64,000 nucleotides of DNA, from contig NZ_JACJHY010000020.1 of assembly GCF_014138625.1 (NCBI RefSeq), forward strand, positions 62,001 to 126,000. Reading direction: 5' to 3'. Source of the DNA: Aminobacter ciceronei. Lineage in GTDB: Bacteria; Pseudomonadota; Alphaproteobacteria; Rhizobiales; Rhizobiaceae. The notes under the pieces are model-generated. The model did no database searches. It was not told the origin of the DNA and saw only the letters and a list, made by a program, of their open reading frames with translations. Shown here one piece after another: positions 1-64,000 of the stretch (positions within the stretch are counted from its first letter, which is position 1; each line of letters begins with the position of its first letter). A program made the translations under genes and the position numbers.

Positions 1-776
1 AAATTGGGCTGGACCGCGTCCTTCAGCAGCACCGCCATGGCGCCATCGGCCTTGAGGTCGCGGGCATAGACGGCCGTCTTGTCGCGGCGATAGGCAACGA
101 TGATGTCGCCCAGGCGCTTCTCGAGATCTTTCAGATCGGTGGCCAGGCACAGGATCGCCATGACTTCGGAAGCAACCGTGATGTCGAAGCCGGCCTCACG
201 CGGAAAACCGTTGGCGACGCCGCCGAGCGAGCAGTTGATCTGGCGCAGCGCCCGGTCGTTCATGTCCATCACCCGGCGCCACACCACGCGGCGGGTGTCG
301 ATGCCGAGCTCGTTGCCCCAGTAGATGTGGTTGTCGATCAGCGCCGACAAAAGATTGTGCGCGGTGGTGATGGCGTGGAAGTCGCCGGTGAAGTGGAGGT
401 TCATGTCCTCCATCGGCACGACCTGGGCATAACCGCCACCCGCAGCACCGCCCTTGACGCCGAAATTCGGCCCGAGCGAGGCTTCACGGATGCAGACGAT
501 GGCCTTCTTGCCGATACGGTTCAAACCGTCACCGAGGCCGACAGTCGTCGTGGTCTTGCCTTCGCCGGCTGGCGTCGGGTTGATCGCGGTGACCAGGATC
601 AGCTTGCCGTCCTTGTTCTTGCGTGCATTGGCAATGAACTCGGCCGAGATCTTCGCCTTGTCGTGGCCATAAGGCAAAAGATGCTCGGTCGGAATGCCGA
701 TCTTGGCGCCGACCTCCTGGATCGGCTTCTTCTTCGCCGCACGCGCGATCTCGATGTCGGTCTTAAACTCGGCCAT
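1..776 (-). CDS. fhs: Formate-tetrahydrofolate ligase, N-terminal part (cut by window edge)
   Basis: The N-terminal 258 residues are present and the rest lies beyond the left edge. The enzyme makes 10-formyl-THF from formate, THF and ATP, or runs in reverse to release formate. The start is the ATG at 776-774, preceded by an AGGCAGG-like ribosome site. The P-loop-like segment [17 protein letters not shown], about residues 68-84, and the following [19 protein letters not shown] are hallmarks of the family. It lies 51 bases downstream of the SulP gene on the same strand, so the two are probably co-transcribed. This links one-carbon oxidation to anion transport and to the divergent PanB-like/MetF-like unit. 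Identity is secure; its role in this cluster is inferred. Confidence 0.95.
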
Positions 777-827
777 GGTCCTGCCTAATCTGTTTTGGTT
801 GGCGTGAAAGTTCGTTGCGAAGCGGGC

Positions 828-2642
828 TCATGCACTCACTGCGACTTCTGACAAAGGTTGGCTCGTTTGTTGGGTTATTGACGCTGGCACTTTCGGGCAC
901 TCAAGAAAAATCCGGTTCCTGCATGCAGCGCAAATGACTGGGTCGAGGTGGCGCACGACACCTGGAATAGCCTCACTCTTGCGGCGAAATACGTGCCCTC
1001 GACCAATTTCCTTCGCTACCCGATACGTGGAAAGCTGTTGACGCAACCGGGGATACTTGACGATGAGATAAAGGCCGCCGCCACGCGCTTTACGTCTTTT
1101 GGCCTCTTCGATGAGAAACTCCGCACCTGAAAGGTCCATACCGATGTTCCCGTCGATGCCCATCACCATATGAGTCTGATGAGGCCGGGTCTGTTCCAGG
1201 CGACGGAACTGTCGTTGTAGCCCCTCCAGTGCTCCGAAATAGAGCGGGCCTTGAAGACGTGAGAAGATTGCCTGCGGGCATTCCGGCAGCTTGGCTCTCT
1301 CGGCATTGGCGAAGCTCCGGTGTGGATTCTTCGGATTGGGAACCCATAACGGCACATCAGTTTGCATGGTCCTGCGCAGGAAGAAGCACAGCGACAGGAT
1401 CACGCCCAAAAATATGGCGAATTCCATCTCCAGGAACAGAACCGCAAGAAAGGTACAGACAAGCACCATGGACTCGGGCGGGCTTGTGCGAAGTACATGG
1501 CTGATCTTTTCGAATTCAACCAGTCGCCATGCAATCAGGATGATGAGGCCGGACATTGCCGGGATAGGCAGGTAGTGCACCAGCGGTGCAATGAATGCTA
1601 TCATCCCGAGCAAAAAAAGTGACGACAATATCGCCGAGAGCGGGGTCCTTGCTCCGCAATCATAATTCAAACCGCTTCGCGTTAGCGAACCAGATCCGGC
1701 ATAAGAAGAAAAAAGCGAACCGACGAGATTTGATAGCCCCTGGCCGATGATCTCCCGGTTCGTGTCGATATGTTGACGCGAGCGTCCTGCAATGGCTCTT
1801 GAGATCGAGACAGTCTGCAGAAGGCCGATTAAAGCGATCGCGAATGACCCCGGCGCCAGCGATCGCAGCTCCTCAGCGGAAAATTCTGGGATGCGAAATG
1901 GTGGGAGGTGGAAGGTTATCGGTTCCACGAATTCAACGCCATGTGCTCGCGCATGCATGAGGTAGGCAACTGCGCCACCAAGTATCAGAGCAATCAGATG
2001 ACTGGGCCACTTTGGCAACAGCCGCCGCAGCAATATCGATGAAACGAGCGTCACCAGAACGACCAAGATCAGGCTGTAGTTTGCCTTAGCGATAAAGACT
2101 AGGGAGTCGAGATTCGACAATCGGTCGTGCTCAAGATTTGTGGTTAGGCCTTCCATGATGGTGGCGATTTGGCTTTGTCCTATCAGGACCGCGGCGCCAG
2201 CGGTAAACCCCATCATCACCGACGGGGAAACAAAGTTCATCAACTGGCCGAGGCGCGCGATTCCAAGCAGGAACTGGAACGCGCCGACAAGAAGGCTGAC
2301 GGTCATGGCGGCTGCTATGAATTCAGCACTTCCGGGCTGATATACAGGACTCAATGTTGCAAACACGACGAGTGAAATGGCTGTGGACGGCCCTGAAATC
2401 TGATGCCATGAGCTCCCATAGAGCGCAGCCACAATCGGAATCACGACGGCGGAGTAGAGCCCATATTCTGGTGGTAGGCCCGCAATTGCGGCGAACGCAA
2501 TGGCCTGGGGCAAAACCACCGCCGCATTGGTGAAGCCTGCGAACGTATCAGCTTGCAGAGTGCGCTTATCGACAAGGCGCATCCAGTCCAGGAATGGAAA
2601 GAGCGACTTCATCCAGCGACGATCCGCAATATTTCGCATCAT
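828..2642 (-). CDS. SulP-family anion permease with C-terminal STAS domain
   Basis: This 604-residue protein has the SulP/SLC26 layout. A hydrophobic transmembrane domain starts around residue 30, with the conserved stretch PQAIAFAAIAGLPPEYGLYS and then ISGPSTAISLV. A soluble C-terminal STAS domain (about residues 460-560) contains the GIDGNIGMDLSGAEFL segment. The family moves sulfate, bicarbonate or other small anions across the inner membrane; the direction and substrate cannot be read from sequence. It is the first gene of a leftward unit whose second gene is fhs. It diverges from the PanB-like/ABC unit across a spacer with two matching palindromes. Together with the TauE/SafE-type exporter in the other unit, this suggests handling of sulfate or sulfite released from an organosulfur compound. 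Confidence 0.9.
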   Translation of the reverse strand: MMRNIADRRWMKSLFPFLDWMRLVDKRTLQADTFAGFTNAAVVLPQAIAFAAIAGLPPEYGLYSAVVIPIVAALYGSSWHQISGPSTAISLVVFATLSPVYQPGSAEFIAAAMTVSLLVGAFQFLLGIARLGQLMNFVSPSVMMGFTAGAAVLIGQSQIATIMEGLTTNLEHDRLSNLDSLVFIAKANYSLILVVLVTLVSSILLRRLLPKWPSHLIALILGGAVAYLMHARAHGVEFVEPITFHLPPFRIPEFSAEELRSLAPGSFAIALIGLLQTVSISRAIAGRSRQHIDTNREIIGQGLSNLVGSLFSSYAGSGSLTRSGLNYDCGARTPLSAILSSLFLLGMIAFIAPLVHYLPIPAMSGLIILIAWRLVEFEKISHVLRTSPPESMVLVCTFLAVLFLEMEFAIFLGVILSLCFFLRRTMQTDVPLWVPNPKNPHRSFANAERAKLPECPQAIFSRLQGPLYFGALEGLQRQFRRLEQTRPHQTHMVMGIDGNIGMDLSGAEFLIEEAKRRKARGGGLYLIVKYPRLRQQLSTYRVAKEIGRGHVFRRKSEAIPGVVRHLDPVICAACRNRIFLECPKVPASITQQTSQPLSEVAVSA

Positions 2643-2817
2643 TCATCCATCGAGCCAAAGCTCAAGCGACCCTTTACCTTCCAAGATCTGGCGACGGGAA
2701 GGAAGGTGGTTCGCGGCAAGTAATGCCGCGGTGTTGCGGTTGAAGCCGACTGCCCGTTATGGGGTCAGACCAGCCTTTCAGTTAGGTTTAACGTTACGTG
2801 GCTCTGGGCACGTCCAC

Positions 2818-2833
2818 TGTCGGCGAGCCGACA
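2818..2833. promoter_or_regulatory. Operator-like palindrome, copy 1 (TGTCGGC-N2-GCCGACA)
   Basis: A perfect inverted repeat of two 7-base arms with a 2-base centre (GA). It lies 175 bases upstream of the SulP start codon. The arms are identical to those of copy 2. The 16-base dyad size suits a CRP/FNR-type dimer, and such a regulator is encoded at 10908-11654. That pairing is inference. Confidence 0.6.
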
Positions 2834-2942
2834 ATCGCAATGATTTTGCCTGAAAGCTTCATGCGGCCGACCGTATGCTCCTGCTGGGGCCATGACGTTG
2901 CGGCGTAATATCTAATGAAAAATTGCAGTCGTATCGTGCTTT

Positions 2943-2958
2943 TGTCGGCGGGCCGACA
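2943..2958. promoter_or_regulatory. Operator-like palindrome, copy 2 (TGTCGGC-N2-GCCGACA)
   Basis: Same 7-base arms as copy 1, with centre GG. It lies 80 bases upstream of the PanB-like start codon and exactly 125 bases from copy 1, about twelve helical turns, so both sites face nearly the same side of the DNA. The position suits control of the rightward unit. Confidence 0.6.
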
Positions 2959-3038
2959 GATGCAACCCGCAACCTGCGTCACCCTACCCCTCACTGAATT
3001 CAGCCAACCTTTGGTCAATCAAGAATGAGGAAGCGGAT

Positions 3039-3926
3039 ATGGATGTGCCTGTTACCAGAAAACGGGTGACCCTCAACAATTTGCACGACAAGAAAAAGCG
3101 CGGCGAGCGGATTACTTCGATCGGCGTCTACGATGCGCCACTCGCCGCCATCGCTGACAAAGTCGGCTTCGATCTACTTGTTATCGGAAACGCGGGTCCA
3201 ATGTCGTTGTTTGGCCATGCCGATCCCACGACGGTCAAATTCGAAGAGCAGCTGTTTATGACCCAGGCGGTCAGCCGCGTCACGAAGTATGGCCTCATCG
3301 TCGCGCACATGCCTTATCTAACTTACCACTCTTCGAAGGAAGATGCGGTTCGTAACGCTGGTCGCCTCGTGGCCGAGGGTGGTGCTCATGCCGTAAAATG
3401 CGAGGGTAACCGTTATACTGCAGAGTATGTCGCTGAGATCGTGCGTGCTGGCATTCCAGTCATGGGTCATATCGGCATGCAGGCGTCGCGCCGCGTAGAA
3501 CAAAGCGGTTTCGGTGTGAAAGGCCGGACTGCCGAGGATGCCCGCAAGATTCTCGATGATGCGGAAGCATTCGTTGAAGCTGGCGTATTCGCATTCATCT
3601 TGGAACAGGTGCCCGCCGAATTGGCCGAGTTCCTCGCCAGTCGCTTGGATGTTCCAGTGATCACGCTAGGCGGCGGCACAAACGCAGACGGCATATACCA
3701 CATCGCAGGCGACGTGGTTGGATACAGTGCCTTCCCTATGCCAAAGAACAGGCGCAGCTTTACTAATGTCCAGCCGCTGCTTGAGGAAGGAATCACAAAA
3801 TACAAGGCCGCCGTTGTCGACGGAAGTTATCCCGCAGAGGGCGACTCGTTTCGAATGAACGAGGGGGAGTTCGAGAAGTTCATGGAGTCGTACGGAAGAA
3901 AAACCAGTCTAAAATCCGTCATTTAG
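3039..3926 (+). CDS. PanB-like (ketopantoate hydroxymethyltransferase family) protein with altered metal site
   Basis: This 295-residue TIM-barrel protein aligns along its length with PanB, which transfers a hydroxymethyl group from methylene-THF to a 2-oxo acid. It keeps the Lys/Glu motif VKCEG (K120, E122), the GHIGM and GFGVKGR segments (143-163), and the catalytic-type glutamate in ILEQVP (E189). The two aspartates that help bind Mg in E. coli PanB (D45 in VGDS, D84 in LADLP) are replaced: IGNAG (N51) and VAHMP (H90). It is therefore unlikely to be a normal pantothenate enzyme. It is the first gene of a rightward unit and lies 23 bases before a NitT-type binding protein. I infer a one-carbon transfer or retro-aldol step on the imported compound. 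The family is well supported; the reaction is unknown. Confidence 0.8.
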   Translation: MDVPVTRKRVTLNNLHDKKKRGERITSIGVYDAPLAAIADKVGFDLLVIGNAGPMSLFGHADPTTVKFEEQLFMTQAVSRVTKYGLIVAHMPYLTYHSSKEDAVRNAGRLVAEGGAHAVKCEGNRYTAEYVAEIVRAGIPVMGHIGMQASRRVEQSGFGVKGRTAEDARKILDDAEAFVEAGVFAFILEQVPAELAEFLASRLDVPVITLGGGTNADGIYHIAGDVVGYSAFPMPKNRRSFTNVQPLLEEGITKYKAAVVDGSYPAEGDSFRMNEGEFEKFMESYGRKTSLKSVI

Positions 3927-3949
3927 TTCTTGTCTTGGGAGGAGACAAA

Positions 3950-5128
3950 ATGAAGAATATAGTTCGCACCTACATTGCTGCAGTCTTGCTGTCAGCCGGC
4001 ATCGCTGGTTCTGAAGCGTTTGCCGGCGGCACGCAGCAATCAAGTTATGAGAAAATCGTTGCGCAGCAAACCCAAGTGGCCGGTGATGCAGTCAACTTGC
4101 GCTCAAACTACTGGCTAGCGTGGACCGGAGCCTGGGACACGGTCGTCATGAAGGAGACGCGTCTGTGGGAGAAGTGGCTGCCTGCCGGCAGCCAGGTCAC
4201 TTGGCAGCGCAACTTGCAAGGCCCCCCGGTTATCACGGATCTCCTGAGCGGTAAGCAGCAGATCGGCTACATCGGTGACAACCCCGCTATTGTGTCGACC
4301 ACCAAGCGCGACATCGCTCCTGTCAATCTGGTAGCCGTAAACACCATCTCGCCGGGGCGTATGTGTGGCCATCTTATTCTCGGAAAGGGCGCGCCTGAGT
4401 TCACCAACTACAAAGACGCCATCAAGTGGCTAGAGGGGAAGACTATCGGCGTGCCCCGGGGAAGCTGTGCTGACCGCCTAGCGCAAGTGATAGTAAAGCA
4501 CGAAGGTATTAACGTGACCTGGCAGCAGATGCAGGCCGAAGTCGTGGTCACCAGCCTGCAAGCCGGAAAGATTGACGCCGCTGCCGTCTACGAGCCGCAT
4601 TCGTCTAAGGCTGTTTTCGACGGCTATGCCAAGTATGCGATCTCGTCCAATCCGTATGGTGAACTAGATGCCAATGCCGTCGTAATGCGGCAGGACTTCA
4701 TCGAATCCAATCGAGATGTCGCTAAAGCCTGGCTCAAGGCGAACATTGAAGCTCTGTATTTTCTCAAGGAACACCCAATCGAGACGATCGAGATGGTGAA
4801 GAAGGAGCTGCCTGGCTACACCAGAGAAAACCTCTGGCACGCGATCTACGGCAATCTGCCAAAGGAAACTGGCGCAAGCGACACCGTGCTCGTAGGCGCT
4901 ATGAGTTTCACCAAGGATGTCAGAGACCTTCTGCAGCGCGGGCACGACTTCCTGCACGAAATCAAAGTCGTGGTCGAACCGCAATTCGATCCCAAGGCCA
5001 TCCAAGATGATCTCGTTACCGAGGCATTCAAGGAACTTGGCCTCGACCCCAGCCAACCTCTCTTCGTCATCAAGGATGGTGACATGGGCACCAATCCTTT
5101 CAAGGGTGACGAGCTGGTCAAAAGCTAA
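3950..5128 (+). CDS. NitT/TauT/SsuA-type periplasmic substrate-binding protein
   Basis: This 392-residue protein has an N-terminal signal peptide ending near residue 26 (AGSEAFAGG). It shows the type-2 periplasmic binding fold of the nitrate/sulfonate/taurine family, with stretches such as SGKQQIGYIGDNPAI and WLEGKTIGVPRGSCADRLAQ. The ATG at 3950 is chosen because GGAGGAGAC sits just upstream. The family captures sulfonates, taurine, nitrate, aliphatic sulfonates or thiamine precursors, so the ligand cannot be named. It works with the two permeases and two ATPases downstream. The sulfite- and sulfate-type exporters in the cluster favour a sulfur-containing ligand, which is inference. Confidence 0.88.
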   Translation: MKNIVRTYIAAVLLSAGIAGSEAFAGGTQQSSYEKIVAQQTQVAGDAVNLRSNYWLAWTGAWDTVVMKETRLWEKWLPAGSQVTWQRNLQGPPVITDLLSGKQQIGYIGDNPAIVSTTKRDIAPVNLVAVNTISPGRMCGHLILGKGAPEFTNYKDAIKWLEGKTIGVPRGSCADRLAQVIVKHEGINVTWQQMQAEVVVTSLQAGKIDAAAVYEPHSSKAVFDGYAKYAISSNPYGELDANAVVMRQDFIESNRDVAKAWLKANIEALYFLKEHPIETIEMVKKELPGYTRENLWHAIYGNLPKETGASDTVLVGAMSFTKDVRDLLQRGHDFLHEIKVVVEPQFDPKAIQDDLVTEAFKELGLDPSQPLFVIKDGDMGTNPFKGDELVKS

Positions 5129-5181
5129 GGCACCTGGCGGAAAATGGCGGCGAGATCAACTGTCGATCTCGCCAGCCTGAG

Positions 5182-6147
5182 ATGGGAACAATCGAGATGC
5201 AAACGCAAACAGTTACTCAGCTCGCCGCGACTGGCGCGAGCCCCAGCAGTATCATCTTTTCTGTCGCCGGTGCGGACAACGGAAACCGCGAAGCAGCGCT
5301 GATTGAAGCCTTTCGACAGAAAAACGGAAGCAGTCAGGGCAAGGTTGGACGGCTTCTCAGAAGCTCTTCCCTGCGGTATGGCGCACTGGGCTTTGCAGTG
5401 TTCCTGGTCGCTTGGTATTTGGCTACGGATCTGCTGAAATTGCCTCGCTTCAACTTCCTGCCGTCACCGGTTCTGGTCTTTTCAGAGTGGATGAGTAGGG
5501 AACCGACGCATGGCGTATCGATATTCACGCCGATCTACTATGAGCACATCCTCGTCAGCATGCGCCGGGTTTTTCTGGCGTTCGCGATTGCGGTGCTTGC
5601 CGGCGTACCGCTCGGCATCCTCCTTGGTTGGAGCCGAGCGTTTCATAATTTCTTCTTTCCAATTGTCGAACTTCTACGCCCGATCCCGCCACTAGCCTGG
5701 GTGCCGTTCGCCGTACTCATCCTGCCCGGTGTTGAGACACCCGTCGTCTTCGTGACGCTGCTCGCAGCTTTCTTCGCGACGGTTCTGAACACTGTCCTCG
5801 GTGTCTGGTCCATCAATGACGACTATTTCCGAGCGGCAAGCTGTCTCGGCTACACTAGGTTGGACGTGCTCACCCGCGTCATTGTCCCGGGGTCGATGCC
5901 GTTCGTATTCACTGGCTTGCAGATTGCCATGGGCGTGTCCTGGTTCTCACTGGTTGGCGGCGAGATGATTGCCGGCAGATCCGGCTTGGGTTTTCTGATC
6001 TTCGACGCCTACATGCAGGTCGCATTGCCCAACATCGTCATCGGTATGATTACGCTCGGCATCCTCGGATACGCATCCAGCGCAGCGATCCGGCGCTTGG
6101 GCGACCGGCTGATGGCTTGGCAGTCCAAGGGAAGGAATTCACAATGA
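5182..6147 (+). CDS. NitT/SsuC-type ABC permease 1
   Basis: A 321-residue inner-membrane protein of the binding-protein-dependent transport family. A hydrophilic head of about 65 residues precedes the first membrane segment (ALGFAVFLVAWYLATDLL). The core has the RPIPPLAWVPFAVLILPG segment typical of SsuC/TauC permeases, then SWFSLVGGEMIAGRSGLGFL, the conserved loop that contacts the ATPase. An alternative start is the ATG at 5197. It overlaps the second permease by four bases (ATGA), so the two form a coupled heterodimeric channel. The long head is unusual for SsuC-type permeases, which normally start close to the first helix. Confidence 0.88.
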   Translation: MGTIEMQTQTVTQLAATGASPSSIIFSVAGADNGNREAALIEAFRQKNGSSQGKVGRLLRSSSLRYGALGFAVFLVAWYLATDLLKLPRFNFLPSPVLVFSEWMSREPTHGVSIFTPIYYEHILVSMRRVFLAFAIAVLAGVPLGILLGWSRAFHNFFFPIVELLRPIPPLAWVPFAVLILPGVETPVVFVTLLAAFFATVLNTVLGVWSINDDYFRAASCLGYTRLDVLTRVIVPGSMPFVFTGLQIAMGVSWFSLVGGEMIAGRSGLGFLIFDAYMQVALPNIVIGMITLGILGYASSAAIRRLGDRLMAWQSKGRNSQ

Positions 6148-6941
6148 CCAGGCTTTGGGACTCTAAACTTTTCAGTTTGGCGCACTGGTCACGGCGCTTG
6201 CGCTCACCGGTTCTGTGGCAAGGATTGGCCGGTATAGTCACCTTCTTTGCCGTCTGGCAGATCGCAAGATGGCTGGGGTGGATGGCGATTATCCCCTCTC
6301 CGATTGAGCTTGCGGAGGGTATTCCTGAGGAGATTGCACAGACAGGCTACTGGCAGAATTGGATCGACAGTAGCCGCAGGGTTTTCGTCGGCTTCGGCAT
6401 AGCCGCGATTTCAGCCATCGTAATCGGCGTCCTCATGGGTATGAGCACCAGGCTGCGCGCTGCCATCTTCCCACTATTCGAGGTTATGCGCCCGGTCCCG
6501 CCTCTCGCCTGGCTCCCGCTCGCCATTCTCTTCTGGCCGAGCTCTGAGATGACGATGGCGTTCCTGACCTTCATCGGTGCCTTCTTTCCGATCCTCCTGA
6601 ATGTGCTGGCAGGTATAGACAAGGTTGACCGTCGCTATGTCCAAGCAGCTTTATCGCTAGGGTCCAGCCGCGGCGCCTTGTTCCGGCGAATTCTGGTTCC
6701 AGGCGCGCTACCATCGCTATTCACGGGTCTCGCTATTGCCATCGGCATCACTTGGGAAGTGGTGATCGCGGCCGAGATGGCGTCGGGCACTAACGGTCTC
6801 GGCTACATGACGTGGGATTCGTATATGACGCATTCGATGATTGGAATTGTGCTCGGCATGCTGAGCATCGGACTGGCAGGCATGGCCTGCAGTTGGATGA
6901 TGCGCTGGGTCGGCCAAATCGCCACCCCCTGGCAGAAATAA
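6144..6941 (+). CDS. NitT/SsuC-type ABC permease 2
   Basis: A 265-residue permease related to its upstream neighbour. The RPVPPLAWLPLAILFWPS segment is followed by the ATPase-contact loop ITWEVVIAAEMASGTNGLGYM. The start is the ATG at 6144, with GGGAAGG upstream, overlapping the end of permease 1. Most NitT-type systems use a homodimer of one permease. Two different permeases followed by two different ATPases suggest a fully heterodimeric transporter. Confidence 0.88.
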   Translation: MTRLWDSKLFSLAHWSRRLRSPVLWQGLAGIVTFFAVWQIARWLGWMAIIPSPIELAEGIPEEIAQTGYWQNWIDSSRRVFVGFGIAAISAIVIGVLMGMSTRLRAAIFPLFEVMRPVPPLAWLPLAILFWPSSEMTMAFLTFIGAFFPILLNVLAGIDKVDRRYVQAALSLGSSRGALFRRILVPGALPSLFTGLAIAIGITWEVVIAAEMASGTNGLGYMTWDSYMTHSMIGIVLGMLSIGLAGMACSWMMRWVGQIATPWQK

Positions 6942-6953
6942 GGAGGCGGGAAG

Positions 6954-8219
6954 ATGTTGAGCACTCATGAACGTGTCTCGCTGTTGCGCGCGAACATTCA
7001 TCTCGGACGGGGGCCAGCCAAGTTGCTGGAAGAGCTTGCTGAAGCCGCCGAAGAACTGAGCTTTGCCAAAGGCGAGGTGGTCTTCAGCCGGCGTGATCCG
7101 TCAATCTACTTCTATGTTCTGGTCAACGGGCATGTGTCCCACCCGGAAGTTCAGGCGGCCGAGGAGCAGTTTGCCATCGCTAGGGAAACCACGGCACCAG
7201 GCCAGTTATTTGGCTGGGGTGCAGCGGTGGAAGGCATGCCGATCCGTATTATTTCGGCGCGATGCGACGAGCCGACCAGGGTTCTCGCGATCGACGGTAA
7301 GTGGTTCCAGGCACGCTGCCGGGCTCATGGCGAGCCCGGGTTGAACACGTTGCAGGGTCTGGTCCGTGCGTTTGCCGGCCATGAGCGCAATATCGTGGGG
7401 CGCCGTGGCTGGCTGTCCATCCGTAGCGTGCAGAAGGTCTACGATCCTTTCGGCAAGTCGGTGGTAGCTGTCGATAGTTGCTCGGTCGAGATTCGCCCGG
7501 GCGAATTCTGCGCCATTGTCGGCCCATCGGGTTGCGGCAAGTCAACATTGCTGAACGCTGTAGCCGGCTTTGACACGATTACCTCCGGAGAAATCTATCT
7601 GGATGGCCAATGCATCAACTCCGCCACTATGAAAGCCCAACCCGGCCCAGATCGCATCGTTGTTTTCCAACACGGAGCGCTGTTTCCGTGGGCGACAGTA
7701 TTGGAGAACATGATCCGTGGGCCGATCGTACAAAAGAAGATGAACAAGCATCAGGCGATCCAGAAGGCGCGTGAACTGCTCGCTCGGGTCGGCCTGAGCA
7801 AAGTCGAAAACCTCTATCCCACGGATATGTCATCCGGCATGTGTCGTCGTGTCGAGATCGTGCGAGCGTTGATGAATGACCCGCGTGTCATCCTACTGGA
7901 CGAGCCATTCCGGGGCCTCGACGCGCTAACCAAGACGGTTGTCCATAACGCGCTTCTGGAAATTTACGAGATGGAGAGGAAGACGATCCTCTTCATTACC
8001 CACGATCTTGAAGAGGCGATTTACCTCGCCGACCGTGTCTTGGTCATGACGACGAGACCCGGCAGCATTAAGCAAACGATTTTCGTTGATTTGCCCAGGC
8101 CGCGGCCGACTGAACTCTTGGGTCAGCCGGAATTCCTCCAGCTGAAGGAGAATGCGATCGGCGCTGTTCATGAAGAAGCGGTGAAAGCCTTCGAGGCTGG
8201 TGAAAGGGAGATGGCATAA
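6954..8219 (+). CDS. ABC ATPase fused to an N-terminal CRP-like sensor domain
   Basis: This 421-residue protein joins two modules. Residues about 15-145 resemble the cyclic-nucleotide-binding jelly roll of CRP-like proteins (LSFAKGEVVFSRRDPSIYFYVLVNGHV, written here in part: SFAKGEVVF, YFYVLVNGH). Residues 152-421 are a NitT-type ABC ATPase with Walker A GPSGCGKST (190-198), Q239, Walker B VILLDEP (312-318) and H-loop His350. The signature is MSSGM (292-296) in place of LSGGQ, so it is degenerate. It overlaps the next ATPase at TAATG. The partner has an intact signature but no H-loop histidine, so the pair would form one good and one poor ATP site. The sensor domain may gate transport; its ligand is unknown. 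Confidence 0.85.
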   Translation: MLSTHERVSLLRANIHLGRGPAKLLEELAEAAEELSFAKGEVVFSRRDPSIYFYVLVNGHVSHPEVQAAEEQFAIARETTAPGQLFGWGAAVEGMPIRIISARCDEPTRVLAIDGKWFQARCRAHGEPGLNTLQGLVRAFAGHERNIVGRRGWLSIRSVQKVYDPFGKSVVAVDSCSVEIRPGEFCAIVGPSGCGKSTLLNAVAGFDTITSGEIYLDGQCINSATMKAQPGPDRIVVFQHGALFPWATVLENMIRGPIVQKKMNKHQAIQKARELLARVGLSKVENLYPTDMSSGMCRRVEIVRALMNDPRVILLDEPFRGLDALTKTVVHNALLEIYEMERKTILFITHDLEEAIYLADRVLVMTTRPGSIKQTIFVDLPRPRPTELLGQPEFLQLKENAIGAVHEEAVKAFEAGEREMA

Positions 8220-9037
8220 TGACAAAATCTTCAGCCACATCAGGTGGCCATTGTGTCGTTGATTCCGTTGGCAAGGTTTATTCGTCATCTGGGAACGATC
8301 TCGAAATCGTCCTCAAGGATTGCAGCTTCGAAGTCCCGGCCGGAAGTCTGACTGTTCTTCTCGGACCGTCGGGCTGCGGCAAGAGCACGATGGTAAAGCT
8401 AATCGCTGGGTACGAAACCCCGACGCTGGGGCAAGTCCGACTAGACGGCGTTCCGGTTAATGGTCCGAATGCCGATCGCATCGTCGTCTTCCAGGAAACG
8501 GCGCTGTTCCCCTGGATGACTTTGCAGGAAAATGTTGCTTACGGGCCGGTTCAAGCGGGCGAGGCCAAAGCTGCTGCCGAACGAGAAGCAGGCGCGTTAT
8601 TGCGCACCGTCGGACTTGCCGGTTTCGAGCATCGCTACCCAACTCAGATCTCAGGCGGCATGCAGCGACGTGCAGAAGTTGCCCGTGCTCTGATCACCCG
8701 ACCCAAATTGATGTTACTCGATGAGCCATTCCGCGGCCTAGATCATATGTCTCGCGGACTGATGCAGGAATACTACTTGAAGCTCTTCGATGAGCATCGC
8801 ATGACGACCTTGTTTGTTACGTCGGAAATTGATGAAGCGATCTTCCTGGCGGATCGGCTAGTCGTTCTCAGCTACAAGCCGACAGTTGTGAAGACCGTGA
8901 TCGATGTGGATTTGCCGCGACCGCGCAACTTCCAGATGCTGACCTCTGCCACCTATGGCCGGATCAAGGAACAGGCGCTCGATCTCCTCTACAACGAGGC
9001 CCTGAAAGCCTTTGATCAAACACCCGCTGCGGCTTAG
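8219..9037 (+). CDS. NitT-type ABC ATPase, partner subunit lacking the H-loop histidine
   Basis: A 272-residue ATPase with Walker A GPSGCGKST (49-57), Q92, signature ISGGM (144-148) and Walker B LMLLDEP (164-170). The H-loop, normally THD, reads TSE with Ser202 in the histidine position. The tail after residue 225 (DLPRPRNFQML) is shared with the upstream ATPase and is typical of NitT-type subunits. Its start overlaps the stop of the upstream ATPase, so the two are translationally coupled. The mirror-image defects of the two subunits (signature in one, H-loop in the other) point to an asymmetric heterodimer. Confidence 0.88.
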   Translation: MTKSSATSGGHCVVDSVGKVYSSSGNDLEIVLKDCSFEVPAGSLTVLLGPSGCGKSTMVKLIAGYETPTLGQVRLDGVPVNGPNADRIVVFQETALFPWMTLQENVAYGPVQAGEAKAAAEREAGALLRTVGLAGFEHRYPTQISGGMQRRAEVARALITRPKLMLLDEPFRGLDHMSRGLMQEYYLKLFDEHRMTTLFVTSEIDEAIFLADRLVVLSYKPTVVKTVIDVDLPRPRNFQMLTSATYGRIKEQALDLLYNEALKAFDQTPAAA

Positions 9038-9048
9038 GGGCAAGATAC

Positions 9049-9978
9049 ATGAAGATCATTAAAAGCTTGTTTGAACGGAAGTCTGCCGCCGAACCTACAG
9101 CGCCTGCCGACATTTCTGGACTCCTCAATGGGTTTTCGGTCGAGGTTCTGCCTAAGACAGTCGGTAGACTCCTGGAACGCTCAGAAGGGCTTCCTGCCCG
9201 CAGTCGAGTGTATATCGCTTACATCCAAGGGACTGATATTGTCGACATGGTAAGTACAGCTCGGCGCCTAACGGATGCCGGATTTGAGCCTATGCCGCAT
9301 ATTCCTGCACGGCTGGTGAAGGATCGGCAAACGCTTTCCGACTGGGTCGCCCGTTACAAGAATGAGGCAGGAGTTCATCAAGCCCTAGTGATTGGCGGCG
9401 GCGTTGATCATCCGGTGGGCGAATTCAGTTCCTCCATAGAGTTGATGGCGACTGGGGTGTTCCAAAAGGCAGGGTTCGATCGTCTGCATGTGGCAGGGCA
9501 TCCCGAGGGCAATCGTGACATCGACCCAGATGGGACGGACAAAAATACGCTTGCTGCACTGAGATGGAAGCAGGAGTTTTCCGAACAGACTGGGGTGGAT
9601 ATGGCAATTGTCACACAATTCTCATTCGACAGCCAACCGGTGATCGAATGGGCACAACGATTGTCCGCGGAAGGCATCCGACTTCCGATCCACATTGGAG
9701 TGCCTGGACCTGCAAAGTTGCAGACCTTGATCCGCTACGCTCTCCATTGCGGTATCGGACCGAGCATTCGCGTGCTTCACCGGCGAGCTGCGGATGTGAC
9801 GCGTATGATGTTACCCTTTACGCCGGAAGAGTTCCTGAATGGCATTGCTCATCACAAAGCTGCAAATCCAGGAAGCAAAATCGCCGTCTCACATTTCTTC
9901 CCACTTGGCGGCATTGATAAGGTCCTTGAATGGAACGCCCGCTTTACGCGGGAAGTGGGCCTCCCGGACGTTTGTTGA
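9049..9978 (+). CDS. Methylenetetrahydrofolate reductase-like (MetF-family) protein
   Basis: A 309-residue FAD TIM-barrel protein of the MetF family, which interconverts methylene-THF and methyl-THF. Seen are the N-terminal catalytic-type glutamate in FSVEVLP (E32), HIPARLVKD (84-92), VAGHPEGN, the IVTQFSFD segment and the HIGVPGPAKL loop. The segment that carries a folate-contacting aspartate in E. coli MetF (RGD) reads GGG here, around residues 116-118, with an Asp two residues later. It follows the ATPase by 11 bases in the same unit. MetF-like paralogues near transporters often serve demethylation pathways, so I infer handling of a methyl or methylene group taken from the imported compound rather than methionine synthesis. 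Confidence 0.82.
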   Translation: MKIIKSLFERKSAAEPTAPADISGLLNGFSVEVLPKTVGRLLERSEGLPARSRVYIAYIQGTDIVDMVSTARRLTDAGFEPMPHIPARLVKDRQTLSDWVARYKNEAGVHQALVIGGGVDHPVGEFSSSIELMATGVFQKAGFDRLHVAGHPEGNRDIDPDGTDKNTLAALRWKQEFSEQTGVDMAIVTQFSFDSQPVIEWAQRLSAEGIRLPIHIGVPGPAKLQTLIRYALHCGIGPSIRVLHRRAADVTRMMLPFTPEEFLNGIAHHKAANPGSKIAVSHFFPLGGIDKVLEWNARFTREVGLPDVC

Positions 9979-10064
9979 ATCCCTGGCCTCAAGCTGGGCC
10001 AACGGCCAAGTAGTCGGACACGTTTATTTTAAAGCAGCAGTGAACCTACGGCGAAAATGTCATC

Positions 10065-10799
10065 TTGTTCCAGAATCTGATGAACTTGCCAATCGCAAGC
10101 GTGGTAGCCATCGTAGCGGTGGCCGGCCTAGTACGCGGCGTTACTGGTTTTGGCGGGGCGATGTTCATGGCCCCGCCACTCAGTTTGTTGGTCGGGCCCG
10201 TCCAAGCTGTCTTGTACGCCTTATTTCTGGAGTCGATCGCTGTACTGGCGATTATCCGTTCGATTTGGCCTCGGCTGAACCCTCGTACGCTTGCCTTCGT
10301 CGGAATCCCGGCCTTGTTGAGCGCCCCTGTCGGTGGTCTCCTGCTGACTATTCTCGACGCGAATATCATCAGATATTTGATCGCGACTACTGTGGTGATA
10401 TTCAGCCTGCTCCTCATGGTCGGGTTTCGCTACGATGGGCCGCCTCGTGGCACGACTTCAGCGATTCTGGGAGGTTTCAGTGGAGTTTTGTTCGGCGCGA
10501 CCAGCATGGGAGGCCCTCCCGTCATCCTGTATCTTCTCTCAGGCCCCGACCATCACGATGTAACCCGCGCCAATCTCGTTGCATATGTTAGCGCCGTCTC
10601 GGCGGCAGCACTTGTACTACCCTGGTATGGGGGTGCACTAACGGCAGCAGTCACCCTCAACGCGCTCGCATTGGCCGCGCCTTACCTGCTCGGAATATGG
10701 CTCGGCAGCCACTGCTTCTCGTTCTTGAGCGAAAAACTTTTCCGCCGCACAGTGCTAGGATTTATGCTATTGAGTGGATTGGTCGCGCTTTTAGGCTAG
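10065..10799 (+). CDS. TauE/SafE-family membrane exporter
   Basis: A small membrane protein of about 240 residues with seven to eight hydrophobic segments. It has the family's opening motif GLVRGVTGFGGAMFMAPPL and the second half-repeat GGFSGVLFGATSMGGPPVIL. Members export sulfite, sulfoacetate or related anions; known ones sit in taurine and sulfonate catabolic clusters. The start could be TTG at 10065 or the in-frame ATG at 10080; neither has a strong ribosome site. It lies 86 bases after the MetF-like gene, so it may have its own promoter. It supports release of sulfite-like products by this cluster. Confidence 0.83.
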   Translation: MFQNLMNLPIASVVAIVAVAGLVRGVTGFGGAMFMAPPLSLLVGPVQAVLYALFLESIAVLAIIRSIWPRLNPRTLAFVGIPALLSAPVGGLLLTILDANIIRYLIATTVVIFSLLLMVGFRYDGPPRGTTSAILGGFSGVLFGATSMGGPPVILYLLSGPDHHDVTRANLVAYVSAVSAAALVLPWYGGALTAAVTLNALALAAPYLLGIWLGSHCFSFLSEKLFRRTVLGFMLLSGLVALLG

Positions 10800-10855
10800 T
10801 AGAGCTTGCGTTCGTGGTTGTTATGCAGCGCGACTTGGATTGGATTGCATGAGAT

Positions 10856-10868
10856 GCATTCGGAATGC
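10856..10868. promoter_or_regulatory. Short palindrome upstream of the CRP-like regulator
   Basis: GCATTC-G-GAATGC is a perfect inverted repeat about 40 bases before the chosen start of the regulator. It could be an operator, but its arms do not match those at 2818 and 2943. Confidence 0.25.
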
Positions 10869-10907
10869 TGTTGTCTGCAGCGTTCTAGTGAAGTTCGAGT
10901 GGCGTGG

Positions 10908-11654
10908 ATGAGTCAAGCTGTTGTGCACTCGGATTTCGACAACGAAGCACCATGGTATTGGCGCCCGGTCAATCTTTTCGACGGCACGCCATCCGAGACG
11001 CGGCGAGAATTCTTTAATTGTGCGAAAATGCGCGGCTTCGCGCGAGGTGAGCATGTTTGCCTTGCCGACGAACTAGCTGACCATCTGTATTATGTTGTCG
11101 CCGGCTTAGTTAAAGTTGAGCACATCACAGCCACTGGAAATGTCACTATATTCTGGTTCTGCGTCCCCGGTGATCTATTCGGTGCGGGCGGCATTTCTGG
11201 CAGCCTTAGGCAGGGTGTCTATAGCAGGGCCGTGGAGGATTCTCAAATTGCGCTATTGCGACGCACGCAATTTGAAGAATTGGTCGGGAACCATCCGAGG
11301 CTGGCTCTCAATGTGATCAAACTCATGGGTGGTCGTCTAAGGCTGGCATGCGATGCGATGGCCGAGGTAACCCAACGAGCAAATCTGAGGGTGGGCCGTC
11401 TGCTCCTGCGTTTGGCAGAGAGTTGTGGACAGTGGACGAATAAGAATGAAGTGGCGATCAGGGCCCGCATTTCACAACAGGAAATGGCCGACATGGTCGG
11501 ATGCACGCGTCAGACAGTTACCGAGGTCTTGCAGAGCTTGTCTCGGAGCGGAATCATTAGGATAGAGAAGAGAACCATTCACATCCCAAGCGTGGAGCGG
11601 CTGCGGACTTGCGTTGAAGATGCCGAAATGACTGACGGCGGTAGTATACTGTAG
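10908..11654 (+). CDS. CRP/FNR-family transcriptional regulator
   Basis: A 248-residue regulator from the ATG at 10908. Upstream in-frame starts (TTG 10806, ATG 10854) would add residues that do not resemble the family. The N-terminal half is a cyclic-nucleotide-binding-type barrel (FARGEHVCLADELADHLYYV, FCVPGDLFGAGG). The C-terminal winged helix has ISQQEMADMVGCTRQTVTEV, about residues 186-205, where TRQTV is the recognition helix. It does not show the cysteine set of an FNR iron-sulfur sensor. Being the last gene of the metabolic cluster, it is the best candidate to bind the twin palindromes at 2818 and 2943, though that is inference. Confidence 0.85.
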   Translation: MSQAVVHSDFDNEAPWYWRPVNLFDGTPSETRREFFNCAKMRGFARGEHVCLADELADHLYYVVAGLVKVEHITATGNVTIFWFCVPGDLFGAGGISGSLRQGVYSRAVEDSQIALLRRTQFEELVGNHPRLALNVIKLMGGRLRLACDAMAEVTQRANLRVGRLLLRLAESCGQWTNKNEVAIRARISQQEMADMVGCTRQTVTEVLQSLSRSGIIRIEKRTIHIPSVERLRTCVEDAEMTDGGSIL

Positions 11655-12126
11655 ACTTTCTGCCATCGAACACGAGTCATTTTCCAACGCGCTGGTGTGG
11701 CGATTCGCGTTCTTCGTCTTCGGCGCAATGTCATTGCATAGCTCATTCGGCTGAGTTGGCGTTCTCAATCTCTGCCTTGCTAGTTCAATCTGCGCCCATT
11801 TCCGAGACGATGTAAATTCGACTTAGGGGCCGAGAGTGCTCTAGCGTAGAATTGCGTGCACAAAGGCGGGTCCGCTTTGCGCCTTCTACACGGTCGTTCG
11901 GCAGAGAGGCGCTGAACCCTAAAAGCGGCCACTAGATTTGGCAGCTCCCCGCAAGTTGCCGGCATCCCTTTGCGCATTGCGTAGCCGTATTCCTCGATGA
12001 GGAGCGGGTATGTAGGTCGTCTGGAACACCGGAAATTCGTACGTTTTAACTTCACAGGGTTGTTCGAGTAGATGATAAAGGCCAAATGATGCCGATCAGG
12101 ACGAGAGCGTCTGTAAAGGGGGCAAG
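11655..12126. other. Intergenic stretch with no recognisable gene
   Basis: This 472-base stretch separates the metabolic cluster from the defence operon. Short open frames exist on both strands, but none has a plausible ribosome site or a family I recognise. GGGGGC just before 12127 is the ribosome site of the SIR2 gene. Confidence 0.5.
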
Positions 12127-13329
12127 ATGCATAAACATGATCCAGCTCGTCAAATCAGCTTTATTCAGCAAGCCCTTTCTCAGAACCGAAAGCCGATCGG
12201 CTTCTTCCTCGGCGCAGGCTGCCCCCTGTCGATCCGCGTCAATCACCGCGAGGAGGACGGGAAAACCGTTACCGACCCGCTGATCTGGGATGTTGCCGGA
12301 TTGACGAAGGTAATCGCCAAGTCACTTTCGAGTGGAAAACCCGAAAATCCCAAAAGCTGGGACAAAATAGTTCAGATCGTTAAAGACGATGGCGGCGAAA
12401 GCGGCAATATTGAGCTCCTGCTCAGCCGCATTCGCGTATTCGCGAGCGTTGCCGGCAGCGGGAATGTGCGCGGTCTTACAAGGGCCGAACTCACCGCGCT
12501 CGATACTGAGGTCTGCAAGGTCATCTCACAAGAGGTCACTCGCTCGCTTCCGACCAGGGACACCCCCTATCATAATCTCGCGATCTGGAGCCGTTCGATC
12601 CGCCGAGAGCGGCCCGTTCATCTCTTTACTACTAACTATGACCTGCTGATGGAGCAGGCGCTTGAGGAAAGTTCGGCGCCCTATTTCGACGGTTTTATCG
12701 GTGCGCGAAAGGCGTTCTTCGATTTGGGCGCGGTCGAGGATGAGGGCCTGTTGCCTCCGCGGTGGACCCGGCTCTGGAAGATCCACGGCTCGCTCAACTG
12801 GCGCCTTGAAAATGAGACCGACGTTGTTCGAACCGACGAAAAGACCGACAAGCAGAGCTATCTGATCTACCCGTCGCACCTCAAATATGACCAGAGCCGC
12901 AAGATGCCCTATCTAGCGATGCTCGACCGTCTCAAGGCTTTCCTGCTCGCTCCATCCGCGCTGCTGTTCATTTGCGGCTATTCTTTCGCTGACGAGCATA
13001 TCAACGACGTGATCTGCCGTAGCCTCGAGGCCAATCCGACCGCACATGTCTTTGCCTGCGTTTTCGGCGAACTAGAGTCAGATAACTACAAACTCGCCCG
13101 CCAGTGCGCGCTGTCGAATCCCAATCTCAGCTTGTTAGGTTTCGACAAAGCTATCATTGGTCGCACACCGGGCGATTGGACTGCCGACGGATCGGATGAT
13201 CTTTTGCTTCCGCCCAGCATTCTCGTGAGAGATGGCGACAATGTTACCTTGCGGCTCGGAGATTTCGCAGCACTCGGCACTTTGTTGCGTGGCCTCTCCG
13301 GTGAAGGTGTGAGCGATGTTGCGGCCTGA
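12127..13329 (+). CDS. SIR2-like NAD-consuming defence effector
   Basis: A 400-residue SIR2-domain protein. The nucleotide-binding motif FFLGAGCPLS (26-35), TTNYDLLMEQ (168-177, with N170 and D172) and KIHGSLNW (218-225, with H220) match the SIR2 fold of anti-phage proteins. These degrade NAD when infection is sensed. It overlaps the next gene, a HerA-type ATPase, by 14 bases. SIR2 next to HerA is the established SIR2-HerA (Nezha) defence pair, in which the two proteins form a large complex. GGGGGC upstream of the ATG supports the start. Unlike the simple two-gene systems, two more genes follow here in tight succession. Confidence 0.88.
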   Translation: MHKHDPARQISFIQQALSQNRKPIGFFLGAGCPLSIRVNHREEDGKTVTDPLIWDVAGLTKVIAKSLSSGKPENPKSWDKIVQIVKDDGGESGNIELLLSRIRVFASVAGSGNVRGLTRAELTALDTEVCKVISQEVTRSLPTRDTPYHNLAIWSRSIRRERPVHLFTTNYDLLMEQALEESSAPYFDGFIGARKAFFDLGAVEDEGLLPPRWTRLWKIHGSLNWRLENETDVVRTDEKTDKQSYLIYPSHLKYDQSRKMPYLAMLDRLKAFLLAPSALLFICGYSFADEHINDVICRSLEANPTAHVFACVFGELESDNYKLARQCALSNPNLSLLGFDKAIIGRTPGDWTADGSDDLLLPPSILVRDGDNVTLRLGDFAALGTLLRGLSGEGVSDVAA

Positions 13330-15220
13330 TCGCGCTGATCGGGCGACCGTCATCGGAACGGTTCAAGACGTCAGCGGCACGTCGGTCAGCGTGACCCTGA
13401 CCTCGGACCGATTTTCGGGCCTGAGCTTTGTCCACGGCCAAGGTCATAAGATCGGTCAGATCGGCAGCTTCGTCAAAATCCCGATCGGCTATGTCGATCT
13501 CTATGGGATCGTCTCGCAGGTCGGTGCCAGTGCGGTGCCGGAAAAGGCGGCGCTCTCCATGCCCAATGGGCTGCGCTGGATGACAGTCCAGCTGATCGGC
13601 GAAGGCTATCGGACTGGCAGATTTCAACGCGGAATCTCGCAGTACCCAACCTTCGAGGATGAAGTTCATCTTGTCTCCGAGGCCGACCTCCAGGCGATCT
13701 ATGGACGATCGGACAAGCAGAACCATCTGGTCCGCGTCGGCCATGTGGCGGGAAGCGAGTCGATCGACGCGCTGGTCGACGTGAACAAGCTCGTCACGCG
13801 CCACAGCGCTGTGGTGGGAACGACCGGCTCGGGCAAGTCGACGACGGTGGCCGGACTCCTCAACGTCCTGTCGGATGAGAGCCGCTTCCCCTCCGCGCGA
13901 ATCGTCGTCCTTGACCTTCACGGAGAATATGCCAAGGCGCTTGGCGACCGTGCGAACATCTTTAAGATCAGCCCGGATGTCCGCAACATCAACGAGCACC
14001 GGCTGTGCATCCCATTCTGGGCGCTGAGCTTCGACGAACTCATGCGGGTGACCTTCGGAAGCCTTCCGCCCGATGGAAAAGCGCGCAACATCATCCTCGA
14101 GCAGATACTCGAAGCTAAGATCGCAAGCCTGACGGCGCAGCCGATCGCCGGTGTCGATCCCGCCAGCATCACCGCCGATAGCCCGGTGCCTTTCTCGCTG
14201 AACAAACTCTGGCATGACCTCTATTGCCGCGAGTTCGGAACCTATCTCAGCGCCAGCGGCGCGAACCCGTCAGATCAGGCGACCTGGGCCTATGAATGCG
14301 ATCCTTTGGGCGCGAAGATCGTCGGGGATGCGCAGGCCGCGGTTCCACCGCGCTTTCGCAAGGTCAAGAATGTCGCCTCCGATCCGGAGAAGATAAATTG
14401 GCTCCCCGACGTCCTCAACATCCGGGGGCCGCTTGAGGCGCTCGGCGCCCGGCTTCGCGTCGCGCGCTACGACTTCCTGCTGAAGGCCGGCGATTGGCAT
14501 CCCGAGCTCGACGGCACGACGACTAAGACGCTCGCCGAGCTCGTCGGGCAATGGCTCGGCAGTGACAAGCCGATCACGATCCTCGATCTGTCGGGCATTC
14601 CCTCGACGGTGACGAACGACATCATCGGCAGCATCTTGCGTGTCCTTTACGATGGTCTCTTTTGGGCGCGGAACCTCTCGGAAGGCGGGCGCGAACGCCC
14701 GCTGCTCGTCGTGATGGAGGAGGCGCACAGCTACCTTGGCGACGATGGCAGCAGCGCGGCCTCGATCGCGACCCAGCGCATTGTCAAGGAAGGGCGCAAA
14801 TATGGGATCGGCGCGATGATCGTTAGCCAGCGCCCGGCCGAGATCAATCCCACGATCCTGTCACAATGCGGGACCTTCTTTGCGATGCGGTTGAGCAACG
14901 CCACCGACCGCTCACATGTGACCAGCGCTCTCTCCGACAACCTCGAAGGTTTGACGAGCATGTTGCCGGTGCTACGCACCGGCGAAGCCATCATCCTCGG
15001 CGAAGCGGTAAGGCTCCCCATGCGGACAATGATCCAGGCGCCACCTCGCGATCGTCGCCCCGACAGTCAGGATCCACTGATCTGTGACGAAGCCGCGCCC
15101 GAGGATTCGATGACGCCAGGCGGTTGGAACCTGCAAATGCACATCGCCGCGGACTATCGCTATTTTGTCGAGACTTGGCTCCAGCAGAACCCGGTCCCCA
15201 CCCCGCCCAAGAAGGAGTAA
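13316..15220 (+). CDS. HerA-family hexameric ATPase of the SIR2-HerA system
   Basis: A 634-residue HerA/FtsK-type motor ATPase. The N-terminal HAS-barrel region (about 1-130) precedes Walker A GTTGSGKSTT (168-177) and the RIVVLDLHGEYAKAL strand. Walker B LLVVMEEAHSYLG comes near residue 463, followed by GAMIVSQRPAEINPTILSQC with the sensor and arginine-finger regions. HerA rings drive or scaffold nuclease or SIR2 partners. The start overlaps the SIR2 gene, so both are made together. The next gene starts five bases after the stop. Confidence 0.9.
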   Translation: MLRPDRADRATVIGTVQDVSGTSVSVTLTSDRFSGLSFVHGQGHKIGQIGSFVKIPIGYVDLYGIVSQVGASAVPEKAALSMPNGLRWMTVQLIGEGYRTGRFQRGISQYPTFEDEVHLVSEADLQAIYGRSDKQNHLVRVGHVAGSESIDALVDVNKLVTRHSAVVGTTGSGKSTTVAGLLNVLSDESRFPSARIVVLDLHGEYAKALGDRANIFKISPDVRNINEHRLCIPFWALSFDELMRVTFGSLPPDGKARNIILEQILEAKIASLTAQPIAGVDPASITADSPVPFSLNKLWHDLYCREFGTYLSASGANPSDQATWAYECDPLGAKIVGDAQAAVPPRFRKVKNVASDPEKINWLPDVLNIRGPLEALGARLRVARYDFLLKAGDWHPELDGTTTKTLAELVGQWLGSDKPITILDLSGIPSTVTNDIIGSILRVLYDGLFWARNLSEGGRERPLLVVMEEAHSYLGDDGSSAASIATQRIVKEGRKYGIGAMIVSQRPAEINPTILSQCGTFFAMRLSNATDRSHVTSALSDNLEGLTSMLPVLRTGEAIILGEAVRLPMRTMIQAPPRDRRPDSQDPLICDEAAPEDSMTPGGWNLQMHIAADYRYFVETWLQQNPVPTPPKKE

Positions 15221-15225
15221 AACAT

Positions 15226-15444
15226 ATGGCCTGGCAGGATTTCGCTCCCTTCACCTCATCGAACATCGCCGCAATCCGCTACGATGAAGATCGGCTGCTG
15301 CTCGAGATCGAGTTTCACAACAGCACCCGCTATCACTATTTTGAGGTGCCTCCGCAGATTGCCCAAGCCTTCGATCAAGCCGGATCGAAGGGAACTTTCC
15401 TTGCATCGACCATCAAGGGTCATTATCGCTACAGCCGGGTCTAA
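15226..15444 (+). CDS. KTSC-domain small protein in the SIR2-HerA operon
   Basis: A 72-residue protein made almost wholly of a KTSC domain: SSNIAAIRYDEDRLLLEIEF, then RYHYFEVPPQIAQAF and KGTFLASTIKGHYRYSRV. KTSC is a small domain named after the lysyl-tRNA synthetase C-terminal region; its function is poorly known. GGAGTAAAACAT upstream supports the ATG at 15226. It sits between HerA and a putative nuclease with one- to five-base gaps, so it is part of the operon. It might bind nucleic acid or act as an adaptor; nothing in the sequence decides this. Confidence 0.75.
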   Translation: MAWQDFAPFTSSNIAAIRYDEDRLLLEIEFHNSTRYHYFEVPPQIAQAFDQAGSKGTFLASTIKGHYRYSRV

Positions 15445-15445
15445 T

Positions 15446-16483
15446 ATGCCTCTTGTCAGCCTCGATCAGAAAAATACTCGCGTTCAGTTTGGTGCATTCG
15501 AGGTCGACAACAAGATCTTGTTCGAATTCTTCAACAAAGCTCCGGCTGCCGAGCGCGACGAGCAGCTTCACAAGGCGCTCTATATCGGCGTCCTAGCGTT
15601 GATGGAGGACCGGCTCTCGAGCTTCCTTTCGAGAACCGCGAACGAGCTCGGCACCGAGCTCGAAAGTCTTAAGCTTATCTTCGACATGAAGAAGGAGCTT
15701 TTCTATCGGTCCGCGGTCAAGGGTGTGCTCGCTGAAACCGACATCGCCGACTTCCTGTCCGAGTTTTTAGCTCGCCAGAAGATTGCTGACCGCATCGAGC
15801 TGACCGGCGACCGGGCCGGTGCGATCCGTAGGAATAAGACGGGCGACATCGTCTGCCATCTGGCCGGCGACAGCGGCAAACGGATCGCGATCGAGTGCAA
15901 GTTCGACAAGAGTATCCGTCTTGGCGACATCCGGACCAAGGACATCTTCACGAAGAAAGCGGATACGGCCTGGAGCCAACTCCTCGAAGCACAAGCGAAT
16001 CGCGACGGCCAGGCTGGCATCATCGTGTTCGACGCATCGCTCGTCGATAGCAGCATCCTGGTTGCGGTTCAGGATCTGAAGTTCTTGCCCGGTATCGGCC
16101 TAATCGCGATCATCGATTCGCAGAAGGGTGATTATCGCAACCTTGCCATCGCCTACATGCTAGCGCGCGACATCGCTCTGAACGCAAAGACAATCGAGCT
16201 CGACACCGATGTCCTCAAGATCATCGTCAATCGGCTAATCAAGGATGCGCGCGACATGGCACTGGTGAAGCATCTCGTCACCGCCAATATCGACAATATG
16301 AAGCAGATCCTCGCGCAGATCGAGAAGGGCATCCTACTCGCCGAATTCAATCAGCGCTACCTCATCAAGTTCCTCGCCGAGGGTACCCTCACAAAGGAGG
16401 ATATGCTTGCCTTCTACGCGGGCGAAGAGGTCAAGGAGCGCTTCCGTTTAGTCGAGCGGGAAATAGGAGATCTTTGCTCTTGA
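15446..16483 (+). CDS. Putative PD-(D/E)XK-fold nuclease of the SIR2-HerA operon
   Basis: A 345-residue protein I cannot name by family. Its middle part looks like a PD-(D/E)XK core: D134 in KTGDIVCHL, then a strand with IAIECKF (E150, K152), followed by a helix with WSQLLEAQANR. The N-terminal 110 residues are mainly helical and charged. The C-terminal third is also helical, ending in GEEVKERFRLVEREIG, and may mediate contacts. It begins one base after the KTSC stop codon and closes the four-gene operon. I infer a DNA-cleaving effector or a sensor of foreign DNA; no test of activity is possible from sequence. Confidence 0.6.
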   Translation: MPLVSLDQKNTRVQFGAFEVDNKILFEFFNKAPAAERDEQLHKALYIGVLALMEDRLSSFLSRTANELGTELESLKLIFDMKKELFYRSAVKGVLAETDIADFLSEFLARQKIADRIELTGDRAGAIRRNKTGDIVCHLAGDSGKRIAIECKFDKSIRLGDIRTKDIFTKKADTAWSQLLEAQANRDGQAGIIVFDASLVDSSILVAVQDLKFLPGIGLIAIIDSQKGDYRNLAIAYMLARDIALNAKTIELDTDVLKIIVNRLIKDARDMALVKHLVTANIDNMKQILAQIEKGILLAEFNQRYLIKFLAEGTLTKEDMLAFYAGEEVKERFRLVEREIGDLCS

Positions 16484-16523
16484 CGTGGACAGCGCCCCTA
16501 TCCGCTTGTCGCGACCGAGAGCT

Positions 16524-16544
16524 GACTGTCTGCAATCGGCCCCT
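16524..16544. repeat. 21-bp direct repeat, left copy
   Basis: GACTGTCTGCAATCGGCCCC plus T here recurs with one mismatch at 20440-20460, in the same orientation. The two copies flank the helicase-nuclease gene, so they may mark the ends of an inserted module or be copies of a dispersed repeat. Confidence 0.65.
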
Positions 16545-16636
16545 TTTTCAGGCAATATTTGCCCGGCCGGCTTTGCGGCTCCATCGCCGCCGCTGGGGGC
16601 ATCCTCGTCGCCCCCTACGACGTGATAGTATGCGGC

Positions 16637-19600
16637 TCAGGCGCTCGCCCACACTCGGAGAGGCATTCTCCAAGTCTCCATAAGATAGGCCTCTGTCGCA
16701 GACAGCAACTCCAGATGTTCTGCTGCGACCTTCCTGCGCGAGTAACCTGGCTGGACAAGTGTCACAGCGAACTCTGCATGCATGTCGTGGCTTTGCCCGA
16801 TCATACCGAGTAGAACTGCCATTGTGCCTCTCTCAAAGCGCGACGGCTGGCCAGACGACACCCTCTCGAGCTCACGCTGACGGAGATGGTTCAGCATGTC
16901 TCTGAACCTTTCCGCCCAGCGGACGGACTTCTGCGCCTGACCGCAAACCTCATAGAGGTCCTCGACGCGGGCGCCCGGTGCGGTCCCGGCGGAATACTTG
17001 CAATGGAACAGGTCGATCAGCAGCGTCCGGCCGCTGCGTCGTATGGCCACGACGTCGGCGACCTCGCCGGTGCCATCGTCGTCGAAGATGATGTCGTAGG
17101 GTGTTGCGCTCGCGAGCAAGCGCTCGATCACATGGCGCTGAACGGTTCCGGCCTTCTTGGCAGATCCCTGCGATTCAGCTTTGATGTTGACACCGCTCCA
17201 GTCGATGGACTCGATCTTGCCGGTGTCGAATGCCGGACGCGACTCCCTCGGCAGCACTAGGATGTCCGGCGCGATGAGTACGTCGCCGTCGGCAAAATAA
17301 ATGTGAGGCGGATCTTCGTGAAATACATCGACGAGCGGGCGCTCCTTGCGGGTCCTGCCGCGCCTGACGATTACCGTGCGCCCCTCGGTCTGGGTAAATA
17401 CGGCACCACCGCTTCCGATCTTCAGTTCGTAGCTGGCCGACCTTGCCCCACCGAGCACGTTGAAGCGGATGGCGTCTCCAATGTCGTGTCCGGCAAGTTC
17501 GATCTCGCAGTTGAAGAACGGGTGCTCGCTGTCCTCTAGCACCAACTGAAGGTTCTCTTCCGACGTGTCGAGGAACTCCTCCGGCCAGGCGATCCCGATG
17601 GGGACTTTTTTGGCAGGGAGGGAGGTCAGGCGTTGCGGACGAACGACGTTGCGGAGAATGGTCTCAGGGGTAATCGAGGTATTCAGCAGCTTCCGGCCGA
17701 GGTCGTGGCACCAGTCGATCCACTCGGAGAAGCTGTTGGATGTCCGATAGGACCAGAACTTCCCTTTGCGCGAACAGCCGATCGTCTCCTTCGACGCGTG
17801 CCTGCCGATGACCTGGCCATCATCATCAATGGTCTCCAGGTCGATGTAGCCGAGCCCAAAGAGGTTGGTCTTGCTCCGCGAACGGTTGCCAGGAAGGGTA
17901 TCCAACTGGTCGGCTATATCCGAACCCATGAACTGCGAGTATCGAACCGGCTTCCGCTGGGTCTCACTGAGGCCGAGGTTGGTCAGCATGAGGCGCCGGA
18001 ACCCGTGTAGTACCCGGAATACGTCCTCACCCGTGATCCGCATCACACCGGGGCCGGCCAGCGCCTTTGCCAGGTCGGCATGCAAGTCGGCCAGATCAGA
18101 TCCGTGGATGAAGAGCAGCTTCAGCTCCGGATCCCAGTGCGCCATCACTAGGTTATAATACACGTTGCGGACTGACTTTACGGTCGTCCAGCGTAAGCGC
18201 TCCTCATCCCGTCGGACATACAGCAGGAGCCTGTGTTCCGCGTTGAGGGCCGGTGTCTCGACGATCGTTGACCATTGGCTCGCAACCGTCTCGGCAGATT
18301 CCGGCGTCCACTCGATGCAGTCGGTCTGATAGACGACCGTACTGAACCGCGGTTCAATGCTCTCCAATGGAAACGTCTCGGCCGCAACGTCCGCGTCAGG
18401 GAAGCCTGCAAAAAGGTCCTCGCGGCTCTGTTCGCGTTTGGTGCGGTTATGCCCTATCACCGAAAGGATGCGGTTCCAGTCTGAATCCTCGGCAAAGAGT
18501 GCGTTGAGCGAGGAAGTCGCGTCGCCAGCCTCGATGTTGGCAATGACGGTTGCCGAGCCGAGGTCGCTGCGTATCCGTGTGAACCTGCCGACAAACTGCA
18601 AGGTTACGGCTTCGCTGCGGTGACGGTCGTGAAGCCCGGCGATCTTGAGATCCGGCAGGTCGAATCCTTCGCCCAGCATGTCCACGCACACGATGATACG
18701 AGAGGCGCCGGAACGTAGCTCGGATAGGGCCTTGGCCCGCAACGGCGCTGACATGTGACTGTGGATCAGAACAGGATTGTATTCCGGGAGAAGCCGCGCG
18801 TAGAGGCCGTGCAGAGCTTCCGCGCGCTCCACATTGCTGGTTCTTGCCATGGCAAGGTGCGCAAACCCAGCGGCCGCGTCTGCCTTCAGCTGCTCACCCA
18901 CCTTTCGCGCGATCAGTCCGTCGGCCTGTTCTTTGCCCGAAGCGTGGACGGGTACGAAGTTGATCGAGGTGAATAGTCCGTCAGCTTGCGCGCGCCTGAG
19001 CGGGTAGACATATATGAACTTCCCGTCAACCCGCCGTCCGTCGTTCCGGAATGGCGTTGCGGTGAACTGCAGCACGATCTTGCCGGTGAACAGCGCCTTG
19101 AAGTCCCGCCAGGTGCTGGCGCCGATGTGGTGAGCCTCGTCCACAAAGAGATGCGTGACCCGCCCGGCAAGCTGGCCGCGCAAGTCGGCCGACATTGCAG
19201 TCAGCACACTCATCGTAGCGATGATGACCTGGGCTTGGTCGGTGAGGTCGTCAACGTCTTTTGCGGATTTCAGTGCCTTTGAGAGGACGGCAACGGTCGG
19301 ATGCATCAGATCCGCTGGCACTATGCCGGCGGCCTTCAATACGTCTAGTCGCGCGAATTTTAGAGCGATCTGTCGGCGCAGCGCGTCCGACGGCACGATC
19401 ACGAGGAGGCGCTCTATCTTCTCCGACACCAGCAGCGCAGCCATCGTGTCGGTTTTGCCTGTTCCGGTCGGCAGCACTAGGGTCGCCGCCTGCTTTGACA
19501 CGCTCCAGTGCGCCTTGACGGCGAAGATAGCGCCCAACTGCGGTGGCCGGAATCCCGGCTGCAGCCGTTGCCCGGTGTGAACGACTTCTTCTTTCAACGC

Positions 19601-19984
19601 CAGCTTGCGAGACCACGAGTCCACGACGACCGATACGGCTGGACCGGGCGGTGCCTTCCGTGGATTGGGCAATATCCAGCGGGCTTCCTCTCCCGCCGCA
19701 CCGAGCGCGACGTTGGCGGAACTGTTGATGTTAGGCACCCGCAGGACGGCGTCACAGCCAAGCAGCGAAGTCGTCGGCGTGTCTACGACCGCGATGACGC
19801 CCAAGCCAGGAGCGTCGACTTTCCAGAATCGCTGGCCCCGCGCTCCGGCAGATGAGAGCATCGAACACGAGATTTCCCGTTCGCCGTGAGCCAGCCTGTA
19901 GACGACGTTCCCGCCGATGCGCGTGATGCATGAAACTCGCTCGGGGAATTTGATGGTCTGCTGCTCGGCGAAAATATCGATCAT
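16637..19984 (-). CDS. Large SF2 helicase with C-terminal nuclease-like domain, candidate defence gene
   Basis: About 1115 residues. Helicase motifs are clear: Walker A LVLPTGTGKTD (near 172-181), DEAH in FVDEAHHIG (near 285), motif III FTATPFRND, and motif VI VTLQFVGRFTRI. The first 150 residues form an unknown N-terminal domain. The long C-terminal half ends in a likely PD-(D/E)XK core, GEVADVV then LLIDLFHCKYS (K near 996), and a helical tail. The ATG at 19984 is preferred over GTG at 19993. It stands alone, convergent with the SIR2-HerA operon, between two 21-bp repeats. Helicase-nuclease fusions of this size are common single-gene phage defences; the exact family is not certain. Confidence 0.75.
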   Translation of the reverse strand: MIDIFAEQQTIKFPERVSCITRIGGNVVYRLAHGEREISCSMLSSAGARGQRFWKVDAPGLGVIAVVDTPTTSLLGCDAVLRVPNINSSANVALGAAGEEARWILPNPRKAPPGPAVSVVVDSWSRKLALKEEVVHTGQRLQPGFRPPQLGAIFAVKAHWSVSKQAATLVLPTGTGKTDTMAALLVSEKIERLLVIVPSDALRRQIALKFARLDVLKAAGIVPADLMHPTVAVLSKALKSAKDVDDLTDQAQVIIATMSVLTAMSADLRGQLAGRVTHLFVDEAHHIGASTWRDFKALFTGKIVLQFTATPFRNDGRRVDGKFIYVYPLRRAQADGLFTSINFVPVHASGKEQADGLIARKVGEQLKADAAAGFAHLAMARTSNVERAEALHGLYARLLPEYNPVLIHSHMSAPLRAKALSELRSGASRIIVCVDMLGEGFDLPDLKIAGLHDRHRSEAVTLQFVGRFTRIRSDLGSATVIANIEAGDATSSLNALFAEDSDWNRILSVIGHNRTKREQSREDLFAGFPDADVAAETFPLESIEPRFSTVVYQTDCIEWTPESAETVASQWSTIVETPALNAEHRLLLYVRRDEERLRWTTVKSVRNVYYNLVMAHWDPELKLLFIHGSDLADLHADLAKALAGPGVMRITGEDVFRVLHGFRRLMLTNLGLSETQRKPVRYSQFMGSDIADQLDTLPGNRSRSKTNLFGLGYIDLETIDDDGQVIGRHASKETIGCSRKGKFWSYRTSNSFSEWIDWCHDLGRKLLNTSITPETILRNVVRPQRLTSLPAKKVPIGIAWPEEFLDTSEENLQLVLEDSEHPFFNCEIELAGHDIGDAIRFNVLGGARSASYELKIGSGGAVFTQTEGRTVIVRRGRTRKERPLVDVFHEDPPHIYFADGDVLIAPDILVLPRESRPAFDTGKIESIDWSGVNIKAESQGSAKKAGTVQRHVIERLLASATPYDIIFDDDGTGEVADVVAIRRSGRTLLIDLFHCKYSAGTAPGARVEDLYEVCGQAQKSVRWAERFRDMLNHLRQRELERVSSGQPSRFERGTMAVLLGMIGQSHDMHAEFAVTLVQPGYSRRKVAAEHLELLSATEAYLMETWRMPLRVWASA

Positions 19985-20439
19985 GTGGCACACCGGTCAT
20001 CCGCGACCAATACTATTAGCGTCTCGACCTATTTTAGTCCGCACCCGCCCACGAGTTACACAGTGATTTTTCGTCAGACATGCCGACAGCAGCCCTCGCT
20101 CAAATGATTATCCGAGAGGCCCCACGCTATCATTGTGTCCTAGACACCTCGCGTGCGACGGCGTGTCCCCGCTCGACATCCACACGTCGCCGTGGTGGCT
20201 AGAACAAGATCAGTCCAAGGGTGATCTTCAAAAGATGATCGGACGCGTTCTCGGGGGTAACGTCAGGACGAAACAAGGAACGGGCATACTAACGGCTTGG
20301 TCTTAGAGCGAGGCTGAAGTGGGCTGAGGCGCGGGAGCGTTCCGCACCTCTCCTTGGGGCGGTTGGGGCACCTGCCGGCAGGGTGCAGAAACAGACTAAC
20401 CTCGAGTGGCAGGTTACTACTAGGTCCTTCCCAAATTCA
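19985..20439. other. Intergenic stretch upstream of the helicase gene
   Basis: No gene is seen in this 455-base stretch. It must hold the promoter of the leftward helicase gene. It ends at the right copy of the 21-bp repeat. Confidence 0.5.
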
Positions 20440-20460
20440 GACTGTCCGCAATCGGCCCCT
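20440..20460. repeat. 21-bp direct repeat, right copy
   Basis: Matches the copy at 16524 in 20 of 21 positions (GACTGTCCGCAATCGG and CCCCT). Recognisable parB coding sequence begins about 15 bases after it, so this copy lies at the junction between the defence module and the conjugative backbone. Confidence 0.65.
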
Positions 20461-20474
20461 GATCGGAACTGCGC

Positions 20475-20713
20475 CTCACCTTAGCCGCCGAGCGGCTTCT
20501 TGCCGGAACGGAGGATGGCTTCCCGCCGTCATGCGGACCCAAAAACCGGCAGTGTTCGGCAAACTGCAGGACGAGCAAGGCGCAGACGCCAAATCGGCGA
20601 ACGACGTTGAACTGGCACCGGAAGCCCCCGAGCCGGACGCGGAAAATGTTGCGCTGGCCGATGGTGGTGCCGGGGCCCCGGAGGGTGAGCCCTTCAACGT
20701 CGCCGCCGAGTGA
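20475..20713 (+). pseudogene. C-terminal remnant of a ParB/RepB/Spo0J-type protein
   Basis: The first frame reads LTLAAERLLAGT (20475-20510). A shift then moves to the frame GWLPAVMRTQ, which runs on through an acidic tail ending PFNVAAE at 20713. AAERLLAGTGWLP is the usual C-terminal signature of the long ParB-like proteins of this family of conjugative elements. Only about 80 of several hundred residues remain, with a two-base insertion or equivalent near 20510. The upstream part has been replaced by the 21-bp repeat and the helicase module. The family call rests on the short signature, so it is moderately sure. Confidence 0.6.
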
Positions 20714-20939
20714 GCCGCAATGGCCGGAGCAGCGACACGGTTCCGGTCAGCTTTCAGTCAGCCCCGTGAATTTTTCCGGCCGCGCCATTGGCGCGGCCGG
20801 GGACCTCGACAACATTACATTTGGAACGGCAGCAAGTGAGAGGCTATCGACAACACTTCGATAGTCGTAGCCTGGCGACCATCGTCCCGGATGACCCCGC
20901 CTCGCTACAGTCGAGGCGTATCATCGTTCATACGGACGA

Positions 20940-21221
20940 TCAGCCGTTTACGGCATCCTTGAGCGCCTTTGCCGGCTGGAAGAACACCTTCTTCGAAGCC
21001 GCTATCTTGATCGTGGCGCCAGTTGACGGATTGCGTCCCTCACGTGCCGGTTTGTTCTGCACCTTGAACTTGCCGAACCCGTTGAGGCTGATTTCTTCGC
21101 CCTTGGCGGCGGCCTCTGCAATGCTTTTCAGCACATCCTCGACCACCGTCTTCGCTTGGGTTTTCGACATGCCATGCGCATCCGCAAGGCGTTCGGCAAT
21201 ATCGATCGTGTTTACAGCCAT
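20940..21221 (-). CDS. HU-family nucleoid protein
   Basis: A 93-residue histone-like protein. It has the HU opening NTIDIAERLADAHGMSKTQA, the core segment ISLNGFGKFKVQNKPAREGR and the DNA-minor-groove arm GRNPSTGATIKIAASKKVFF. The ATG at 21221 gives the normal family length, with AGAGGG nine bases upstream; the in-frame ATG at 21230 is too close to that site. HU bends DNA and could help recombination or replication of the mobile element. It is alone on its strand, facing the parB remnant. Confidence 0.92.
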   Translation of the reverse strand: MAVNTIDIAERLADAHGMSKTQAKTVVEDVLKSIAEAAAKGEEISLNGFGKFKVQNKPAREGRNPSTGATIKIAASKKVFFQPAKALKDAVNG

Positions 21222-22091
21222 CGTTTCCATCCCTCTGTTTGCGTTGGTTCGACGGGGGGCCTTATGCCACAGGCGATTCCGCACTGTCATCGCCCCAAGA
21301 CGCAATCCGCCGCAAACCTTCGTTCGAACTGGGTATTTCCACCCCCGCAATCAACAAAGTCATGCAGCGCATGTCTTAACCTTGGAATGGAACGCTTGCC
21401 GCGAGGGGCGCAGGCGGACCTTTCCCGGTTCTGCCTCACCGTGCGTGCGGACACGAGTAGACGGATCATCGGCAATGCTGCTGAGGATCCCATATGACCA
21501 AGTCATCTTCGCCAGCGCTATCGACCATTTCCGCATCGATCGAGCGGAGATAGGGAAGTCGTCATGGTACGTTGGCAAATTGGCAGCCGCTGGCCACAGC
21601 AAGTGCACTGTGGTCCTTTGCGCCACCGCAAAGTGACGGCGGTTCGGGCAAAGAGCTGGGAGAGTCCAACCTCTCATCGACACTCCCTTGCGCGGCGGCC
21701 GATAACGCCTCGCGGTTGAGAGGCAGGCTCACTGTCCTCGCGAAACGGAGAAGCGCTCACGGTGCGAAGCAGGCGACCGATCGTTGTCGCCACTATGGCG
21801 GTTCCGACCTGGCTGTTCGTTCCAAGCCACGCGCACGGCGTCCTCGAATGGATTGGGTCTGACCGAAGACCGACTTTGCTTCGCTCAGCCTCGATCGTCT
21901 TCCCGCAACGACGGCGCTGCGGTTTCTTCCCCTGGCCGCTGCGCGTCCATTCCTCGCGCCCCAAGAAAGCCTTGCACTGTCGTCCTCCACTTCGTTTCAG
22001 CCCTTCGGGTGCGGACCGATCGTCTCCGGTCTCACGACCACCATCGAGGCCGCGATGGGCACGGCCCGAGAAAACAGAAGGCACCACCAAA
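21222..22091. other. Long stretch with no recognisable gene
   Basis: These 870 bases lie between HU and the DUF736 pseudogene. Several open frames cross it on both strands, but all have unlikely composition and no family I recognise. It holds the HU promoter at its left end. Given the decayed genes on both sides, it may be degenerated backbone sequence. Confidence 0.5.
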
Positions 22092-22402
22092 ATGGCTACG
22101 ATCGGCACTTTCTCCCGCACCGCGAACGGCTTCTCCGGCTCGGTCAAGACCCTCAACCTCAACGTCAAGACGGTGACATTCGCCCCGCTGGAGGCGACAA
22201 TGAAAAGGGTCCCGACTTCCGCATCTTTGCCGGCGCTACCGATTTCGGGGCGGCATGGAAGAAGACCTCGCGCGAAGGCGGCGACTACCACTCCGTCAAG
22301 CTCGACGATCCGAGCTTCCCCGCTCCGATCTACGCGAGCCTGGTCGAGACCGACACTGAGGGCGAATTCTCGCTCATTTGGTCCCGCCGCACCGCCGAGT
22401 GA
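22092..22402 (+). pseudogene. DUF736-family gene broken by a frameshift
   Basis: The first 35 codons ([18 protein letters not shown] onward) and the remainder ([20 protein letters not shown] to the stop at 22402) are both clear DUF736 sequence, but they lie in different frames. They meet at GAGGCGACAATG (22191-22202), where loss of one G or C from an original GAGGC-GGAC-type sequence would explain the shift. DUF736 proteins are small (about 105 residues), of unknown function, and constant members of this class of conjugative elements. An intact paralogue lies at 29130-29456, which may make this one dispensable. A sequencing error is the alternative. Confidence 0.78.
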
Positions 22403-22418
22403 TCCGACCCAAACTCAG

Positions 22419-22440
22419 AGCCCCGCCGCAAGGCGGGGCT
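22419..22440 (+). terminator. Hairpin terminator after the DUF736 gene
   Basis: AGCCCCGCC-GCAA-GGCGGGGCT is a perfect 9-bp stem with a GCAA loop, 17 bases after the stop codon. The T-tract is weak. It lies between the convergent DUF736 and MucR genes and could serve both. Confidence 0.75.
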
Positions 22441-22486
22441 TCATCCTGTCCAGGTCCGCGGTGATTTGGCTCTCCGATACGACAAG

Positions 22487-23020
22487 CTAGGCCTTAGCCG
22501 ATGCCCTGTGCTGTTTCTTCACTGGTGACTTCACCGCCACTGCGGACGTGGTCGCTGGCGCTGCGCGAGTTGCCCGTTTTGGTTTTTCTGCAACGGCTGG
22601 TACCGGTGCTGCCACCTTGCGACCGAGCCCGGATGACTTGGCAAGGAGCGAGCGTGCCGCGGCATAGTTCGGCGCCACCATCGGATAGTCGGAGGGCAGG
22701 CTCCATTTCTGCCGGTATTCGTCAGGGCTCAGATTGTAATGGGTTCCGATATGGCGTTTCAGGGATTTGAACCTTTTTCCGTCTTCCAGGCAGATGATGT
22801 AATCCGGCGTCACCGATTTCTTGATCGACACTGCCGGTTCCAGCTTGACTGCGGCCGGGGCCACAGGCGTGCTGATCCCTTGCAAAGCTGCATAGGTATC
22901 TCCGATCAGCTGGGGCAGCTCGCCGACCGGCAGTGGATTGTTCGATACGTAGGCGGAGACGATGTCGGCGGCGACCGATACGAGATCCGTTTGATCGTCC
23001 GGTTCGGGGGAAAAGATCAT
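22487..23020 (-). CDS. Ros/MucR-family zinc-finger regulator
   Basis: A 177-residue member of the MucR family, whose alphaproteobacterial members act as gene silencers and regulators of surface polysaccharide, symbiosis and cell cycle genes. Seen are the N-terminal oligomerisation part ([19 protein letters not shown]) and the single prokaryotic zinc finger [20 protein letters not shown] (about residues 75-94; Cys, Asp, His, His ligands), followed by [20 protein letters not shown]. The basic, Ala/Lys-rich tail after residue 135 is longer than in chromosomal MucR (about 145 residues). It is probably an element-borne copy that tunes transfer or silences cargo. Confidence 0.9.
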
Positions 23021-23194
23021 CGAAATTTCCTTTTGTTCTCACGAGCACGCTGAAAACGTGTGCTTGTCGATTTCGCCAATCAGGCAAACAATTTGCTATC
23101 CTCGCAACAATCCTCATTCTTTGCCAATAACAAGCAGCTAAGCTTCGCTTCCATCATTCTAATCGGCTGCGGACGAGCCTTGCCGACCGTTTCA

Positions 23195-23224
23195 GGGAAG
23201 CGAGGGGACTTTCCCTCGCTTCCC
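23195..23224. promoter_or_regulatory. Perfect 12-bp hairpin between mucR and the DUF932 gene
   Basis: GGGAAGCGAGGG and CCCTCGCTTCCC pair perfectly around a 6-base loop. It sits in the 417-base spacer between two divergent genes, 213 bases before the DUF932 start. It might be a transcription attenuator or a binding site. There is no T-tract. Confidence 0.5.
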
Positions 23225-23382
23225 CGCCAATGCCGCCTGTGCAGAGCAGGGCCGCCGGCTCGCAAAGCGGCCGACGCTTAGAAATTCCGCGCATCAATCT
23301 GCAACCGCTCCGCTCGACCGCGCAGCCCGGCTCCGCGCGCCGGCATTGGCCCCCATCACTCCCGCGCGCTCACGCGCCCCCG

Positions 23383-23408
23383 GAAGGCATGCCGAGGGCC
23401 ATGCCTTC
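23383..23408. promoter_or_regulatory. Second hairpin, just upstream of the DUF932 ribosome site
   Basis: GAAGGCATG and CATGCCTTC form a 9-bp stem with an 8-base loop, ending about 15 bases before the AAAGAGGAG ribosome site. In the mRNA leader it could influence translation of the DUF932 gene. Confidence 0.4.
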
Positions 23409-23437
23409 GGCACCCAACGGAAAGAGGAGTGATCGCA

Positions 23438-24649
23438 ATGACCATGACCACCAGCATCAACGGCGAGAGCAACAGACAGACGCAGGCAGCTTGCGGCGGC
23501 TTCAGCGTAGACATCACACGCGGCGAGCGGATTGGGCGCGTTTCCTCGGAATGGTTTTCGCGTCCCGATGACGAGCGCTATCTGAGCCTCACCGAGCTTT
23601 ATGATGCCGTGAAGCAGCGAGCGGACCGCGCCACCGCCCGCATCGTCGAGAGCCGCGCTGTGCGCGTAGAAGCTACCCGCGCCAATGCAGAGCGGCTTTC
23701 GCTAATCATCCCCGGACAGGACCAGCCAGTCGCGCCGACGCATTGGAGCTTCGGCCAGCTTTGCAGCCTTGTCGCCGCACCGGCCACCTACATGCGCCAG
23801 CTTCCTGCACCGCTTGCAGGCATCAATTTGCAGCACGGTCTTTTGAGCCATCGGGCGGAATTGATGAAGACCCTCGAGACGGAAGACGGACGCATTGAGC
23901 TTCGCGCCGTGACCGGCCCGGACTATGGCCGTATCTGGGATCACGAGCTTGTCGCGGCCGTCATGAACATAGCGGGTAACGGCACCGGCGACACCATGTG
24001 GAAGGTGCCGGGCGTTCTGGATTGGGCGACCATGACACACAATCCATTCGTCGATATCACCAAGGACACGACCACGCTCTACGCCAGCGACCGCGACGTG
24101 TTCCTGTTTCTGGTGGATGATACGCACCCGATCGAAGCCGGACGGCTCCCGAATGGCGAGCCGGATTTGTATTTCCGTGGCTTCTATTGCTGGAATTCGG
24201 AAGTCGGCAGCAAGACACTAGGCATTGCGAGCTTCTATCTTCGTGCCGTGTGCATGAACCGCAATCTGTGGGGCGTGGAAGGCTTCGAGGAAATTAGCAT
24301 CCGGCATTCGAAGTTTGCAGCACTTCGTTTCGCTCACGAGGCAGCGCCCGCACTGACGAGCTTTGCGAACTCAAGCCCCGCGCCGTTCATCGCCGGCATC
24401 AAAGCCGCGCGAGAGAAGATCGTCGCCCGCACTGACGAGGACCGCGAGAACTTCCTGCGCAAGCGCGGTTTCTCCAAGGCCGAAACCGGGAAGATCATCG
24501 AGGCCGTGTTGCAGGAGGAAGGCCGCCCGCCCGAAAGCATCTTTGATTTCGTGCAAGGCATGACCGCGCATGCCCGTACCAAGGCGCATCAGGACAGCCG
24601 CCTTGAACTGGAAGGCAGGGCGAAGGCCCTGTTGGCAAGGGCGGCATGA
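23438..24649 (+). CDS. DUF932-family protein (phage/plasmid-like)
   Basis: A 403-residue protein of the DUF932 family, which is common on plasmids, ICEs and phages and has no agreed function. Family features seen are the opening GERIGRVSSEWFSRPDDERYLSL, the VPGVLDWATMTHNPFVDI segment, and FRGFYCWNSEVGSKTLGIAS (about residues 240-260). AAAGAGGAG precedes the ATG at 23438; an upstream GTG at 23429 is less likely. The gene is single, with hairpins before it and a strong terminator after it. Members are often highly expressed, and an involvement in element maintenance or counter-defence is only a guess. Confidence 0.88.
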   Translation: MTMTTSINGESNRQTQAACGGFSVDITRGERIGRVSSEWFSRPDDERYLSLTELYDAVKQRADRATARIVESRAVRVEATRANAERLSLIIPGQDQPVAPTHWSFGQLCSLVAAPATYMRQLPAPLAGINLQHGLLSHRAELMKTLETEDGRIELRAVTGPDYGRIWDHELVAAVMNIAGNGTGDTMWKVPGVLDWATMTHNPFVDITKDTTTLYASDRDVFLFLVDDTHPIEAGRLPNGEPDLYFRGFYCWNSEVGSKTLGIASFYLRAVCMNRNLWGVEGFEEISIRHSKFAALRFAHEAAPALTSFANSSPAPFIAGIKAAREKIVARTDEDRENFLRKRGFSKAETGKIIEAVLQEEGRPPESIFDFVQGMTAHARTKAHQDSRLELEGRAKALLARAA

Positions 24650-24660
24650 GCAAACGAAAA

Positions 24661-24689
24661 GCCGCGTGGCGAAAGTCTCGCCGCGCGGC
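24661..24689 (+). terminator. Hairpin terminator after the DUF932 gene
   Basis: GCCGCGTGGCGA-N5-TCGCCGCGCGGC forms a 12-bp stem with one G-T wobble pair, 12 bases after the stop codon, preceded by AAAA and followed by CTTTC. Confidence 0.75.
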
Positions 24690-24845
24690 CTTTCAGGTCC
24701 GCGCGGTGCGGCCGTTTTTGAAACACGGCGGCCGCTCGCCGGGCTCTACCCGGCTCGCGATGCGACTGCTGCCATTTTGAGCACAGCCACAAGAAATTCG
24801 CTTGGATTTCAGAGGTCTGAATTCGCCCGTTGAGCAGATCAACTG

Positions 24846-25106
24846 CTAACGCTTTCTGGCGGGCATACTCGGAACTGTTGCCACCTCATTCAGAATATCA
24901 TGGGGATCGAACCCGATCGTTTCAGCCAGATCGAGAAACTCGATCACATCCAGGCGCCGTCCTCCCGACTCGATGGCTGCGACTACTGATTGATATCGAT
25001 CGATCGCGTTTGCCAAGTCGGCTTGGCTCAAGCCTGCAGCCTTGCGCCTGTCCACGATCAATTGGATAAGTCGCAAATGTCTTGGCGACCGAAGTGTCTT
25101 TTGCAT
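24846..25106 (-). CDS. qseC: QseC-like XRE-family repressor of the excision antiactivator
   Basis: An 86-residue helix-turn-helix protein with a Cro/C1-type domain (RRKAAGLSQADLANAIDRYQ, ESGGRRLDVIEFLDLAETIG). It diverges from a small DUF2285 gene that looks like qseM. In ICEMlSymR7A the small repressor QseC is divergent from qseM and controls both, making a two-state switch for transfer. The 115-base spacer here holds two inverted repeats of the kind such a repressor would bind. The name rests on gene order, size and domain, not on measured similarity. A generic XRE regulator is the alternative. Confidence 0.72.
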   Translation of the reverse strand: MQKTLRSPRHLRLIQLIVDRRKAAGLSQADLANAIDRYQSVVAAIESGGRRLDVIEFLDLAETIGFDPHDILNEVATVPSMPARKR

Positions 25107-25109
25107 TCG

Positions 25110-25135
25110 CTGCCGGTCCTTGACGAAACCGGCAG
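25110..25135. promoter_or_regulatory. Operator-like inverted repeat 1 in the qseC-qseM spacer
   Basis: CTGCCGGT-N10-ACCGGCAG has 8-base perfect arms. It lies four bases upstream of the qseC start codon, overlapping where its ribosome site and leader would be. A repressor bound here would block qseC. Confidence 0.6.
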
Positions 25136-25152
25136 ATCAATTAAATGGGAAT

Positions 25153-25181
25153 CCAGATAATCAGAAAATCTGGTTATCTGG
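25153..25181. promoter_or_regulatory. Operator-like inverted repeat 2 in the qseC-qseM spacer
   Basis: CCAGATAA and TTATCTGG flank a 13-base centre that itself holds a further ATCTGG (25168-25173), so the left arm can pair with either of two right arms. The A/T-rich stretch lies 41 bases before the chosen qseM start and may overlap its promoter. Confidence 0.6.
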
Positions 25182-25221
25182 TGAATGTCGCCGCTTGTGC
25201 TTCGACGACTTTTGGTGGGCC

Positions 25222-25500
25222 GTGCTTAAACCACTCCTCGATCCTGATGTCGCCGACGTTGCGCCGGATGCCCCAGTCCTGACCGGCTATGACGAGGAGC
25301 GGCTGCTCACCTACATCCGCCTGCTCGACGCAGCGGCGGAGGATGCGGACTGGCGCGAGGTGGCCAGGATCGTCCTGCATATAGACCCTGAGGAGGAACC
25401 GGAGCGGGCGTTCCGGTCGTGGGAAACCCATCTTACCCGCGCGCGATGGATGACGACGAATGGCTATCGATATCTTCTGGCCGGCGGTGCGCCGCACTGA
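25222..25500 (+). CDS. qseM: QseM-like DUF2285 antiactivator of quorum sensing and excision
   Basis: A 92-residue DUF2285 protein: LTGYDEERLLTYIRLLDAAA, WREVARIVLHIDPEEEPERA and THLTRARWMTTNGYRYLL. DUF2285 is a helix-turn-helix-like fold. QseM of ICEMlSymR7A is a stand-alone DUF2285 protein that blocks both TraR and FseA. Length, domain, divergence from a small XRE repressor and position just before the fseA frames all fit QseM. The GTG at 25222 gives a normal length; the open frame extends further upstream without similarity. Confirmation needs comparison with characterised QseM. Confidence 0.75.
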   Translation: MLKPLLDPDVADVAPDAPVLTGYDEERLLTYIRLLDAAAEDADWREVARIVLHIDPEEEPERAFRSWETHLTRARWMTTNGYRYLLAGGAPH

Positions 25501-25511
25501 GCGTTCGCCAC

Positions 25512-25532
25512 GCTTTGCTGAATCAGCAGAGC
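25512..25532. promoter_or_regulatory. 21-bp dyad upstream of fseA, candidate tra box
   Basis: Ten-base arms around a central A, GCTTTGCTGA and TCAGCAGAGC, match at 9 of 10 paired positions. It lies 11 bases after qseM and about 90 bases before fseA, where a TraR (LuxR-type) site would be expected. It could instead help end qseM transcription, but there is no T-tract. Confidence 0.5.
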
Positions 25533-25622
25533 GGTTTGCCGACTCTCCAGCTACCCAGCCTGCGTATCGCGCCAGATGGTGTTTCCGAAGCCCGCAGCCA
25601 ATGCGGACATCGGGAGAGCACA

Positions 25623-26418
25623 TTGCAAGGCGATTGGACCGATCCGGCAGCCTATGCGCATATGCGCGGCTACGAAGCTGCAGAGTTCGCTGCCGAGTAT
25701 CTGATCCGAAACGACGAGTTCGTCGCCGAATGCAGCCAGCTTACTTCGCAGAATTCGGGTTCCGGAGAACTTGTCGGTCCGCCCGACTTCGCCGCTCGTT
25801 GGGGCGCGCGATTTCTCAGTCACCGGTGACGGGCTTCCGTTAGCTAAGAACATCGTCTGGACGGAACAGGCCTCGCCGCGTGTGCTTCGGGCCACGCGGA
25901 TGCCTGTCTCGATGAATCCTTCTCACCAGGCAGTCCATCTTCCCAGGCTCCCCAACGCCAGCGTTTGGAAGCAGAACGAAGATTTGCATGTTCTTTGGCC
26001 AGCTTCGCCACCAACGCATAGGCTGGTTGCCGAAAACTGCGGCGGTCCGCCCGACATCAATGCGATCCTTCTGCCGCTCGACGACGCCTTCGAAACACGG
26101 CTCGACGCAGCGCGTCGGTTCTGGCGCGTATTGAACGGCCGGCCGACCACTCCAGCCTATGGCGCGCTGCCGAAGCAAACGGAGGCGCGGCACACTCTCA
26201 ATCTGCGCGCTCATGACGCCCGCCGCGCAGGCGCCGCCTACCGCGAGGTCGCGGAGGTACTGTTGTCACGAGAATCGATTGCGCCGCGAGACTGGCGTGA
26301 TCATCATCTCCGGCACAAGGTTCGGGCGATCCTGCGGCGCGCGGACCATCTGGTCGCCGGCGGTTATCGCGATCTTCTCTTCTACCCACACAGCCGCAGC
26401 CGAAAATCCGATCGCTGA
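25623..26418 (+). CDS. fseA: FseA-like excision activator, split into DUF6499 and DUF2285 frames (+1 frameshift)
   Basis: Two overlapping frames encode the two halves of one protein. The first (25623-25829; TTG start with GGGAGA upstream) is a DUF6499 domain, WTDPAAYAHMRGYEAAEFAA to FAARWGARFLSHR. The second, one base forward, continues DGLPLAKNIVWTEQ and ends in a DUF2285 domain, LDAARRFWRVLNG and HHLRHKVRAILRRA. The first frame stops at TGA followed by C (25827-25830). Skipping the T joins the frames as SHR-DGLPLAK, a +1 shift. In ICEMlSymR7A, msi172 and msi171 are joined by programmed +1 frameshifting to make FseA, which activates rdfS. The layout here fits that case. A plain mutation is the alternative. 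Confidence 0.75.
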
Positions 26419-26553
26419 AGCCCTTCGTCGCAGGGGTAGCAAAAACACGTCCCCCGATCTTTACCCTCCCTCGCTTTTCCTCATTTCGACCATCGTCCGT
26501 TTCGCGCGTCCCGGCAGGCCAGGACGACAGCAGAACCGGATGGAGATCGAGCG

Positions 26554-26844
26554 ATGTCGAAGGGTCCCGCGGACGCGCCCCCAAAATACCTGCGAACCAA
26601 GGAGGCAGCGCCCATCGTCGGCCTTTGCGCTCGCACGCTGGAAAAGCACCGGACTTATGGAACCGGCCCAAAATACCGCAAGGTGGGCGGGCGCGTTCTC
26701 TACGACATCGACGACCTGCACGCCTGGATCGAACTTGGCGCGCGCACCTCCACCAGCGATGCCAACGCAACTTATGTTCCGCCCGCCAAGCCGCATGCGG
26801 CGCGTGCGCCGGCCTATGCCGGCAGACGCGATCCCATTTCCTGA
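26554..26844 (+). CDS. rdfS: RdfS-like AlpA/MerR-type excisionase
   Basis: A 96-residue protein with a winged helix-turn-helix of the AlpA/excisionase type: YLRTKEAAPIVGLCARTLEK then YRKVGGRVLYDIDDLHAWIE. RdfS, the recombination directionality factor of ICEMlSymR7A, is of this type and is switched on by FseA. Here the gene is directly downstream of the fseA-like frames and upstream of repA and traF, as expected. It would act with an integrase that is not in this window. A role as an activator of repA is also possible, since small AlpA-like proteins often precede such genes. Confidence 0.72.
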   Translation: MSKGPADAPPKYLRTKEAAPIVGLCARTLEKHRTYGTGPKYRKVGGRVLYDIDDLHAWIELGARTSTSDANATYVPPAKPHAARAPAYAGRRDPIS

Positions 26845-26862
26845 CCTGCTGGGGTGGCGGCT

Positions 26863-27747
26863 ATGCGGCATCGTTTGTCCGACCAGAGTCAGCTTGAGCT
26901 GTTCCATGCCCGCTCAGGCGCCATCGCGCCACGCGATGCCCAGGACCTCATGTCGTGGCCGTTCTTCTCACTCGCCAAATCCCGCCGCGTGACACCGATC
27001 GACTTTCGCATGGGCGAGGTGTCGATCCGCGTCGAGGCGACAGTCGAACACGGCATGGCGACGATCTGGGATGCCGATATCCTGATCTGGGCAGCCAGCC
27101 AGATCGTCGAAGCACGCGACAATGGCCTTCGCACATCACGCCTGATGTCGGCTACGCCCTACGAAATCCTTACCTTCATCGACCGTGGCGATTCCGCCCA
27201 TAGCTACAGCAGATTGAAGGCAGCGCTCGACCGGCTGCAATCAACGACAGTCGCCACATCCATCCGCCAGTCGTCGGAGCGACGGCGCCATCGCTTCTCT
27301 TGGATCAACGAATGGAAGGAGCGAGTGGACGCTGTCGGACGGCCGCTTGGCATCGAACTCATCCTGCCGGACTGGTTTTATGCCGGCGTCATCGACGATG
27401 CTCTGGTCCTCACCATCGACCGCCAATATTTCGGGCTGACAGGTGGCCTCGAGCGCTGGCTTTACCGCCTAGTGCGCAAGCACGGCGGCCGTCAGACCCA
27501 CGGCTGGAGTTTTGATCTCCGTCACCTGCATCTGAAGTCCGGCAGCCTGTCGCCGTTCAAACGCTTCACCTTCGACCTGCGCGAGATCGTCCGCCGTCAG
27601 CCGCTGCCCGGCTACCGACTGGTGCTCACCTTCGATCCCGACGGCCGATCACGCCTGACCTTCCAGCCCGACCCGGGCGACCCATTCGCCAACACCCTAA
27701 CAACCCATCGCGCACCGAGCGGTCGCACAATCAAGGCTGCTAAATGA
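26863..27747 (+). CDS. repA: RepA-family replication initiator
   Basis: A 294-residue protein of the alphaproteobacterial replication-initiator-A family. Seen are MSWPFFSLAKSRRVTPIDFR, then DADILIWAASQIVEARDNGL, YEILTFIDRGDSAHSYSRLK (winged-helix part) and LTGGLERWLYRLVRKHGGRQ (second domain). The ATG at 26863 is chosen; GTG at 26854 is possible. Three direct repeats lie immediately downstream and are the likely binding sites. RepA-bearing elements of this class can replicate after excision. A partition gene parA is usually next but is absent here. Confidence 0.88.
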   Translation: MRHRLSDQSQLELFHARSGAIAPRDAQDLMSWPFFSLAKSRRVTPIDFRMGEVSIRVEATVEHGMATIWDADILIWAASQIVEARDNGLRTSRLMSATPYEILTFIDRGDSAHSYSRLKAALDRLQSTTVATSIRQSSERRRHRFSWINEWKERVDAVGRPLGIELILPDWFYAGVIDDALVLTIDRQYFGLTGGLERWLYRLVRKHGGRQTHGWSFDLRHLHLKSGSLSPFKRFTFDLREIVRRQPLPGYRLVLTFDPDGRSRLTFQPDPGDPFANTLTTHRAPSGRTIKAAK

Positions 27748-27758
27748 CTGTGGACAGG

Positions 27759-27824
27759 CCCGTGCTATCAGGAACCGCAGCTCCCGTGCCATCGGGAACC
27801 GGATTCCCGTGCTATCAGGAACCG
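27759..27824. repeat. Three iterons next to repA, candidate replication origin
   Basis: CCCGTGCTATCAGGAACCG at 27759-27777 recurs as CCCGTGCCATCGGGAACCG at 27783-27801 and exactly at 27806-27824. The spacing is 24 and 23 bases, about two helical turns, typical of initiator iterons. The first starts 11 bases after the repA stop codon. An AT-richer stretch follows to about 27910, which could be the melting region. Confidence 0.82.
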
Positions 27825-28063
27825 AAATCGGCCTTAAGTCCTTGTGGCGATTGCCGAACCGGCTCCTCTAACGTTTCTAACTGTGAATCCTTCGGATTCT
27901 CTCTAACGCAAAGTGCTGATCCACGCGGCTGTGGACGACGGCGGAGAGATGCCCCGTCGGTCCTGGCGAGCGACGAGATCTATTCTTACTCCCAGATCGC
28001 GGCCGATGTCTCCGACACCCGTTTCGCCTTCTCGGCCGCTGGCCTCCTGTCACGGAAGCCAGC
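27825..28063. other. Spacer between the iterons and the DUF2840 gene, parA missing
   Basis: No recognisable gene lies here. Related elements carry parA between repA and DUF2840; I see no ParA Walker motif in any frame. The start is AT-richer (CTAACGTTTCTAACTGTG). The end includes a ribosome site for the next gene. Confidence 0.5.
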
Positions 28064-28528
28064 ATGAGCAATCTCACCCATGTCGAGCTTTTGTGGCTGA
28101 AGAAGCGGATCGAAAACTACATCCGGTTCGGCAAGGTTGCTGCAAACACGACTATCGATCGCAGTCGTCGTGTTGTCACCTTCGCGCCCGGCAGCATTTT
28201 CGCCTTCGTTCGCTGGACCGCCAACGATTTTGGCACCGTCGCCTCGCGCATCGATATCCTGCGCGCCGTTGCCGCCGGCGAACGCTGCGCGACCGTCGCC
28301 TATGTGCGTCCTGGCGCTGACATCCTGCTCACGGCTATCGGATGGCCAAATGTCGAAAGGGTGCTGAAGATCATCGACGCTGTCGAGGCGATCGACATCG
28401 ATCCTGCTGACGCCTCGCCGGACTACTGGCGGCATGCCCACAGCCGGCTCGCAGCTAGAGAGGCGCCCAGGCCCTACACACGCCAGCGCCATGAGGCATG
28501 GCTCCTGCGCCGCAGGATTGAGCCATGA
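28064..28528 (+). CDS. DUF2840-family protein
   Basis: A 154-residue DUF2840 protein with LTHVELLWLKKRIENYIRFG at the start, FAPGSIFAFVRWTANDFGTV in the middle, and a basic tail RQRHEAWLLRRRIEP. The function is unknown, but the gene is a constant neighbour of traF in this class of conjugative elements. Its stop overlaps the traF start by four bases (ATGA), so the two are translationally coupled and DUF2840 probably serves in relaxosome or pilus-related processing. Confidence 0.85.
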   Translation: MSNLTHVELLWLKKRIENYIRFGKVAANTTIDRSRRVVTFAPGSIFAFVRWTANDFGTVASRIDILRAVAAGERCATVAYVRPGADILLTAIGWPNVERVLKIIDAVEAIDIDPADASPDYWRHAHSRLAAREAPRPYTRQRHEAWLLRRRIEP

Positions 28529-29085
28529 GCATGCGCGCAACGACCATTGCCATGATGCTCGGCAGTGCGGTCCTGGTCGCCGCGCCAGTGTGGGCGGGCC
28601 ATCGACTGCAGTTCATTTGGAACGCATCAGCGAGCGTCCCCATGGGGCTCTACCGCGTCGAGCCGGTAGACAGGATAAATGTTGCCGATATCGCCGTCGT
28701 CATGCCGCCCGAGCCGTTGGCGGGCTTCCTTGCGGAGCGCGGTTATCTGCCGAACGGCGTGCCGCTTCTGAAGCGTGTGCTGGCACTCGGCGGACAGACC
28801 GTTTGCCGTCGCGGCACCGCGATCCTTGTCCGTGGCGTGACCCTTGGACATGCGCGCGAGCGTGACAGTCGTGGTCGGCCGCTGTTCGTCTGGCAGGGCT
28901 GTGGCGTCATTACCGATGGCGAAGTCTTCCTCATGAATTGGGATGCAGCCGACAGTTTTGACAGCCGCTATTTCGGGCCGCTGCCGCTCACTTCGATCAT
29001 CGGCCGCGCGGTCCCGTTGTGGACCACCGGCCGCACTTCTCCGGCGCCGAATGGTTCTGGCGAAGCGGATCACCGCGAGCCGTGA
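28525..29085 (+). CDS. traF: TraF, S26-type conjugal pilin peptidase
   Basis: A 186-residue S26 (signal peptidase I-like) protein. An N-terminal membrane segment (TIAMMLGSAVLVAAPVWAG) precedes the catalytic serine in SASVPMGLYRV (S37) and the catalytic lysine in LLKRVLALGG (K83). TraF of RP4-like systems matures and circularises the TrbC pilin. TrbC is present at 36330, so this gene has its substrate in the same element. It is coupled to DUF2840. Confidence 0.92.
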   Translation: MSMRATTIAMMLGSAVLVAAPVWAGHRLQFIWNASASVPMGLYRVEPVDRINVADIAVVMPPEPLAGFLAERGYLPNGVPLLKRVLALGGQTVCRRGTAILVRGVTLGHARERDSRGRPLFVWQGCGVITDGEVFLMNWDAADSFDSRYFGPLPLTSIIGRAVPLWTTGRTSPAPNGSGEADHREP

Positions 29086-29129
29086 CGACTCGCCCAACCC
29101 CTATCAACGCCCATGAAAGGAGCATTGCT

Positions 29130-29456
29130 ATGGCCCAGATCGGCACCTTCAGCCGCAACGATGACGGCTTCTTCGGCAACATCTCAACGCTGACGCTCGA
29201 CGTGAAGCTTGCCATCCTGCCTGCCGAGAAATCGGATGCCGAAAACGCGCCGGATCACCGCGTCTTCTGCGAAGGCATGGAGATCGGCGCGGCATGGGAA
29301 CGCACCGGCGAGAAGGCTGGTAGCTATCTTTCAGTCTCCATCGACGATCCGTCCTTTACGCAGCCGATCCGTGCCAACCTTTTTCAGTCAGATGCCGAGA
29401 AGAGCGTCTGGGGCTTGCACTGGAGCCGGCCGTCGAAAGGCGACGATCGAGGCTGA
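29130..29456 (+). CDS. DUF736-family protein, intact copy
   Basis: A 108-residue DUF736 protein (MAQIGTFSRNDDGFFGNIST, DHRVFCEGMEIGAAWERTGE, SVSIDDPSFTQPIRANLF). AAAGGAG precedes the ATG at 29130. The function is unknown. It is the intact counterpart of the frameshifted copy at 22092 but diverged from it, so the two are old paralogues rather than a recent duplication. Confidence 0.9.
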   Translation: MAQIGTFSRNDDGFFGNISTLTLDVKLAILPAEKSDAENAPDHRVFCEGMEIGAAWERTGEKAGSYLSVSIDDPSFTQPIRANLFQSDAEKSVWGLHWSRPSKGDDRG

Positions 29457-29736
29457 TCGGATGCTCCGATTGCGCCTCAGCCAACTTTCTGCGTCAAACC
29501 CTTTGATCGATCGGGCGCCGGTCAAACCCTTCGACCCGATCGCCCGTCAGACGGCTGCCGCGCGTAGCGGAGGTCAAGGGCGACCGGACGCTTGCCAATC
29601 GCTACGGGCGCTCATCGCGCCGCAATTTGCGGCAAGCAAGTTCGGTCGGCGAAGCCGTGCCCTTGACGGAAGCGAGCACGGTGGCAGGCTGCCGACGCAT
29701 CAGGATAGGGGTGCATGCGCCGTCATCCGCAGCAGT

Positions 29737-30549
29737 ATGATGATGCTGTCCGCATGCGTCATACTCGCCCTTTCAGCGTCAGTTGTTTGCGCAGAACCTG
29801 CCGCGCATCATGAGCGGCCGGCGCACTCCAATACCAAAACTTCGTCCGCTGATCCCTGGTCGGCGCATATCCGGGAGGCTGCCAAACGTTTTGCCATGCC
29901 CGAGCGGCTGCTTCGCGCCGTGATGCATGTCGAGAGCGTTGGTGATGTTCATGCGGTGTCGAGCAAGGGCGCGATCGGATTGATGCAGATCATGCCACCG
30001 ACGTGGCAAGAGCTGCGCACCAAGTACCGCCTCGGTGACGATCCTTATCAGCCGCGCGACAACATTCTTGCCGGCGCAGCGTATCTCCGCGAGATGCTCA
30101 ACCGCTTCGGTCGTAACGGCTTCCTCGCCGCATACAATGCCGGTCCTGGGCGATACGAAGAGCACCTTGCGACCGGCCGGCCGCTGCCGCGCGAGACGAT
30201 CGAATATGTCAGGAAACTTGCGCCGCTGATCAGTGGTACGATCCCCGTACCGCCGCGCGCACGGCAAACAGCGGGCAAGGCGAGTCCAGTCGGTTCGGCG
30301 GTTTTTGCGCACACCGGCGACATCCGAAATGTCGCCGCATCGCATGGCGATCGTGACGCGGATGTTGAGACTGAGGCCATGTTCACGGCGATCCATTCAC
30401 CCAGAGTGCCGCCGCCCATTGGCGACGCCGTCACCGATCTGACGGCTTTCGAGCCGCTGTCGGGCAACGCCTTCCGTAGGGATGCAATCGCACCGAGACC
30501 GGCTGCGGATGGCCTGTTTGTTCAGCGTTCCTCAGCGGCATCACAATGA
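29737..30549 (+). CDS. Lytic transglycosylase of the transfer apparatus
   Basis: A 270-residue periplasmic enzyme that opens peptidoglycan for the mating channel. The signal peptide is MMMLSACVILALSASVVCAE. The SLT domain has the catalytic glutamate in LRAVMHVESVGD, the GAIGLMQIMPPTW motif and the FLAAYNAGPGRYEEH motif. The first ATG after the signal-like start is at 29737; no strong ribosome site is seen, and the frame is open further upstream. The roughly 280 bases before it hold no other gene I can support. It lies between the traF group and the relaxase, as in related elements. Confidence 0.9.
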   Translation: MMMLSACVILALSASVVCAEPAAHHERPAHSNTKTSSADPWSAHIREAAKRFAMPERLLRAVMHVESVGDVHAVSSKGAIGLMQIMPPTWQELRTKYRLGDDPYQPRDNILAGAAYLREMLNRFGRNGFLAAYNAGPGRYEEHLATGRPLPRETIEYVRKLAPLISGTIPVPPRARQTAGKASPVGSAVFAHTGDIRNVAASHGDRDADVETEAMFTAIHSPRVPPPIGDAVTDLTAFEPLSGNAFRRDAIAPRPAADGLFVQRSSAASQ

Positions 30550-30796
30550 TCGTCGCATTCCTGGTCAATCGCATTTTGGCCCGCTCCGTCGCAACAATTG
30601 CGGTGGGAGGGTTGGTCTCCCGGGAGCACGGGGAGGGATGGCAGGATAAAGGGCCGCGATGTGCGGCTCGGTCGGTTGTTTGTTTTTCTTACGATTTTCG
30701 CCTCGCTTTGCGACGTGTCCCCAAAAACGGCGATGTGCGCTCTCCCCATTTTCTCAATCTTCTCAATGGAAATCGCACCTCACGGGCTCTCAAGCC
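30550..30796. other. Candidate oriT region upstream of the relaxase
   Basis: This 247-base spacer directly precedes rlxS. It holds a perfect palindrome CTCCCGGGAG (30617-30626), a 10-base direct repeat GCGATGTGCG (30656-30665 and 30730-30739), and a T-rich patch (GTTTGTTTTTC). Relaxase genes of this class lie beside their oriT. No nick site can be identified by eye. Confidence 0.35.
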
Positions 30797-32536
30797 ATGA
30801 ATCGCGACGACAGCTTTCGTGTTCGTCCCGGCCGTATCCGCACGCGTGCCAGTCAGCGCGCGCGCCCTTTTATCTTTCAGGCACTCGCGGCCGCACAGCG
30901 AGCAGGCGGACATGTCTCGCGCAAGGGCCAGGTCATCTCTCCACGCGCCTCGACGTTCGGCCGAGGTAGGTCGGCAGGCATCCGTGCCAATCGCCTTATC
31001 ACTGGCTGCTCACGCGGCGTGGTCGTCAAGGCGCGCGTTGTGCGTCAATTCAGGGCGGCCGCGCCTCTCACTGCCCATCTCAAGTACCTCCGTCGAGAGG
31101 GTGTGACGCGGGACGGCGAAAAGGCGAAGATGTTTGGGCCGGATACGGACGAGGCCGACCACGACGCCTTTGCTGCACGGTGCAAGGACGACCGGCATCA
31201 TTTCCGTTTCATCGTCTCACCGGATGACGCCCACGAGTTGGGCGACCTCAGAGGCTTTGCCCGCAACCTGATCGTCGACATGGAGCGCGACCTCGGCACG
31301 AAACTCGACTGGGTTGGCGTCGATCACTGGAACACCGAACATCCGCATGTTCATATCCTCGTTCGCGGCGTGGCCGACGATGGCGAGAACCTCGTCATCT
31401 CGCGCGACTACATCCGCCAGGGCCTGCGCGACCGAGCGAGCGACATCCTCACCCAGACATTGGGGCTCCGCACCGATCACGACATCCGGCGGGTCATTGA
31501 ACAGCAGGTCGACACCGAGCGCTGGACACAGCTCGACCGCCAGCTTGTTCGCGACGCTGATCGCCATGGCATGATCGATCTCGCGCCGCGTCCCGATCGA
31601 CAACCAGACGAGTTCCAGACTCAGAAGGTTGCACGGCTCCGTAGGCTTGAAAGCCTAGGCCTCGCCAACGAGGTCGGTGCTGGCCAATGGATCATCGCCG
31701 AAGAAGCCGAGCCCACGTTGCGTGCGCTCGGCGAGCGCGGCGACATCATCAAGCGAATGCATCGCAGTCTCGCTGGCCATGGCATCGACAGGGCAGCGGC
31801 TGGCTATGTCCTGGCTGCCGAAGAAATCGACACGCCCGTCATCGGCCGGCTGCTGGAGCGCGGCCTGGATGACGAACTGCGTGGCTCGGCCTATGCCATT
31901 GTCGACGGTATCGACGGACTTACGCATCATATCCGCTTCCGCGATCTCGACGCCGCCGGAGATTCAGTGCCGGGCTCCATCGTCGAGCTTCGCCGCTACA
32001 ACGATGCGAAAGGTCGCGAACGTCTCGCACTCGCCGTTCGCTCCGACCTCTCGATTGGGGAGCAGATCCAGGCTTCCGGCGCCACCTGGCTCGACCGACA
32101 GCTTATTGCGTGCGAGGAGCGGGGACTTGGAGAGGGCGGGTTCGGTCAAAAGGTCAGACAGGCGCTTGAGGATCGCACCAATCAATTGGTGGAGCACGGG
32201 CTTGCACGGTGTGAAGGGCGACGTGTCATTCTCTCGCGCAACTTGATCGACACGCTGCGCAGCCGGGAAGTCGAGGCGCTTGGCTCTCACCTTTCCGCCG
32301 AGACCGGCTTGTCATTCGTGAAGGCCGCCGATGGCGATCATGTGGCCGGCATCTACAGGCAACGTTTCTCACTCGCCTCCGGCCGCTTCGCCATGATCGA
32401 AGACGGGCTGGGTTTCCGGCTTGTGCCGTGGTCTCCGTCGCTCGATAGGCAGGTCGGCCGTCACGTGGATGGCGTTGCACACGCCAGCGGGGGAGTGGAT
32501 TGGAATTTCGGAAGGAAGCGAGGAATCGGGCTTTGA
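30797..32536 (+). CDS. rlxS: RlxS-like relaxase (DUF3363 family)
   Basis: A 579-residue relaxase/mobilisation protein. The N-terminal part carries the metal-binding histidines in DHWNTEHPHVHILVRG (about residues 174-189; HxH motif), preceded by HHFRFIVSPDDAHELGDL. A DUF3363 region follows to the C-terminus. The catalytic tyrosine is not certain by eye. ATG at 30797 is used because upstream codons lack similarity. The protein nicks oriT and pilots the single strand to TraG. Its position before traG fits the ICEMlSymR7A plan. Confidence 0.9.
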   Translation: MNRDDSFRVRPGRIRTRASQRARPFIFQALAAAQRAGGHVSRKGQVISPRASTFGRGRSAGIRANRLITGCSRGVVVKARVVRQFRAAAPLTAHLKYLRREGVTRDGEKAKMFGPDTDEADHDAFAARCKDDRHHFRFIVSPDDAHELGDLRGFARNLIVDMERDLGTKLDWVGVDHWNTEHPHVHILVRGVADDGENLVISRDYIRQGLRDRASDILTQTLGLRTDHDIRRVIEQQVDTERWTQLDRQLVRDADRHGMIDLAPRPDRQPDEFQTQKVARLRRLESLGLANEVGAGQWIIAEEAEPTLRALGERGDIIKRMHRSLAGHGIDRAAAGYVLAAEEIDTPVIGRLLERGLDDELRGSAYAIVDGIDGLTHHIRFRDLDAAGDSVPGSIVELRRYNDAKGRERLALAVRSDLSIGEQIQASGATWLDRQLIACEERGLGEGGFGQKVRQALEDRTNQLVEHGLARCEGRRVILSRNLIDTLRSREVEALGSHLSAETGLSFVKAADGDHVAGIYRQRFSLASGRFAMIEDGLGFRLVPWSPSLDRQVGRHVDGVAHASGGVDWNFGRKRGIGL

Positions 32537-32590
32537 GCGATCCCAAGTGTAGGTATGGTAGAGCTACCGAATCTGCACCGCCTACCTTAG

Positions 32591-32617
32591 GCAAGTCTTT
32601 GCACGTCAGCACACGAC
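32591..32617. promoter_or_regulatory. Leader element shared with trbB, copy before traG
   Basis: GCAAGTCTTTGCACGTC followed by AGCACACGAC matches 21 of 27 positions with 35198-35224. Both copies lie about 115 bases upstream of their gene, so they may be a common operator of the traG and trb units. Confidence 0.5.
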
Positions 32618-32707
32618 CAGTTGCCCTGATCGCCCATTTCTTCTTGCATGCGCGAGGTCCCGACATTCTCTATCCGCTCCTGACTGTCCAGCCCGGGAGA
32701 CGAAAAC

Positions 32708-34705
32708 ATGCCGGCGACCAGAATTTTGTGGGGTCAAGTCGTCACCGTCCTTCTGCTCGTGCTCTTCACCACTTGGTGCGCGACACAATGGACGGCTTTA
32801 CGGCTCGGCTTCCAGTCGCAACTCGGTTCGCCTTGGTTCGAACTGGCCGGCCAGTCCGTCTATCCACCACCTGCATTTTTCTGGTGGTGGTTTTTCTACG
32901 ATGCTTATGCCCCTGAGGTTTTTCTCGAGGGGGCTCTGATTACGGCGAGCGGCGGCTTCGTCGCAATTGCGGCCGCTATCGGCATGTCGGTGTCGCGGGC
33001 GCGGGAGGCAAAGAACGCCGACACTTATGGCTCGGCGCGCTGGGCAACGCGCGGCGAAATAGCGGCAGAGGGCATTCTCGGCCTCGATGGCGTGGTGCTC
33101 GGCAAGCTCGACCGAGACTATTTGCGCCACGACGGTCCGGAACATGTGCTGTGCTTCGCACCAACCAGAAGCGGCAAAGGTGTTGGCCTGGTGGTGCCGT
33201 CGCTGCTTACATGGCCAGGAAGCGCAATTGTACACGACATCAAGGGTGAGAACTGGGAACTAACGGCCGGATGGCGGGCGCGTTTCGGCCGCGTGCTCCT
33301 GTTCGATCCGACCAACGCAGCCTCGGCCGCCTACAATCCTCTGCTTGAGGTGCGACGTGGCGAATGGGAAGTCCGTGACGTCCAGAATGTCGCCGATGTG
33401 CTGGTCGATCCGGAAGGGTCGTTGGAACGTCGCAATCACTGGGAGAAGACCAGCCACGCGCTGCTGGTCGGTGCCATTTTGCATGTGCTTTATGCCGAAA
33501 ACGACAAGACGCTTGCTGGCGTCGCCAGCTTTCTGTCCGATCCGCAACGGCCGATTGAAGCAACGCTGCGCACAATGATGCTAACGCGGCATCTGGGCGA
33601 CGCCGGTCCGCATCCAGTCGTGGCATCGGCAGCGCGCGAACTACTAAACAAGTCGGAGAATGAGCGATCAGGCGTGCTCTCGACCGCCATGAGCTTTCTG
33701 GGGCTTTATCGCGATCCGGTCGTGGCGAAAGTGACATCACGTTGCGACTGGCGGATCGCGGATCTTGTCGAGGGCAAGCGGCCGACGACGCTCTATCTGG
33801 TCGTGCCGCCGTCTGACATAAGCCGTACCAAGCCACTGATCCGGCTCGTGCTCAACCAGATCGGCCGCAGGCTGACCGAGGATCTGCATGCGAAGGAACG
33901 ACGACAGCGCCTGTTGATGATGCTGGACGAGTTCCCGGCTCTCGGCCGGCTCGATTTCTTCGAGTCGGCGCTCGCCTTCATGGCGGGCTACGGCATCAAG
34001 GCTTTCCTGATTGCGCAGTCGCTCAACCAGATCGAAAAGGCCTATGGGCCGAATAACTCCATCCTCGACAACTGCCATGTTCGTGTGAGCTTCGCCACCA
34101 ATGACGAGCGGACGGCCAAGCGCGTTTCGGACTCTCTGGGAACGGGAACTGAGATGCGAGCCATGAAGAACTATGCCGGCCACAGATTATCGCCCTGGCT
34201 CGGACACCTGATGGTCTCGCGGCAGGAAACGGCGCGTGCGCTGATGACGCCCGGCGAGATCATGCAACTTCCGCCGACCGATGCCATTGTAATGGTGTCG
34301 GGCCTGTTCCCGATCCGGGCGAAGAAGGCACGCTACTTCGTCGATCCACGCCTTGCCAAGCGTGTCGTGGCGCCACCGAAGCCTGCAACGACCGAAAGAA
34401 CGTCGCGACCCGACGACTGGACTAGCGCAACAGTCGCCGCGGCGTCGGAAGGCAATGCTCTCCAATCGCAGATCTTGACGGATACGCATGACGAGGACCC
34501 TGCAAATGGCGGCATTCGCCGCCAGCCCGAACTCCCCGAACACGAGGACATCGCGCCTCGGCGCACGGCTCATCTCGATGACGAGTTCGACCTCGACCGG
34601 GACGAGCCCGACGATGATGCCATCCGTCGGCGTGCGGTCGATCAGATAATGCGGCGCACCGCACGGCAGGCCGCCCTCGATCCCAATGATGGCATTGAGC
34701 TTTGA
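32708..34705 (+). CDS. traG: TraG/VirD4-type conjugative coupling protein
   Basis: A 665-residue inner-membrane ATPase that feeds relaxase-bound DNA into the channel. Two N-terminal membrane segments lie within residues 1-95. Walker A CFAPTRSGKGVGLVVPSLL is near 148-166, Walker B LLMMLDEFPALGRLDFFESA near 400, and LIAQSLNQIEKAYGPNN follows. The tail after about 565 is acidic and probably disordered. It follows the relaxase and precedes a small ribbon-helix-helix gene and the trb operon. Confidence 0.95.
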   Translation: MPATRILWGQVVTVLLLVLFTTWCATQWTALRLGFQSQLGSPWFELAGQSVYPPPAFFWWWFFYDAYAPEVFLEGALITASGGFVAIAAAIGMSVSRAREAKNADTYGSARWATRGEIAAEGILGLDGVVLGKLDRDYLRHDGPEHVLCFAPTRSGKGVGLVVPSLLTWPGSAIVHDIKGENWELTAGWRARFGRVLLFDPTNAASAAYNPLLEVRRGEWEVRDVQNVADVLVDPEGSLERRNHWEKTSHALLVGAILHVLYAENDKTLAGVASFLSDPQRPIEATLRTMMLTRHLGDAGPHPVVASAARELLNKSENERSGVLSTAMSFLGLYRDPVVAKVTSRCDWRIADLVEGKRPTTLYLVVPPSDISRTKPLIRLVLNQIGRRLTEDLHAKERRQRLLMMLDEFPALGRLDFFESALAFMAGYGIKAFLIAQSLNQIEKAYGPNNSILDNCHVRVSFATNDERTAKRVSDSLGTGTEMRAMKNYAGHRLSPWLGHLMVSRQETARALMTPGEIMQLPPTDAIVMVSGLFPIRAKKARYFVDPRLAKRVVAPPKPATTERTSRPDDWTSATVAAASEGNALQSQILTDTHDEDPANGGIRRQPELPEHEDIAPRRTAHLDDEFDLDRDEPDDDAIRRRAVDQIMRRTARQAALDPNDGIEL

Positions 34706-34709
34706 GCCC

Positions 34710-35162
34710 ATGAAGAACACGAAGAAAAAACAGCTCTCAGCCTATCTCGATCCGGACGTGATGAACGCGCTTGCCGATTATTCTGCTCGGCGCGATGTGT
34801 CGCTATCATTAATCGCCGAGGCAGCGATCGCCTCGTTCCTGTCCCCGGATGCTGAGGAACGCAAGGAGGCGGCAATCGCCCGCCGCCTCGACCAAATCGA
34901 CCGGCGCGTACAGCGCGTCGAGCGCGATGTCGGCATCGCCATCGAGACAATGGCGCTGTTCGTGCGCTTCTGGCTGAACTCGACCCCGGCTTTGCCGGAA
35001 TCTGCGCAGGCCGAAGCCCGTGCAAAAGGACTGCAGCGCTATGACGGGTTTATTGACGCGCTCGGCCGCAGATTGAGCAAAGGGCCAAAACTCAGGCAGG
35101 AAATCGCCGAGGACGTCCCGCCAGCCTCACCAACCGGCAAGGATGATTTGCCAGCGGGATAG
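34710..35162 (+). CDS. Ribbon-helix-helix (CopG-like) protein
   Basis: A 150-residue protein whose first 50 residues look like a ribbon-helix-helix DNA-binding fold (KKQLSAYLDPDVMNALADYS, SLSLIAEAAIASFL), followed by a coiled-coil-like segment (EERKEAAIARRLDQIDRRVQ). It starts four bases after the traG stop. Proteins of this kind are standard between traG and trbB and may control the trb promoter or act as an accessory oriT protein. Confidence 0.85.
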   Translation: MKNTKKKQLSAYLDPDVMNALADYSARRDVSLSLIAEAAIASFLSPDAEERKEAAIARRLDQIDRRVQRVERDVGIAIETMALFVRFWLNSTPALPESAQAEARAKGLQRYDGFIDALGRRLSKGPKLRQEIAEDVPPASPTGKDDLPAG

Positions 35163-35197
35163 GCACGGCCAAGCGCGAGATCGCCGCACCGCATTTT

Positions 35198-35224
35198 GCA
35201 AGTCTCTGCAGGTCGCATCACGAC
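35198..35224. promoter_or_regulatory. Leader element shared with traG, copy before trbB
   Basis: GCAAGTCTCTGCAGGTC followed by GCATCACGAC; see 32591-32617. It lies in the 146-base spacer before trbB, which is the only gap of this size between traG and the end of the trb operon. Confidence 0.5.
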
Positions 35225-35308
35225 ATCCCTTTTTGCTTGTTGCAAGGTCGATATTCCTGCCTCTTCTAATCATCCCCGACAGCGGCACGAACCAATTCGC
35301 CGCGAAGA

Positions 35309-36328
35309 ATGGGGATCATCGTGGCAATCAATCATCAAGCCGGCAGGGAAGCGGTGTCGCGCGGTGCACGCATGCTGCGCACGGCGCTTGGGCCCGCCAT
35401 TGCCGGCTTTCTTGAGGATCCTGATATCGTCGAGGTCATGCTCAACCCGGACGGGCGGCTCTGGGTCGACAGGCTGAAGGAAGGGCTCTCCGCCACCGAT
35501 GAACTCTTGATCCCGGCTGATGGCGAACGGATCATCCGGCTGGTGGCGCATCATGTCGGTGCCGAGGTACATCCCGACAGCCCTCGCGTTTCGGCCGAAC
35601 TGCCGGAAACAGGCGAGCGCTTCGAGGGCCTGCTGCCGCCTGTCGTGGCAGCACCCACCTTCGCCATCCGCAAGCCCGCCGTCGCCGTATTCACCCTCCA
35701 AGATTACGTCGCCGCCGGCATCGTGACCGAAGCCCAGGCTGACGTGCTGCGGCTTGCCGTCGAAAAACGAAAAAACATTCTGGTCGCCGGTGGCACGTCC
35801 ACGGGCAAGACCACGCTGGTCAATGCGCTGCTGGCGGAGGTCGCCAAAACCGCCGACCGCGTCGTGTTGATCGAAGACACGCGTGAACTGCAGTGCGCGG
35901 CGCCTAACCTAGTGGCGCTGCGGACGAAAGACGGCATCGCCTCGCTTTCCGATCTGGTGAAGTCGTCGCTGCGGCTTCGCCCCGATCGTATTCCGATTGG
36001 CGAGGTACGCGGCGCGGAAGCGCTCGACCTGTTGAAGGCCTGGGGCACCGGCCATCCCGGCGGCATCGGTACCATCCATGCAGGTTCCGCCCTTGGCGCA
36101 TTGCGCCGTCTCGAGCAGTTGGTGCAGGAGGCCGTCGTCACGGTCCCACGCGCGCTCATGGCGGAGACGGTCGACATTGTTGCTGTGCTCGCCGGTCGCG
36201 GCTCGTCCCGCCGGCTCGTTGAGATCGCGCTGGTCAACGGGCTCGACACAGTCACCGGCGACTACCGCATGCTCAAGGCCATCGAGACCCAACCAGACAT
36301 GGAACCACAATCCCCCATGGAGCTCTAA
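35309..36328 (+). CDS. trbB: TrbB, VirB11-type secretion ATPase
   Basis: A 339-residue hexameric ATPase of the mating-pair system. Walker [21 protein letters not shown] is near residues 153-172, the Asp box [12 protein letters not shown] follows, and then the Walker B region [20 protein letters not shown] and the His box [11 protein letters not shown]. It is first in the trb operon trbB-C-D-E-J-K-L-F-G-I, with overlapping or near-overlapping genes to 45177. Confidence 0.95.
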
Positions 36329-36329
36329 A

Positions 36330-36680
36330 ATGAATCCGATCCGCTCTACTTCATCGTCTATGCCCAGGGTTGCGGCACTGCTTTCCACGGCTGCGGCGAC
36401 TACAGCCGGTATGACTATCATGATCGCGCCGGCTTTTGCCGCCGGGTCTTCCATGCCGTGGGAAGAGCCGCTTCAACAGATTCTCGAATCCGTTGAGGGG
36501 CCGGTCGCCAAGATCGTGGCGGTGATCATCATCATCGTTACCGGGTTGTCGCTCGCCTTCGGCGACACCTCGGGCGGATTCCGTCGGCTGATCCAGGTCG
36601 TTTTTGGGCTCTCGATCGCCTTCGCGGCGAGCTCGTTTTTCCTGTCGTTTTTCTCCTTCGGCGGCGGGGCGCTCGTCTGA
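36330..36680 (+). CDS. trbC: TrbC, conjugal pilin precursor
   Basis: A 116-residue small membrane protein with a long signal peptide ending near AFAAGS and two hydrophobic segments (IVAVIIIIVTGLSLAF and LIQVVFGLSIAFAASS). It starts two bases after trbB. TraF at 28525 is the expected processing enzyme. Confidence 0.9.
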   Translation: MNPIRSTSSSMPRVAALLSTAAATTAGMTIMIAPAFAAGSSMPWEEPLQQILESVEGPVAKIVAVIIIIVTGLSLAFGDTSGGFRRLIQVVFGLSIAFAASSFFLSFFSFGGGALV

Positions 36681-36955
36681 TGGCCATGCTGGAAGACGAA
36701 GAAGTTCGCGGCTTTTTCGCGCCGGTGCATCGCGCGCTCACCGAGCCGATCCTGCTCGGCGGCGCGCCGCGCGCCGTCGCCATCGCCAACGGCACGCTCG
36801 CCGGGGCCGTTGGGCTAGGCCTCCGCCTCTGGATCGCTGGTCTCGTCATCTGGGCGATCGGCCACTTCGCCGCCGTCTGGGCCGCGAAGCGCGACGCGCA
36901 ATTCGTCGACGTGGTTCGCCGGCATCTGCGCTACCCCGCGCATTTCGCTTGCTGA
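36680..36955 (+). CDS. trbD: TrbD, VirB3-like membrane subunit
   Basis: A 91-residue VirB3-type protein with FFAPVHRALTEPILLGGAPR at the start and one or two membrane segments (AVGLGLRLWIAGLVIWAIG). Its start overlaps the trbC stop by one base. It anchors TrbE at the inner membrane. Confidence 0.9.
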   Translation: MAMLEDEEVRGFFAPVHRALTEPILLGGAPRAVAIANGTLAGAVGLGLRLWIAGLVIWAIGHFAAVWAAKRDAQFVDVVRRHLRYPAHFAC

Positions 36956-36964
36956 GGTTTTGCT

Positions 36965-39514
36965 ATGATGAACCTAGCCGAATACCGCAAGAAGAGCACC
37001 AGTCTTGCCGACTATTTGCCTTGGGCAGCACTGGTCGCGCCGGGCGTGGTGCTCAATAAGGATGGCTCGTTCCAGCGAACCGCGCGTTTTCGCGGTCCCG
37101 ATCTCGACAGTGCGACGCCGGCCGAACTGGTCGGTACTACTGCACGGTTGAACAGCGCGCTGCGCCGTCTCGGGTCCGGCTGGGCGATATTTGTGGAAGC
37201 GCAACGCAACCCAACCACCGACTATCCTGACGACCGGTTCCCAGATTCCGCATCGGCGCTGCTCGATATCGAACGGCGAGAGCAATTCGAGGATGCGCCC
37301 GACCAGGGATCGCCACGCTTGCGCGATCATCGGCCGCGCGGGGACCTATTCGAGAGCAGCTATTTCCTCACCTTCGTCTGGCTGCCACCGACCGAGGAAG
37401 CGTCGCGGATGGAGGGCTGGCTTTACGAAGGTCGGGAAAAGACCGGCGCCGATCCGTGGGAACATTTGAAGAGTTTTGTCGACCGCACCGACCGTGTGCT
37501 GAAGCTGGTCGAAGGCTTTGTCCCGGAAGCCTTCTGGCTCGATGACTGGGAGACACTGACCTACCTGCACTCTTGCGTTTCCACCAGACGCCATCGCGTT
37601 CGCGTGCCAGAAACCCCGATGCATCTCGATGCGCTGCTGGTCGATCAGCCGCTCGCCGGCGGATTGGAACCGAGGCTCGGCGATGCCCATCTGCGCACGC
37701 TCACCATCATCGGTTTCCCCAGCGCAACCTTTCCGGGGATCCTCGACGAACTCAATCGGCTTGCCTTCGCCTACCGCTGGTCAACGCGAGCGATCATGCT
37801 CGACAAGACTGACGCCACCAAACTGCTGACGAAGATTCGCCGCCAGTGGTTCGCCAAACGCAAGTCAGTGGCTGCCATCCTGAAGGAGGTGATGACCAGT
37901 GAGGCATCAGTCCTCGTCGACACGGACGCCGCCAACAAGGCGGCCGATGCCGACGCGGCTCTGCAGGATCTCGGTTCCGACCAGATCGGTCAGGCCTATG
38001 TCACCGCAACCCTGACGGTTTGGGATGGCGATCCGTCGATCGCCGACGAGAAACTTCGGCTCCTCGAGACGGTCATTCAGGGTCGGGACTTCACCTGCAT
38101 CGTCGAACGCGTCAACGCGATCGAGGCATGGCTAGGCAGCATTCCCGGCCACGTGTATGCGAATGTCCGCCAGCCACCGCTGTCGACACTGAACCTGGCC
38201 CATATGATCCCGCTCTCGGCGGTCTGGGCAGGCCCTGAAACAGACGAGCATTTCGGTGCTCCGCCGCTGTTCTTCGCCAGGACAGAAGGCGCAACGCCCT
38301 TCCGGTTCAGCCTGCATGTCGGCGATGTCGGCCACACCCTGGTGATCGGACCGACGGGTGCGGGCAAGTCAGTCTTGTTGGCACTCATGGCACTTCAGTT
38401 CCGGCGATACGAGAACAACCAGATCTTTGCCTTCGACTTTGGCGGATCGATCCGCGCTGCGATACTTGCCATGGGTGGCGACTGGCACAATCTGGGAAGC
38501 AATACGTCGAGCGGGCAGGGAGCGGACGATCCGCTTGCTCTGCTTTCCCTGGCGGATCTGTCGGACGACATCGACGCCGTTTCGCTACAGCCGCTTGCCC
38601 GTATCCATCACACGCCGGAGCGGGCCTGGGCAGCCGACTGGCTCGTCGACATTCTGCTGCGCGAAGGCGTGCCTGTCACGCCGGAGGTTAGGGAATATCT
38701 CTGGTCAGCGCTGACGTCACTGGCCAGCGCGCCGGTTCAGGAACGGACGCTGACCGGCCTGACTGTGCTGCTGCAGTCATCGTCACTCAAGCAGGCACTG
38801 CGGCCCTATTGCATTGGCGGCCCCTATGGCCGGCTGCTCGATGCCGAGCACGAACGTCTCGGCGAGGCACCCGTTCAGGCCTTCGAGACCGAGGGTCTGA
38901 TCGGCACAGGTGCAGCTCCGGCCGTGCTTGCCTATCTCTTCCATCGCATCGAGCAAAGGATGGACGGCAGGCCGACGCTGCTGATGATCGACGAGGGCTG
39001 GCTGGCGCTCGACGATGGCGGCTTCGCCGATCAACTGCGCGAATGGCTAAAAACCCTTCGCAAGAAGAATGCTTCCGTCATCTTCGCCAGTCAGTCGCTC
39101 TCCGACATCGATGGCAGCAGGATTGCGCCGGCCATCGTCGAAAGCTGTCCAACGCGGCTGTTCCTGCCGAACGAGCGCGCCATCGAGCCGCAAATTACCC
39201 AGATCTACCGGCGCTTCGGCCTCAATGACCGCCAGATTGAGATCGTAGCCCGGGCGACGCCGAAGCGCGACTACTACTGCCAATCGCGCCGCGGCAACCG
39301 GCTGTTCGAACTCGGCCTTGGTCCGATAGCGCTGTCGCTGTGCGCCGCATCGTCCAAGTCCGATCAGGCGGCGGTGGAGCGGATCATCGCTGAGGACGGC
39401 CGGCAACAGTTCCTCGAGGCTTGGCTTGCCGATCGCGGTCTCTCCTGGGCAGCCGACCTCGTTCCCGGACTCACCAACGTCATCGACCAATCCACAAAGG
39501 AGTTTTCCTCATGA
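36965..39514 (+). CDS. trbE: TrbE, VirB4-type transfer ATPase
   Basis: An 849-residue VirB4-family ATPase. The N-terminal CagE/TrbE domain spans roughly 1-430. Walker A LVIGPTGAGKSVLLALMALQ is near 459-478 and Walker B PTLLMIDEGWLALDDGGF near 673-690. VIFASQSLSDIDGS follows. Its last codons overlap the trbJ start (ATGA). Confidence 0.95.
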   Translation: MMNLAEYRKKSTSLADYLPWAALVAPGVVLNKDGSFQRTARFRGPDLDSATPAELVGTTARLNSALRRLGSGWAIFVEAQRNPTTDYPDDRFPDSASALLDIERREQFEDAPDQGSPRLRDHRPRGDLFESSYFLTFVWLPPTEEASRMEGWLYEGREKTGADPWEHLKSFVDRTDRVLKLVEGFVPEAFWLDDWETLTYLHSCVSTRRHRVRVPETPMHLDALLVDQPLAGGLEPRLGDAHLRTLTIIGFPSATFPGILDELNRLAFAYRWSTRAIMLDKTDATKLLTKIRRQWFAKRKSVAAILKEVMTSEASVLVDTDAANKAADADAALQDLGSDQIGQAYVTATLTVWDGDPSIADEKLRLLETVIQGRDFTCIVERVNAIEAWLGSIPGHVYANVRQPPLSTLNLAHMIPLSAVWAGPETDEHFGAPPLFFARTEGATPFRFSLHVGDVGHTLVIGPTGAGKSVLLALMALQFRRYENNQIFAFDFGGSIRAAILAMGGDWHNLGSNTSSGQGADDPLALLSLADLSDDIDAVSLQPLARIHHTPERAWAADWLVDILLREGVPVTPEVREYLWSALTSLASAPVQERTLTGLTVLLQSSSLKQALRPYCIGGPYGRLLDAEHERLGEAPVQAFETEGLIGTGAAPAVLAYLFHRIEQRMDGRPTLLMIDEGWLALDDGGFADQLREWLKTLRKKNASVIFASQSLSDIDGSRIAPAIVESCPTRLFLPNERAIEPQITQIYRRFGLNDRQIEIVARATPKRDYYCQSRRGNRLFELGLGPIALSLCAASSKSDQAAVERIIAEDGRQQFLEAWLADRGLSWAADLVPGLTNVIDQSTKEFSS

Positions 39515-40260
39515 AGTCCGTTCTTGCACGTCGCCATATCCGTCGCATGGCGGCAGTTGGCGCACTCGCTGCTGCTGTTGGGCTGTCGTCGTGGCCGGCG
39601 TCGGCGCTGATCGTGTTCGATCCCAGGAACTATGCCGAAAACCTGCTTTCGGCCTCTCGCGCACTGGAGCAGATCCAGAACCAGATCACCTCGCTTCAAA
39701 ACGAAGCTCAGATGCTGATCAACCAGGCGAAAAACCTCACCTCGTTGCCGACCACGCTGCTTAGCCAGATCGAGGGCAATTTATCCAAGATGAAGAGCCT
39801 GCTCGGTGAGGCCGACAGGCTTGCCTACAGCGTCCAGGGTATCGAGAGCCAGTTCGCTTCCACCTACGAAAAATTCGGTTCGGAGCTTTCCAGCCAGCAG
39901 CTTGTCGATAGCGCACGCGAGCGCTGGCAGACCTCGGTATCTGCCTTTGAACATTCATTGATGGCCGGAGCCGTCGCCGTCGACAATATCGAGGGGACCA
40001 AGGAACAGACCAGCGCATTGGTCGGCGCCAGCCAGTCGGCTGTAGGCGTGTTGCAGGCGACACAAGCCGGCAACCAGTTGCTTGCCGTGCAGGCGAAGCA
40101 AATGGCCGACCTCACGGCAATGCTCGCCGCGCAAGGAAGGGCGGCAGCACTCGAAGAAGCGAGGACGGCTGCAGCGCAGGAGCAGGCGCGAGAACAGTTC
40201 AGCCGCTTCATGACGGGAAGCGGCTACAGCCCGTCATCCGTGAAGATGTTCCACGACTGA
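39511..40260 (+). CDS. trbJ: TrbJ, VirB5-like periplasmic transfer protein
   Basis: A 249-residue secreted protein with signal peptide ending near WPASALIVFD. It is rich in coiled-coil heptads (LEQIQNQITSLQNEAQMLIN) as in TrbJ/VirB5, the minor pilus-tip component. Translationally coupled to trbE. Confidence 0.9.
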   Translation: MKSVLARRHIRRMAAVGALAAAVGLSSWPASALIVFDPRNYAENLLSASRALEQIQNQITSLQNEAQMLINQAKNLTSLPTTLLSQIEGNLSKMKSLLGEADRLAYSVQGIESQFASTYEKFGSELSSQQLVDSARERWQTSVSAFEHSLMAGAVAVDNIEGTKEQTSALVGASQSAVGVLQATQAGNQLLAVQAKQMADLTAMLAAQGRAAALEEARTAAAQEQAREQFSRFMTGSGYSPSSVKMFHD

Positions 40261-40271
40261 GGCTGGTCACC

Positions 40272-40643
40272 ATGAACATCAAGATCGCCGCCCGGATGAC
40301 AGCCGTTTTTGCCCTTGGCGCCGCCATGACCGCCGCTTTCATGGCGTTGCGCGGCAACGGCTCGCAGGACGCGTCCTCCCCGCGCTCCGCACATCCGGGC
40401 GGCGAGCCGGCAAAGGTCGAACTTGCGCGATGCCGGGACATCGGCATGGCAGCAATCGTTGACGAGGCCTGCAGAAAGACCTGGGCCGAGAAGCGGAGGC
40501 GATTCCTGCGGCCATCCGGTTCCGTGGCGCCAAATTCGGTTCCGTCCGTTGACAAGGACCATAGCCGGCTCATGCCACTTCAGTCACCGATGCCGCCGCG
40601 GAATCTGGAAGATCAATCCCGCCCGAACACGGTGGCGCCATGA
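40272..40643 (+). CDS. trbK: TrbK-like putative entry-exclusion protein
   Basis: A 123-residue protein with an N-terminal membrane or signal segment (MTAVFALGAAMTAAFMALRG), then ARCRDIGMAAIVDEACRKTW, the small conserved core of the alternative TrbK family, and a proline-rich tail. It sits between trbJ and trbL, the usual place of trbK, and overlaps trbL by four bases. It would keep the host from receiving a second copy of the element. Confidence 0.72.
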   Translation: MNIKIAARMTAVFALGAAMTAAFMALRGNGSQDASSPRSAHPGGEPAKVELARCRDIGMAAIVDEACRKTWAEKRRRFLRPSGSVAPNSVPSVDKDHSRLMPLQSPMPPRNLEDQSRPNTVAP

Positions 40644-42010
40644 ACGACGCCGGCGTCATCGATCGTTTCCTCGAGACTTTCACCCGCTACATCGATTCCG
40701 GCTTTGGCTTGCTTGGCGGGGAAGTTGCGTTTCTTACCTCTACCTTGATCGTCATCGATATCACGCTCGCCGGCTTGTTCTGGGCCTGGGGTACTGACGA
40801 GGACGTGCTGCACCGGCTGGTTAAGAAGACGCTCTATATCGGCTTCTTCGCTTTCATCATCGGCAACTTCAATCGTCTCGCCGGAATCGTCTTCGACAGT
40901 TTTTCGGGGCTCGGTCTGGAGGCCGGAGGATCCGCACTTTCCGGCTCTGCGCTCCTGCAGCCGGGCCGCGTCGCGCAAGTCGGCATCGACGCCGGCAATC
41001 CGATTCTTGAAGCTGCCAGCCAGTTGATGGGCTACGTCTCGTTCTTCGAGAATTTTGTCCAAATCGCGGTGCTGATGATCGCTTGGGCGATCGTGCTGAT
41101 CGCCTTTTTCATTCTCGCCGTCCAGATCTTCGTCACCCTGATTGAATTCAAGCTGACGACGCTTGCCGCCTTTGTGCTGATCCCATTCGCGCTGTTCAAC
41201 AGGACCGCCTTCCTCGCCGAGAAGGTGCTCGGCAATATCGTAGCCTCGGGCGTGAAGATCCTCGTGCTCGCCGTCATCGTCGGTATCGGCTCGGGCCTCT
41301 TCGGCGAGTTCACGCAAGGCTTTGGCGCGGAGCAACCGACGATAACGGATGCGCTGTCGCTCGTGCTCGGCGCCTTGTCGCTGATGGGGCTTTCGATCTT
41401 TGGTCCTGGCATCGCAACTGGTCTGGTTTCCGGCGCCCCACAACTTGGCGCGGGCGCGGCTGTCGGCACAAGCCTCGCCGCCGCCGGACTTGGTGCTGCC
41501 GGCACCATGGGCGCTCGCGCTGGATTGAGCGGCGCGGCAAGTGCTGCAGGAGTCGGAGCACGCATGTCGGCGGCTGCAGCGCGTGGCGGCGCCCATCTGG
41601 CGGGCAGCACTACAGCTGCCTGGGGACTAGCCGCGGCAACATCTGGACAGAGCGGTGCAGGTTCCATCGCTGCCGGCACAGCAGGTGTCGCCAAGGCTGG
41701 TGCTGGCGCCACCGCTCAACCGGTGAAGCAGGCGATCTCGCGCGCGGCTTCAGCCCTGTCGGCCAGTCATGAGGCTGGCCGCTCGGCCGCGTGGACTGCA
41801 ACCGGTGGAGAGCGGCCATCAGGAACCACCCCTTCAGGGTCTAGGACGACCACCGCACCGGGTGCGGGATCGCCGCCGGAATGGGCGAGCCGCATGAAGC
41901 GCGGCCAGGCCATGAGCCATGGCGCCAGCATGGCCGCGCACTCCGTCCGCTCCGGCGATCACGGCGGCGGCTCAATGAATGTTTCCCTCAATCAGGACGA
42001 CCGCCGATGA
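40640..42010 (+). CDS. trbL: TrbL, VirB6-like polytopic channel protein
   Basis: A 456-residue protein with at least five membrane segments in its first 260 residues (VAFLTSTLIVIDITLAGLFW; VLMIAWAIVLIAFFILAVQI; KILVLAVIVGIGSGLF). The C-terminal 190 residues are rich in Ala, Gly and Ser, typical of TrbL. Overlaps trbF by four bases. Confidence 0.93.
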   Translation: MNDAGVIDRFLETFTRYIDSGFGLLGGEVAFLTSTLIVIDITLAGLFWAWGTDEDVLHRLVKKTLYIGFFAFIIGNFNRLAGIVFDSFSGLGLEAGGSALSGSALLQPGRVAQVGIDAGNPILEAASQLMGYVSFFENFVQIAVLMIAWAIVLIAFFILAVQIFVTLIEFKLTTLAAFVLIPFALFNRTAFLAEKVLGNIVASGVKILVLAVIVGIGSGLFGEFTQGFGAEQPTITDALSLVLGALSLMGLSIFGPGIATGLVSGAPQLGAGAAVGTSLAAAGLGAAGTMGARAGLSGAASAAGVGARMSAAAARGGAHLAGSTTAAWGLAAATSGQSGAGSIAAGTAGVAKAGAGATAQPVKQAISRAASALSASHEAGRSAAWTATGGERPSGTTPSGSRTTTAPGAGSPPEWASRMKRGQAMSHGASMAAHSVRSGDHGGGSMNVSLNQDDRR

Positions 42011-42693
42011 ACTTCTTCAAACGACCTTCTGTTCGATACGGCAAGACGCCTCAGTCGGAGACGCCATACCAACGTGCTGCGCAGGTCTGGGATGAACGCA
42101 TCGGATCGGCCCGTGTGCAAGCGAAGAACTGGCGGCTGATGGCCTTCGGCTCGCTCTTCATGGCCGGCGGGTTCGCTTCCGCTTTGGTCTGGCAGTCGAC
42201 GCGTGGCACCGTGGTTTCCTGGGTCGTACAGGTCGACAAATTCGGCGAGGCGCAAGCGGTCGCCCCGGCCGTCGCCGACTATCGGCCGACCGATCCGCAG
42301 ATCGCATGGCATCTCGCCCGCTTCATAGAGCAGGTGAGAAGCATCGCGGCCGATCCGGTCATTGTCCGCCAGAGTTGGTTGCGCGCCTATGACTACACGA
42401 CCGATCGCGGCGCCGTTTCTCTGAACGATTATGCCCGCCTGAACGACCCCTTCACCAAGGTCGGCAAAATCCAGATTGCTATCGAGATCTCCAGCGTCAT
42501 CCGAGCGTCGCCGGACTCGTTCCGCGTCACCTGGATCGAGCGCCGCTATGAGAATGGCAGCCTGGCCAGCACCGAGCGCTGGGCCGCCATCCTCACCATC
42601 GTCACTCAACAACCCCGCGACGCCGACCGGCTGAAGGCCAATCCGCTCGGCATCTATGTCAACGCCATCAACTGGTCGAAGGAGCTTTCATGA
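42007..42693 (+). CDS. trbF: TrbF, VirB8-like assembly protein
   Basis: A 228-residue bitopic protein: one membrane segment (WRLMAFGSLFMAGGFASALV) and a periplasmic NTF2-like VirB8 domain (RPTDPQIAWHLARFIEQVRS, TWIERRYENGSLASTERWAA). Coupled to trbL and trbG by ATGA overlaps. Confidence 0.93.
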   Translation: MNFFKRPSVRYGKTPQSETPYQRAAQVWDERIGSARVQAKNWRLMAFGSLFMAGGFASALVWQSTRGTVVSWVVQVDKFGEAQAVAPAVADYRPTDPQIAWHLARFIEQVRSIAADPVIVRQSWLRAYDYTTDRGAVSLNDYARLNDPFTKVGKIQIAIEISSVIRASPDSFRVTWIERRYENGSLASTERWAAILTIVTQQPRDADRLKANPLGIYVNAINWSKELS

Positions 42694-43751
42694 TGTGGGC
42701 GGTACGAACACGCAAGACGACAGGACAGACCGCGCGCGACATGACGAAAGCACGTGTGTTTGCCCTGGCACTGCTGTCGGCAACGGAGCTGACCGGCTGC
42801 GCCTCACAAAAATACATTCCGCCGGAGATCCAATATGACGATGCGGTGCCTGCAGTCCGGAAGTTCGATCCGCCTGGTCCGGTCAAGGTGGTGGAGCTGC
42901 CGAAACCACTACCGCTTCCCGGCCAGCTGAAGCCGGTCGAGACCAGCAAAGCAAAGGCGGAACCGGCCGATCCCAAACAGCGGATCACCCAGGCGAACGA
43001 GGCGGCGCGAATGCAGCCGGTTCGCGACGGCTTCGTCAACGCGATCCAGCTCTATCCCTGGAGCGAGGGCGCGCTCTATCAGATCTATGCCGCGCCGGGC
43101 CAGGTCACCGACATTGCGCTGCAACCCGGCGAGCAACTTGTCGGTCCAGGCCCCGTCGCTGCCGGCGACACCGTGCGCTGGATCATCGGCGACACGCAAA
43201 GTGGGGCAGGGGACCGGCTGCAAGTCCATATTCTCGTCAAGCCGACGAGGCCCGATCTCCAGACCAATCTTGTCATCAACAGCGACCGCCGTACCTATCA
43301 TCTCGAGCTGCGATCTACGGCCTCGACCTACATGGCCTCAGTCTCCTGGCAATATCCGCACGACCAGTTGATCGCGCTGCGGCGCCAGAACGCCCAGGCT
43401 TCCGCCGCGCAGCCGGTCGCGTCCGGCGTCGACATCCAGAAACTCAACTTCCGCTACCGCGTCGAGGGCGACGCCGCACCCTGGAAGCCGCTACGCGCCT
43501 TCGACGACGGCGCAAAAGTCTATATCGAGTTTCCGTCGGGTATCGGGCAAGGCGAGATGCCGCCGCTGTTCGTCATCGGCCCGTCTGGCGGCTCGGAGCT
43601 GGTCAACTATCGTGCCCGCCAAAACTACTATGTTGTCGACCGCCTCTTTGCCGCCGCCGAATTGAGGCTCGGCGACAAGGCGAGTGAGAAACGGGTCCGG
43701 ATCGTGCGCACCGACGGGAGGCCACGGCGCAGTGTGGGGCTGTTCCGGTGA
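42690..43751 (+). CDS. trbG: TrbG, VirB9-like outer-membrane-complex protein
   Basis: A 353-residue VirB9-family protein. The leader MTKARVFALALLSATELTGC, from the internal Met at residue 18, resembles a lipoprotein signal with a lipobox Cys. The true start may therefore be the ATG at 42741 rather than 42690, although the ATGA overlap with trbF favours the latter. The VirB9 domain includes FVNAIQLYPWSEGALYQIYA and NLVINSDRRTYHLELRS. Confidence 0.92.
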   Translation: MMWAVRTRKTTGQTARDMTKARVFALALLSATELTGCASQKYIPPEIQYDDAVPAVRKFDPPGPVKVVELPKPLPLPGQLKPVETSKAKAEPADPKQRITQANEAARMQPVRDGFVNAIQLYPWSEGALYQIYAAPGQVTDIALQPGEQLVGPGPVAAGDTVRWIIGDTQSGAGDRLQVHILVKPTRPDLQTNLVINSDRRTYHLELRSTASTYMASVSWQYPHDQLIALRRQNAQASAAQPVASGVDIQKLNFRYRVEGDAAPWKPLRAFDDGAKVYIEFPSGIGQGEMPPLFVIGPSGGSELVNYRARQNYYVVDRLFAAAELRLGDKASEKRVRIVRTDGRPRRSVGLFR

Positions 43752-44953
43752 GCGACATTGTAAATGCCCCCGCCCAGGACCTCAGGGCCGAACTACGCTT
43801 GCGACCCGCACCCGCTAGGGTCACGAGGCTGTCGCGCAAAGTGCTGATCGGTCTTGGTGGGGTCGCCAGTGTCGTTATCCTCGGCGCACTCATCTGGGCG
43901 CTCGATAGCAGAAGGCGCGACGAACAGCCGTCCGAGCTCTTCACTACAGAAAACCGTACCACTGCCGACGGGCTGCAGGCCCTTCCGAAGGATTATTCCG
44001 GCGTTCCGAAACTTGGTCCCGCGCTGCCCGGCGATCTCGGGCGGCCGATCCTGCGCGCGAAGGAGCGGGGGCAGCCGATCGAGGCGCCGAACATCAGTAC
44101 GCCGCGCGCCGATCCGGACGAACAGCGTCGCCTGGCGGAGGTCGAGGCCGCGCGGGTTGCCAAGCTCTTTACCGATACCAATGTGCGGGAGCGGCCTCTC
44201 CCAGTAACGCCGCCCTTGTCGGCGGCGGAACCGGCGAGTGGTCTGACGCTGGCTACCACTACGCCACCGCCCGATCTGGGCTCCGCTCAAAACATCCAGG
44301 ATCGCAAGCTCGCCTTCGTCAACGCAGCACCGGATCGACGCACCGTCAGTCCGGATCGGCTCGCGGGGAAGGTGTCGCCCTATGTCGTGCAGGCCGGTTC
44401 GGTCATTCCGGCAGCCCTCATCACCGGCATCCGATCCGACCTTCCCGGTGAGATCACCGCTCAGGTCACCGAAAATGTCTACGACAGCTCAACAGGATCG
44501 TATCTGCTCATCCCGCAGGGTGCAAAACTGATCGGCCAGTACGACAGCCAGGTCGCCTTCGGCCAGTCGCGTGTGTTGCTGGTCTGGGATCGTCTCATCA
44601 TGCCCGACGGAAGTTCAATTGTGTTGGAGCGCCAGCAGGGCGCGGATGCAGAAGGGTTTTCCGGGCTGGAGGACGAGGTCGACCATCACTGGGGGAAGTT
44701 GTTTCGGGCCACAGCGCTTTCGACGTTGTTGGGCGTCGGCGCCAGCCTCGGTTCCAAAAACAACGAGAGCGACATCGCCAAGGCGATCCGTGAAAGCACG
44801 CAGAATTGGATGAGCAATATCGGTCAACAGATCGTGGGCCGCCAACTCGACGTCCAGCCAACGCTGACAGTTCGACCGGGTTTCCCGGTTCGCGTTATCG
44901 TCAATCGCGATCTTGCGTTGGCGCCGTACGGCACACTGAAGGATCCGTTATGA
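43748..44953 (+). CDS. trbI: TrbI, VirB10-like energy-transducing core protein
   Basis: A 401-residue protein with one N-terminal membrane segment (VLIGLGGVASVVILGALIWA), a proline-rich periplasmic linker, and a C-terminal VirB10 barrel (YVVQAGSVIPAALITGIRSD, IPQGAKLIGQYDSQVAFGQ). Overlaps trbG and the following DUF2274 gene by four bases. Confidence 0.95.
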   Translation: MSDIVNAPAQDLRAELRLRPAPARVTRLSRKVLIGLGGVASVVILGALIWALDSRRRDEQPSELFTTENRTTADGLQALPKDYSGVPKLGPALPGDLGRPILRAKERGQPIEAPNISTPRADPDEQRRLAEVEAARVAKLFTDTNVRERPLPVTPPLSAAEPASGLTLATTTPPPDLGSAQNIQDRKLAFVNAAPDRRTVSPDRLAGKVSPYVVQAGSVIPAALITGIRSDLPGEITAQVTENVYDSSTGSYLLIPQGAKLIGQYDSQVAFGQSRVLLVWDRLIMPDGSSIVLERQQGADAEGFSGLEDEVDHHWGKLFRATALSTLLGVGASLGSKNNESDIAKAIRESTQNWMSNIGQQIVGRQLDVQPTLTVRPGFPVRVIVNRDLALAPYGTLKDPL

Positions 44954-45177
44954 CCAAGCTGAAACTCTCCGCCATACCCGATGATAAGCCGGTCAAGATC
45001 ACGATCGAGCTGCCCGCCGCTGTTCATCGTGATCTTGTCGCCTATGCCGAGGTCCTCGGTCGGGAGACCGGCCAGACGATCGCCGATGCAGCAAAGCTCA
45101 TCGCGCCGATGCTGGCACGGTTCATGACGACGGATCGGGCGTTCAGCCGCACTCGGCGCAACCCAAAGTCAGGATGA
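44950..45177 (+). CDS. DUF2274-family small protein
   Basis: A 75-residue DUF2274 protein (KLSAIPDDKPVKITIELPAA, LVAYAEVLGRETGQTIADAA) with a ribbon-helix-helix-like pattern. It closes the trb operon, as in many related elements, and may autoregulate it. Its end overlaps the end of the convergent truncated LysR gene by nine bases. Confidence 0.87.
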   Translation: MTKLKLSAIPDDKPVKITIELPAAVHRDLVAYAEVLGRETGQTIADAAKLIAPMLARFMTTDRAFSRTRRNPKSG

Positions 45178-45588
45178 GCGGAACGAAGCGCGTTTCGTTT
45201 CCATGAAGTAGATGGCAACATCCGGCCTGCTCCGAATGAAGTCGGTGACTGCATCCAGAAACTCGGCTGCGTGCAGAAACGGATCGAAGTCGATTGACAG
45301 GCTGCCGGCTTGCCCTCTTCGGTCCGTTTCGACCCCGGCAAGTGCGCCGTCGAGTTCCGTGAGGACACGGCGAAGGTTGCCGAGCAGTCTCGATCCTGCC
45401 AAGGTTGGCCGGACTCCGCCTGCATGACGTTCGAACAGCACCGTTCCAAGTGAGTGCTCAAGGTCACGGATACGCCTGCTCAGAGCGGAATGATGGACTC
45501 CCATACGTCGAGAGGCGCCGAGGAAGCTGCCTTCCTCGGCGACGACGAGTGCGTAATCGAGTGTAATGAGTTGGACGCGTCGCCGCAT
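45169..45588 (-). CDS. Truncated LysR-type regulator
   Basis: A 139-residue protein with a full LysR helix-turn-helix (LDYALVVAEEGSFLGASRRM, HHSALSRRIRDLEHSLGTVL) and linker helix. It stops about 50 residues into the effector domain (IYFMETKRASFRSS), against about 300 residues for the family. AAAGGAAG precedes the ATG at 45588. LysR genes normally end this trb operon type, so the C-terminal part was lost, apparently at the junction with DUF2274. It could still bind DNA, but it should not respond to an inducer. Confidence 0.8.
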   Translation of the reverse strand: MRRRVQLITLDYALVVAEEGSFLGASRRMGVHHSALSRRIRDLEHSLGTVLFERHAGGVRPTLAGSRLLGNLRRVLTELDGALAGVETDRRGQAGSLSIDFDPFLHAAEFLDAVTDFIRSRPDVAIYFMETKRASFRSS

Positions 45589-45700
45589 CGCGCTTCCTTT
45601 GTTTAGAGACGATCCGGTCACCAGCTCACGGTTCGAGTGATGAGGTTCCTCTGGTGAAATACCCTGGGCGGCGCACCCTTCTCCGGCCCGTTTGCAAACC

Positions 45701-46309
45701 TCAACCGTCGACTGTGCCAGCCGGCGTGCTCGCCTTCCGCATTTCGTGCAATCTAGCGAGTGTCCGCTCATCAAAGCTCGCGGTCACGGCCACTGTTTCC
45801 TCGTTGCCGATAACCCTTGGCAGGCCGAGCGGCGTGACCCTGAAATGCAGTTGCACCAGTCGCAGAAGCCAGAGGGGGTTCATCTCGATGATGATCGTAT
45901 CCACATCTGTTTTGAGACCCCATTCGACGATGCCAGAAAGCAGCGCGTTCGCGACCGGGCTGAGCATCCTGCCGCGCTCGCGATATTGCGGCTCAACGCA
46001 GTAGCGCGTCCATTCCCAGACATTTTCTCCAGCCGGCCGCTCGCCTTCGCATAGGTCCGATAGAACCTCCGACAAAAGGTGAGGCCGCGTCGAAGGCAGC
46101 ATGCGTTGATAGCCAATGACGCGGCTGTCCACGATGAACAGCATATGGACGGCGTGTTCGTCGTCGAAGCGGTCCGTCTCGCGACCGTTCTCACGCGCAA
46201 GGTCGGTCCAGTTCTTTTCTTCGACAAAAACCTTATGGCGAAGTTGGAAGGCTTGATCCAATTCCGCGCGATAGCAGTCGACATTCTTGTTTGTCACGAT
46301 GTGCAGCAT
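45701..46309 (-). CDS. traI: TraI, LuxI-type acyl-homoserine-lactone synthase
   Basis: A 202-residue autoinducer synthase. Conserved residues are visible: R24 and F28 in QLRHKVFVEEKNW with W34, D46 and D49 in RETDRFDDEHAVHML, R69 in GYQRMLPS, and R102 in WEWTRYCV. The ATG at 46309 gives the usual family length; an upstream ATG at 46393 would add 28 residues without similarity. It follows the LuxR-type gene on the same strand. The signal would inform TraR of donor density. Confidence 0.9.
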   Translation of the reverse strand: MLHIVTNKNVDCYRAELDQAFQLRHKVFVEEKNWTDLARENGRETDRFDDEHAVHMLFIVDSRVIGYQRMLPSTRPHLLSEVLSDLCEGERPAGENVWEWTRYCVEPQYRERGRMLSPVANALLSGIVEWGLKTDVDTIIIEMNPLWLLRLVQLHFRVTPLGLPRVIGNEETVAVTASFDERTLARLHEMRKASTPAGTVDG

Positions 46310-46389
46310 CCAGCTTGTCCTCAGTTTCGAGATCAACGCATGGTGCTTCGTCCAAGCAGCTCGCAGCATCACGCGATCCCGTGAGATGT

Positions 46390-47181
46390 TCAACTGATCA
46401 GGCCAAGTCGTAAGGCTTCAGCGACGGCGTGAATGGTGCTCGACACCCTTAGTCGCTCTCGGACTGCGCGCAGATGGGTGTCCGCGGTGTTGCTGCTGAT
46501 GTTCAGGCGCTCAGCGATGTCGTGGACAGTGAGGCCTTCTGACGCCCAATGAAGCACATCACGCTGTCTTGGTGAGAGATGGACAGACTTACGATGGTTC
46601 ACGCCTCCAATGAGAGCGGACGCGCAACCAAAGGCGTAGGCCATAATGAGCTGGAGGGCCAATCTCTCCAACGGATCGGGGTTCAGTTTCTCACCGGCGA
46701 TCGAAAAGCCAACTGGATGTCGTTCGATGGTCGAGAACGCTATTGTCAGACCCTCAGCCAGGCGAAAATCCTTTGCCTCATCCATGATGCGGCGCCCGAA
46801 CGGGCAGACCTTGCATAGATCGCTAACTTCGCTCCAATGAAACGGCGCGCTGGCCTGTCTCACAAGCCGGATCGTCGGATCGCGGGAAAGATAGCCGTTC
46901 GAGAAGTAGCGTTTTGTCCATTCCTCAGGCCAAGCGGCTAACACCACGTGCGCTAGTTGCTCACGTTGAGACGCATAGGGCGGCGGAATTGCGCCAGCAA
47001 GCAAGTTCGTGGCACCAAAGCGTCCAACATAGGCTAGCAATAAATTGCAGATCCTTTCCGCACTACTGCACTGCCGCATCTCATCGATCATTACGCAAGT
47101 TTCGTCGAATCTCTGGCGCCAATTGCCTGAGACCAGTTCCGACTTTGTTAAATTGGCTCTCTTGTTCACTGCTTTGCGCAC
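46390..47181 (-). CDS. traR: TraR, LuxR-type quorum-sensing activator
   Basis: A 263-residue LuxR-family regulator. The N-terminal autoinducer-binding domain includes WPEEWTKRYFSNGYLSRDPT and the family's W/Y/D pocket residues. The C-terminal GerE helix-turn-helix is LSPRQRDVLHWASEGLTVHD and NISSNTADTHLRAVRERL. The start could lie a few codons later than 47181. With TraI it would activate transfer and, by analogy with ICEMlSymR7A, the fseA frames. No convincing lux-type box is seen directly upstream. Confidence 0.88.
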   Translation of the reverse strand: MRKAVNKRANLTKSELVSGNWRQRFDETCVMIDEMRQCSSAERICNLLLAYVGRFGATNLLAGAIPPPYASQREQLAHVVLAAWPEEWTKRYFSNGYLSRDPTIRLVRQASAPFHWSEVSDLCKVCPFGRRIMDEAKDFRLAEGLTIAFSTIERHPVGFSIAGEKLNPDPLERLALQLIMAYAFGCASALIGGVNHRKSVHLSPRQRDVLHWASEGLTVHDIAERLNISSNTADTHLRAVRERLRVSSTIHAVAEALRLGLIS

Positions 47182-47401
47182 CAGGCGACGAGGAGGTTCA
47201 GCAGATGGGCCAATTCATGGCGAAGCCGCCGGCGCCGGACTGGCGCGGGTAACATTGATCCCAAGCCTGCCTCTTCAGGTGAAGTTTAGGTCCTGCATTT
47301 TGGGCGTGACGTCCAGACGCCCCGATTGCCGTTCAGGCCGACGCAAGCGCGCGATTCATGGATCTGGACGCGCAGGGCAAGGACTCGGACCCCGTCTGCC
47401 G

Positions 47402-48172
47402 TCACCCAGTCGTGGCTGGCGTGGCCGGTTCGACCTCCCTGCTCCGGCCACGTTTGGCCTGTGCCTCAAGACCCAGAATGAGGGTCTCGATCAGGAAGTT
47501 GTAGCCGTCATCAAGTGGGGCGACATCCCCGCTTTTCCAGCGCATCACGAAGGACCGGTTGTACATCTGCGGCAGGTGGCGCTTGACCAACGGAAAGCGC
47601 GCGGCGTCAAGCGCATCGAGACCCGCGTCGAAGCCCTCTACCCACTCCGAGCCCTCGGTCGCGCCGTCGGCGGCCAGTTCCAGGGTGATATACCCTTCCA
47701 GAGCGCCGACTACCGAGTTGAAAGCATCGATCAGGGCCTGGCCTTCAAATCCGGCTTCGGTCAGCGCCTTCAGGATGATCTCGACCCAGGGCGCGTTCGG
47801 GGCGCCGTTTGAGCGGATATGAGGGCCGAGCAGGGGCGCGGCGTGCGGATGCTCGTGCACGCGTGCGCGAAAGCGCCGAAAGAGAATCCGGATCGTTTCG
47901 CGCCAGTCATCGGAAAGGTCCTCGGGCGTCATCAGACTGGCAATCAGCGCGCCCGAGATTTCGGCGAGCAAATCCGTTTTGGCGCCACCGGCATGCCAAT
48001 ATAGAGCGGCCGGATAGACATTGAGGCGGCGCGCGAGGGCACGGACGGAAAATCCGACGAGGCCCTTATCGTCAATCAGGGCAATGGCGGCTTCGACGAC
48101 GCGCTCGCGGGTCAGGCCGATGGCGGCGGCTCTACCCACGAAGCGCTTTCCTGACGCCGGCCTTTTGGTCAA
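47402..48172 (-). CDS. TetR-family transcriptional regulator
   Basis: A 256-residue regulator with a TetR helix-turn-helix (TRERVVEAAIALIDDKGLVG, VRALARRLNVYPAALYWHAG) and a TetR_C-type ligand domain. Its start lies inside the 3' end of the HisC-like gene, a 41-base overlap, so the two are co-expressed. It probably controls the divergent HisC/TetR and Dpp-type units. Confidence 0.88.
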   Translation of the reverse strand: MTKRPASGKRFVGRAAAIGLTRERVVEAAIALIDDKGLVGFSVRALARRLNVYPAALYWHAGGAKTDLLAEISGALIASLMTPEDLSDDWRETIRILFRRFRARVHEHPHAAPLLGPHIRSNGAPNAPWVEIILKALTEAGFEGQALIDAFNSVVGALEGYITLELAADGATEGSEWVEGFDAGLDALDAARFPLVKRHLPQMYNRSFVMRWKSGDVAPLDDGYNFLIETLILGLEAQAKRGRSREVEPATPATTG

Positions 48173-49307
48173 AGTTGCCTCTCGTTTCGGCTAGGCAAGG
48201 ACCGAGGGCACGCCCGAGTTCCTGTGCAAATCGCTCATTGTCCCCTGCTGTTCCGATACTCACCCTGAGGAAGTTTGTATAGCCGGCCTCCATCCATGGT
48301 TTGACAATTATGCCCTTTTGAAGCAAGGCCCTAGCCACGGGTGCGGCTTTGGCGTTCAGATCGAGGAACAGGAAATTCGCCTGCGACGGGACAACGCGGA
48401 CACGCATTTCGCGCAGGTGATCGGCAAGGACGCTACGGTCGTACCGGATCTTCGCGGTGGCCTCGTGCATCCAGTCGTCATCCTGCAAAGCGGCGACAGC
48501 AGCTGCTTGCGCGGCGGCGTTGACATTGAAGGGCGTCAGGGTCGCGCGCATGGCTCGGGCGATGCCCTCGTCCGACGAAATGCCGTAGCCCACGCGTAAG
48601 CCGGCGAGACCGTAGGCCTTGGAGAAGGTGCGCAGCACGACCCAGGACAGGTTCGGGCGAAGGGGCATTACCTTCAGTCCATCGGGATAACCGGGGTCGA
48701 CCAGTTCGAAATAGGCCTCATCCAGCACGAACAGCGTTCCGGGCTGCACCGCGTCCAGCAGCCGGTCGAGTTCAGGCCGCGACATGGCCGTTCCGACGGG
48801 ATTCGAGGGTGAGGAGATGAAGACGATCTTCGGCTTGCGCGCGAGCTCGTGCATCAGCGCATCGGCGTCATAGTCGAATGCGTTGGTCATCGGCACTTTG
48901 ATCACCTGCGCACCGGCTGCTAAGGGCTCGATCTCGTGCAGGCCGAAGCAGGGCGAAATGGTCAGGACGGTATCGCCTTTTTGCAAATAGGCACGGCAGA
49001 GGGCAGCGATAAGCTCCTCCGAGCCATTCCCGCAGACGATCCGATTGGGGACAGTGCCGAGCTTCTCCGAAAGCGCTTGCCGCAGTGCGCCAGACGCCGG
49101 ATCGCTGTAGCGCGACGGCACGAGTGCCCCCAGCGCCGCAGCTACTACCGGGGATGCGCCATAGGGATTTTCGTTGCTCGCCAATGCCGCAATGTCTTCC
49201 CGCCCGCTGATCCGCCGTGCGACGGCGGCGGAAATGCCCGCGTTGTAGGTGGGGAGTGCGGCGACTTCCTGCCGCGGGCTGAGGACGTTCTGCTGAACTG
49301 ATTGCAT
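48132..49307 (-). CDS. HisC-like aminotransferase
   Basis: A 391-residue fold-type-I PLP enzyme of the histidinol-phosphate aminotransferase family. Seen are ASNENPYGASP (43-53), CGNGSEELI, the SSPSNPVGT segment (N169), FVLDEAYFEL (D196, Y199), and the PLP lysine in FSKAYGLAGLRVGYG (K230). AGAAGG precedes the ATG at 49307. It is far from histidine genes and lies beside a TetR regulator and a peptide-type transporter. A catabolic or biosynthetic role on an imported amino compound is therefore more likely than histidine synthesis. Confidence 0.87.
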   Translation of the reverse strand: MQSVQQNVLSPRQEVAALPTYNAGISAAVARRISGREDIAALASNENPYGASPVVAAALGALVPSRYSDPASGALRQALSEKLGTVPNRIVCGNGSEELIAALCRAYLQKGDTVLTISPCFGLHEIEPLAAGAQVIKVPMTNAFDYDADALMHELARKPKIVFISSPSNPVGTAMSRPELDRLLDAVQPGTLFVLDEAYFELVDPGYPDGLKVMPLRPNLSWVVLRTFSKAYGLAGLRVGYGISSDEGIARAMRATLTPFNVNAAAQAAAVAALQDDDWMHEATAKIRYDRSVLADHLREMRVRVVPSQANFLFLDLNAKAAPVARALLQKGIIVKPWMEAGYTNFLRVSIGTAGDNERFAQELGRALGPCLAETRGNFDQKAGVRKALRG

Positions 49308-49677
49308 GTTCCAACCTTCTGATATGGCTCGCTTCTTGTGACGTTTCCCGACGTCACTCTTCCACCGCGGGCAGTCTCCGGGGCTGCGCGCGAACGCTGA
49401 TTTCCCGACGCGTTCATCCTTCGCAACGCGCACCGAGCGGCCTGTAACTCTGGCAGAAAAATGTCGTTGACACAGGAAAAGTATATACATAATCTTTTAT
49501 TGTCCACTGAACAAAAAAACTCAATGAAGCGGACAAGGGGTACTCGTTGCTGTGTCGAAAACGTTGGATGCGGTTGGGAGCATCGAGCGGACGCATTGGC
49601 CTGGAGGGTCCTCGGCACAAACGGATATCGAAGCCGCGCGGAGTGGGGAACTCCGGCAACCGAAGGGAAGAATTCAC
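49308..49677. promoter_or_regulatory. Divergent promoter region of the HisC/TetR and Dpp-type units
   Basis: This 370-base spacer holds a good sigma-70-type promoter at 49467-49495 (annotated separately) and no gene. The roughly 180-base leader before the binding-protein gene has no feature I recognise. Confidence 0.55.
49467..49495 (+). promoter_or_regulatory. Sigma-70-type promoter with palindromic spacer
   Basis: TTGACA (49467-49472) and TAATCT (49490-49495) are separated by 17 bases. The spacer contains the perfect palindrome GTATATAC (49481-49488), a possible TetR-type operator. It reads towards the binding-protein gene. Confidence 0.6.
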
Positions 49678-51321
49678 ATGATGATGGAAAATATCGCCTT
49701 TCGCTCCCGCCGCTGGCTCGCCGGCACGGCCCTGTCAGCAATGCTCATGGCTGCGGCTCCCGCATTCGCGGTGACGCCGGCCGATACGCTGGTCGAAGGC
49801 TTCGCCATCGACGACATCATCACCATGGATCCTGGCGAGGCGTTCGAATTGTCCGCCGCCGAGGTGAGCGCGAACATCTACGACCTTCTGGTGCGGTCCG
49901 ACCTTGCCGACACCTCCAAGTTCAAAGGCGACTTGGCCGAGAGCTGGACCATTTCCGACGACAGGCTGACCTACACTTTCAAGCTGAAGCCAGACCTCAA
50001 ATTCGCCTCGGGCAACCCAGTCACCGCCGAGGACGTGGCCTGGTCGTTCGAGCGTCTTGTCAAGCTCGACAAGAGCCCGGCCTTCATCCTCGGTCAGTTT
50101 GGACTGAATGGCGACAATGTTGCCGAAAAGGCCAAGGCCGCCGCTCCCGACACTTTCGTCTTCACGGTCGACAAGCCCTATGCGCCTAGCTTCGTGCTGA
50201 ACTGCCTGTCGTCGACGGTGGCCGCCGTGGTCGACAAGCAGGTGGTGCTGGAGCACATCAAGCCGGTCACGCCGAGCGTCGACTACAAATACGACAATGA
50301 CTTCGGCAACGACTGGCTAAAGACGCATACGGCTGGTTCGGGACCGTTCAAGCTGCGTGAATGGCGCGCCAACGAGGCGGTCGTCATTGATCGCAACGAC
50401 AGCTACTGGGGCGAGAAGGCCAAGCTCGCGCGCGTCGTCTATCGCCATATGAAGGAAAGCTCGGCCCAACGGCTGGCGCTTGAAGTCGGCGACATCGACG
50501 TCGCTCGCAACCTCGAGCCGAACGATCTCGACGCCATGGCCGAGAACGTCAACATTACCATCGCCAGCGCGCCGAAAGGCACGGTGTACTACATCAGCCT
50601 CAACCAGAAGAACCCCAATCTGGCCAAGCCCGAGGTGCGGCAGGCGTTCAAGTATCTCATCGACTACGATGCCATCGGCTCGACCCTGATCAAGGGCATC
50701 GGCGAGATCCACCAGACCTTCCTGCCCAAAGGCGTGCTGGGTGAGTTGGACGAGAATCCCTTCAAGCTCGACGTCGCCAAGGCCAAAGGGCTTCTAGAGA
50801 AGGCCGGGTTGAAGGATGGGCTCTCCGTGACCATGGACGTGCGCAATAGTCAGCCGGTGACGGGTATCGCTGAATCCATCCAGCAGACGGCCGGCGAGGC
50901 GGGTATCAAGATTGAGATCATCCCCGGCGACGACAAGCAGACGCTGACCAAATACCGCGCCCGCAACCACGACATCTATATTGGTCAGTGGGGGCAGGAC
51001 TACTTCGATCCGAACTCCAATTCCCAGACCTTTGCCTCAAATCCCGACAATTCGGATGACGGCAGGGTCCAGACTCTGGCCTGGCGCAACGCCTGGGATC
51101 TGCCGGACCTGACGAAGGAGACGGAGGCCGCGCTCCTGGAGAAGGATTCCGCCAAGCGCTCCGAGATGTACCGGCATCTTCAAAAAGAAGTGCTCGACAA
51201 CAGCCCGTTCGCCCTCATCTACCAGCAGATCGAGGTTGCCGGTGTGCGCAGCAACGTGAACGGCTTCAAGCTCGGGCCGAGCTTCGACACCAATTTTGTT
51301 GGCAACATCACAAAGGAATAG
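49678..51321 (+). CDS. Dpp/Opp-type periplasmic solute-binding protein
   Basis: A 547-residue SBP family 5 protein. A signal peptide ends near residue 32 (AMLMAAAPAFAVTPADT). The family pattern includes ANIYDLLVRSDLADTSKFKG, YTFKLKPDLKFASGNPVTAEDVAWSF (in parts), SGPFKLREWRANEAVVIDRN and DIYIGQWGQDYFDPNSNSQT. GAAGGGAAG precedes the first of three Met codons at 49678. Ligands of the family range from di- and oligopeptides to nickel, opines and glutathione. The HisC-like aminotransferase nearby favours an amino compound. Confidence 0.9.
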   Translation: MMMENIAFRSRRWLAGTALSAMLMAAAPAFAVTPADTLVEGFAIDDIITMDPGEAFELSAAEVSANIYDLLVRSDLADTSKFKGDLAESWTISDDRLTYTFKLKPDLKFASGNPVTAEDVAWSFERLVKLDKSPAFILGQFGLNGDNVAEKAKAAAPDTFVFTVDKPYAPSFVLNCLSSTVAAVVDKQVVLEHIKPVTPSVDYKYDNDFGNDWLKTHTAGSGPFKLREWRANEAVVIDRNDSYWGEKAKLARVVYRHMKESSAQRLALEVGDIDVARNLEPNDLDAMAENVNITIASAPKGTVYYISLNQKNPNLAKPEVRQAFKYLIDYDAIGSTLIKGIGEIHQTFLPKGVLGELDENPFKLDVAKAKGLLEKAGLKDGLSVTMDVRNSQPVTGIAESIQQTAGEAGIKIEIIPGDDKQTLTKYRARNHDIYIGQWGQDYFDPNSNSQTFASNPDNSDDGRVQTLAWRNAWDLPDLTKETEAALLEKDSAKRSEMYRHLQKEVLDNSPFALIYQQIEVAGVRSNVNGFKLGPSFDTNFVGNITKE

Positions 51322-51324
51322 CCG

Positions 51325-52401
51325 GTGGAACCGCATCGCTTGAGCGTAGCCGAAGCGCAGGCGGAGGCTGGCGGAAGCAATGCCGCTGCGCATTTTGCAT
51401 TCGTCGCCCGCTTCCTCGTCATCGCCATTATGACCTATCTAGGTCTCCTGGCTGTGACTTTCTTCATCGGTCGGGTCATCCCCATCGATCCTGTGCTGGC
51501 GGTGCTCGGCGATCGCGCGCCGGCCAGTGTCGTCGAGCGCACCCGGCGCGAAATGGGGTTGGATCTGCCACTGATCCAGCAGTTCTACATCTACATCAAG
51601 GGCGTGCTTTCCGGCGATTTCGGCCGATCCGTGCTGACCACCAATACGGTCATGGACGATATTCGCCGTGTCTTCCCGGCCACGATCGAACTGGCAACGT
51701 TCGGAACGCTGATCGGCTCCGTGGTCGGCATTCCGCTCGGCGTTCTGGCGGCGGTCAAGCGCGGCAGCCTGTTCGACCAGATCGTGCGTGTCATCGGCCT
51801 GATCGGCTACTCGATGCCAATCTTCTGGCTGGGCCTACTGTCGCTGGTGCTGTTCTACGCCAAGCTGCAATGGGCGGCATTCCCCGGTCGCCTCGACGTC
51901 GCCTACGAATACTCGTTCACGCCCATCACCGGTTTCTTGCTGCTGGATTCGGCCATTCAAGGGCAGTGGGACGTCTTCAAAGACGTCTTGCGTCATATCC
52001 TCTTGCCGGCCTCGTTGCTCGGCTATTTCTCGCTGGCCTATATCAGCAGCTTGACACGCTCCTTCATACTGAACGAGCTCTCCCAGGAATATGTTGTGGC
52101 CGCCCGCGCCAAGGGCCTTTCGGAAACGCGTATCATCTGGGGCCATGCGCTGCGCAACGCGGCCGTGCCGCTGGTGACTGTGATCGCGCTGTCTTATGCC
52201 GGACTGCTCGAGGGCTCCGTGCTGACGGAGATGGTGTTCTCCTGGCCCGGCATCGGCCTCTATGTCACCAACTCGCTGCAGAACGCGGACATGAACGCAG
52301 TGCTGGGCGGCACCGTCGTCATCGGCTCAGTGTTCATCGCCATCAATCTATTTGCGGACCTGCTCTACCGGCTGCTCGATCCGAGGACAAAGGCGCAATG
52401 A
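51325..52401 (+). CDS. Dpp/Opp-type ABC permease, DppB-like
   Basis: A 358-residue permease starting with GTG at 51325, three bases after the binding-protein gene, with AAAGGAATAG upstream. The first membrane segment (LVIAIMTYLGLLAVTFFIGR) is followed by DppB-typical GLDLPLIQQFYIYIKGVLSG and DFGRSV. The ATPase-contact loop is SQEYVVAARAKGLSETRIIW. Confidence 0.92.
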   Translation: MEPHRLSVAEAQAEAGGSNAAAHFAFVARFLVIAIMTYLGLLAVTFFIGRVIPIDPVLAVLGDRAPASVVERTRREMGLDLPLIQQFYIYIKGVLSGDFGRSVLTTNTVMDDIRRVFPATIELATFGTLIGSVVGIPLGVLAAVKRGSLFDQIVRVIGLIGYSMPIFWLGLLSLVLFYAKLQWAAFPGRLDVAYEYSFTPITGFLLLDSAIQGQWDVFKDVLRHILLPASLLGYFSLAYISSLTRSFILNELSQEYVVAARAKGLSETRIIWGHALRNAAVPLVTVIALSYAGLLEGSVLTEMVFSWPGIGLYVTNSLQNADMNAVLGGTVVIGSVFIAINLFADLLYRLLDPRTKAQ

Positions 52402-52419
52402 GCTGGATGGTCGCCTGTG

Positions 52420-52460
52420 TCAGCTCAATCCCCGACCATCGCCCGCAAGGGGGAGAAGGT
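52420..52460. repeat. Rhizobial-type intergenic repeat fragment inside the transporter operon
   Basis: TCAGCTCAATCCCCGACCAT and GCCCGCAAGGGGGAGAAGG resemble the short dispersed repeats common between genes in rhizobia (the CCGCAAGGGGGAGAAGG class). It fills the 91-base gap between the two permease genes. The match is by memory of the type, not by alignment. Confidence 0.4.
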
Positions 52461-52492
52461 CTCGTTCACACCATTTTCTGGAGCGACCAATC

Positions 52493-53419
52493 ATGAGCGC
52501 GGTAGAACAACCGACGATGTCCCGTCGCGGATGGTTGCTTTCTGAGCGGCCAGCATCGCGCTGGCAAGCTAGTCTGGGTCGCGCCTATGCGACGTGGCGA
52601 CGCTTTCTGGCCAACCGGTTGGGGGTGTTCGGGCTTTTTATCATTATAGTCTTGCTGTCTATTGCCGCCTTCGCCGATCAGCTCGCGACCTACTCGCCGG
52701 TGGCAGGTGACTTGAAGAACGCCCGGCTGTTGCCACCGTCCGCTCAGCATTGGCTCGGCACGGACGATCTCGGCCGCGATATCTATTCGCGTATCATCTA
52801 CGGTTCGCGCCTGACGCTGGTAGTGGTGATGCTGGTTGCCGTCATCGCGGCACCTGTCGGTCTCTTGGTCGGCACGGTAGCCGGTTATGCCGGTGGCTGG
52901 ACCGATTCGGTGCTGATGCGTGTCACCGATATCTTCCTGGCCTTTCCGAAGCTGATCCTGGCACTGTCCTTCGTCGCGGCACTCGGTCCCGGCATTGAGA
53001 ACGCGGTTCTGGCCATCGCCATCACTGCTTGGCCTCCCTATGCGCGCATCGCGCGCGCCGAAACACTGACGGTGCGCAGCTCCGACTACATCAAGGTGGT
53101 GCAACAGATGGGCGCCTCGCCCTTCCGCATCGTGCTGCGCCACATCATGCCTATGTGCAACTCATCGTTGATCGTGCGCGTCACGCTCGACATGGCCGGC
53201 ATCATCCTGACCGCAGCCGGCCTGGGCTTCGTCGGGCTTGGCGCGCAGCCGCCGCTGCCGGAATGGGGTGCCATGATCGCTTCGGGACGCCGCTTCATCC
53301 TCGACCAGTGGTGGGTGGCCGCTATGCCCGGCATGGCGATCCTCATTGTCAGCCTCGGCTTCAATCTTCTGGGCGAGGGCCTGCGCGATGCGCTCGATCC
53401 GCGGAGCAGCGACCAATGA
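52493..53419 (+). CDS. Dpp/Opp-type ABC permease, DppC-like
   Basis: A 308-residue permease. The N-terminal membrane segment LGVFGLFIIIVLLSIAAFAD is followed by the DppC landmark WLGTDDLGRDIYSRIIYGSR and the ATPase-contact loop SDYIKVVQQMGASPFRIVL. The chosen ATG is at 52493. It overlaps the next gene by four bases. Confidence 0.92.
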   Translation: MSAVEQPTMSRRGWLLSERPASRWQASLGRAYATWRRFLANRLGVFGLFIIIVLLSIAAFADQLATYSPVAGDLKNARLLPPSAQHWLGTDDLGRDIYSRIIYGSRLTLVVVMLVAVIAAPVGLLVGTVAGYAGGWTDSVLMRVTDIFLAFPKLILALSFVAALGPGIENAVLAIAITAWPPYARIARAETLTVRSSDYIKVVQQMGASPFRIVLRHIMPMCNSSLIVRVTLDMAGIILTAAGLGFVGLGAQPPLPEWGAMIASGRRFILDQWWVAAMPGMAILIVSLGFNLLGEGLRDALDPRSSDQ

Positions 53420-54291
53420 ACATGAGGGCCACGAACATGGGGACAGCTGGGGCAGCGGGCGGAAATCTGCTCGAAGTGAACGACCTGCGCGTCACTTATC
53501 CGACACGCACAAACGTTGTGCATGCGTTGCGCGGAGTCTCCTTCTTGCTCGGTCGCGAGCGGCTGGGCATCGTTGGCGAATCTGGCTCGGGCAAGTCGCA
53601 GACCGGCCGCGCTATCATGGGCCTGACCGCTCCGCGCGCAGAAGTGACGGCGCGGCGGCTTGAGTTCGATGGCATCGATCTCTTCGCCGCCTCGCCGCGC
53701 CAGCGCCGCAAACTGCGTGGCAAGCGCATCGCCATGATCCTGCAAGATCCGAAATATTCGCTCGACCCGGTCATGACCATCGGCCGGCAGATTCTGGAGA
53801 CACTGCGCACGCACGAAAAGGTCTCCAAGGCCGAGGCGCGCGAGCGCGTGCTCGACATGCTGGCGGCGGTGCAGATCCGCGATCCCAAGCGCGTCTACGG
53901 CCTCCATCCGCACGAAGTATCGGGTGGCATGGGCCAGCGCGCCATGATCGCCATGATGCTGGTCGCCGGCCCGGAACTTTTGATTGCGGACGAGCCGACC
54001 TCGGCGCTCGACGTCACCGTGCAACTCGAAGTACTCGGCATCCTCGACCAGCTGGTGGCCGAACGCGGCATGGGGCTGATCTTCATCTCGCACGACCTGC
54101 GCTTGGTCTCGACATTCTGCGACCGGGTGATCGTCATGTATGCCGGCAAGGTCGTCGAGGAACTCAAGGCCTCCGAACTGTCGCAGGCCAAGCATCCCTA
54201 CACGCAAGGCCTGCTCAACTGCATGCCCAAGATCGGCTCCGACCGGCACCCGCTGCCGGTGCTGGCGCGCAAGGCGGAGTGGGCGGCATGA
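53416..54291 (+). CDS. Dpp/Opp-type ABC ATPase, DppD-like
   Basis: A 291-residue ATPase: Walker [12 protein letters not shown]-loop [16 protein letters not shown], signature [15 protein letters not shown], Walker [16 protein letters not shown], and H-loop FISHDLRLV. The C-terminal tail ([20 protein letters not shown]) is typical of oligopeptide ATPases, although the Cys cluster of iron-sulfur-bearing members is not present. Confidence 0.93.
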
Positions 54292-55151
54292 CGGCAGCGC
54301 TTTACGTCGAGGGGCTGGAGGTCGTCTTCAACCTTTTCCGTGCGCTGAAGGGCGTCAGCGTCACGGTCGAACCCGGTGAATCCTTCGGCCTGGTCGGCGA
54401 ATCCGGATCCGGCAAATCGACGCTGCTGCGCGCCATCGCAGGGCTTGCGTCGGTGGCTTCGGGTAGCATTGTGGTGAACGGCAAGACGCTTGGCCGCCGC
54501 CGCGACCGCGACTTCTATCGCCAAGTTCAGATGGTGTTCCAGGATCCTTATGGCTCGTTGCATCCGCGCCAGACTGTCGATCGGCTGCTGCAGGAACCGC
54601 TTGCCATCCACAGCATCGGCGACAGCGAGAACCGTATCCGGCGCGCGCTGGACGAGGTGGGGCTCGGGAATGGCTTCCGCTTCCGTTACTCGCACCAGCT
54701 CTCCGGCGGCCAGCGTCAGCGCGTGGCGATTGCACGCGCGCTGATCCTCGAACCCTCGATCCTTCTGCTCGACGAGCCGACCTCGGCGCTCGACGCTTCG
54801 GTGCAAGCGGAGGTGCTGAACCTGCTCGAACAGGTCCGCCGCGATCGAAAGCTCACCTTCCTGATGGTCTCCCACGACCTCGCCGTCATCAACCATATGT
54901 GCGAGCGGCTGATGGTCATGCAGAACGGCGATGCGGTTGAGCAACTGGCAGCTAGCGATCTCGCCTCCGGTCGCGTCGGGCAGGACTACACCCGCCGACT
55001 TCTCAAGGCGAGCGAGGGATTTGCGCGCGGACGGCAAAGCCCTTCTGAACGGAATTTTCCGGAATTGAAAATAAAATCAATAACTAAACAACAAGGGGAA
55101 CATGATGAAACAAGGCCTGGTCCTGGGAGGATTGAGCGCCCTTCTGCTTGA
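54288..55151 (+). CDS. Dpp/Opp-type ABC ATPase, DppF-like
   Basis: A 287-residue ATPase: Walker [12 protein letters not shown]-loop VFQDPYGSLHPRQTVDRLL, signature LSGGQRQRVAIARAL, Walker [16 protein letters not shown], and H-loop MVSHDLAVI. ATGA overlap with the DppD-like gene. Its last 50 bases run into the porin gene. Confidence 0.92.
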   Translation: MTAALYVEGLEVVFNLFRALKGVSVTVEPGESFGLVGESGSGKSTLLRAIAGLASVASGSIVVNGKTLGRRRDRDFYRQVQMVFQDPYGSLHPRQTVDRLLQEPLAIHSIGDSENRIRRALDEVGLGNGFRFRYSHQLSGGQRQRVAIARALILEPSILLLDEPTSALDASVQAEVLNLLEQVRRDRKLTFLMVSHDLAVINHMCERLMVMQNGDAVEQLAASDLASGRVGQDYTRRLLKASEGFARGRQSPSERNFPELKIKSITKQQGEHDETRPGPGRIERPSA

Positions 55152-56136
55152 AGTGCCGTACGTTTATGCAGCGGGTACAGCGGCAAATAGCGATGAGGAA
55201 CCAGCTCAATATGTTCGCGCTTGTGACGCGATGGGCGCTGGTTTTTACCAGCTTCCGCAAAGCGAAGTCTGCCTCAAGATCGGCGGGTCTGTCGGCTATG
55301 ACGTCACTGGGGGTGCCGACGTCTATTCGGGCGAGCGGCTAAGGTCATTGAGCCAGACTGTGACTGCAACGTTGTATGCGGAGACCCGGTCCCAAACCGA
55401 ATTGGGAATGCTGAGCTCTTATATCGAGTTCGAAGATAGCGTCGTTGACGGTATTGATGAAGGCATGACCCTTGGAGACCTAACTATTGACCTGAATGGG
55501 TTGAAAGTCGGCGCTTCAGGTTCGCAATTCGACAGTTGGCTGGATTCTGCGGGCAATGTTCTTAGTGACGATGTCATTGCCTATGCGGGCGGCATGACCA
55601 ATCAGATCAACTACACTGCAAATGTCGGCGACGGATTGTCCGCGATGTTTGGTGTTGAAGAGGGGTCTAATGATGATGAGCACGACTATAGGATTGGCAG
55701 CTATGTGCCGCACCTCGTCGGTGGACTAAAACTCGACAGACCCTGGGGAGCAATCGCGACAGTCATTGGCTATGACTCGGTGATCGAAGAAGCCGCGGCA
55801 AAGGTACGGCTGGACTTGAAGCTGAGCGATACCTTGTCAGTCTTCATCATGGGTGGCTATCAATCGGATCCTGAAAAGCCAAACTACTTTGGGGCGTGGA
55901 ACGGTACATACGCCGCATGGGGCGGCGCTTCTGTAAGCCTTTCGCCGACGGTTACCTTCAATAGCCAAGCCGCCTACGAAAGTTCAGGAAAATACGCTTT
56001 GGCGCTCAACCTGGACTACGAAGTTGTTCCGGGGTTCATGATCACTCCCGAACTGAATTACACATCATTCGGCAGCGACCCGTCGAAACCCGATGCCGCA
56101 TTTGCCGGCACGGTCAGCATTGGGTGCGATTTCTGA
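55102..56136 (+). CDS. Alphaproteobacterial porin (Porin_2 type)
   Basis: A 344-residue outer-membrane beta-barrel with a signal peptide (LVLGGLSALLLEVPYVYAAG). The alphaproteobacterial porin start is YVRACDAMGAGFYQLPQSEV and CLKIGGSVGYDV. Alternating strands end in a terminal aromatic (GTVSIGCDF). AAGGGGAA precedes the ATG. It overlaps the DppF-like gene, so a dedicated porin seems to be made with the transporter, presumably to let its substrate cross the outer membrane. It is less GC-rich than the ABC genes before it, which may mean a separate origin. Confidence 0.88.
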   Translation: MMKQGLVLGGLSALLLEVPYVYAAGTAANSDEEPAQYVRACDAMGAGFYQLPQSEVCLKIGGSVGYDVTGGADVYSGERLRSLSQTVTATLYAETRSQTELGMLSSYIEFEDSVVDGIDEGMTLGDLTIDLNGLKVGASGSQFDSWLDSAGNVLSDDVIAYAGGMTNQINYTANVGDGLSAMFGVEEGSNDDEHDYRIGSYVPHLVGGLKLDRPWGAIATVIGYDSVIEEAAAKVRLDLKLSDTLSVFIMGGYQSDPEKPNYFGAWNGTYAAWGGASVSLSPTVTFNSQAAYESSGKYALALNLDYEVVPGFMITPELNYTSFGSDPSKPDAAFAGTVSIGCDF

Positions 56137-56291
56137 AACGAGAGCGGTCATGGCGCGCACTGCTGTAGGTACGCCTGTCATCCGGTGACAACCTGCATGC
56201 ACCGTCCCAATTCTGGTCGCGGTGCAACAAATCCCTCATCCAAATTCCAAATTCAACCGGCGGAACGACCGCCACAAAAGGGAGATTGATT

Positions 56292-57464
56292 ATGACCTCC
56301 ACACGACGCTCATTGCTCAAGATGGGATTGGCTGGGCTCTTCGTCCCCCAGGGGCCATTTGCTTTGGCTAGCGAAAAGCAAAGCCGGTCGTTCGAAACCT
56401 GGCGCCGCGATTTCGAGGCGGGAGTTCCGGCGCGCATGACGGCTGCCAAGGTAGCGGGCACGTCCGTTGCAATCAGTTCCAACGACAAGGCGGTACGCTA
56501 TGCCGCGTCTTTCGGCTATGCCGACCTGAAACAACAGCGAAAGCTCACCGTCGACACGCCTATCCATCTGGCGTCTATCAGCAAGCTATTCACTGCTTCG
56601 GCCCTGATCCAGCTGTTTGAGCGCCAGGGGCACAACCTGCACGATGACATCAACGGTTTCATCGATTTTCCCATTAGAAACCCTCACCATCCGGAAGTTC
56701 CGATCACCGCGCATCACCTCTTGACGCACACGTCCAGCATCTCGGATGAGGGCTATGGCGACGTTTCTTCAGAGGGTGATCCGAAGCAAAGCTTGTCGAG
56801 CTTTCTCTTGGATTACCTTGTGAAAGGCGGTAGCACCTATTCGCCCAAGACGTCCTTTCTCAAATCGAAGCCCGGCACGAAGTGGGACTATAGCAATGTT
56901 GCCGTTGCGTTGGCCGGCTACGTGGTCGAGAAGGTCAGCAAGCAGAGCTTTTCGTCCTATGTTGAGGCCAACCTTTTCGAACCGCTCGGCATCCAAAATG
57001 CCCATTGGTACCTGAAGGAGTTCGCGCCAGACGTGCTTGCCAAGCCTTATAGGTTTGAGAATGGCGCGTTCACCGAACTGCCGCAGGAAGGATATCCGGA
57101 CGTTCCCGCCGGCATGCTGCGCTGTTCAGTTGCCGATCTTGCAAAATCGCTGCATGCCATGCTGGGACGAGAAACCGGCAAGAAGGAAATCTTGTCCGCA
57201 CGGTTGGTCGCTGAGACATTGCGCGGCCAGGTCGATCCGAAGATCGCATCTTACCAGGGACTTGGCTGGGTTTCGGAGGAAATCAACGGGCGTGAGTTCG
57301 TAGGGCATTCCGGCAGCGATTTTGGCGCTTCCAATATGGTGGTTCTGTCGCAAGACCAAAGCCACGCAGTGGCCGTGCTGATGAATATTGATGGGACGGC
57401 GGAAACGAACAAATTCAGGGCTTCGATAATTGAAGATCTCATCGCGGGGGCGAAGCTTGCGTGA
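56292..57464 (+). CDS. Serine beta-lactamase-fold hydrolase
   Basis: A 390-residue protein of the beta-lactamase/D-Ala-D-Ala carboxypeptidase class. A short Tat-like leader (TSTRRSLLKMGLAGLFV) is followed by the catalytic SxxK in HLASISKLFTAS (S95, K98), the YxN motif in WDYSNVAVAL (Y200, N202) and the third motif region GREFVGHSGSDFGAS. Members include esterases, D-aminopeptidases and beta-lactamases. Its place after a peptide-type transporter and porin suggests it cleaves a D-amino or amide compound in the periplasm. The ATG at 56292 is used; TTG at 56286 is less likely. Confidence 0.85.
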   Translation: MTSTRRSLLKMGLAGLFVPQGPFALASEKQSRSFETWRRDFEAGVPARMTAAKVAGTSVAISSNDKAVRYAASFGYADLKQQRKLTVDTPIHLASISKLFTASALIQLFERQGHNLHDDINGFIDFPIRNPHHPEVPITAHHLLTHTSSISDEGYGDVSSEGDPKQSLSSFLLDYLVKGGSTYSPKTSFLKSKPGTKWDYSNVAVALAGYVVEKVSKQSFSSYVEANLFEPLGIQNAHWYLKEFAPDVLAKPYRFENGAFTELPQEGYPDVPAGMLRCSVADLAKSLHAMLGRETGKKEILSARLVAETLRGQVDPKIASYQGLGWVSEEINGREFVGHSGSDFGASNMVVLSQDQSHAVAVLMNIDGTAETNKFRASIIEDLIAGAKLA

Positions 57465-57613
57465 TGAGCCCTCGCGGGTTCGGAATTCGTTGAACCATAC
57501 TCACATTTGTCCTCGAAGGAGGTGCCTCGTGTTAGACGGGACGTGGGGTGTGGCGTCGTAGGTCGCGTCATGACCGAACGTCCTCCCGCCCTTGCCAGTC
57601 ACCTATACGAACG

Positions 57614-58405
57614 TCAGGTCGCACGGATATCGACCTGCTGGCGGATGAGACTATGCGGCACGGAATAGAAGAAGGACTTGAACTCGACATGGTAGTCGGT
57701 GGCGACACGGGCCAGGCGCCATTCGGCAAACTCGAAGAGATGGCGGCGGCTGACGCCAAGGCGGCGAATGACATGATCGTTGATGCGCTCCAGCGCTTGC
57801 GCTATCGCAGCGTTGGCCTCGGCCAGCGAGAAGAAGGTCTGCCGCTGCCGCCGGCCGAGAATGCAGGTCTGGGCGAATCGCACGCCGCTCTCGACCTTGG
57901 CCTTGTCCTTCGGGCGTCGTGGTCGGACTGGCAGGATACCGACGGCATAGTGCGAAGCCATCATGCCGTAGCTGCCGTTGATCTCTGGGTCGTAGAAGGA
58001 TGCATGGTTGACGCCGGACTTCAGGTTGTCGGGCACGATCAGGCGCGGAACGCCACCGAAGAAGCCGAACATGCGCACATGCGCGCCGATCCAGTCCGAG
58101 AGTGTCTGCGTCCAGGTCGCTTCCGCATAGGTGTAGCCCGATGCTTCGAGAACGGCGACCAAGATCTCCGCCTCACGGATCTCGCCGGTCAGGAGATCGG
58201 CGATGGCGATCTTCTTGCCGGAATAATCCACGAGGACCTTGTCGCCGGCGACATGCTCCTGTCGCATCGTCGGTGAAAACCGCTTATCCGAAGCTGCGGA
58301 AACAGGTCGCAGAAGCGGCTGTAGCCATAGCCTCCGGGATGGACGGCACGATACTCCTCCCACAGGATCATCAGCGTGACGCCCGGCTTCTTCAGCTTAT
58401 GCGCT
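57614..58405 (-). pseudogene. istA: IS21-family istA transposase remnant
   Basis: The central catalytic part of an IstA-type transposase survives: VDYSGKKIAIADLLTGEI, FGGVPRLIVPDNLKSGVNHA, SHYAVGILPVRPRRPKDKAK. An N-terminal piece, AHKLKKPGVTLMILWEEYRA to SRFCDLF, lies in another frame, joined near 58290 by indels. The N-terminal helix-turn-helix and C-terminal third are missing, and no istB follows. It is an old, dead copy between two cargo modules. Confidence 0.85.
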
Positions 58406-58456
58406 CAGAGCGTGGCATATCGCCCTCATGGCAGCAAAGGCGGTACGCGAGAATTG

Positions 58457-59485
58457 TTAAGGGACCTTTTCGTCCGAAGTAGCCTTCGTTGAAGCTCGCT
58501 CCACCAGTTGTACGGGATGAACGACCCTCAGTTCATCGACCCCACTCTGATCCGAAACAAGATCCACTGCGCTCTCCACCATCGCATCCAATGGTTGGCG
58601 GATGGTTGTTAGGGAGTAAGTTGGCCACGCGGCCATAGGAATATCATCAAAGCCAATTACTGCGATGTCGTCAGGCACGTTCAGGCCCAGTTCCTTTCGG
58701 ATCGCTTCGATTCCACCTAGGGCCATAACATCGTTTGCGAAAAAGATGGCGTCAGGCTTATGTGCCGCGAGCTTTAGGGCCGCATTGTATCCATCTTGAA
58801 AACTACAGTGGGGATTGTCCGCCTTTGCTGCGAAGGGCTTGCCGAGTTCCGCCAGACGGCTGATGAAGCCGAGTTCGCGTTCTGCATTGGTCGAGGTGTC
58901 ACGTCTGCCTGCGGCAAATGCGAGCCGCCGCCGCCCTCTTTCAACAAAATGATCAACGGCGAGCTTTGCACCTGTGAAGTTGTCACAGCAGACGCTGGGA
59001 ATCGAAGCATCGGGCAGTGTGCGATTGAACAGGATGACTTTCCGCCCGCTTCTAGTCCAATCATTGGCAATGCCGGAGGAGATACTTGCGGATACGATCA
59101 CGACGGCATCAACGTTGTACTGAACCAGAAACGGAAGTTGGCTATCGACGTCCTGGCCCGGGGCGAGGCTAAAGAGAAGCGATTGATACCCGGCAAGCTG
59201 CAGTTCGCGGCTTAGCTTCTCAAGAACTTGCGCATAAAACGGGTTTTCCAAAGTACCAACGATGATCGCCACGATCTTGCTGCTGCGGGTCGAGAGGCTT
59301 CGGGCAATAACGTTAGGGCGATAGCCGAGCGCCGCGGAAGCTTCCATTATCCGCTTACGCATTGTGGGGGATATGCTTGCCTCTGGATTGAATGCGCGGG
59401 AAATCATCGAGGTCGACACGCCCATGAGTTGGGCGACGTCACGCGCCGTCAGGACTTGCTTTGGATCTTTCGAGCCGTTGGTCAT
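58457..59485 (-). CDS. LacI-family transcriptional repressor
   Basis: A 342-residue repressor. The N-terminal LacI helix-turn-helix is LTARDVAQLMGVSTSMISRA, with the hinge helix YRPNVIARSLSTRSS. The sugar-binding-type domain includes VVIVSASISSGIANDW and DAIFFANDVMALGGIEAIRK, then DIAVIGFDDIPMAAWPTYS. The ATG at 59485 gives the normal length. It diverges from the enolase-superfamily gene. A LacI-type operator in the spacer makes it the likely regulator of that unit, with a sugar acid or similar compound as inducer. Confidence 0.92.
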   Translation of the reverse strand: MTNGSKDPKQVLTARDVAQLMGVSTSMISRAFNPEASISPTMRKRIMEASAALGYRPNVIARSLSTRSSKIVAIIVGTLENPFYAQVLEKLSRELQLAGYQSLLFSLAPGQDVDSQLPFLVQYNVDAVVIVSASISSGIANDWTRSGRKVILFNRTLPDASIPSVCCDNFTGAKLAVDHFVERGRRRLAFAAGRRDTSTNAERELGFISRLAELGKPFAAKADNPHCSFQDGYNAALKLAAHKPDAIFFANDVMALGGIEAIRKELGLNVPDDIAVIGFDDIPMAAWPTYSLTTIRQPLDAMVESAVDLVSDQSGVDELRVVHPVQLVERASTKATSDEKVP

Positions 59486-59814
59486 GACTTTCTCGACAGC
59501 CCTGTAAGTTACACTTTCCGTTGCGTTGACGCCGCTTGCATTGGAATCGCAGTGCATCGCTGATTGTTATCTACACCTATCACAGCAATCCAGCAAAAGC
59601 GCGCGCCGCAAGACCGTCCCAACACAAGGGATTTATATAGGCGTTCATTTCCACTCGCCCCAGAACATTTTGGGAGCCGTTTTCATCGCGTCGCTCAGAT
59701 GGCAAGCGGGTGCATAGCAAAATTATAAAACAAAATCAATTATATATAAGATTTTTGAGATTGTTATTGCAAGCGGTTGCAATTCGGGTTAATTAGGGTG
59801 CAACGGAGGAACTC
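59486..59814. promoter_or_regulatory. Divergent spacer of the LacI and enolase-superfamily units
   Basis: This 329-base spacer contains no gene. Its right part is strikingly AT-rich (AATTATATATAAGATTTTTG, 59737-59756), a likely promoter for the rightward unit, directly followed by the LacI-type operator. Confidence 0.55.
59767..59782. promoter_or_regulatory. LacI-type operator TTGCAAGCGGTTGCAA
   Basis: Two TTGCAA arms around a 4-base GC-rich centre, typical of LacI/GalR-family operators with a central CG. It lies 33 bases before the enolase-superfamily start and just after the AT-rich promoter-like stretch, a position suited to repression. Confidence 0.75.
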
Positions 59815-60972
59815 ATGAAGATTACAGCTATCCATGCATATGCCGTCGCCGCGCCAATGCGTGTCCCTTACATCACGGCCCTGGTCGACAGGCGGATCGC
59901 CACTTCGGTGATCACTGTCATAGAGACTGACGAAGGGGTAGCGGGTTACGGACAAAGCACCACCAGTGCGGCGCTCTATTCTCCCTTTGAAGAATACCAG
60001 GAATCCATCGTCGATGTCGTCGAGCGAAAACTCGCCCCCGCGTTACTGGGCTGCGACCCGTTCGATCTGGAATCGTTGCACGAAAGAATGAACCGCGTCG
60101 CGCGGGGGCATCTTTATTCTCACTGCACCGTCGATCTTGCCTGCCATGACATCATCGGCAAGGCAGCAGGTCGACCCGTGGTGGGCGTTATCGGCGGCGC
60201 AGTCAGGGACCGTATCCCGCTGTGTGCGCCGCATCTCGGCATTCTTCCATCCGAAGAGCTTGCCCAGCAGGCGCTTGGGTATGTGCAGCAGGGCTATCGG
60301 TTCATCAACCTGCGGGTTGGGGCGGATCCGGTGCAAGACGTAGCCAACGTCTCGGCGGTCCGTGCCGCTGTTGGCGATGACATCGGGATCGCCGTTGACT
60401 TCAGCCAGTCTCTGCACCTTGTTGGATTTCGCAGTGACACGGCGATCGCCCAGATCCGGGCGCTGGAAAAGGCGGGGGCGACCGCATTCGAACAGCCGCT
60501 GGCTGATTGGGACGTTGAGGGGTTGGCCAGAGTGGCTGCCGCTATCGATTCCCCGATCATCGCGGATGAGGCGGTGCGCACTCCCCAGGACGCGCTGCGG
60601 ATCATTGATCGCCGTGCAGCCGACGCGGTCAAGATCAAGCTTATGAAGGTTGGCGGTATTTTCCCTGCGCGGAAAATAGCAACTATCCTTCAGGCTGCCG
60701 GCATTCCCATGACAGTCGGGAATGGCTTGGCGGGCTATATCGCAAATTCGGCGGAGGCGCATTTTGCTTTCTCGTTGCCGAACCTGAAGTTGCCTGGCGA
60801 GATGAACGGTTTCCTGCGCCTGGAAGACGACCTGATGTCTGGTGACCTAAAGTCCGAGAACGGGATGCTGCTTCTGCCGCAGAGCCCTGGTCTTGGGGTC
60901 AAGCTTGATCTCGCTCGTTTGCGGCATAGCGCGGGCCGGGCGGTTCAACAATCCGAAGACGCATTGATCTAG
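59815..60972 (+). CDS. Enolase-superfamily (mandelate racemase/muconate lactonizing-like) enzyme with atypical KxK motif
   Basis: A 385-residue protein with the capping domain (about 1-120) and the barrel. Metal-ligand positions are visible: D195 in IAVDFSQ, E226 in AFEQPL, D251 in IIADEAV. The sixth-strand lysine motif is AVKIKLMKVGG (K274, K276). The second-strand KxK catalytic motif is replaced by INLRVG (N165, R167). CGGAGGAA precedes the ATG. It is first in a LacI-controlled unit followed by a Liv-type transporter. The family supports dehydration, racemisation or cycloisomerisation of a carboxylate; the changed motif argues against a standard assignment. Confidence 0.83.
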   Translation: MKITAIHAYAVAAPMRVPYITALVDRRIATSVITVIETDEGVAGYGQSTTSAALYSPFEEYQESIVDVVERKLAPALLGCDPFDLESLHERMNRVARGHLYSHCTVDLACHDIIGKAAGRPVVGVIGGAVRDRIPLCAPHLGILPSEELAQQALGYVQQGYRFINLRVGADPVQDVANVSAVRAAVGDDIGIAVDFSQSLHLVGFRSDTAIAQIRALEKAGATAFEQPLADWDVEGLARVAAAIDSPIIADEAVRTPQDALRIIDRRAADAVKIKLMKVGGIFPARKIATILQAAGIPMTVGNGLAGYIANSAEAHFAFSLPNLKLPGEMNGFLRLEDDLMSGDLKSENGMLLLPQSPGLGVKLDLARLRHSAGRAVQQSEDALI

Positions 60973-61117
60973 GCTATCCGGCTTTGGGAGGAGAAGGAGC
61001 CATGACAGCGTATTTGTACGCCGGAACTTGCGCGTGGGGCGGCGCGATAACGCGCAGCGTCAGCGTTGTGACAAGCTTGGTCGAGTATCGATGCGGCGGA
61101 TCGGGGAGGCTCTGCAC

Positions 61118-61978
61118 ATGACCAGTCTTGTGCAAGCGATCATCGACGGCCTGATGGTGGGCGGCGTCTACGCGGTTATCTCCATCGGGCTGACCTTGGT
61201 GTTCGGCGTGCTTGGCATCGTCAACTTTGCTCAGGCCGAGTTTCTGATGCTGGGGATGTACATCGCCTATTTCGCATGGGCGGCGCTGGGCCTGGATCCA
61301 CTGGCCGGGGCTTTCCTGGCTTTCGGCATTGTTTTCGCCTTGGGGTACGGACTGCAGCGGACGATTATCCAGCGGGTGCTGAAAGCCCCCGCGGTATCGC
61401 AAGTGTTTCTAACCGTCGGCTTGCTCATCGTCATGGAGAACGGGGCATTGCTCGCGTTCGGTTCGCAAATCCGATCCGTGACAACGGCCTACCAGACGAA
61501 ATCGCTGCAGATCGGCCCTTTCTTCGTCAGTCTGCCGTATCTCGCAGCATTTCTGATGTCGATCGCCAGTGGTGTGTCACTCTGGTGGGTACTTAACCGC
61601 AGCTGGCTCGGCATGGCCATTCGCGCTACCGCTATCGACCCGATGGCCGGGCGCCTGATTGGCATCAACATCGATCGGGTGATGGCAATTGCATTTGGTC
61701 TTGGCGTGGGCCTCACGGCGTTCGGTGGCGCAGTGGTCCTGCCTTATCTTTCGGTGTTTCCAACAGCTGGCAGCCAATTCGTGGTGCTCATGTTCACCGT
61801 CGCGGTGCTGGGCGGACTCGGAAGCGTAGCCGGAGCTGTGGTCGGCGGGCTAGCTGTCGGCGTCATCACGTCGGTCTCGGCACTGATGTTTCCGATCCAA
61901 CTGCAAAATCTGGTTCTGTTCCTTGTTTTCATTGCCATCCTTGCGCTTCGGCCGGATGGGTTGATGGGGCGTGCGTGA
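61118..61978 (+). CDS. LivH-type branched-chain-amino-acid-family ABC permease
   Basis: A 286-residue polytopic permease: IIDGLMVGGVYAVISIGLTL, VFGVLGIVNFAQAEFLMLGM and the coupling loop RSWLGMAIRATAIDPMAGRL. GGGGAGGC precedes the ATG at 61118. Members of this family carry branched-chain amino acids, urea, amides or aromatic and hydroxy acids. The linked enolase-superfamily enzyme suggests a carboxylate. Confidence 0.9.
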   Translation: MTSLVQAIIDGLMVGGVYAVISIGLTLVFGVLGIVNFAQAEFLMLGMYIAYFAWAALGLDPLAGAFLAFGIVFALGYGLQRTIIQRVLKAPAVSQVFLTVGLLIVMENGALLAFGSQIRSVTTAYQTKSLQIGPFFVSLPYLAAFLMSIASGVSLWWVLNRSWLGMAIRATAIDPMAGRLIGINIDRVMAIAFGLGVGLTAFGGAVVLPYLSVFPTAGSQFVVLMFTVAVLGGLGSVAGAVVGGLAVGVITSVSALMFPIQLQNLVLFLVFIAILALRPDGLMGRA

Positions 61979-62967
61979 TGACTATGCGACAGACTTTCCT
62001 TTTGATCTGCTTCGCGACACTTATCCCCCTCGCGTTGGAGCCCAACGGCTACTACATCCGGATCCTCACGCTCGCGCTTTTGTTTGCCGCCCTGGGCCAG
62101 GCCTGGAACATCGTGGGCGGACTCGCCGGGCAGATGTCACTTGGCCATGCCGCCTTCTTTGGACTTGGCGCCTACACCTCCACGCTGCTTCTCATTCATT
62201 TCGGGATATCGCCTTGGATCGGGATGCTCGCCGGAGGAGTGCTCGGCGGAATCGCCGCCTTCCTGCTCAGCCTGCCAACGATGAGACTAAAGGGGCATTA
62301 TTTCGCGCTTGGGACTCTGGCCTTTGCCGAGGTCTTTCGGGTGATTGCAAACACCTGGTCTTCTCTGACCGGGGGGCCTGTTGGCCTATCCGTTCCCTTC
62401 AGTGAGCCGTCACTGGCAATGCTTCAATTTAATGAAACGCGGTCGTACTACTATCTTATGCTCGCCGCCTTCGTGGCGGTCAGCATGATCTTCGTGATAA
62501 TTGTGCAAGGCAGGCTCGGCTACCGACTGCGTGCCGTAAAAGAAGGGCCGGATGCTGCCGAGGTAATCGGTGTAAACACCACCCGCGTTAAGATCCATGC
62601 TGCCGTGATATCCGGGTCGCTAACGGCGATGCTTGGCACCCTTTACGCCCAGCTGAACTTTTTCTTCGACCCAGACACCGTGTTTGGCGCGCTTCAGATA
62701 TCAATCCGCATTGCGCTGATCGTAATCGTTGGCGGCATCGGCACGCTCTTTGGTCCTCTTTTGGGTGCGCTGCTGATCATTCCCCTCGAGGAGTTCGCCA
62801 ATGTAATGCTTGCCGATCGAGCGGCCGGCCTGTCACAGCTGACTTACGGCGCGTTACTGATGGCGATTGTCTTGCTCCAGCCACAGGGCCTCGCCGAATT
62901 CGCGAAGAAACTGGCCGCGCGTATTTCCGGAAAGGTGATGTCATCCAAGACGGAGGCGCGGACATGA
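61978..62967 (+). CDS. LivM-type branched-chain-amino-acid-family ABC permease
   Basis: A 329-residue permease with the LivM landmark AWNIVGGLAGQMSLGHAAFF, then FALGTLAFAEVFRVIANTWS and GGIGTLFGPLLGALLIIPLE. It overlaps the end of the LivH-like gene by one base; a GTG three bases earlier is an alternative start. Confidence 0.9.
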   Translation: MTMRQTFLLICFATLIPLALEPNGYYIRILTLALLFAALGQAWNIVGGLAGQMSLGHAAFFGLGAYTSTLLLIHFGISPWIGMLAGGVLGGIAAFLLSLPTMRLKGHYFALGTLAFAEVFRVIANTWSSLTGGPVGLSVPFSEPSLAMLQFNETRSYYYLMLAAFVAVSMIFVIIVQGRLGYRLRAVKEGPDAAEVIGVNTTRVKIHAAVISGSLTAMLGTLYAQLNFFFDPDTVFGALQISIRIALIVIVGGIGTLFGPLLGALLIIPLEEFANVMLADRAAGLSQLTYGALLMAIVLLQPQGLAEFAKKLAARISGKVMSSKTEART

Positions 62968-63689
62968 ATACCCCGCTCTTGTCTGTCGAGGGCCTTTCGA
63001 AACGGTTTGGCGGCCTGCAGGCACTCTCGGATGTGACCTTCGCAGTCAACACGGGAGAGATCGTAGGCCTGATCGGTCCCAACGGCGCCGGAAAATCCAC
63101 CTTGTTTTCTACGCTGGTCGGTCTGCATCGTCCTAGCGCAGGGAAAGTGGCCTTGAACGGCCGGGATGTAACGGGATTGCGGCCGCACGTGATCGCCGCA
63201 AACGGCCTCACCAAAACATTCCAGAACGTGTCGCTTTTCGCAGGATCTAGCGTACTCGACAATGTCCTGATTGGCGGCCTTGTGCACTCGAGGGTTGCGA
63301 GCGCCCGCGGCTTCGCCATGGACTGCCTTAAGCGAGTTGGGATTTCCGACATCGCGCAACGCAGCGCCGGGAGTCTTTCCTTCCCGGAGCGGGCAAGGGT
63401 CGAGGTGGCTCGCGCCCTTTGCACGAGGCCGAAGGTGCTGCTGCTTGATGAGGTCATGGCGGCACTGAATACCGCGGAGATGGACGAGGTCATCGGCCTG
63501 ATCCGCGACCTGCGGAAGGATGGGCTGACTGTGGTCATCGTCGAACATCACATGCGCGCCATCATGTCGGTCTGCGATCGGATTTTCGTCCTTAACTTTG
63601 GCCAGCTCATCGCCGACGGACCGCCGGCGCATATCGCGCGCCATCCCGAGGTGGTTGAAGCGTATTTGGGACGCGAACATGATGTTTGA
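62964..63689 (+). CDS. LivG-type ABC ATPase with variant signature
   Basis: A 241-residue ATPase: Walker A GPNGAGKSTL, Q-loop TKTFQNVSLF, Walker B VLLLDEVMAALN and H-loop IVEHHMRAI. The signature LSFPERARVEV lacks the SGG core. Such loss is known among LivG proteins, so it need not mean inactivity. ATGA overlap with the LivM-like gene; its end overlaps the LivF-like start. Confidence 0.9.
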   Translation: MNTPLLSVEGLSKRFGGLQALSDVTFAVNTGEIVGLIGPNGAGKSTLFSTLVGLHRPSAGKVALNGRDVTGLRPHVIAANGLTKTFQNVSLFAGSSVLDNVLIGGLVHSRVASARGFAMDCLKRVGISDIAQRSAGSLSFPERARVEVARALCTRPKVLLLDEVMAALNTAEMDEVIGLIRDLRKDGLTVVIVEHHMRAIMSVCDRIFVLNFGQLIADGPPAHIARHPEVVEAYLGREHDV

Positions 63690-64000
63690 TAAGCCTTCAG
63701 ATCGGCTTGGTCCGCCATCGTCCGCCGCCAGACTTCTGGTACTTCGCGATGTCCATGCAGGATACGATAATCGCGACGTGCTGCACGGCGTAACGATGGA
63801 AGTTGGCGACGGCGAATTTGTCTGCGTCATCGGCGCGAACACGGCAGGCAAGAGCACGCTGCTGCGGGCAATTTCTCGCATCGTTCCGCGCGGCAAGGGG
63901 CAGATCGCCTTCGCCGGGCAGGATTTGTCGACCCTGAAGCCTCACGAAATCCCAACGCTTGGCATAGCTCATGTGCCCGAGGGAAGACATGTGTTCACCG
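63679..64000 (+). CDS. LivF-type ABC ATPase, N-terminal part (cut by window edge)
   Basis: The first 107 residues are present. LLVLRDVHAGYDNRDVLHGV and Walker A IGANTAGKSTLLRAISR are seen, followed by LGIAHVPEGRHVFT, the LivF-typical Q-loop region. Thr stands where most LivF proteins have Gly in GANGAGKS. The gene overlaps the LivG-like gene by 11 bases. No binding protein for this transporter is in the window; it is probably to the right. Confidence 0.9.
   Translation, partial: MMFDKPSDRLGPPSSAARLLVLRDVHAGYDNRDVLHGVTMEVGDGEFVCVIGANTAGKSTLLRAISRIVPRGKGQIAFAGQDLSTLKPHEIPTLGIAHVPEGRHVFT

Follow-up and report, generated by a model that had tools for sequence, protein, structure and literature searches.

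A PanB-like protein as candidate tetrahydrofolate-dependent demethylase in a one-carbon and sulfur gene cluster of Aminobacter ciceronei

Which compound feeds a gene cluster of Aminobacter ciceronei that joins genes of one-carbon (C1) and of sulfur metabolism, and which of its proteins takes over the C1 unit? The cluster lies at positions 1-11654 of the window, that is, the whole stretch of 64,000 nucleotides that was analysed. A sequence-only reading had named formate-tetrahydrofolate (THF) ligase (Fhs), a SulP transporter, a PanB-like protein, a NitT/SsuA-type transporter, a MetF-like protein, a TauE/SafE exporter and a CRP-type regulator. All these genes are present and each was confirmed by a family profile or a structure match (Table 1). 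The transporter, however, is bigger than had been described, with one substrate-binding protein (SBP), two permeases and two ATPases, one of them fused to a cyclic-nucleotide-binding (cNMP) domain. The genes form two divergent units, SulP–Fhs–FolD–LuxR and PanB-like–binding protein–two permeases–two ATPases–MetF-like–TauE–Crp. Within the former the SulP gene comes first, with a gap of 51 bp to the Fhs gene, and FolD and the LuxR-type gene lie on the same strand beyond the left window edge (continuation in locus L005). Neither tRNAs nor RNA families at gathering score were found in the window.

Table 1. Features of the cluster (window coordinates).
Feature	Position	Strand	Evidence or remark
Fhs, formate-THF ligase, N-terminal 258 aa	3..776	-	PF01268 2.2e-125; cut by left window edge at base 3
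FolD	left of window (L005), after Fhs	-	PF02882 2e-65
LuxR-type response regulator	left of window (L005), after FolD	-	
SulP-family anion transporter with STAS domain	828..2642	-	PF00916 1.3e-87; PF01740 4.5e-7
Palindrome TGTCGGC-GA-GCCGACA, putative operator between the divergent units	2818..2833	.	
Second palindrome TGTCGGC-GG-GCCGACA, putative operator	2943..2958	.	81 bp upstream of PanB-like start
PanB-like protein, candidate THF-dependent demethylase	3039..3926	+	PF02548 1.6e-73
SsuA/NitT-type substrate-binding protein	3935..5128	+	
ABC permease A	5182..6147	+	PF00528 2e-22
ABC permease B	6117..6941	+	PF00528 6.3e-22
ABC ATPase, cyclic-nucleotide-binding domain at N-terminus	6954..8219	+	
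Second ABC ATPase	8219..9037	+	PF00005 5.3e-33
MetF-like protein	9049..9978	+	closest solved structure 7xg9, E 2.7e-48
TauE/SafE-family exporter	10065..10799	+	PF01925 1.1e-24
Crp/Fnr-family regulator	10806..11654	+	PF13545 and PF00027

Is the PanB-like protein an ordinary ketopantoate hydroxymethyltransferase (PanB)? The two share the fold (Foldseek match 1oy0, E = 6.9e-26, TM = 0.95 by target length) and about 30% identity. Lys112, Glu114 and Glu181 of PanB, the last a residue with a functional role, are retained in the window type (Glu181 is E189 in the window protein). In contrast, the protein scores 203 bits with TIGR00222 and 232.9 bits with PRK00311, under the NCBIfam cut-offs of 207.55 and 272 bits, and D45, S46 and D84 of the E. 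coli enzyme are N51, A52 and H90 here. Thus Asp45 and Asp84, which we take to be the Mg ligands of PanB, are both replaced. Positions 45 and 84 are Asn and His in the window protein and in 9/9 full window-type rows, and Asp in 14/14 true-PanB rows. Furthermore, a true panB adjoins panC elsewhere in the same genome, on C9 (PF02548, 342.8 bits; PF02569, 321.6 bits). We therefore reject an ordinary PanB.

In a tree of the PanB family the window protein falls into clade A (13 rows, support 100/98), whose sister is clade B (16 rows, 96/93); both together form a clade of 29 rows (99/99). The loss of the metal ligands is confined to clade A, where D45 is seen in 0/12 and D84 in 0/13 readable rows of the alignment, whereas clade B keeps the ligands. 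In the remaining clade-A rows L002, L119 and L126, additional active-site residues are unlike those of the window type, and the members of clade A may therefore not all catalyse one reaction. A further pair of PanB-like and MetF-like genes is located on contig C15 of the window genome; the transporter there is of another kind, and neither TauE nor SulP is close by.

The neighbourhoods were counted within 9 kb; some of the proteins used to build the profiles came from these very loci, a bias towards clades A and B relative to the true-PanB control. With them, MTHFR genes, of several types near clade A, are found at 7/13 clade-A, 0/13 clade-B and 4/69 true-PanB loci, and SulP genes at 4/13, 0/13 and 0/69, respectively (clade A versus clade B, p = 0.096, Fisher). 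Sulfite dehydrogenase accompanies 9/13 clade-B but 0/13 clade-A loci, and TauE, too, is found more often at clade-B loci (11/13 versus 3/13 for clade A). FolD is not enriched at clade-A loci (1/13) over true-PanB loci (7/69); PurU-like genes occur in L030 and L031, the latter also carrying FolD. No MTHFR gene was found within this distance in six clade-A loci, two of them cut short (L024, L027) and four not (L023, L028, L029, L131), and the GcvT profile matched none of the 13, the window stretch included. A search of 398 genomes of the phylum (E <= 1e-66) returned only the own genome and the already known G043, and 385 genomes of the class gave two more clade-B genomes at the same threshold. 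As these wider searches yielded no new clade-A member, the clade-A loci have no out-of-sample set.

The sequence-only reading was to fall if the genes did not recur together elsewhere or were not co-regulated; they do recur, and they look co-regulated. The order PanB-like, SBP, permease, cNMP-ATPase, second ATPase is identical in L023, L025 and L026, is found with broken reading frames in L031 and spans several bacterial families. The motif TGTCG-N6-CGACA is present upstream of the PanB-like gene in exactly five clusters, those with an orthologous Crp; in the four others the regulator is 35-51% identical to that of the window. With 5/12 upstream regions carrying the motif, six sites were counted versus 0.0042 expected. 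In Tabrizicola two of only three sites genome-wide precede the PanB-like and the SulP gene. The own genome has 14 sites, but the reversed control already gives 6, a background too high for other regulon members to be named. Because the genes recur together elsewhere and several clusters share an operator-like palindrome, the cluster goes beyond chance. Three unrelated sites were seen among the other loci compared (L105, L143, L144).

The MetF-like protein has no Pfam match at 0.001. It matches 7xg9, an MTHFR which we take to be that of Sphingobium SYK-6, at E = 2.7e-48 and canonical MTHFRs marginally, at about 2.7e-4 to 4e-4; a canonical MetF for methionine is therefore disfavoured. Yu et al. 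2025 (Commun. Biol. 8, 323) reportedly deal with a demethylase-coupled MTHFR family. According to a review, a SYK-6 MTHFR subfamily oxidises CH3-THF and partners a THF-dependent demethylase (PMC13001107). The cluster resembles the SYK-6 couples in its MetF-like protein, and Fhs and FolD complete the route to formate; unlike them, it has a PanB-fold protein in the place of the GcvT-fold demethylase.

Known THF-linked demethylation relies either on GcvT-related demethylases, such as LigM and DesA, or on cobalamin proteins. NCBIfam models for LigM/DesA match a GcvT-like protein, which is weak support for this relation; DmdA, too, is described as related to GcvT. In chloromethane demethylation (cmu) the methyl group is passed to THF, followed by MetF-type oxidation. 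The same course is given for glycine betaine (mtg, with metF2) in PMC12478193. Unlike in these cobalamin-dependent systems, no protein of the cluster matches a cobalamin-binding family. The sequence-only reading had left open whether the PanB-like or the MetF-like protein accepts the C1 group. In our view the MetF-like protein more likely acts after demethylation, in CH3-THF oxidation, and of the proteins seen here the PanB-like one is thus left as the sole candidate for C1 transfer. We know of no PanB-fold methyltransferase.

How close is the cluster to methanesulfonate metabolism? The pathway proper (msm) can be rejected for the window genome since it has no methanesulfonate monooxygenase (MSAMO, CXH-X26-CXXH) at 1e-60; the best match is 30% identical over residues 24-222 (E = 6.9e-17). 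For the msm region of Filomicrobium (msmABCD, msmEFGH), PMC4433239 (Table 1) gives 'C1-moiety transfer' as the function of a 3-methyl-2-oxobutanoate hydroxymethyltransferase. That region and the window cluster have related ABC transporters, a PanB-family gene and a TauE-family exporter in common, and C1-THF genes lie nearby in some of the loci. However, the window cluster is without MsmABCD and SoxC/SorA, has Crp where msm has a LysR regulator, and has an MTHFR gene, SulP and a PanB from the sister clade with an altered metal site. Most clade-B genes sit in methanesulfonate clusters with SoxC among the neighbours, and both of the two clusters checked encode MsmA with the diagnostic 26-residue Rieske spacer. 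MSAMO is found (E <= 1e-60) in 14/14 clade-B genomes searched versus 2/9 genomes with clade A only. In 12/14 clade-B genomes searched the PanB-family gene and the monooxygenase gene share a contig and are no more than 13 kb apart. In G862 a complete methanesulfonate cluster is located beside a window-type one, and its SoxC gene is 9.2 kb away from PanB-like. The proposed organosulfur link is strengthened by this sister clade and by the recurring SulP and TauE genes.

The transporter has relatives in other window-type clusters, with binding proteins 57-74% identical in L023, L024 (cut), L025 and L026 and the cNMP domain also on the ATPases of L023, L025 and L026. The domain is absent from the one msm-type ATPase tested. 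Compared with the msm-type transporter, the identity is 59% for the ATPase, 36-54% for the permeases (one partial) and 32% for the SBP; other NitT transporters in Hyphomicrobium loci are more distant (ATPases 36-38%). The binding protein (104.6 bits) lies below the cut-off of TIGR01728 for SsuA aliphatic sulfonate binding (163.5 bits). The TauE/SafE protein, a predicted sulfite exporter, scores 87.9 bits with PF01925 (gathering score 32.6). SulP reaches 294.5 bits with PF00916 (gathering score 23.2) and 331.8 with TIGR00815 (cut-off 380.45).

The data show the gene content, its recurrence, the common upstream palindrome, the residue changes and the kinship with methanesulfonate clusters. They support well a tie to C1 and sulfur metabolism, whereas we infer every enzyme step, its direction and its substrate. 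On balance we consider it slightly more likely than not that these genes form a co-regulated unit for catabolism in which PanB-like methyl transfer leads, free of oxygenase, from a small methylated sulfur oxyanion via THF to formate. The ABC transporter would import this compound, most likely methyl sulfate (CH3-O-SO3-), with methanesulfonate as second choice. The PanB-like protein, a PanB relative with an altered metal site, would transfer the methyl group to THF and the MetF-like protein could convert CH3-THF to CH2-THF. FolD and Fhs would take the C1 unit to formate, whereby Fhs in reverse would yield ATP, and SulP and TauE would remove the freed sulfate or sulfite. SulP could serve sulfate import instead. 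The earlier idea of C1 transfer to THF holds, and of the two substrate types then considered a methyl-bearing one fits better than a hydroxymethyl-bearing one.

Methanesulfonate itself could be the direct substrate, with oxygen-independent methyl transfer to THF by the PanB-like protein and export of the freed sulfite by TauE. The msm-type transporter is indeed closer to that of the window than other Hyphomicrobium NitT transporters are, clade B works in methanesulfonate clusters, both cluster types are adjacent in G862, and TauE is present. We nevertheless regard this substrate as unlikely, since clade-A loci have no sulfite dehydrogenase within 9 kb (that of G862 belongs to the adjacent msm cluster), four of them have SulP instead, and sulfite leaves poorly from alkyl sulfonates. 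Improbable, in our view, is that the PanB-like protein takes a hydroxymethyl group (e.g. from hydroxymethanesulfonate) to give CH2-THF, while the MetF-like protein serves only methionine synthesis. Hydroxymethyl transfer is the ancestral PanB chemistry and would suit clade B, which could handle the monooxygenase product in this way with its retained ligands. But of the two clades only A shows ligand loss and adjacent MTHFR genes, and an assimilatory MetF would hardly be swapped, in an unchanged position, for MTHFRs of other types.

A sulfur-free methylated substrate for the same demethylation is slightly more improbable still. NitT-type binding proteins accept varied ligands and the pair on contig C15 has neither TauE nor SulP close by, but SulP and TauE recur, the palindrome precedes SulP in Tabrizicola, the gene in Hyphomicrobium has a flavin reductase and a regulator of the CysB family (407.1 bits, cut-off 402) near it, and there are the msm relatives. 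That an ordinary PanB paralog merely has chance neighbours would agree with the few true-PanB loci that likewise have a nearby MTHFR gene; in view of the gene order, the shared palindrome, the lost ligands and the separate panBC we hold this to be highly improbable.

Thus methyl transfer from a sulfur oxyanion remains our preferred reading, and if confirmed it would mean a new kind of demethylating enzyme, repurposed from a vitamin-B5 enzyme, and a third solution for THF-linked demethylation. More tentatively, and with rather less than even confidence, we suggest that PanB-derived, cobalamin-free and oxygen-free THF methyltransferases use sulfur oxyanions (methyl sulfate, perhaps methanesulfonate), whereas the sister family takes the product of methanesulfonate monooxygenase and transfers its hydroxymethyl group directly to THF. 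A single fold would then serve two C1 oxidation levels, split by loss of the metal site. Such a scheme would also suggest a role for the PanB-family gene close to the monooxygenase gene. The sequence-only reading named no described pathway with the cluster's gene set; neither this set nor a PanB-like demethylase was found in open-licence PubMed Central among the matches listed, although part of its setting is in print in the Filomicrobium table. Nor were genes for growth on methyl sulfate found there among the matches listed. Hyphomicrobium species are said to grow on methylsulfate in PMC7996495. The PanB-like gene also occurs in Hyphomicrobium, and the gene question for methyl sulfate therefore becomes testable.

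Spread of the cluster by plasmids was considered and rejected, as the PanB-like protein matches 106 plasmid records at 1e-40, in every case with less than 60% identity. Among 72,556 plasmid records the ATPase has no match at 1e-90, and no relative was found on viral contigs. A single 371-bp piece of Aminobacter plasmid pSR3 matches (92.5%, 4% of the query).

In the window (G000:C20:62001-126000, in a genome of 6.77 Mb) the two divergent units of the cluster are separated by a 396-bp gap. In the leftward unit the SulP gene is followed 51 bp on by the Fhs gene and then, past the left edge of the window, by genes for FolD and a LuxR-type response regulator. The rightward unit encodes, in this order, the PanB-like protein, an SsuA-type binding protein, two permeases, an ATPase with a cyclic-nucleotide-binding domain, a second ATPase, the MetF-like protein, TauE and Crp. 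The sequence-only reading had named the genes correctly but not the make-up of the transporter; FolD lay outside its view.

Coordinates of features in the window and in related loci
Location	Feature	Details
window 828-2642	SulP gene	leftward unit
window 2818, 2943	TGTCG-N6-CGACA	between SulP and PanB-like genes
window 6954-8219	ABC importer ATPase fused to cyclic-nucleotide-binding domain	fusion in 4/4 window-type clusters tested
window 12127-15220	overlapping SIR2 (PDLC04094, 1.3e-129) and HerA (PDLC04105, 2.2e-153) genes	directly after the cluster; likely a SIR2-HerA defence pair
window 16637-19993 (-)	1118-aa ORF	matches type IV restriction and PbeA weakly
window 30659-44953	conjugative transfer region	RlxS-like relaxase 8.5e-168, below cut-off
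window 45701-47181 (-)	autoinducer synthase (PF00765, 2.7e-24)	adjoins LuxR-type autoinducer-binding regulator
L006 (own genome, C15) 7511-10720	second PanB-like gene (S45/P46/N84/H112)	divergent from second MetF-like gene; neighbours SAM-methyltransferase-like gene (PF08241), Crp-type regulator
L129 (G781) 10694-17952	MetF-like, two PanB-like genes, ABC permease and ATPase, TauE	one run
L030 2613-6792	TRAP transporter genes (DctP by PF03480), then further PanB-like gene (D45/A46/A84/E112)	shares neighbourhood with clade-A gene

The PanB-like protein matches Pantoate_transf at 1.6e-73 and misses the NCBIfam panB cut-offs (203 vs 207.55; 232.9 vs 272). Its AlphaFold2 model (mean pLDDT 87.9) has the PanB fold, matching 1oy0 with TM 0.95 by target length. 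A true panB adjoins panC on contig C9 of the same genome; therefore pantothenate need not depend on the PanB-like gene. For the family tree 48 rows were taken from 101 distinct PanB-family sequences, E. coli PanB among them; of the true PanBs (L034-L102) one number in five was retained, and a frame-broken L031 copy was left out. The window protein falls in a 29-row clade (99/99) made up of two groups, clade A with 13 rows (100/98) and clade B with 16 rows (96/93). Clade A comprises window-type proteins of Alpha-, Beta- and Gammaproteobacteria, two G781 copies, a second G375 copy and the C15 copy of the own genome. Some rows, chiefly L002 and L004, sit on long branches and are unsurely placed.

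At positions 45/46/84 (E. coli numbering) the true-PanB rows compared read D/S/D (14/14) and the full window-type rows N/A/H (9/9), the latter retaining K112, E114 and E181. We take residues 45, 84 and 114 to be metal ligands and 181 to be catalytic. The remaining four clade-A rows read S/P/N, N/S/T, P/S/H and gap/gap/H, some being altered at 112 and 114 as well, and the exact N-A-H form does not make one unbroken clade. Across clade A, D45 is kept in none of 12 readable rows and D84 in none of 13; E181 is kept in all 13. In clade B 14 rows have D/T/D and two Bacillota rows D/S/D.

Genes neighbouring PanB-family genes, counted within 9 kb (duplicated loci entered once, short G793 contig excluded; own genome and G375 each taken twice in clade A; profiles built partly from the very loci counted; mean flanks 15.7 kb in clade A, 12.2 kb in the control, i.e. 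all true-PanB loci L034-L102)
Family	Clade A	Clade B	True PanB
MTHFR	7/13	0/13	4/69
SulP	4/13	0/13	0/69
TauE	3/13	11/13	0/69
NitT permease	8/13	9/13	2/69
SoxC or SorA	0/13	9/13	0/69
MsmA	0/13	5/13	0/69
Crp/Fnr	9/13	0/13	1/69
GcvT	0/13	6/13	2/69
Fhs	1/13	4/13	1/69
FolD	1/13 (window FolD outside counted stretch)	2/13	7/69
PurU	2/13	0/13	0/69

Fisher tests of clade A give 1.1e-4 for MTHFR and 4.1e-4 for SulP against the control, and 0.005 and 0.096 against clade B, all rough values as the loci are related. The MTHFRs are of the short 7xg9-like kind (window, C15 and, by similarity, G781), fused to DUF5981 (L025, L030) or separate from it (L026, L031). That differing MTHFRs occupy the same place argues that the PanB-like protein would make or use CH3-THF. 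No MTHFR was found within 9 kb in L023, L028, L029 and L131; L024 and L027, also without one nearby, both end at contig ends. The G781 run is an independent version of the window cluster.

The palindrome TGTCG-N6-CGACA also occurs upstream of the PanB-like gene in L023 (Tabrizicola soli), L024, L025 and L026, giving six sites in five loci against 0.0042 expected (12 upstream regions of 400 bp, truncated L131 left out). The set of loci with a Crp protein 35-51% identical to that of the window coincides exactly with these five. In L028, L136 (the L029 locus), L030 and L006 the Crp-type proteins are 17-23% identical and the upstream regions lack the palindrome. Genome-wide, Tabrizicola has 3 sites and the window genome 14, of which the cluster accounts for two in each case (reversed-pattern controls 1 and 6). 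We infer that the Crp protein binds this putative operator.

Clade B belongs mostly to methanesulfonate clusters. Rieske oxygenase genes lie near its PanB genes, and both proteins checked (L103, L104) have the CXH-X26-CXXH spacer, the mark of methanesulfonate monooxygenase according to passages of PMC4433239. Table 1 of that paper enters a Filomicrobium PanB-family gene from such a setting as 'C1-moiety transfer'. Further neighbours, in varying sets, are SoxC sulfite dehydrogenase (L105: TIGR04555, 558.5 bits), TauE, a GcvT-like protein, Fhs and FolD. We suggest that hydroxymethanesulfonate would be the donor from which the clade-B PanB transfers a hydroxymethyl group to THF. The Bacillota loci L032 and L033 have none of the counted families within 9 kb; in L032 a formylmethanofuran formyltransferase gene of the formylmethanofuran-H4MPT type (TIGR03119, above cut-off) lies 2.3 kb from the clade-B gene, again a C1 setting.

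MsmA was searched in 23 genomes (E<=1e-60, query from G018). All 14 genomes with clade B have a match, the query genome included; 12 of these have no clade A found and two (G791, G862) have both, and in 12/14 both genes are on one contig at a distance of 2-13 kb. Among nine genomes with clade A and no known clade-B gene (sought except in four reached through loci), only G861 and G863 match (Fisher 1.5e-4); no match at this threshold was found in G000, G317, G375, G831, G781, G860 and G864, the top match in the window genome being partial at 30%. The proposed clade-A route is thus independent of the monooxygenase.

We propose that the ABC system would import a methylated sulfur oxyanion and the PanB-like protein would transfer its methyl group to THF. 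The MetF-like protein could convert CH3-THF to CH2-THF, FolD and then Fhs could yield formate with ATP, and SulP and TauE would expel the sulfur oxyanion. In G862 a complete window-type cluster directly adjoins a complete methanesulfonate cluster, and both are therefore tied to the same kind of chemistry; methanesulfonate is the main rival as substrate. We prefer methyl sulfate because sulfate is a good leaving group, because SulP, of the sulfate-transporter family, recurs and bears the same palindrome in Tabrizicola (43 bp before its reading frame, SulP being arranged differently there), and because within 9 kb clade A has no sulfite dehydrogenase neighbour, the one in G862 being 9.2 kb away inside the adjacent cluster. 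A further reason is that growth on methylsulfate is attributed to Hyphomicrobium species in a passage of PMC7996495, and two Hyphomicrobium loci (L028, L029) carry the clade-A gene. A CysB-family regulator gene lies beside it in L028, the locus tested. For Agrobacterium and Hyphomicrobium, older work on the breakdown of methyl sulfate reportedly invoked an oxygenase or a sulfatase, which would weigh against a single route.

The pathway logic of THF demethylation, MetF oxidation and formate is already known. What we propose as new relative to the literature searched is the PanB-like enzyme for the first step and the use of sulfur oxyanions; no PanB-type demethylase was found among the literature matches listed. 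A bolder reading, tentative and somewhat short of probable, would see PanB-derived, cobalamin- and oxygen-free THF methyltransferases for sulfur oxyanions beside a hydroxymethyl-transferring sister family.

The own genome holds two further MetF-like paralogs (L011 and L012, on C18 and C31), one flanked by genes for an amidohydrolase-family and a FolD-like protein, the other adjoining a regulator that most resembles GbdR of choline metabolism. Across the conjugative transfer region, a Mesorhizobium ciceri plasmid with annotated TraG and Trb genes is 81.9% identical over 82% of a 15-kb query.
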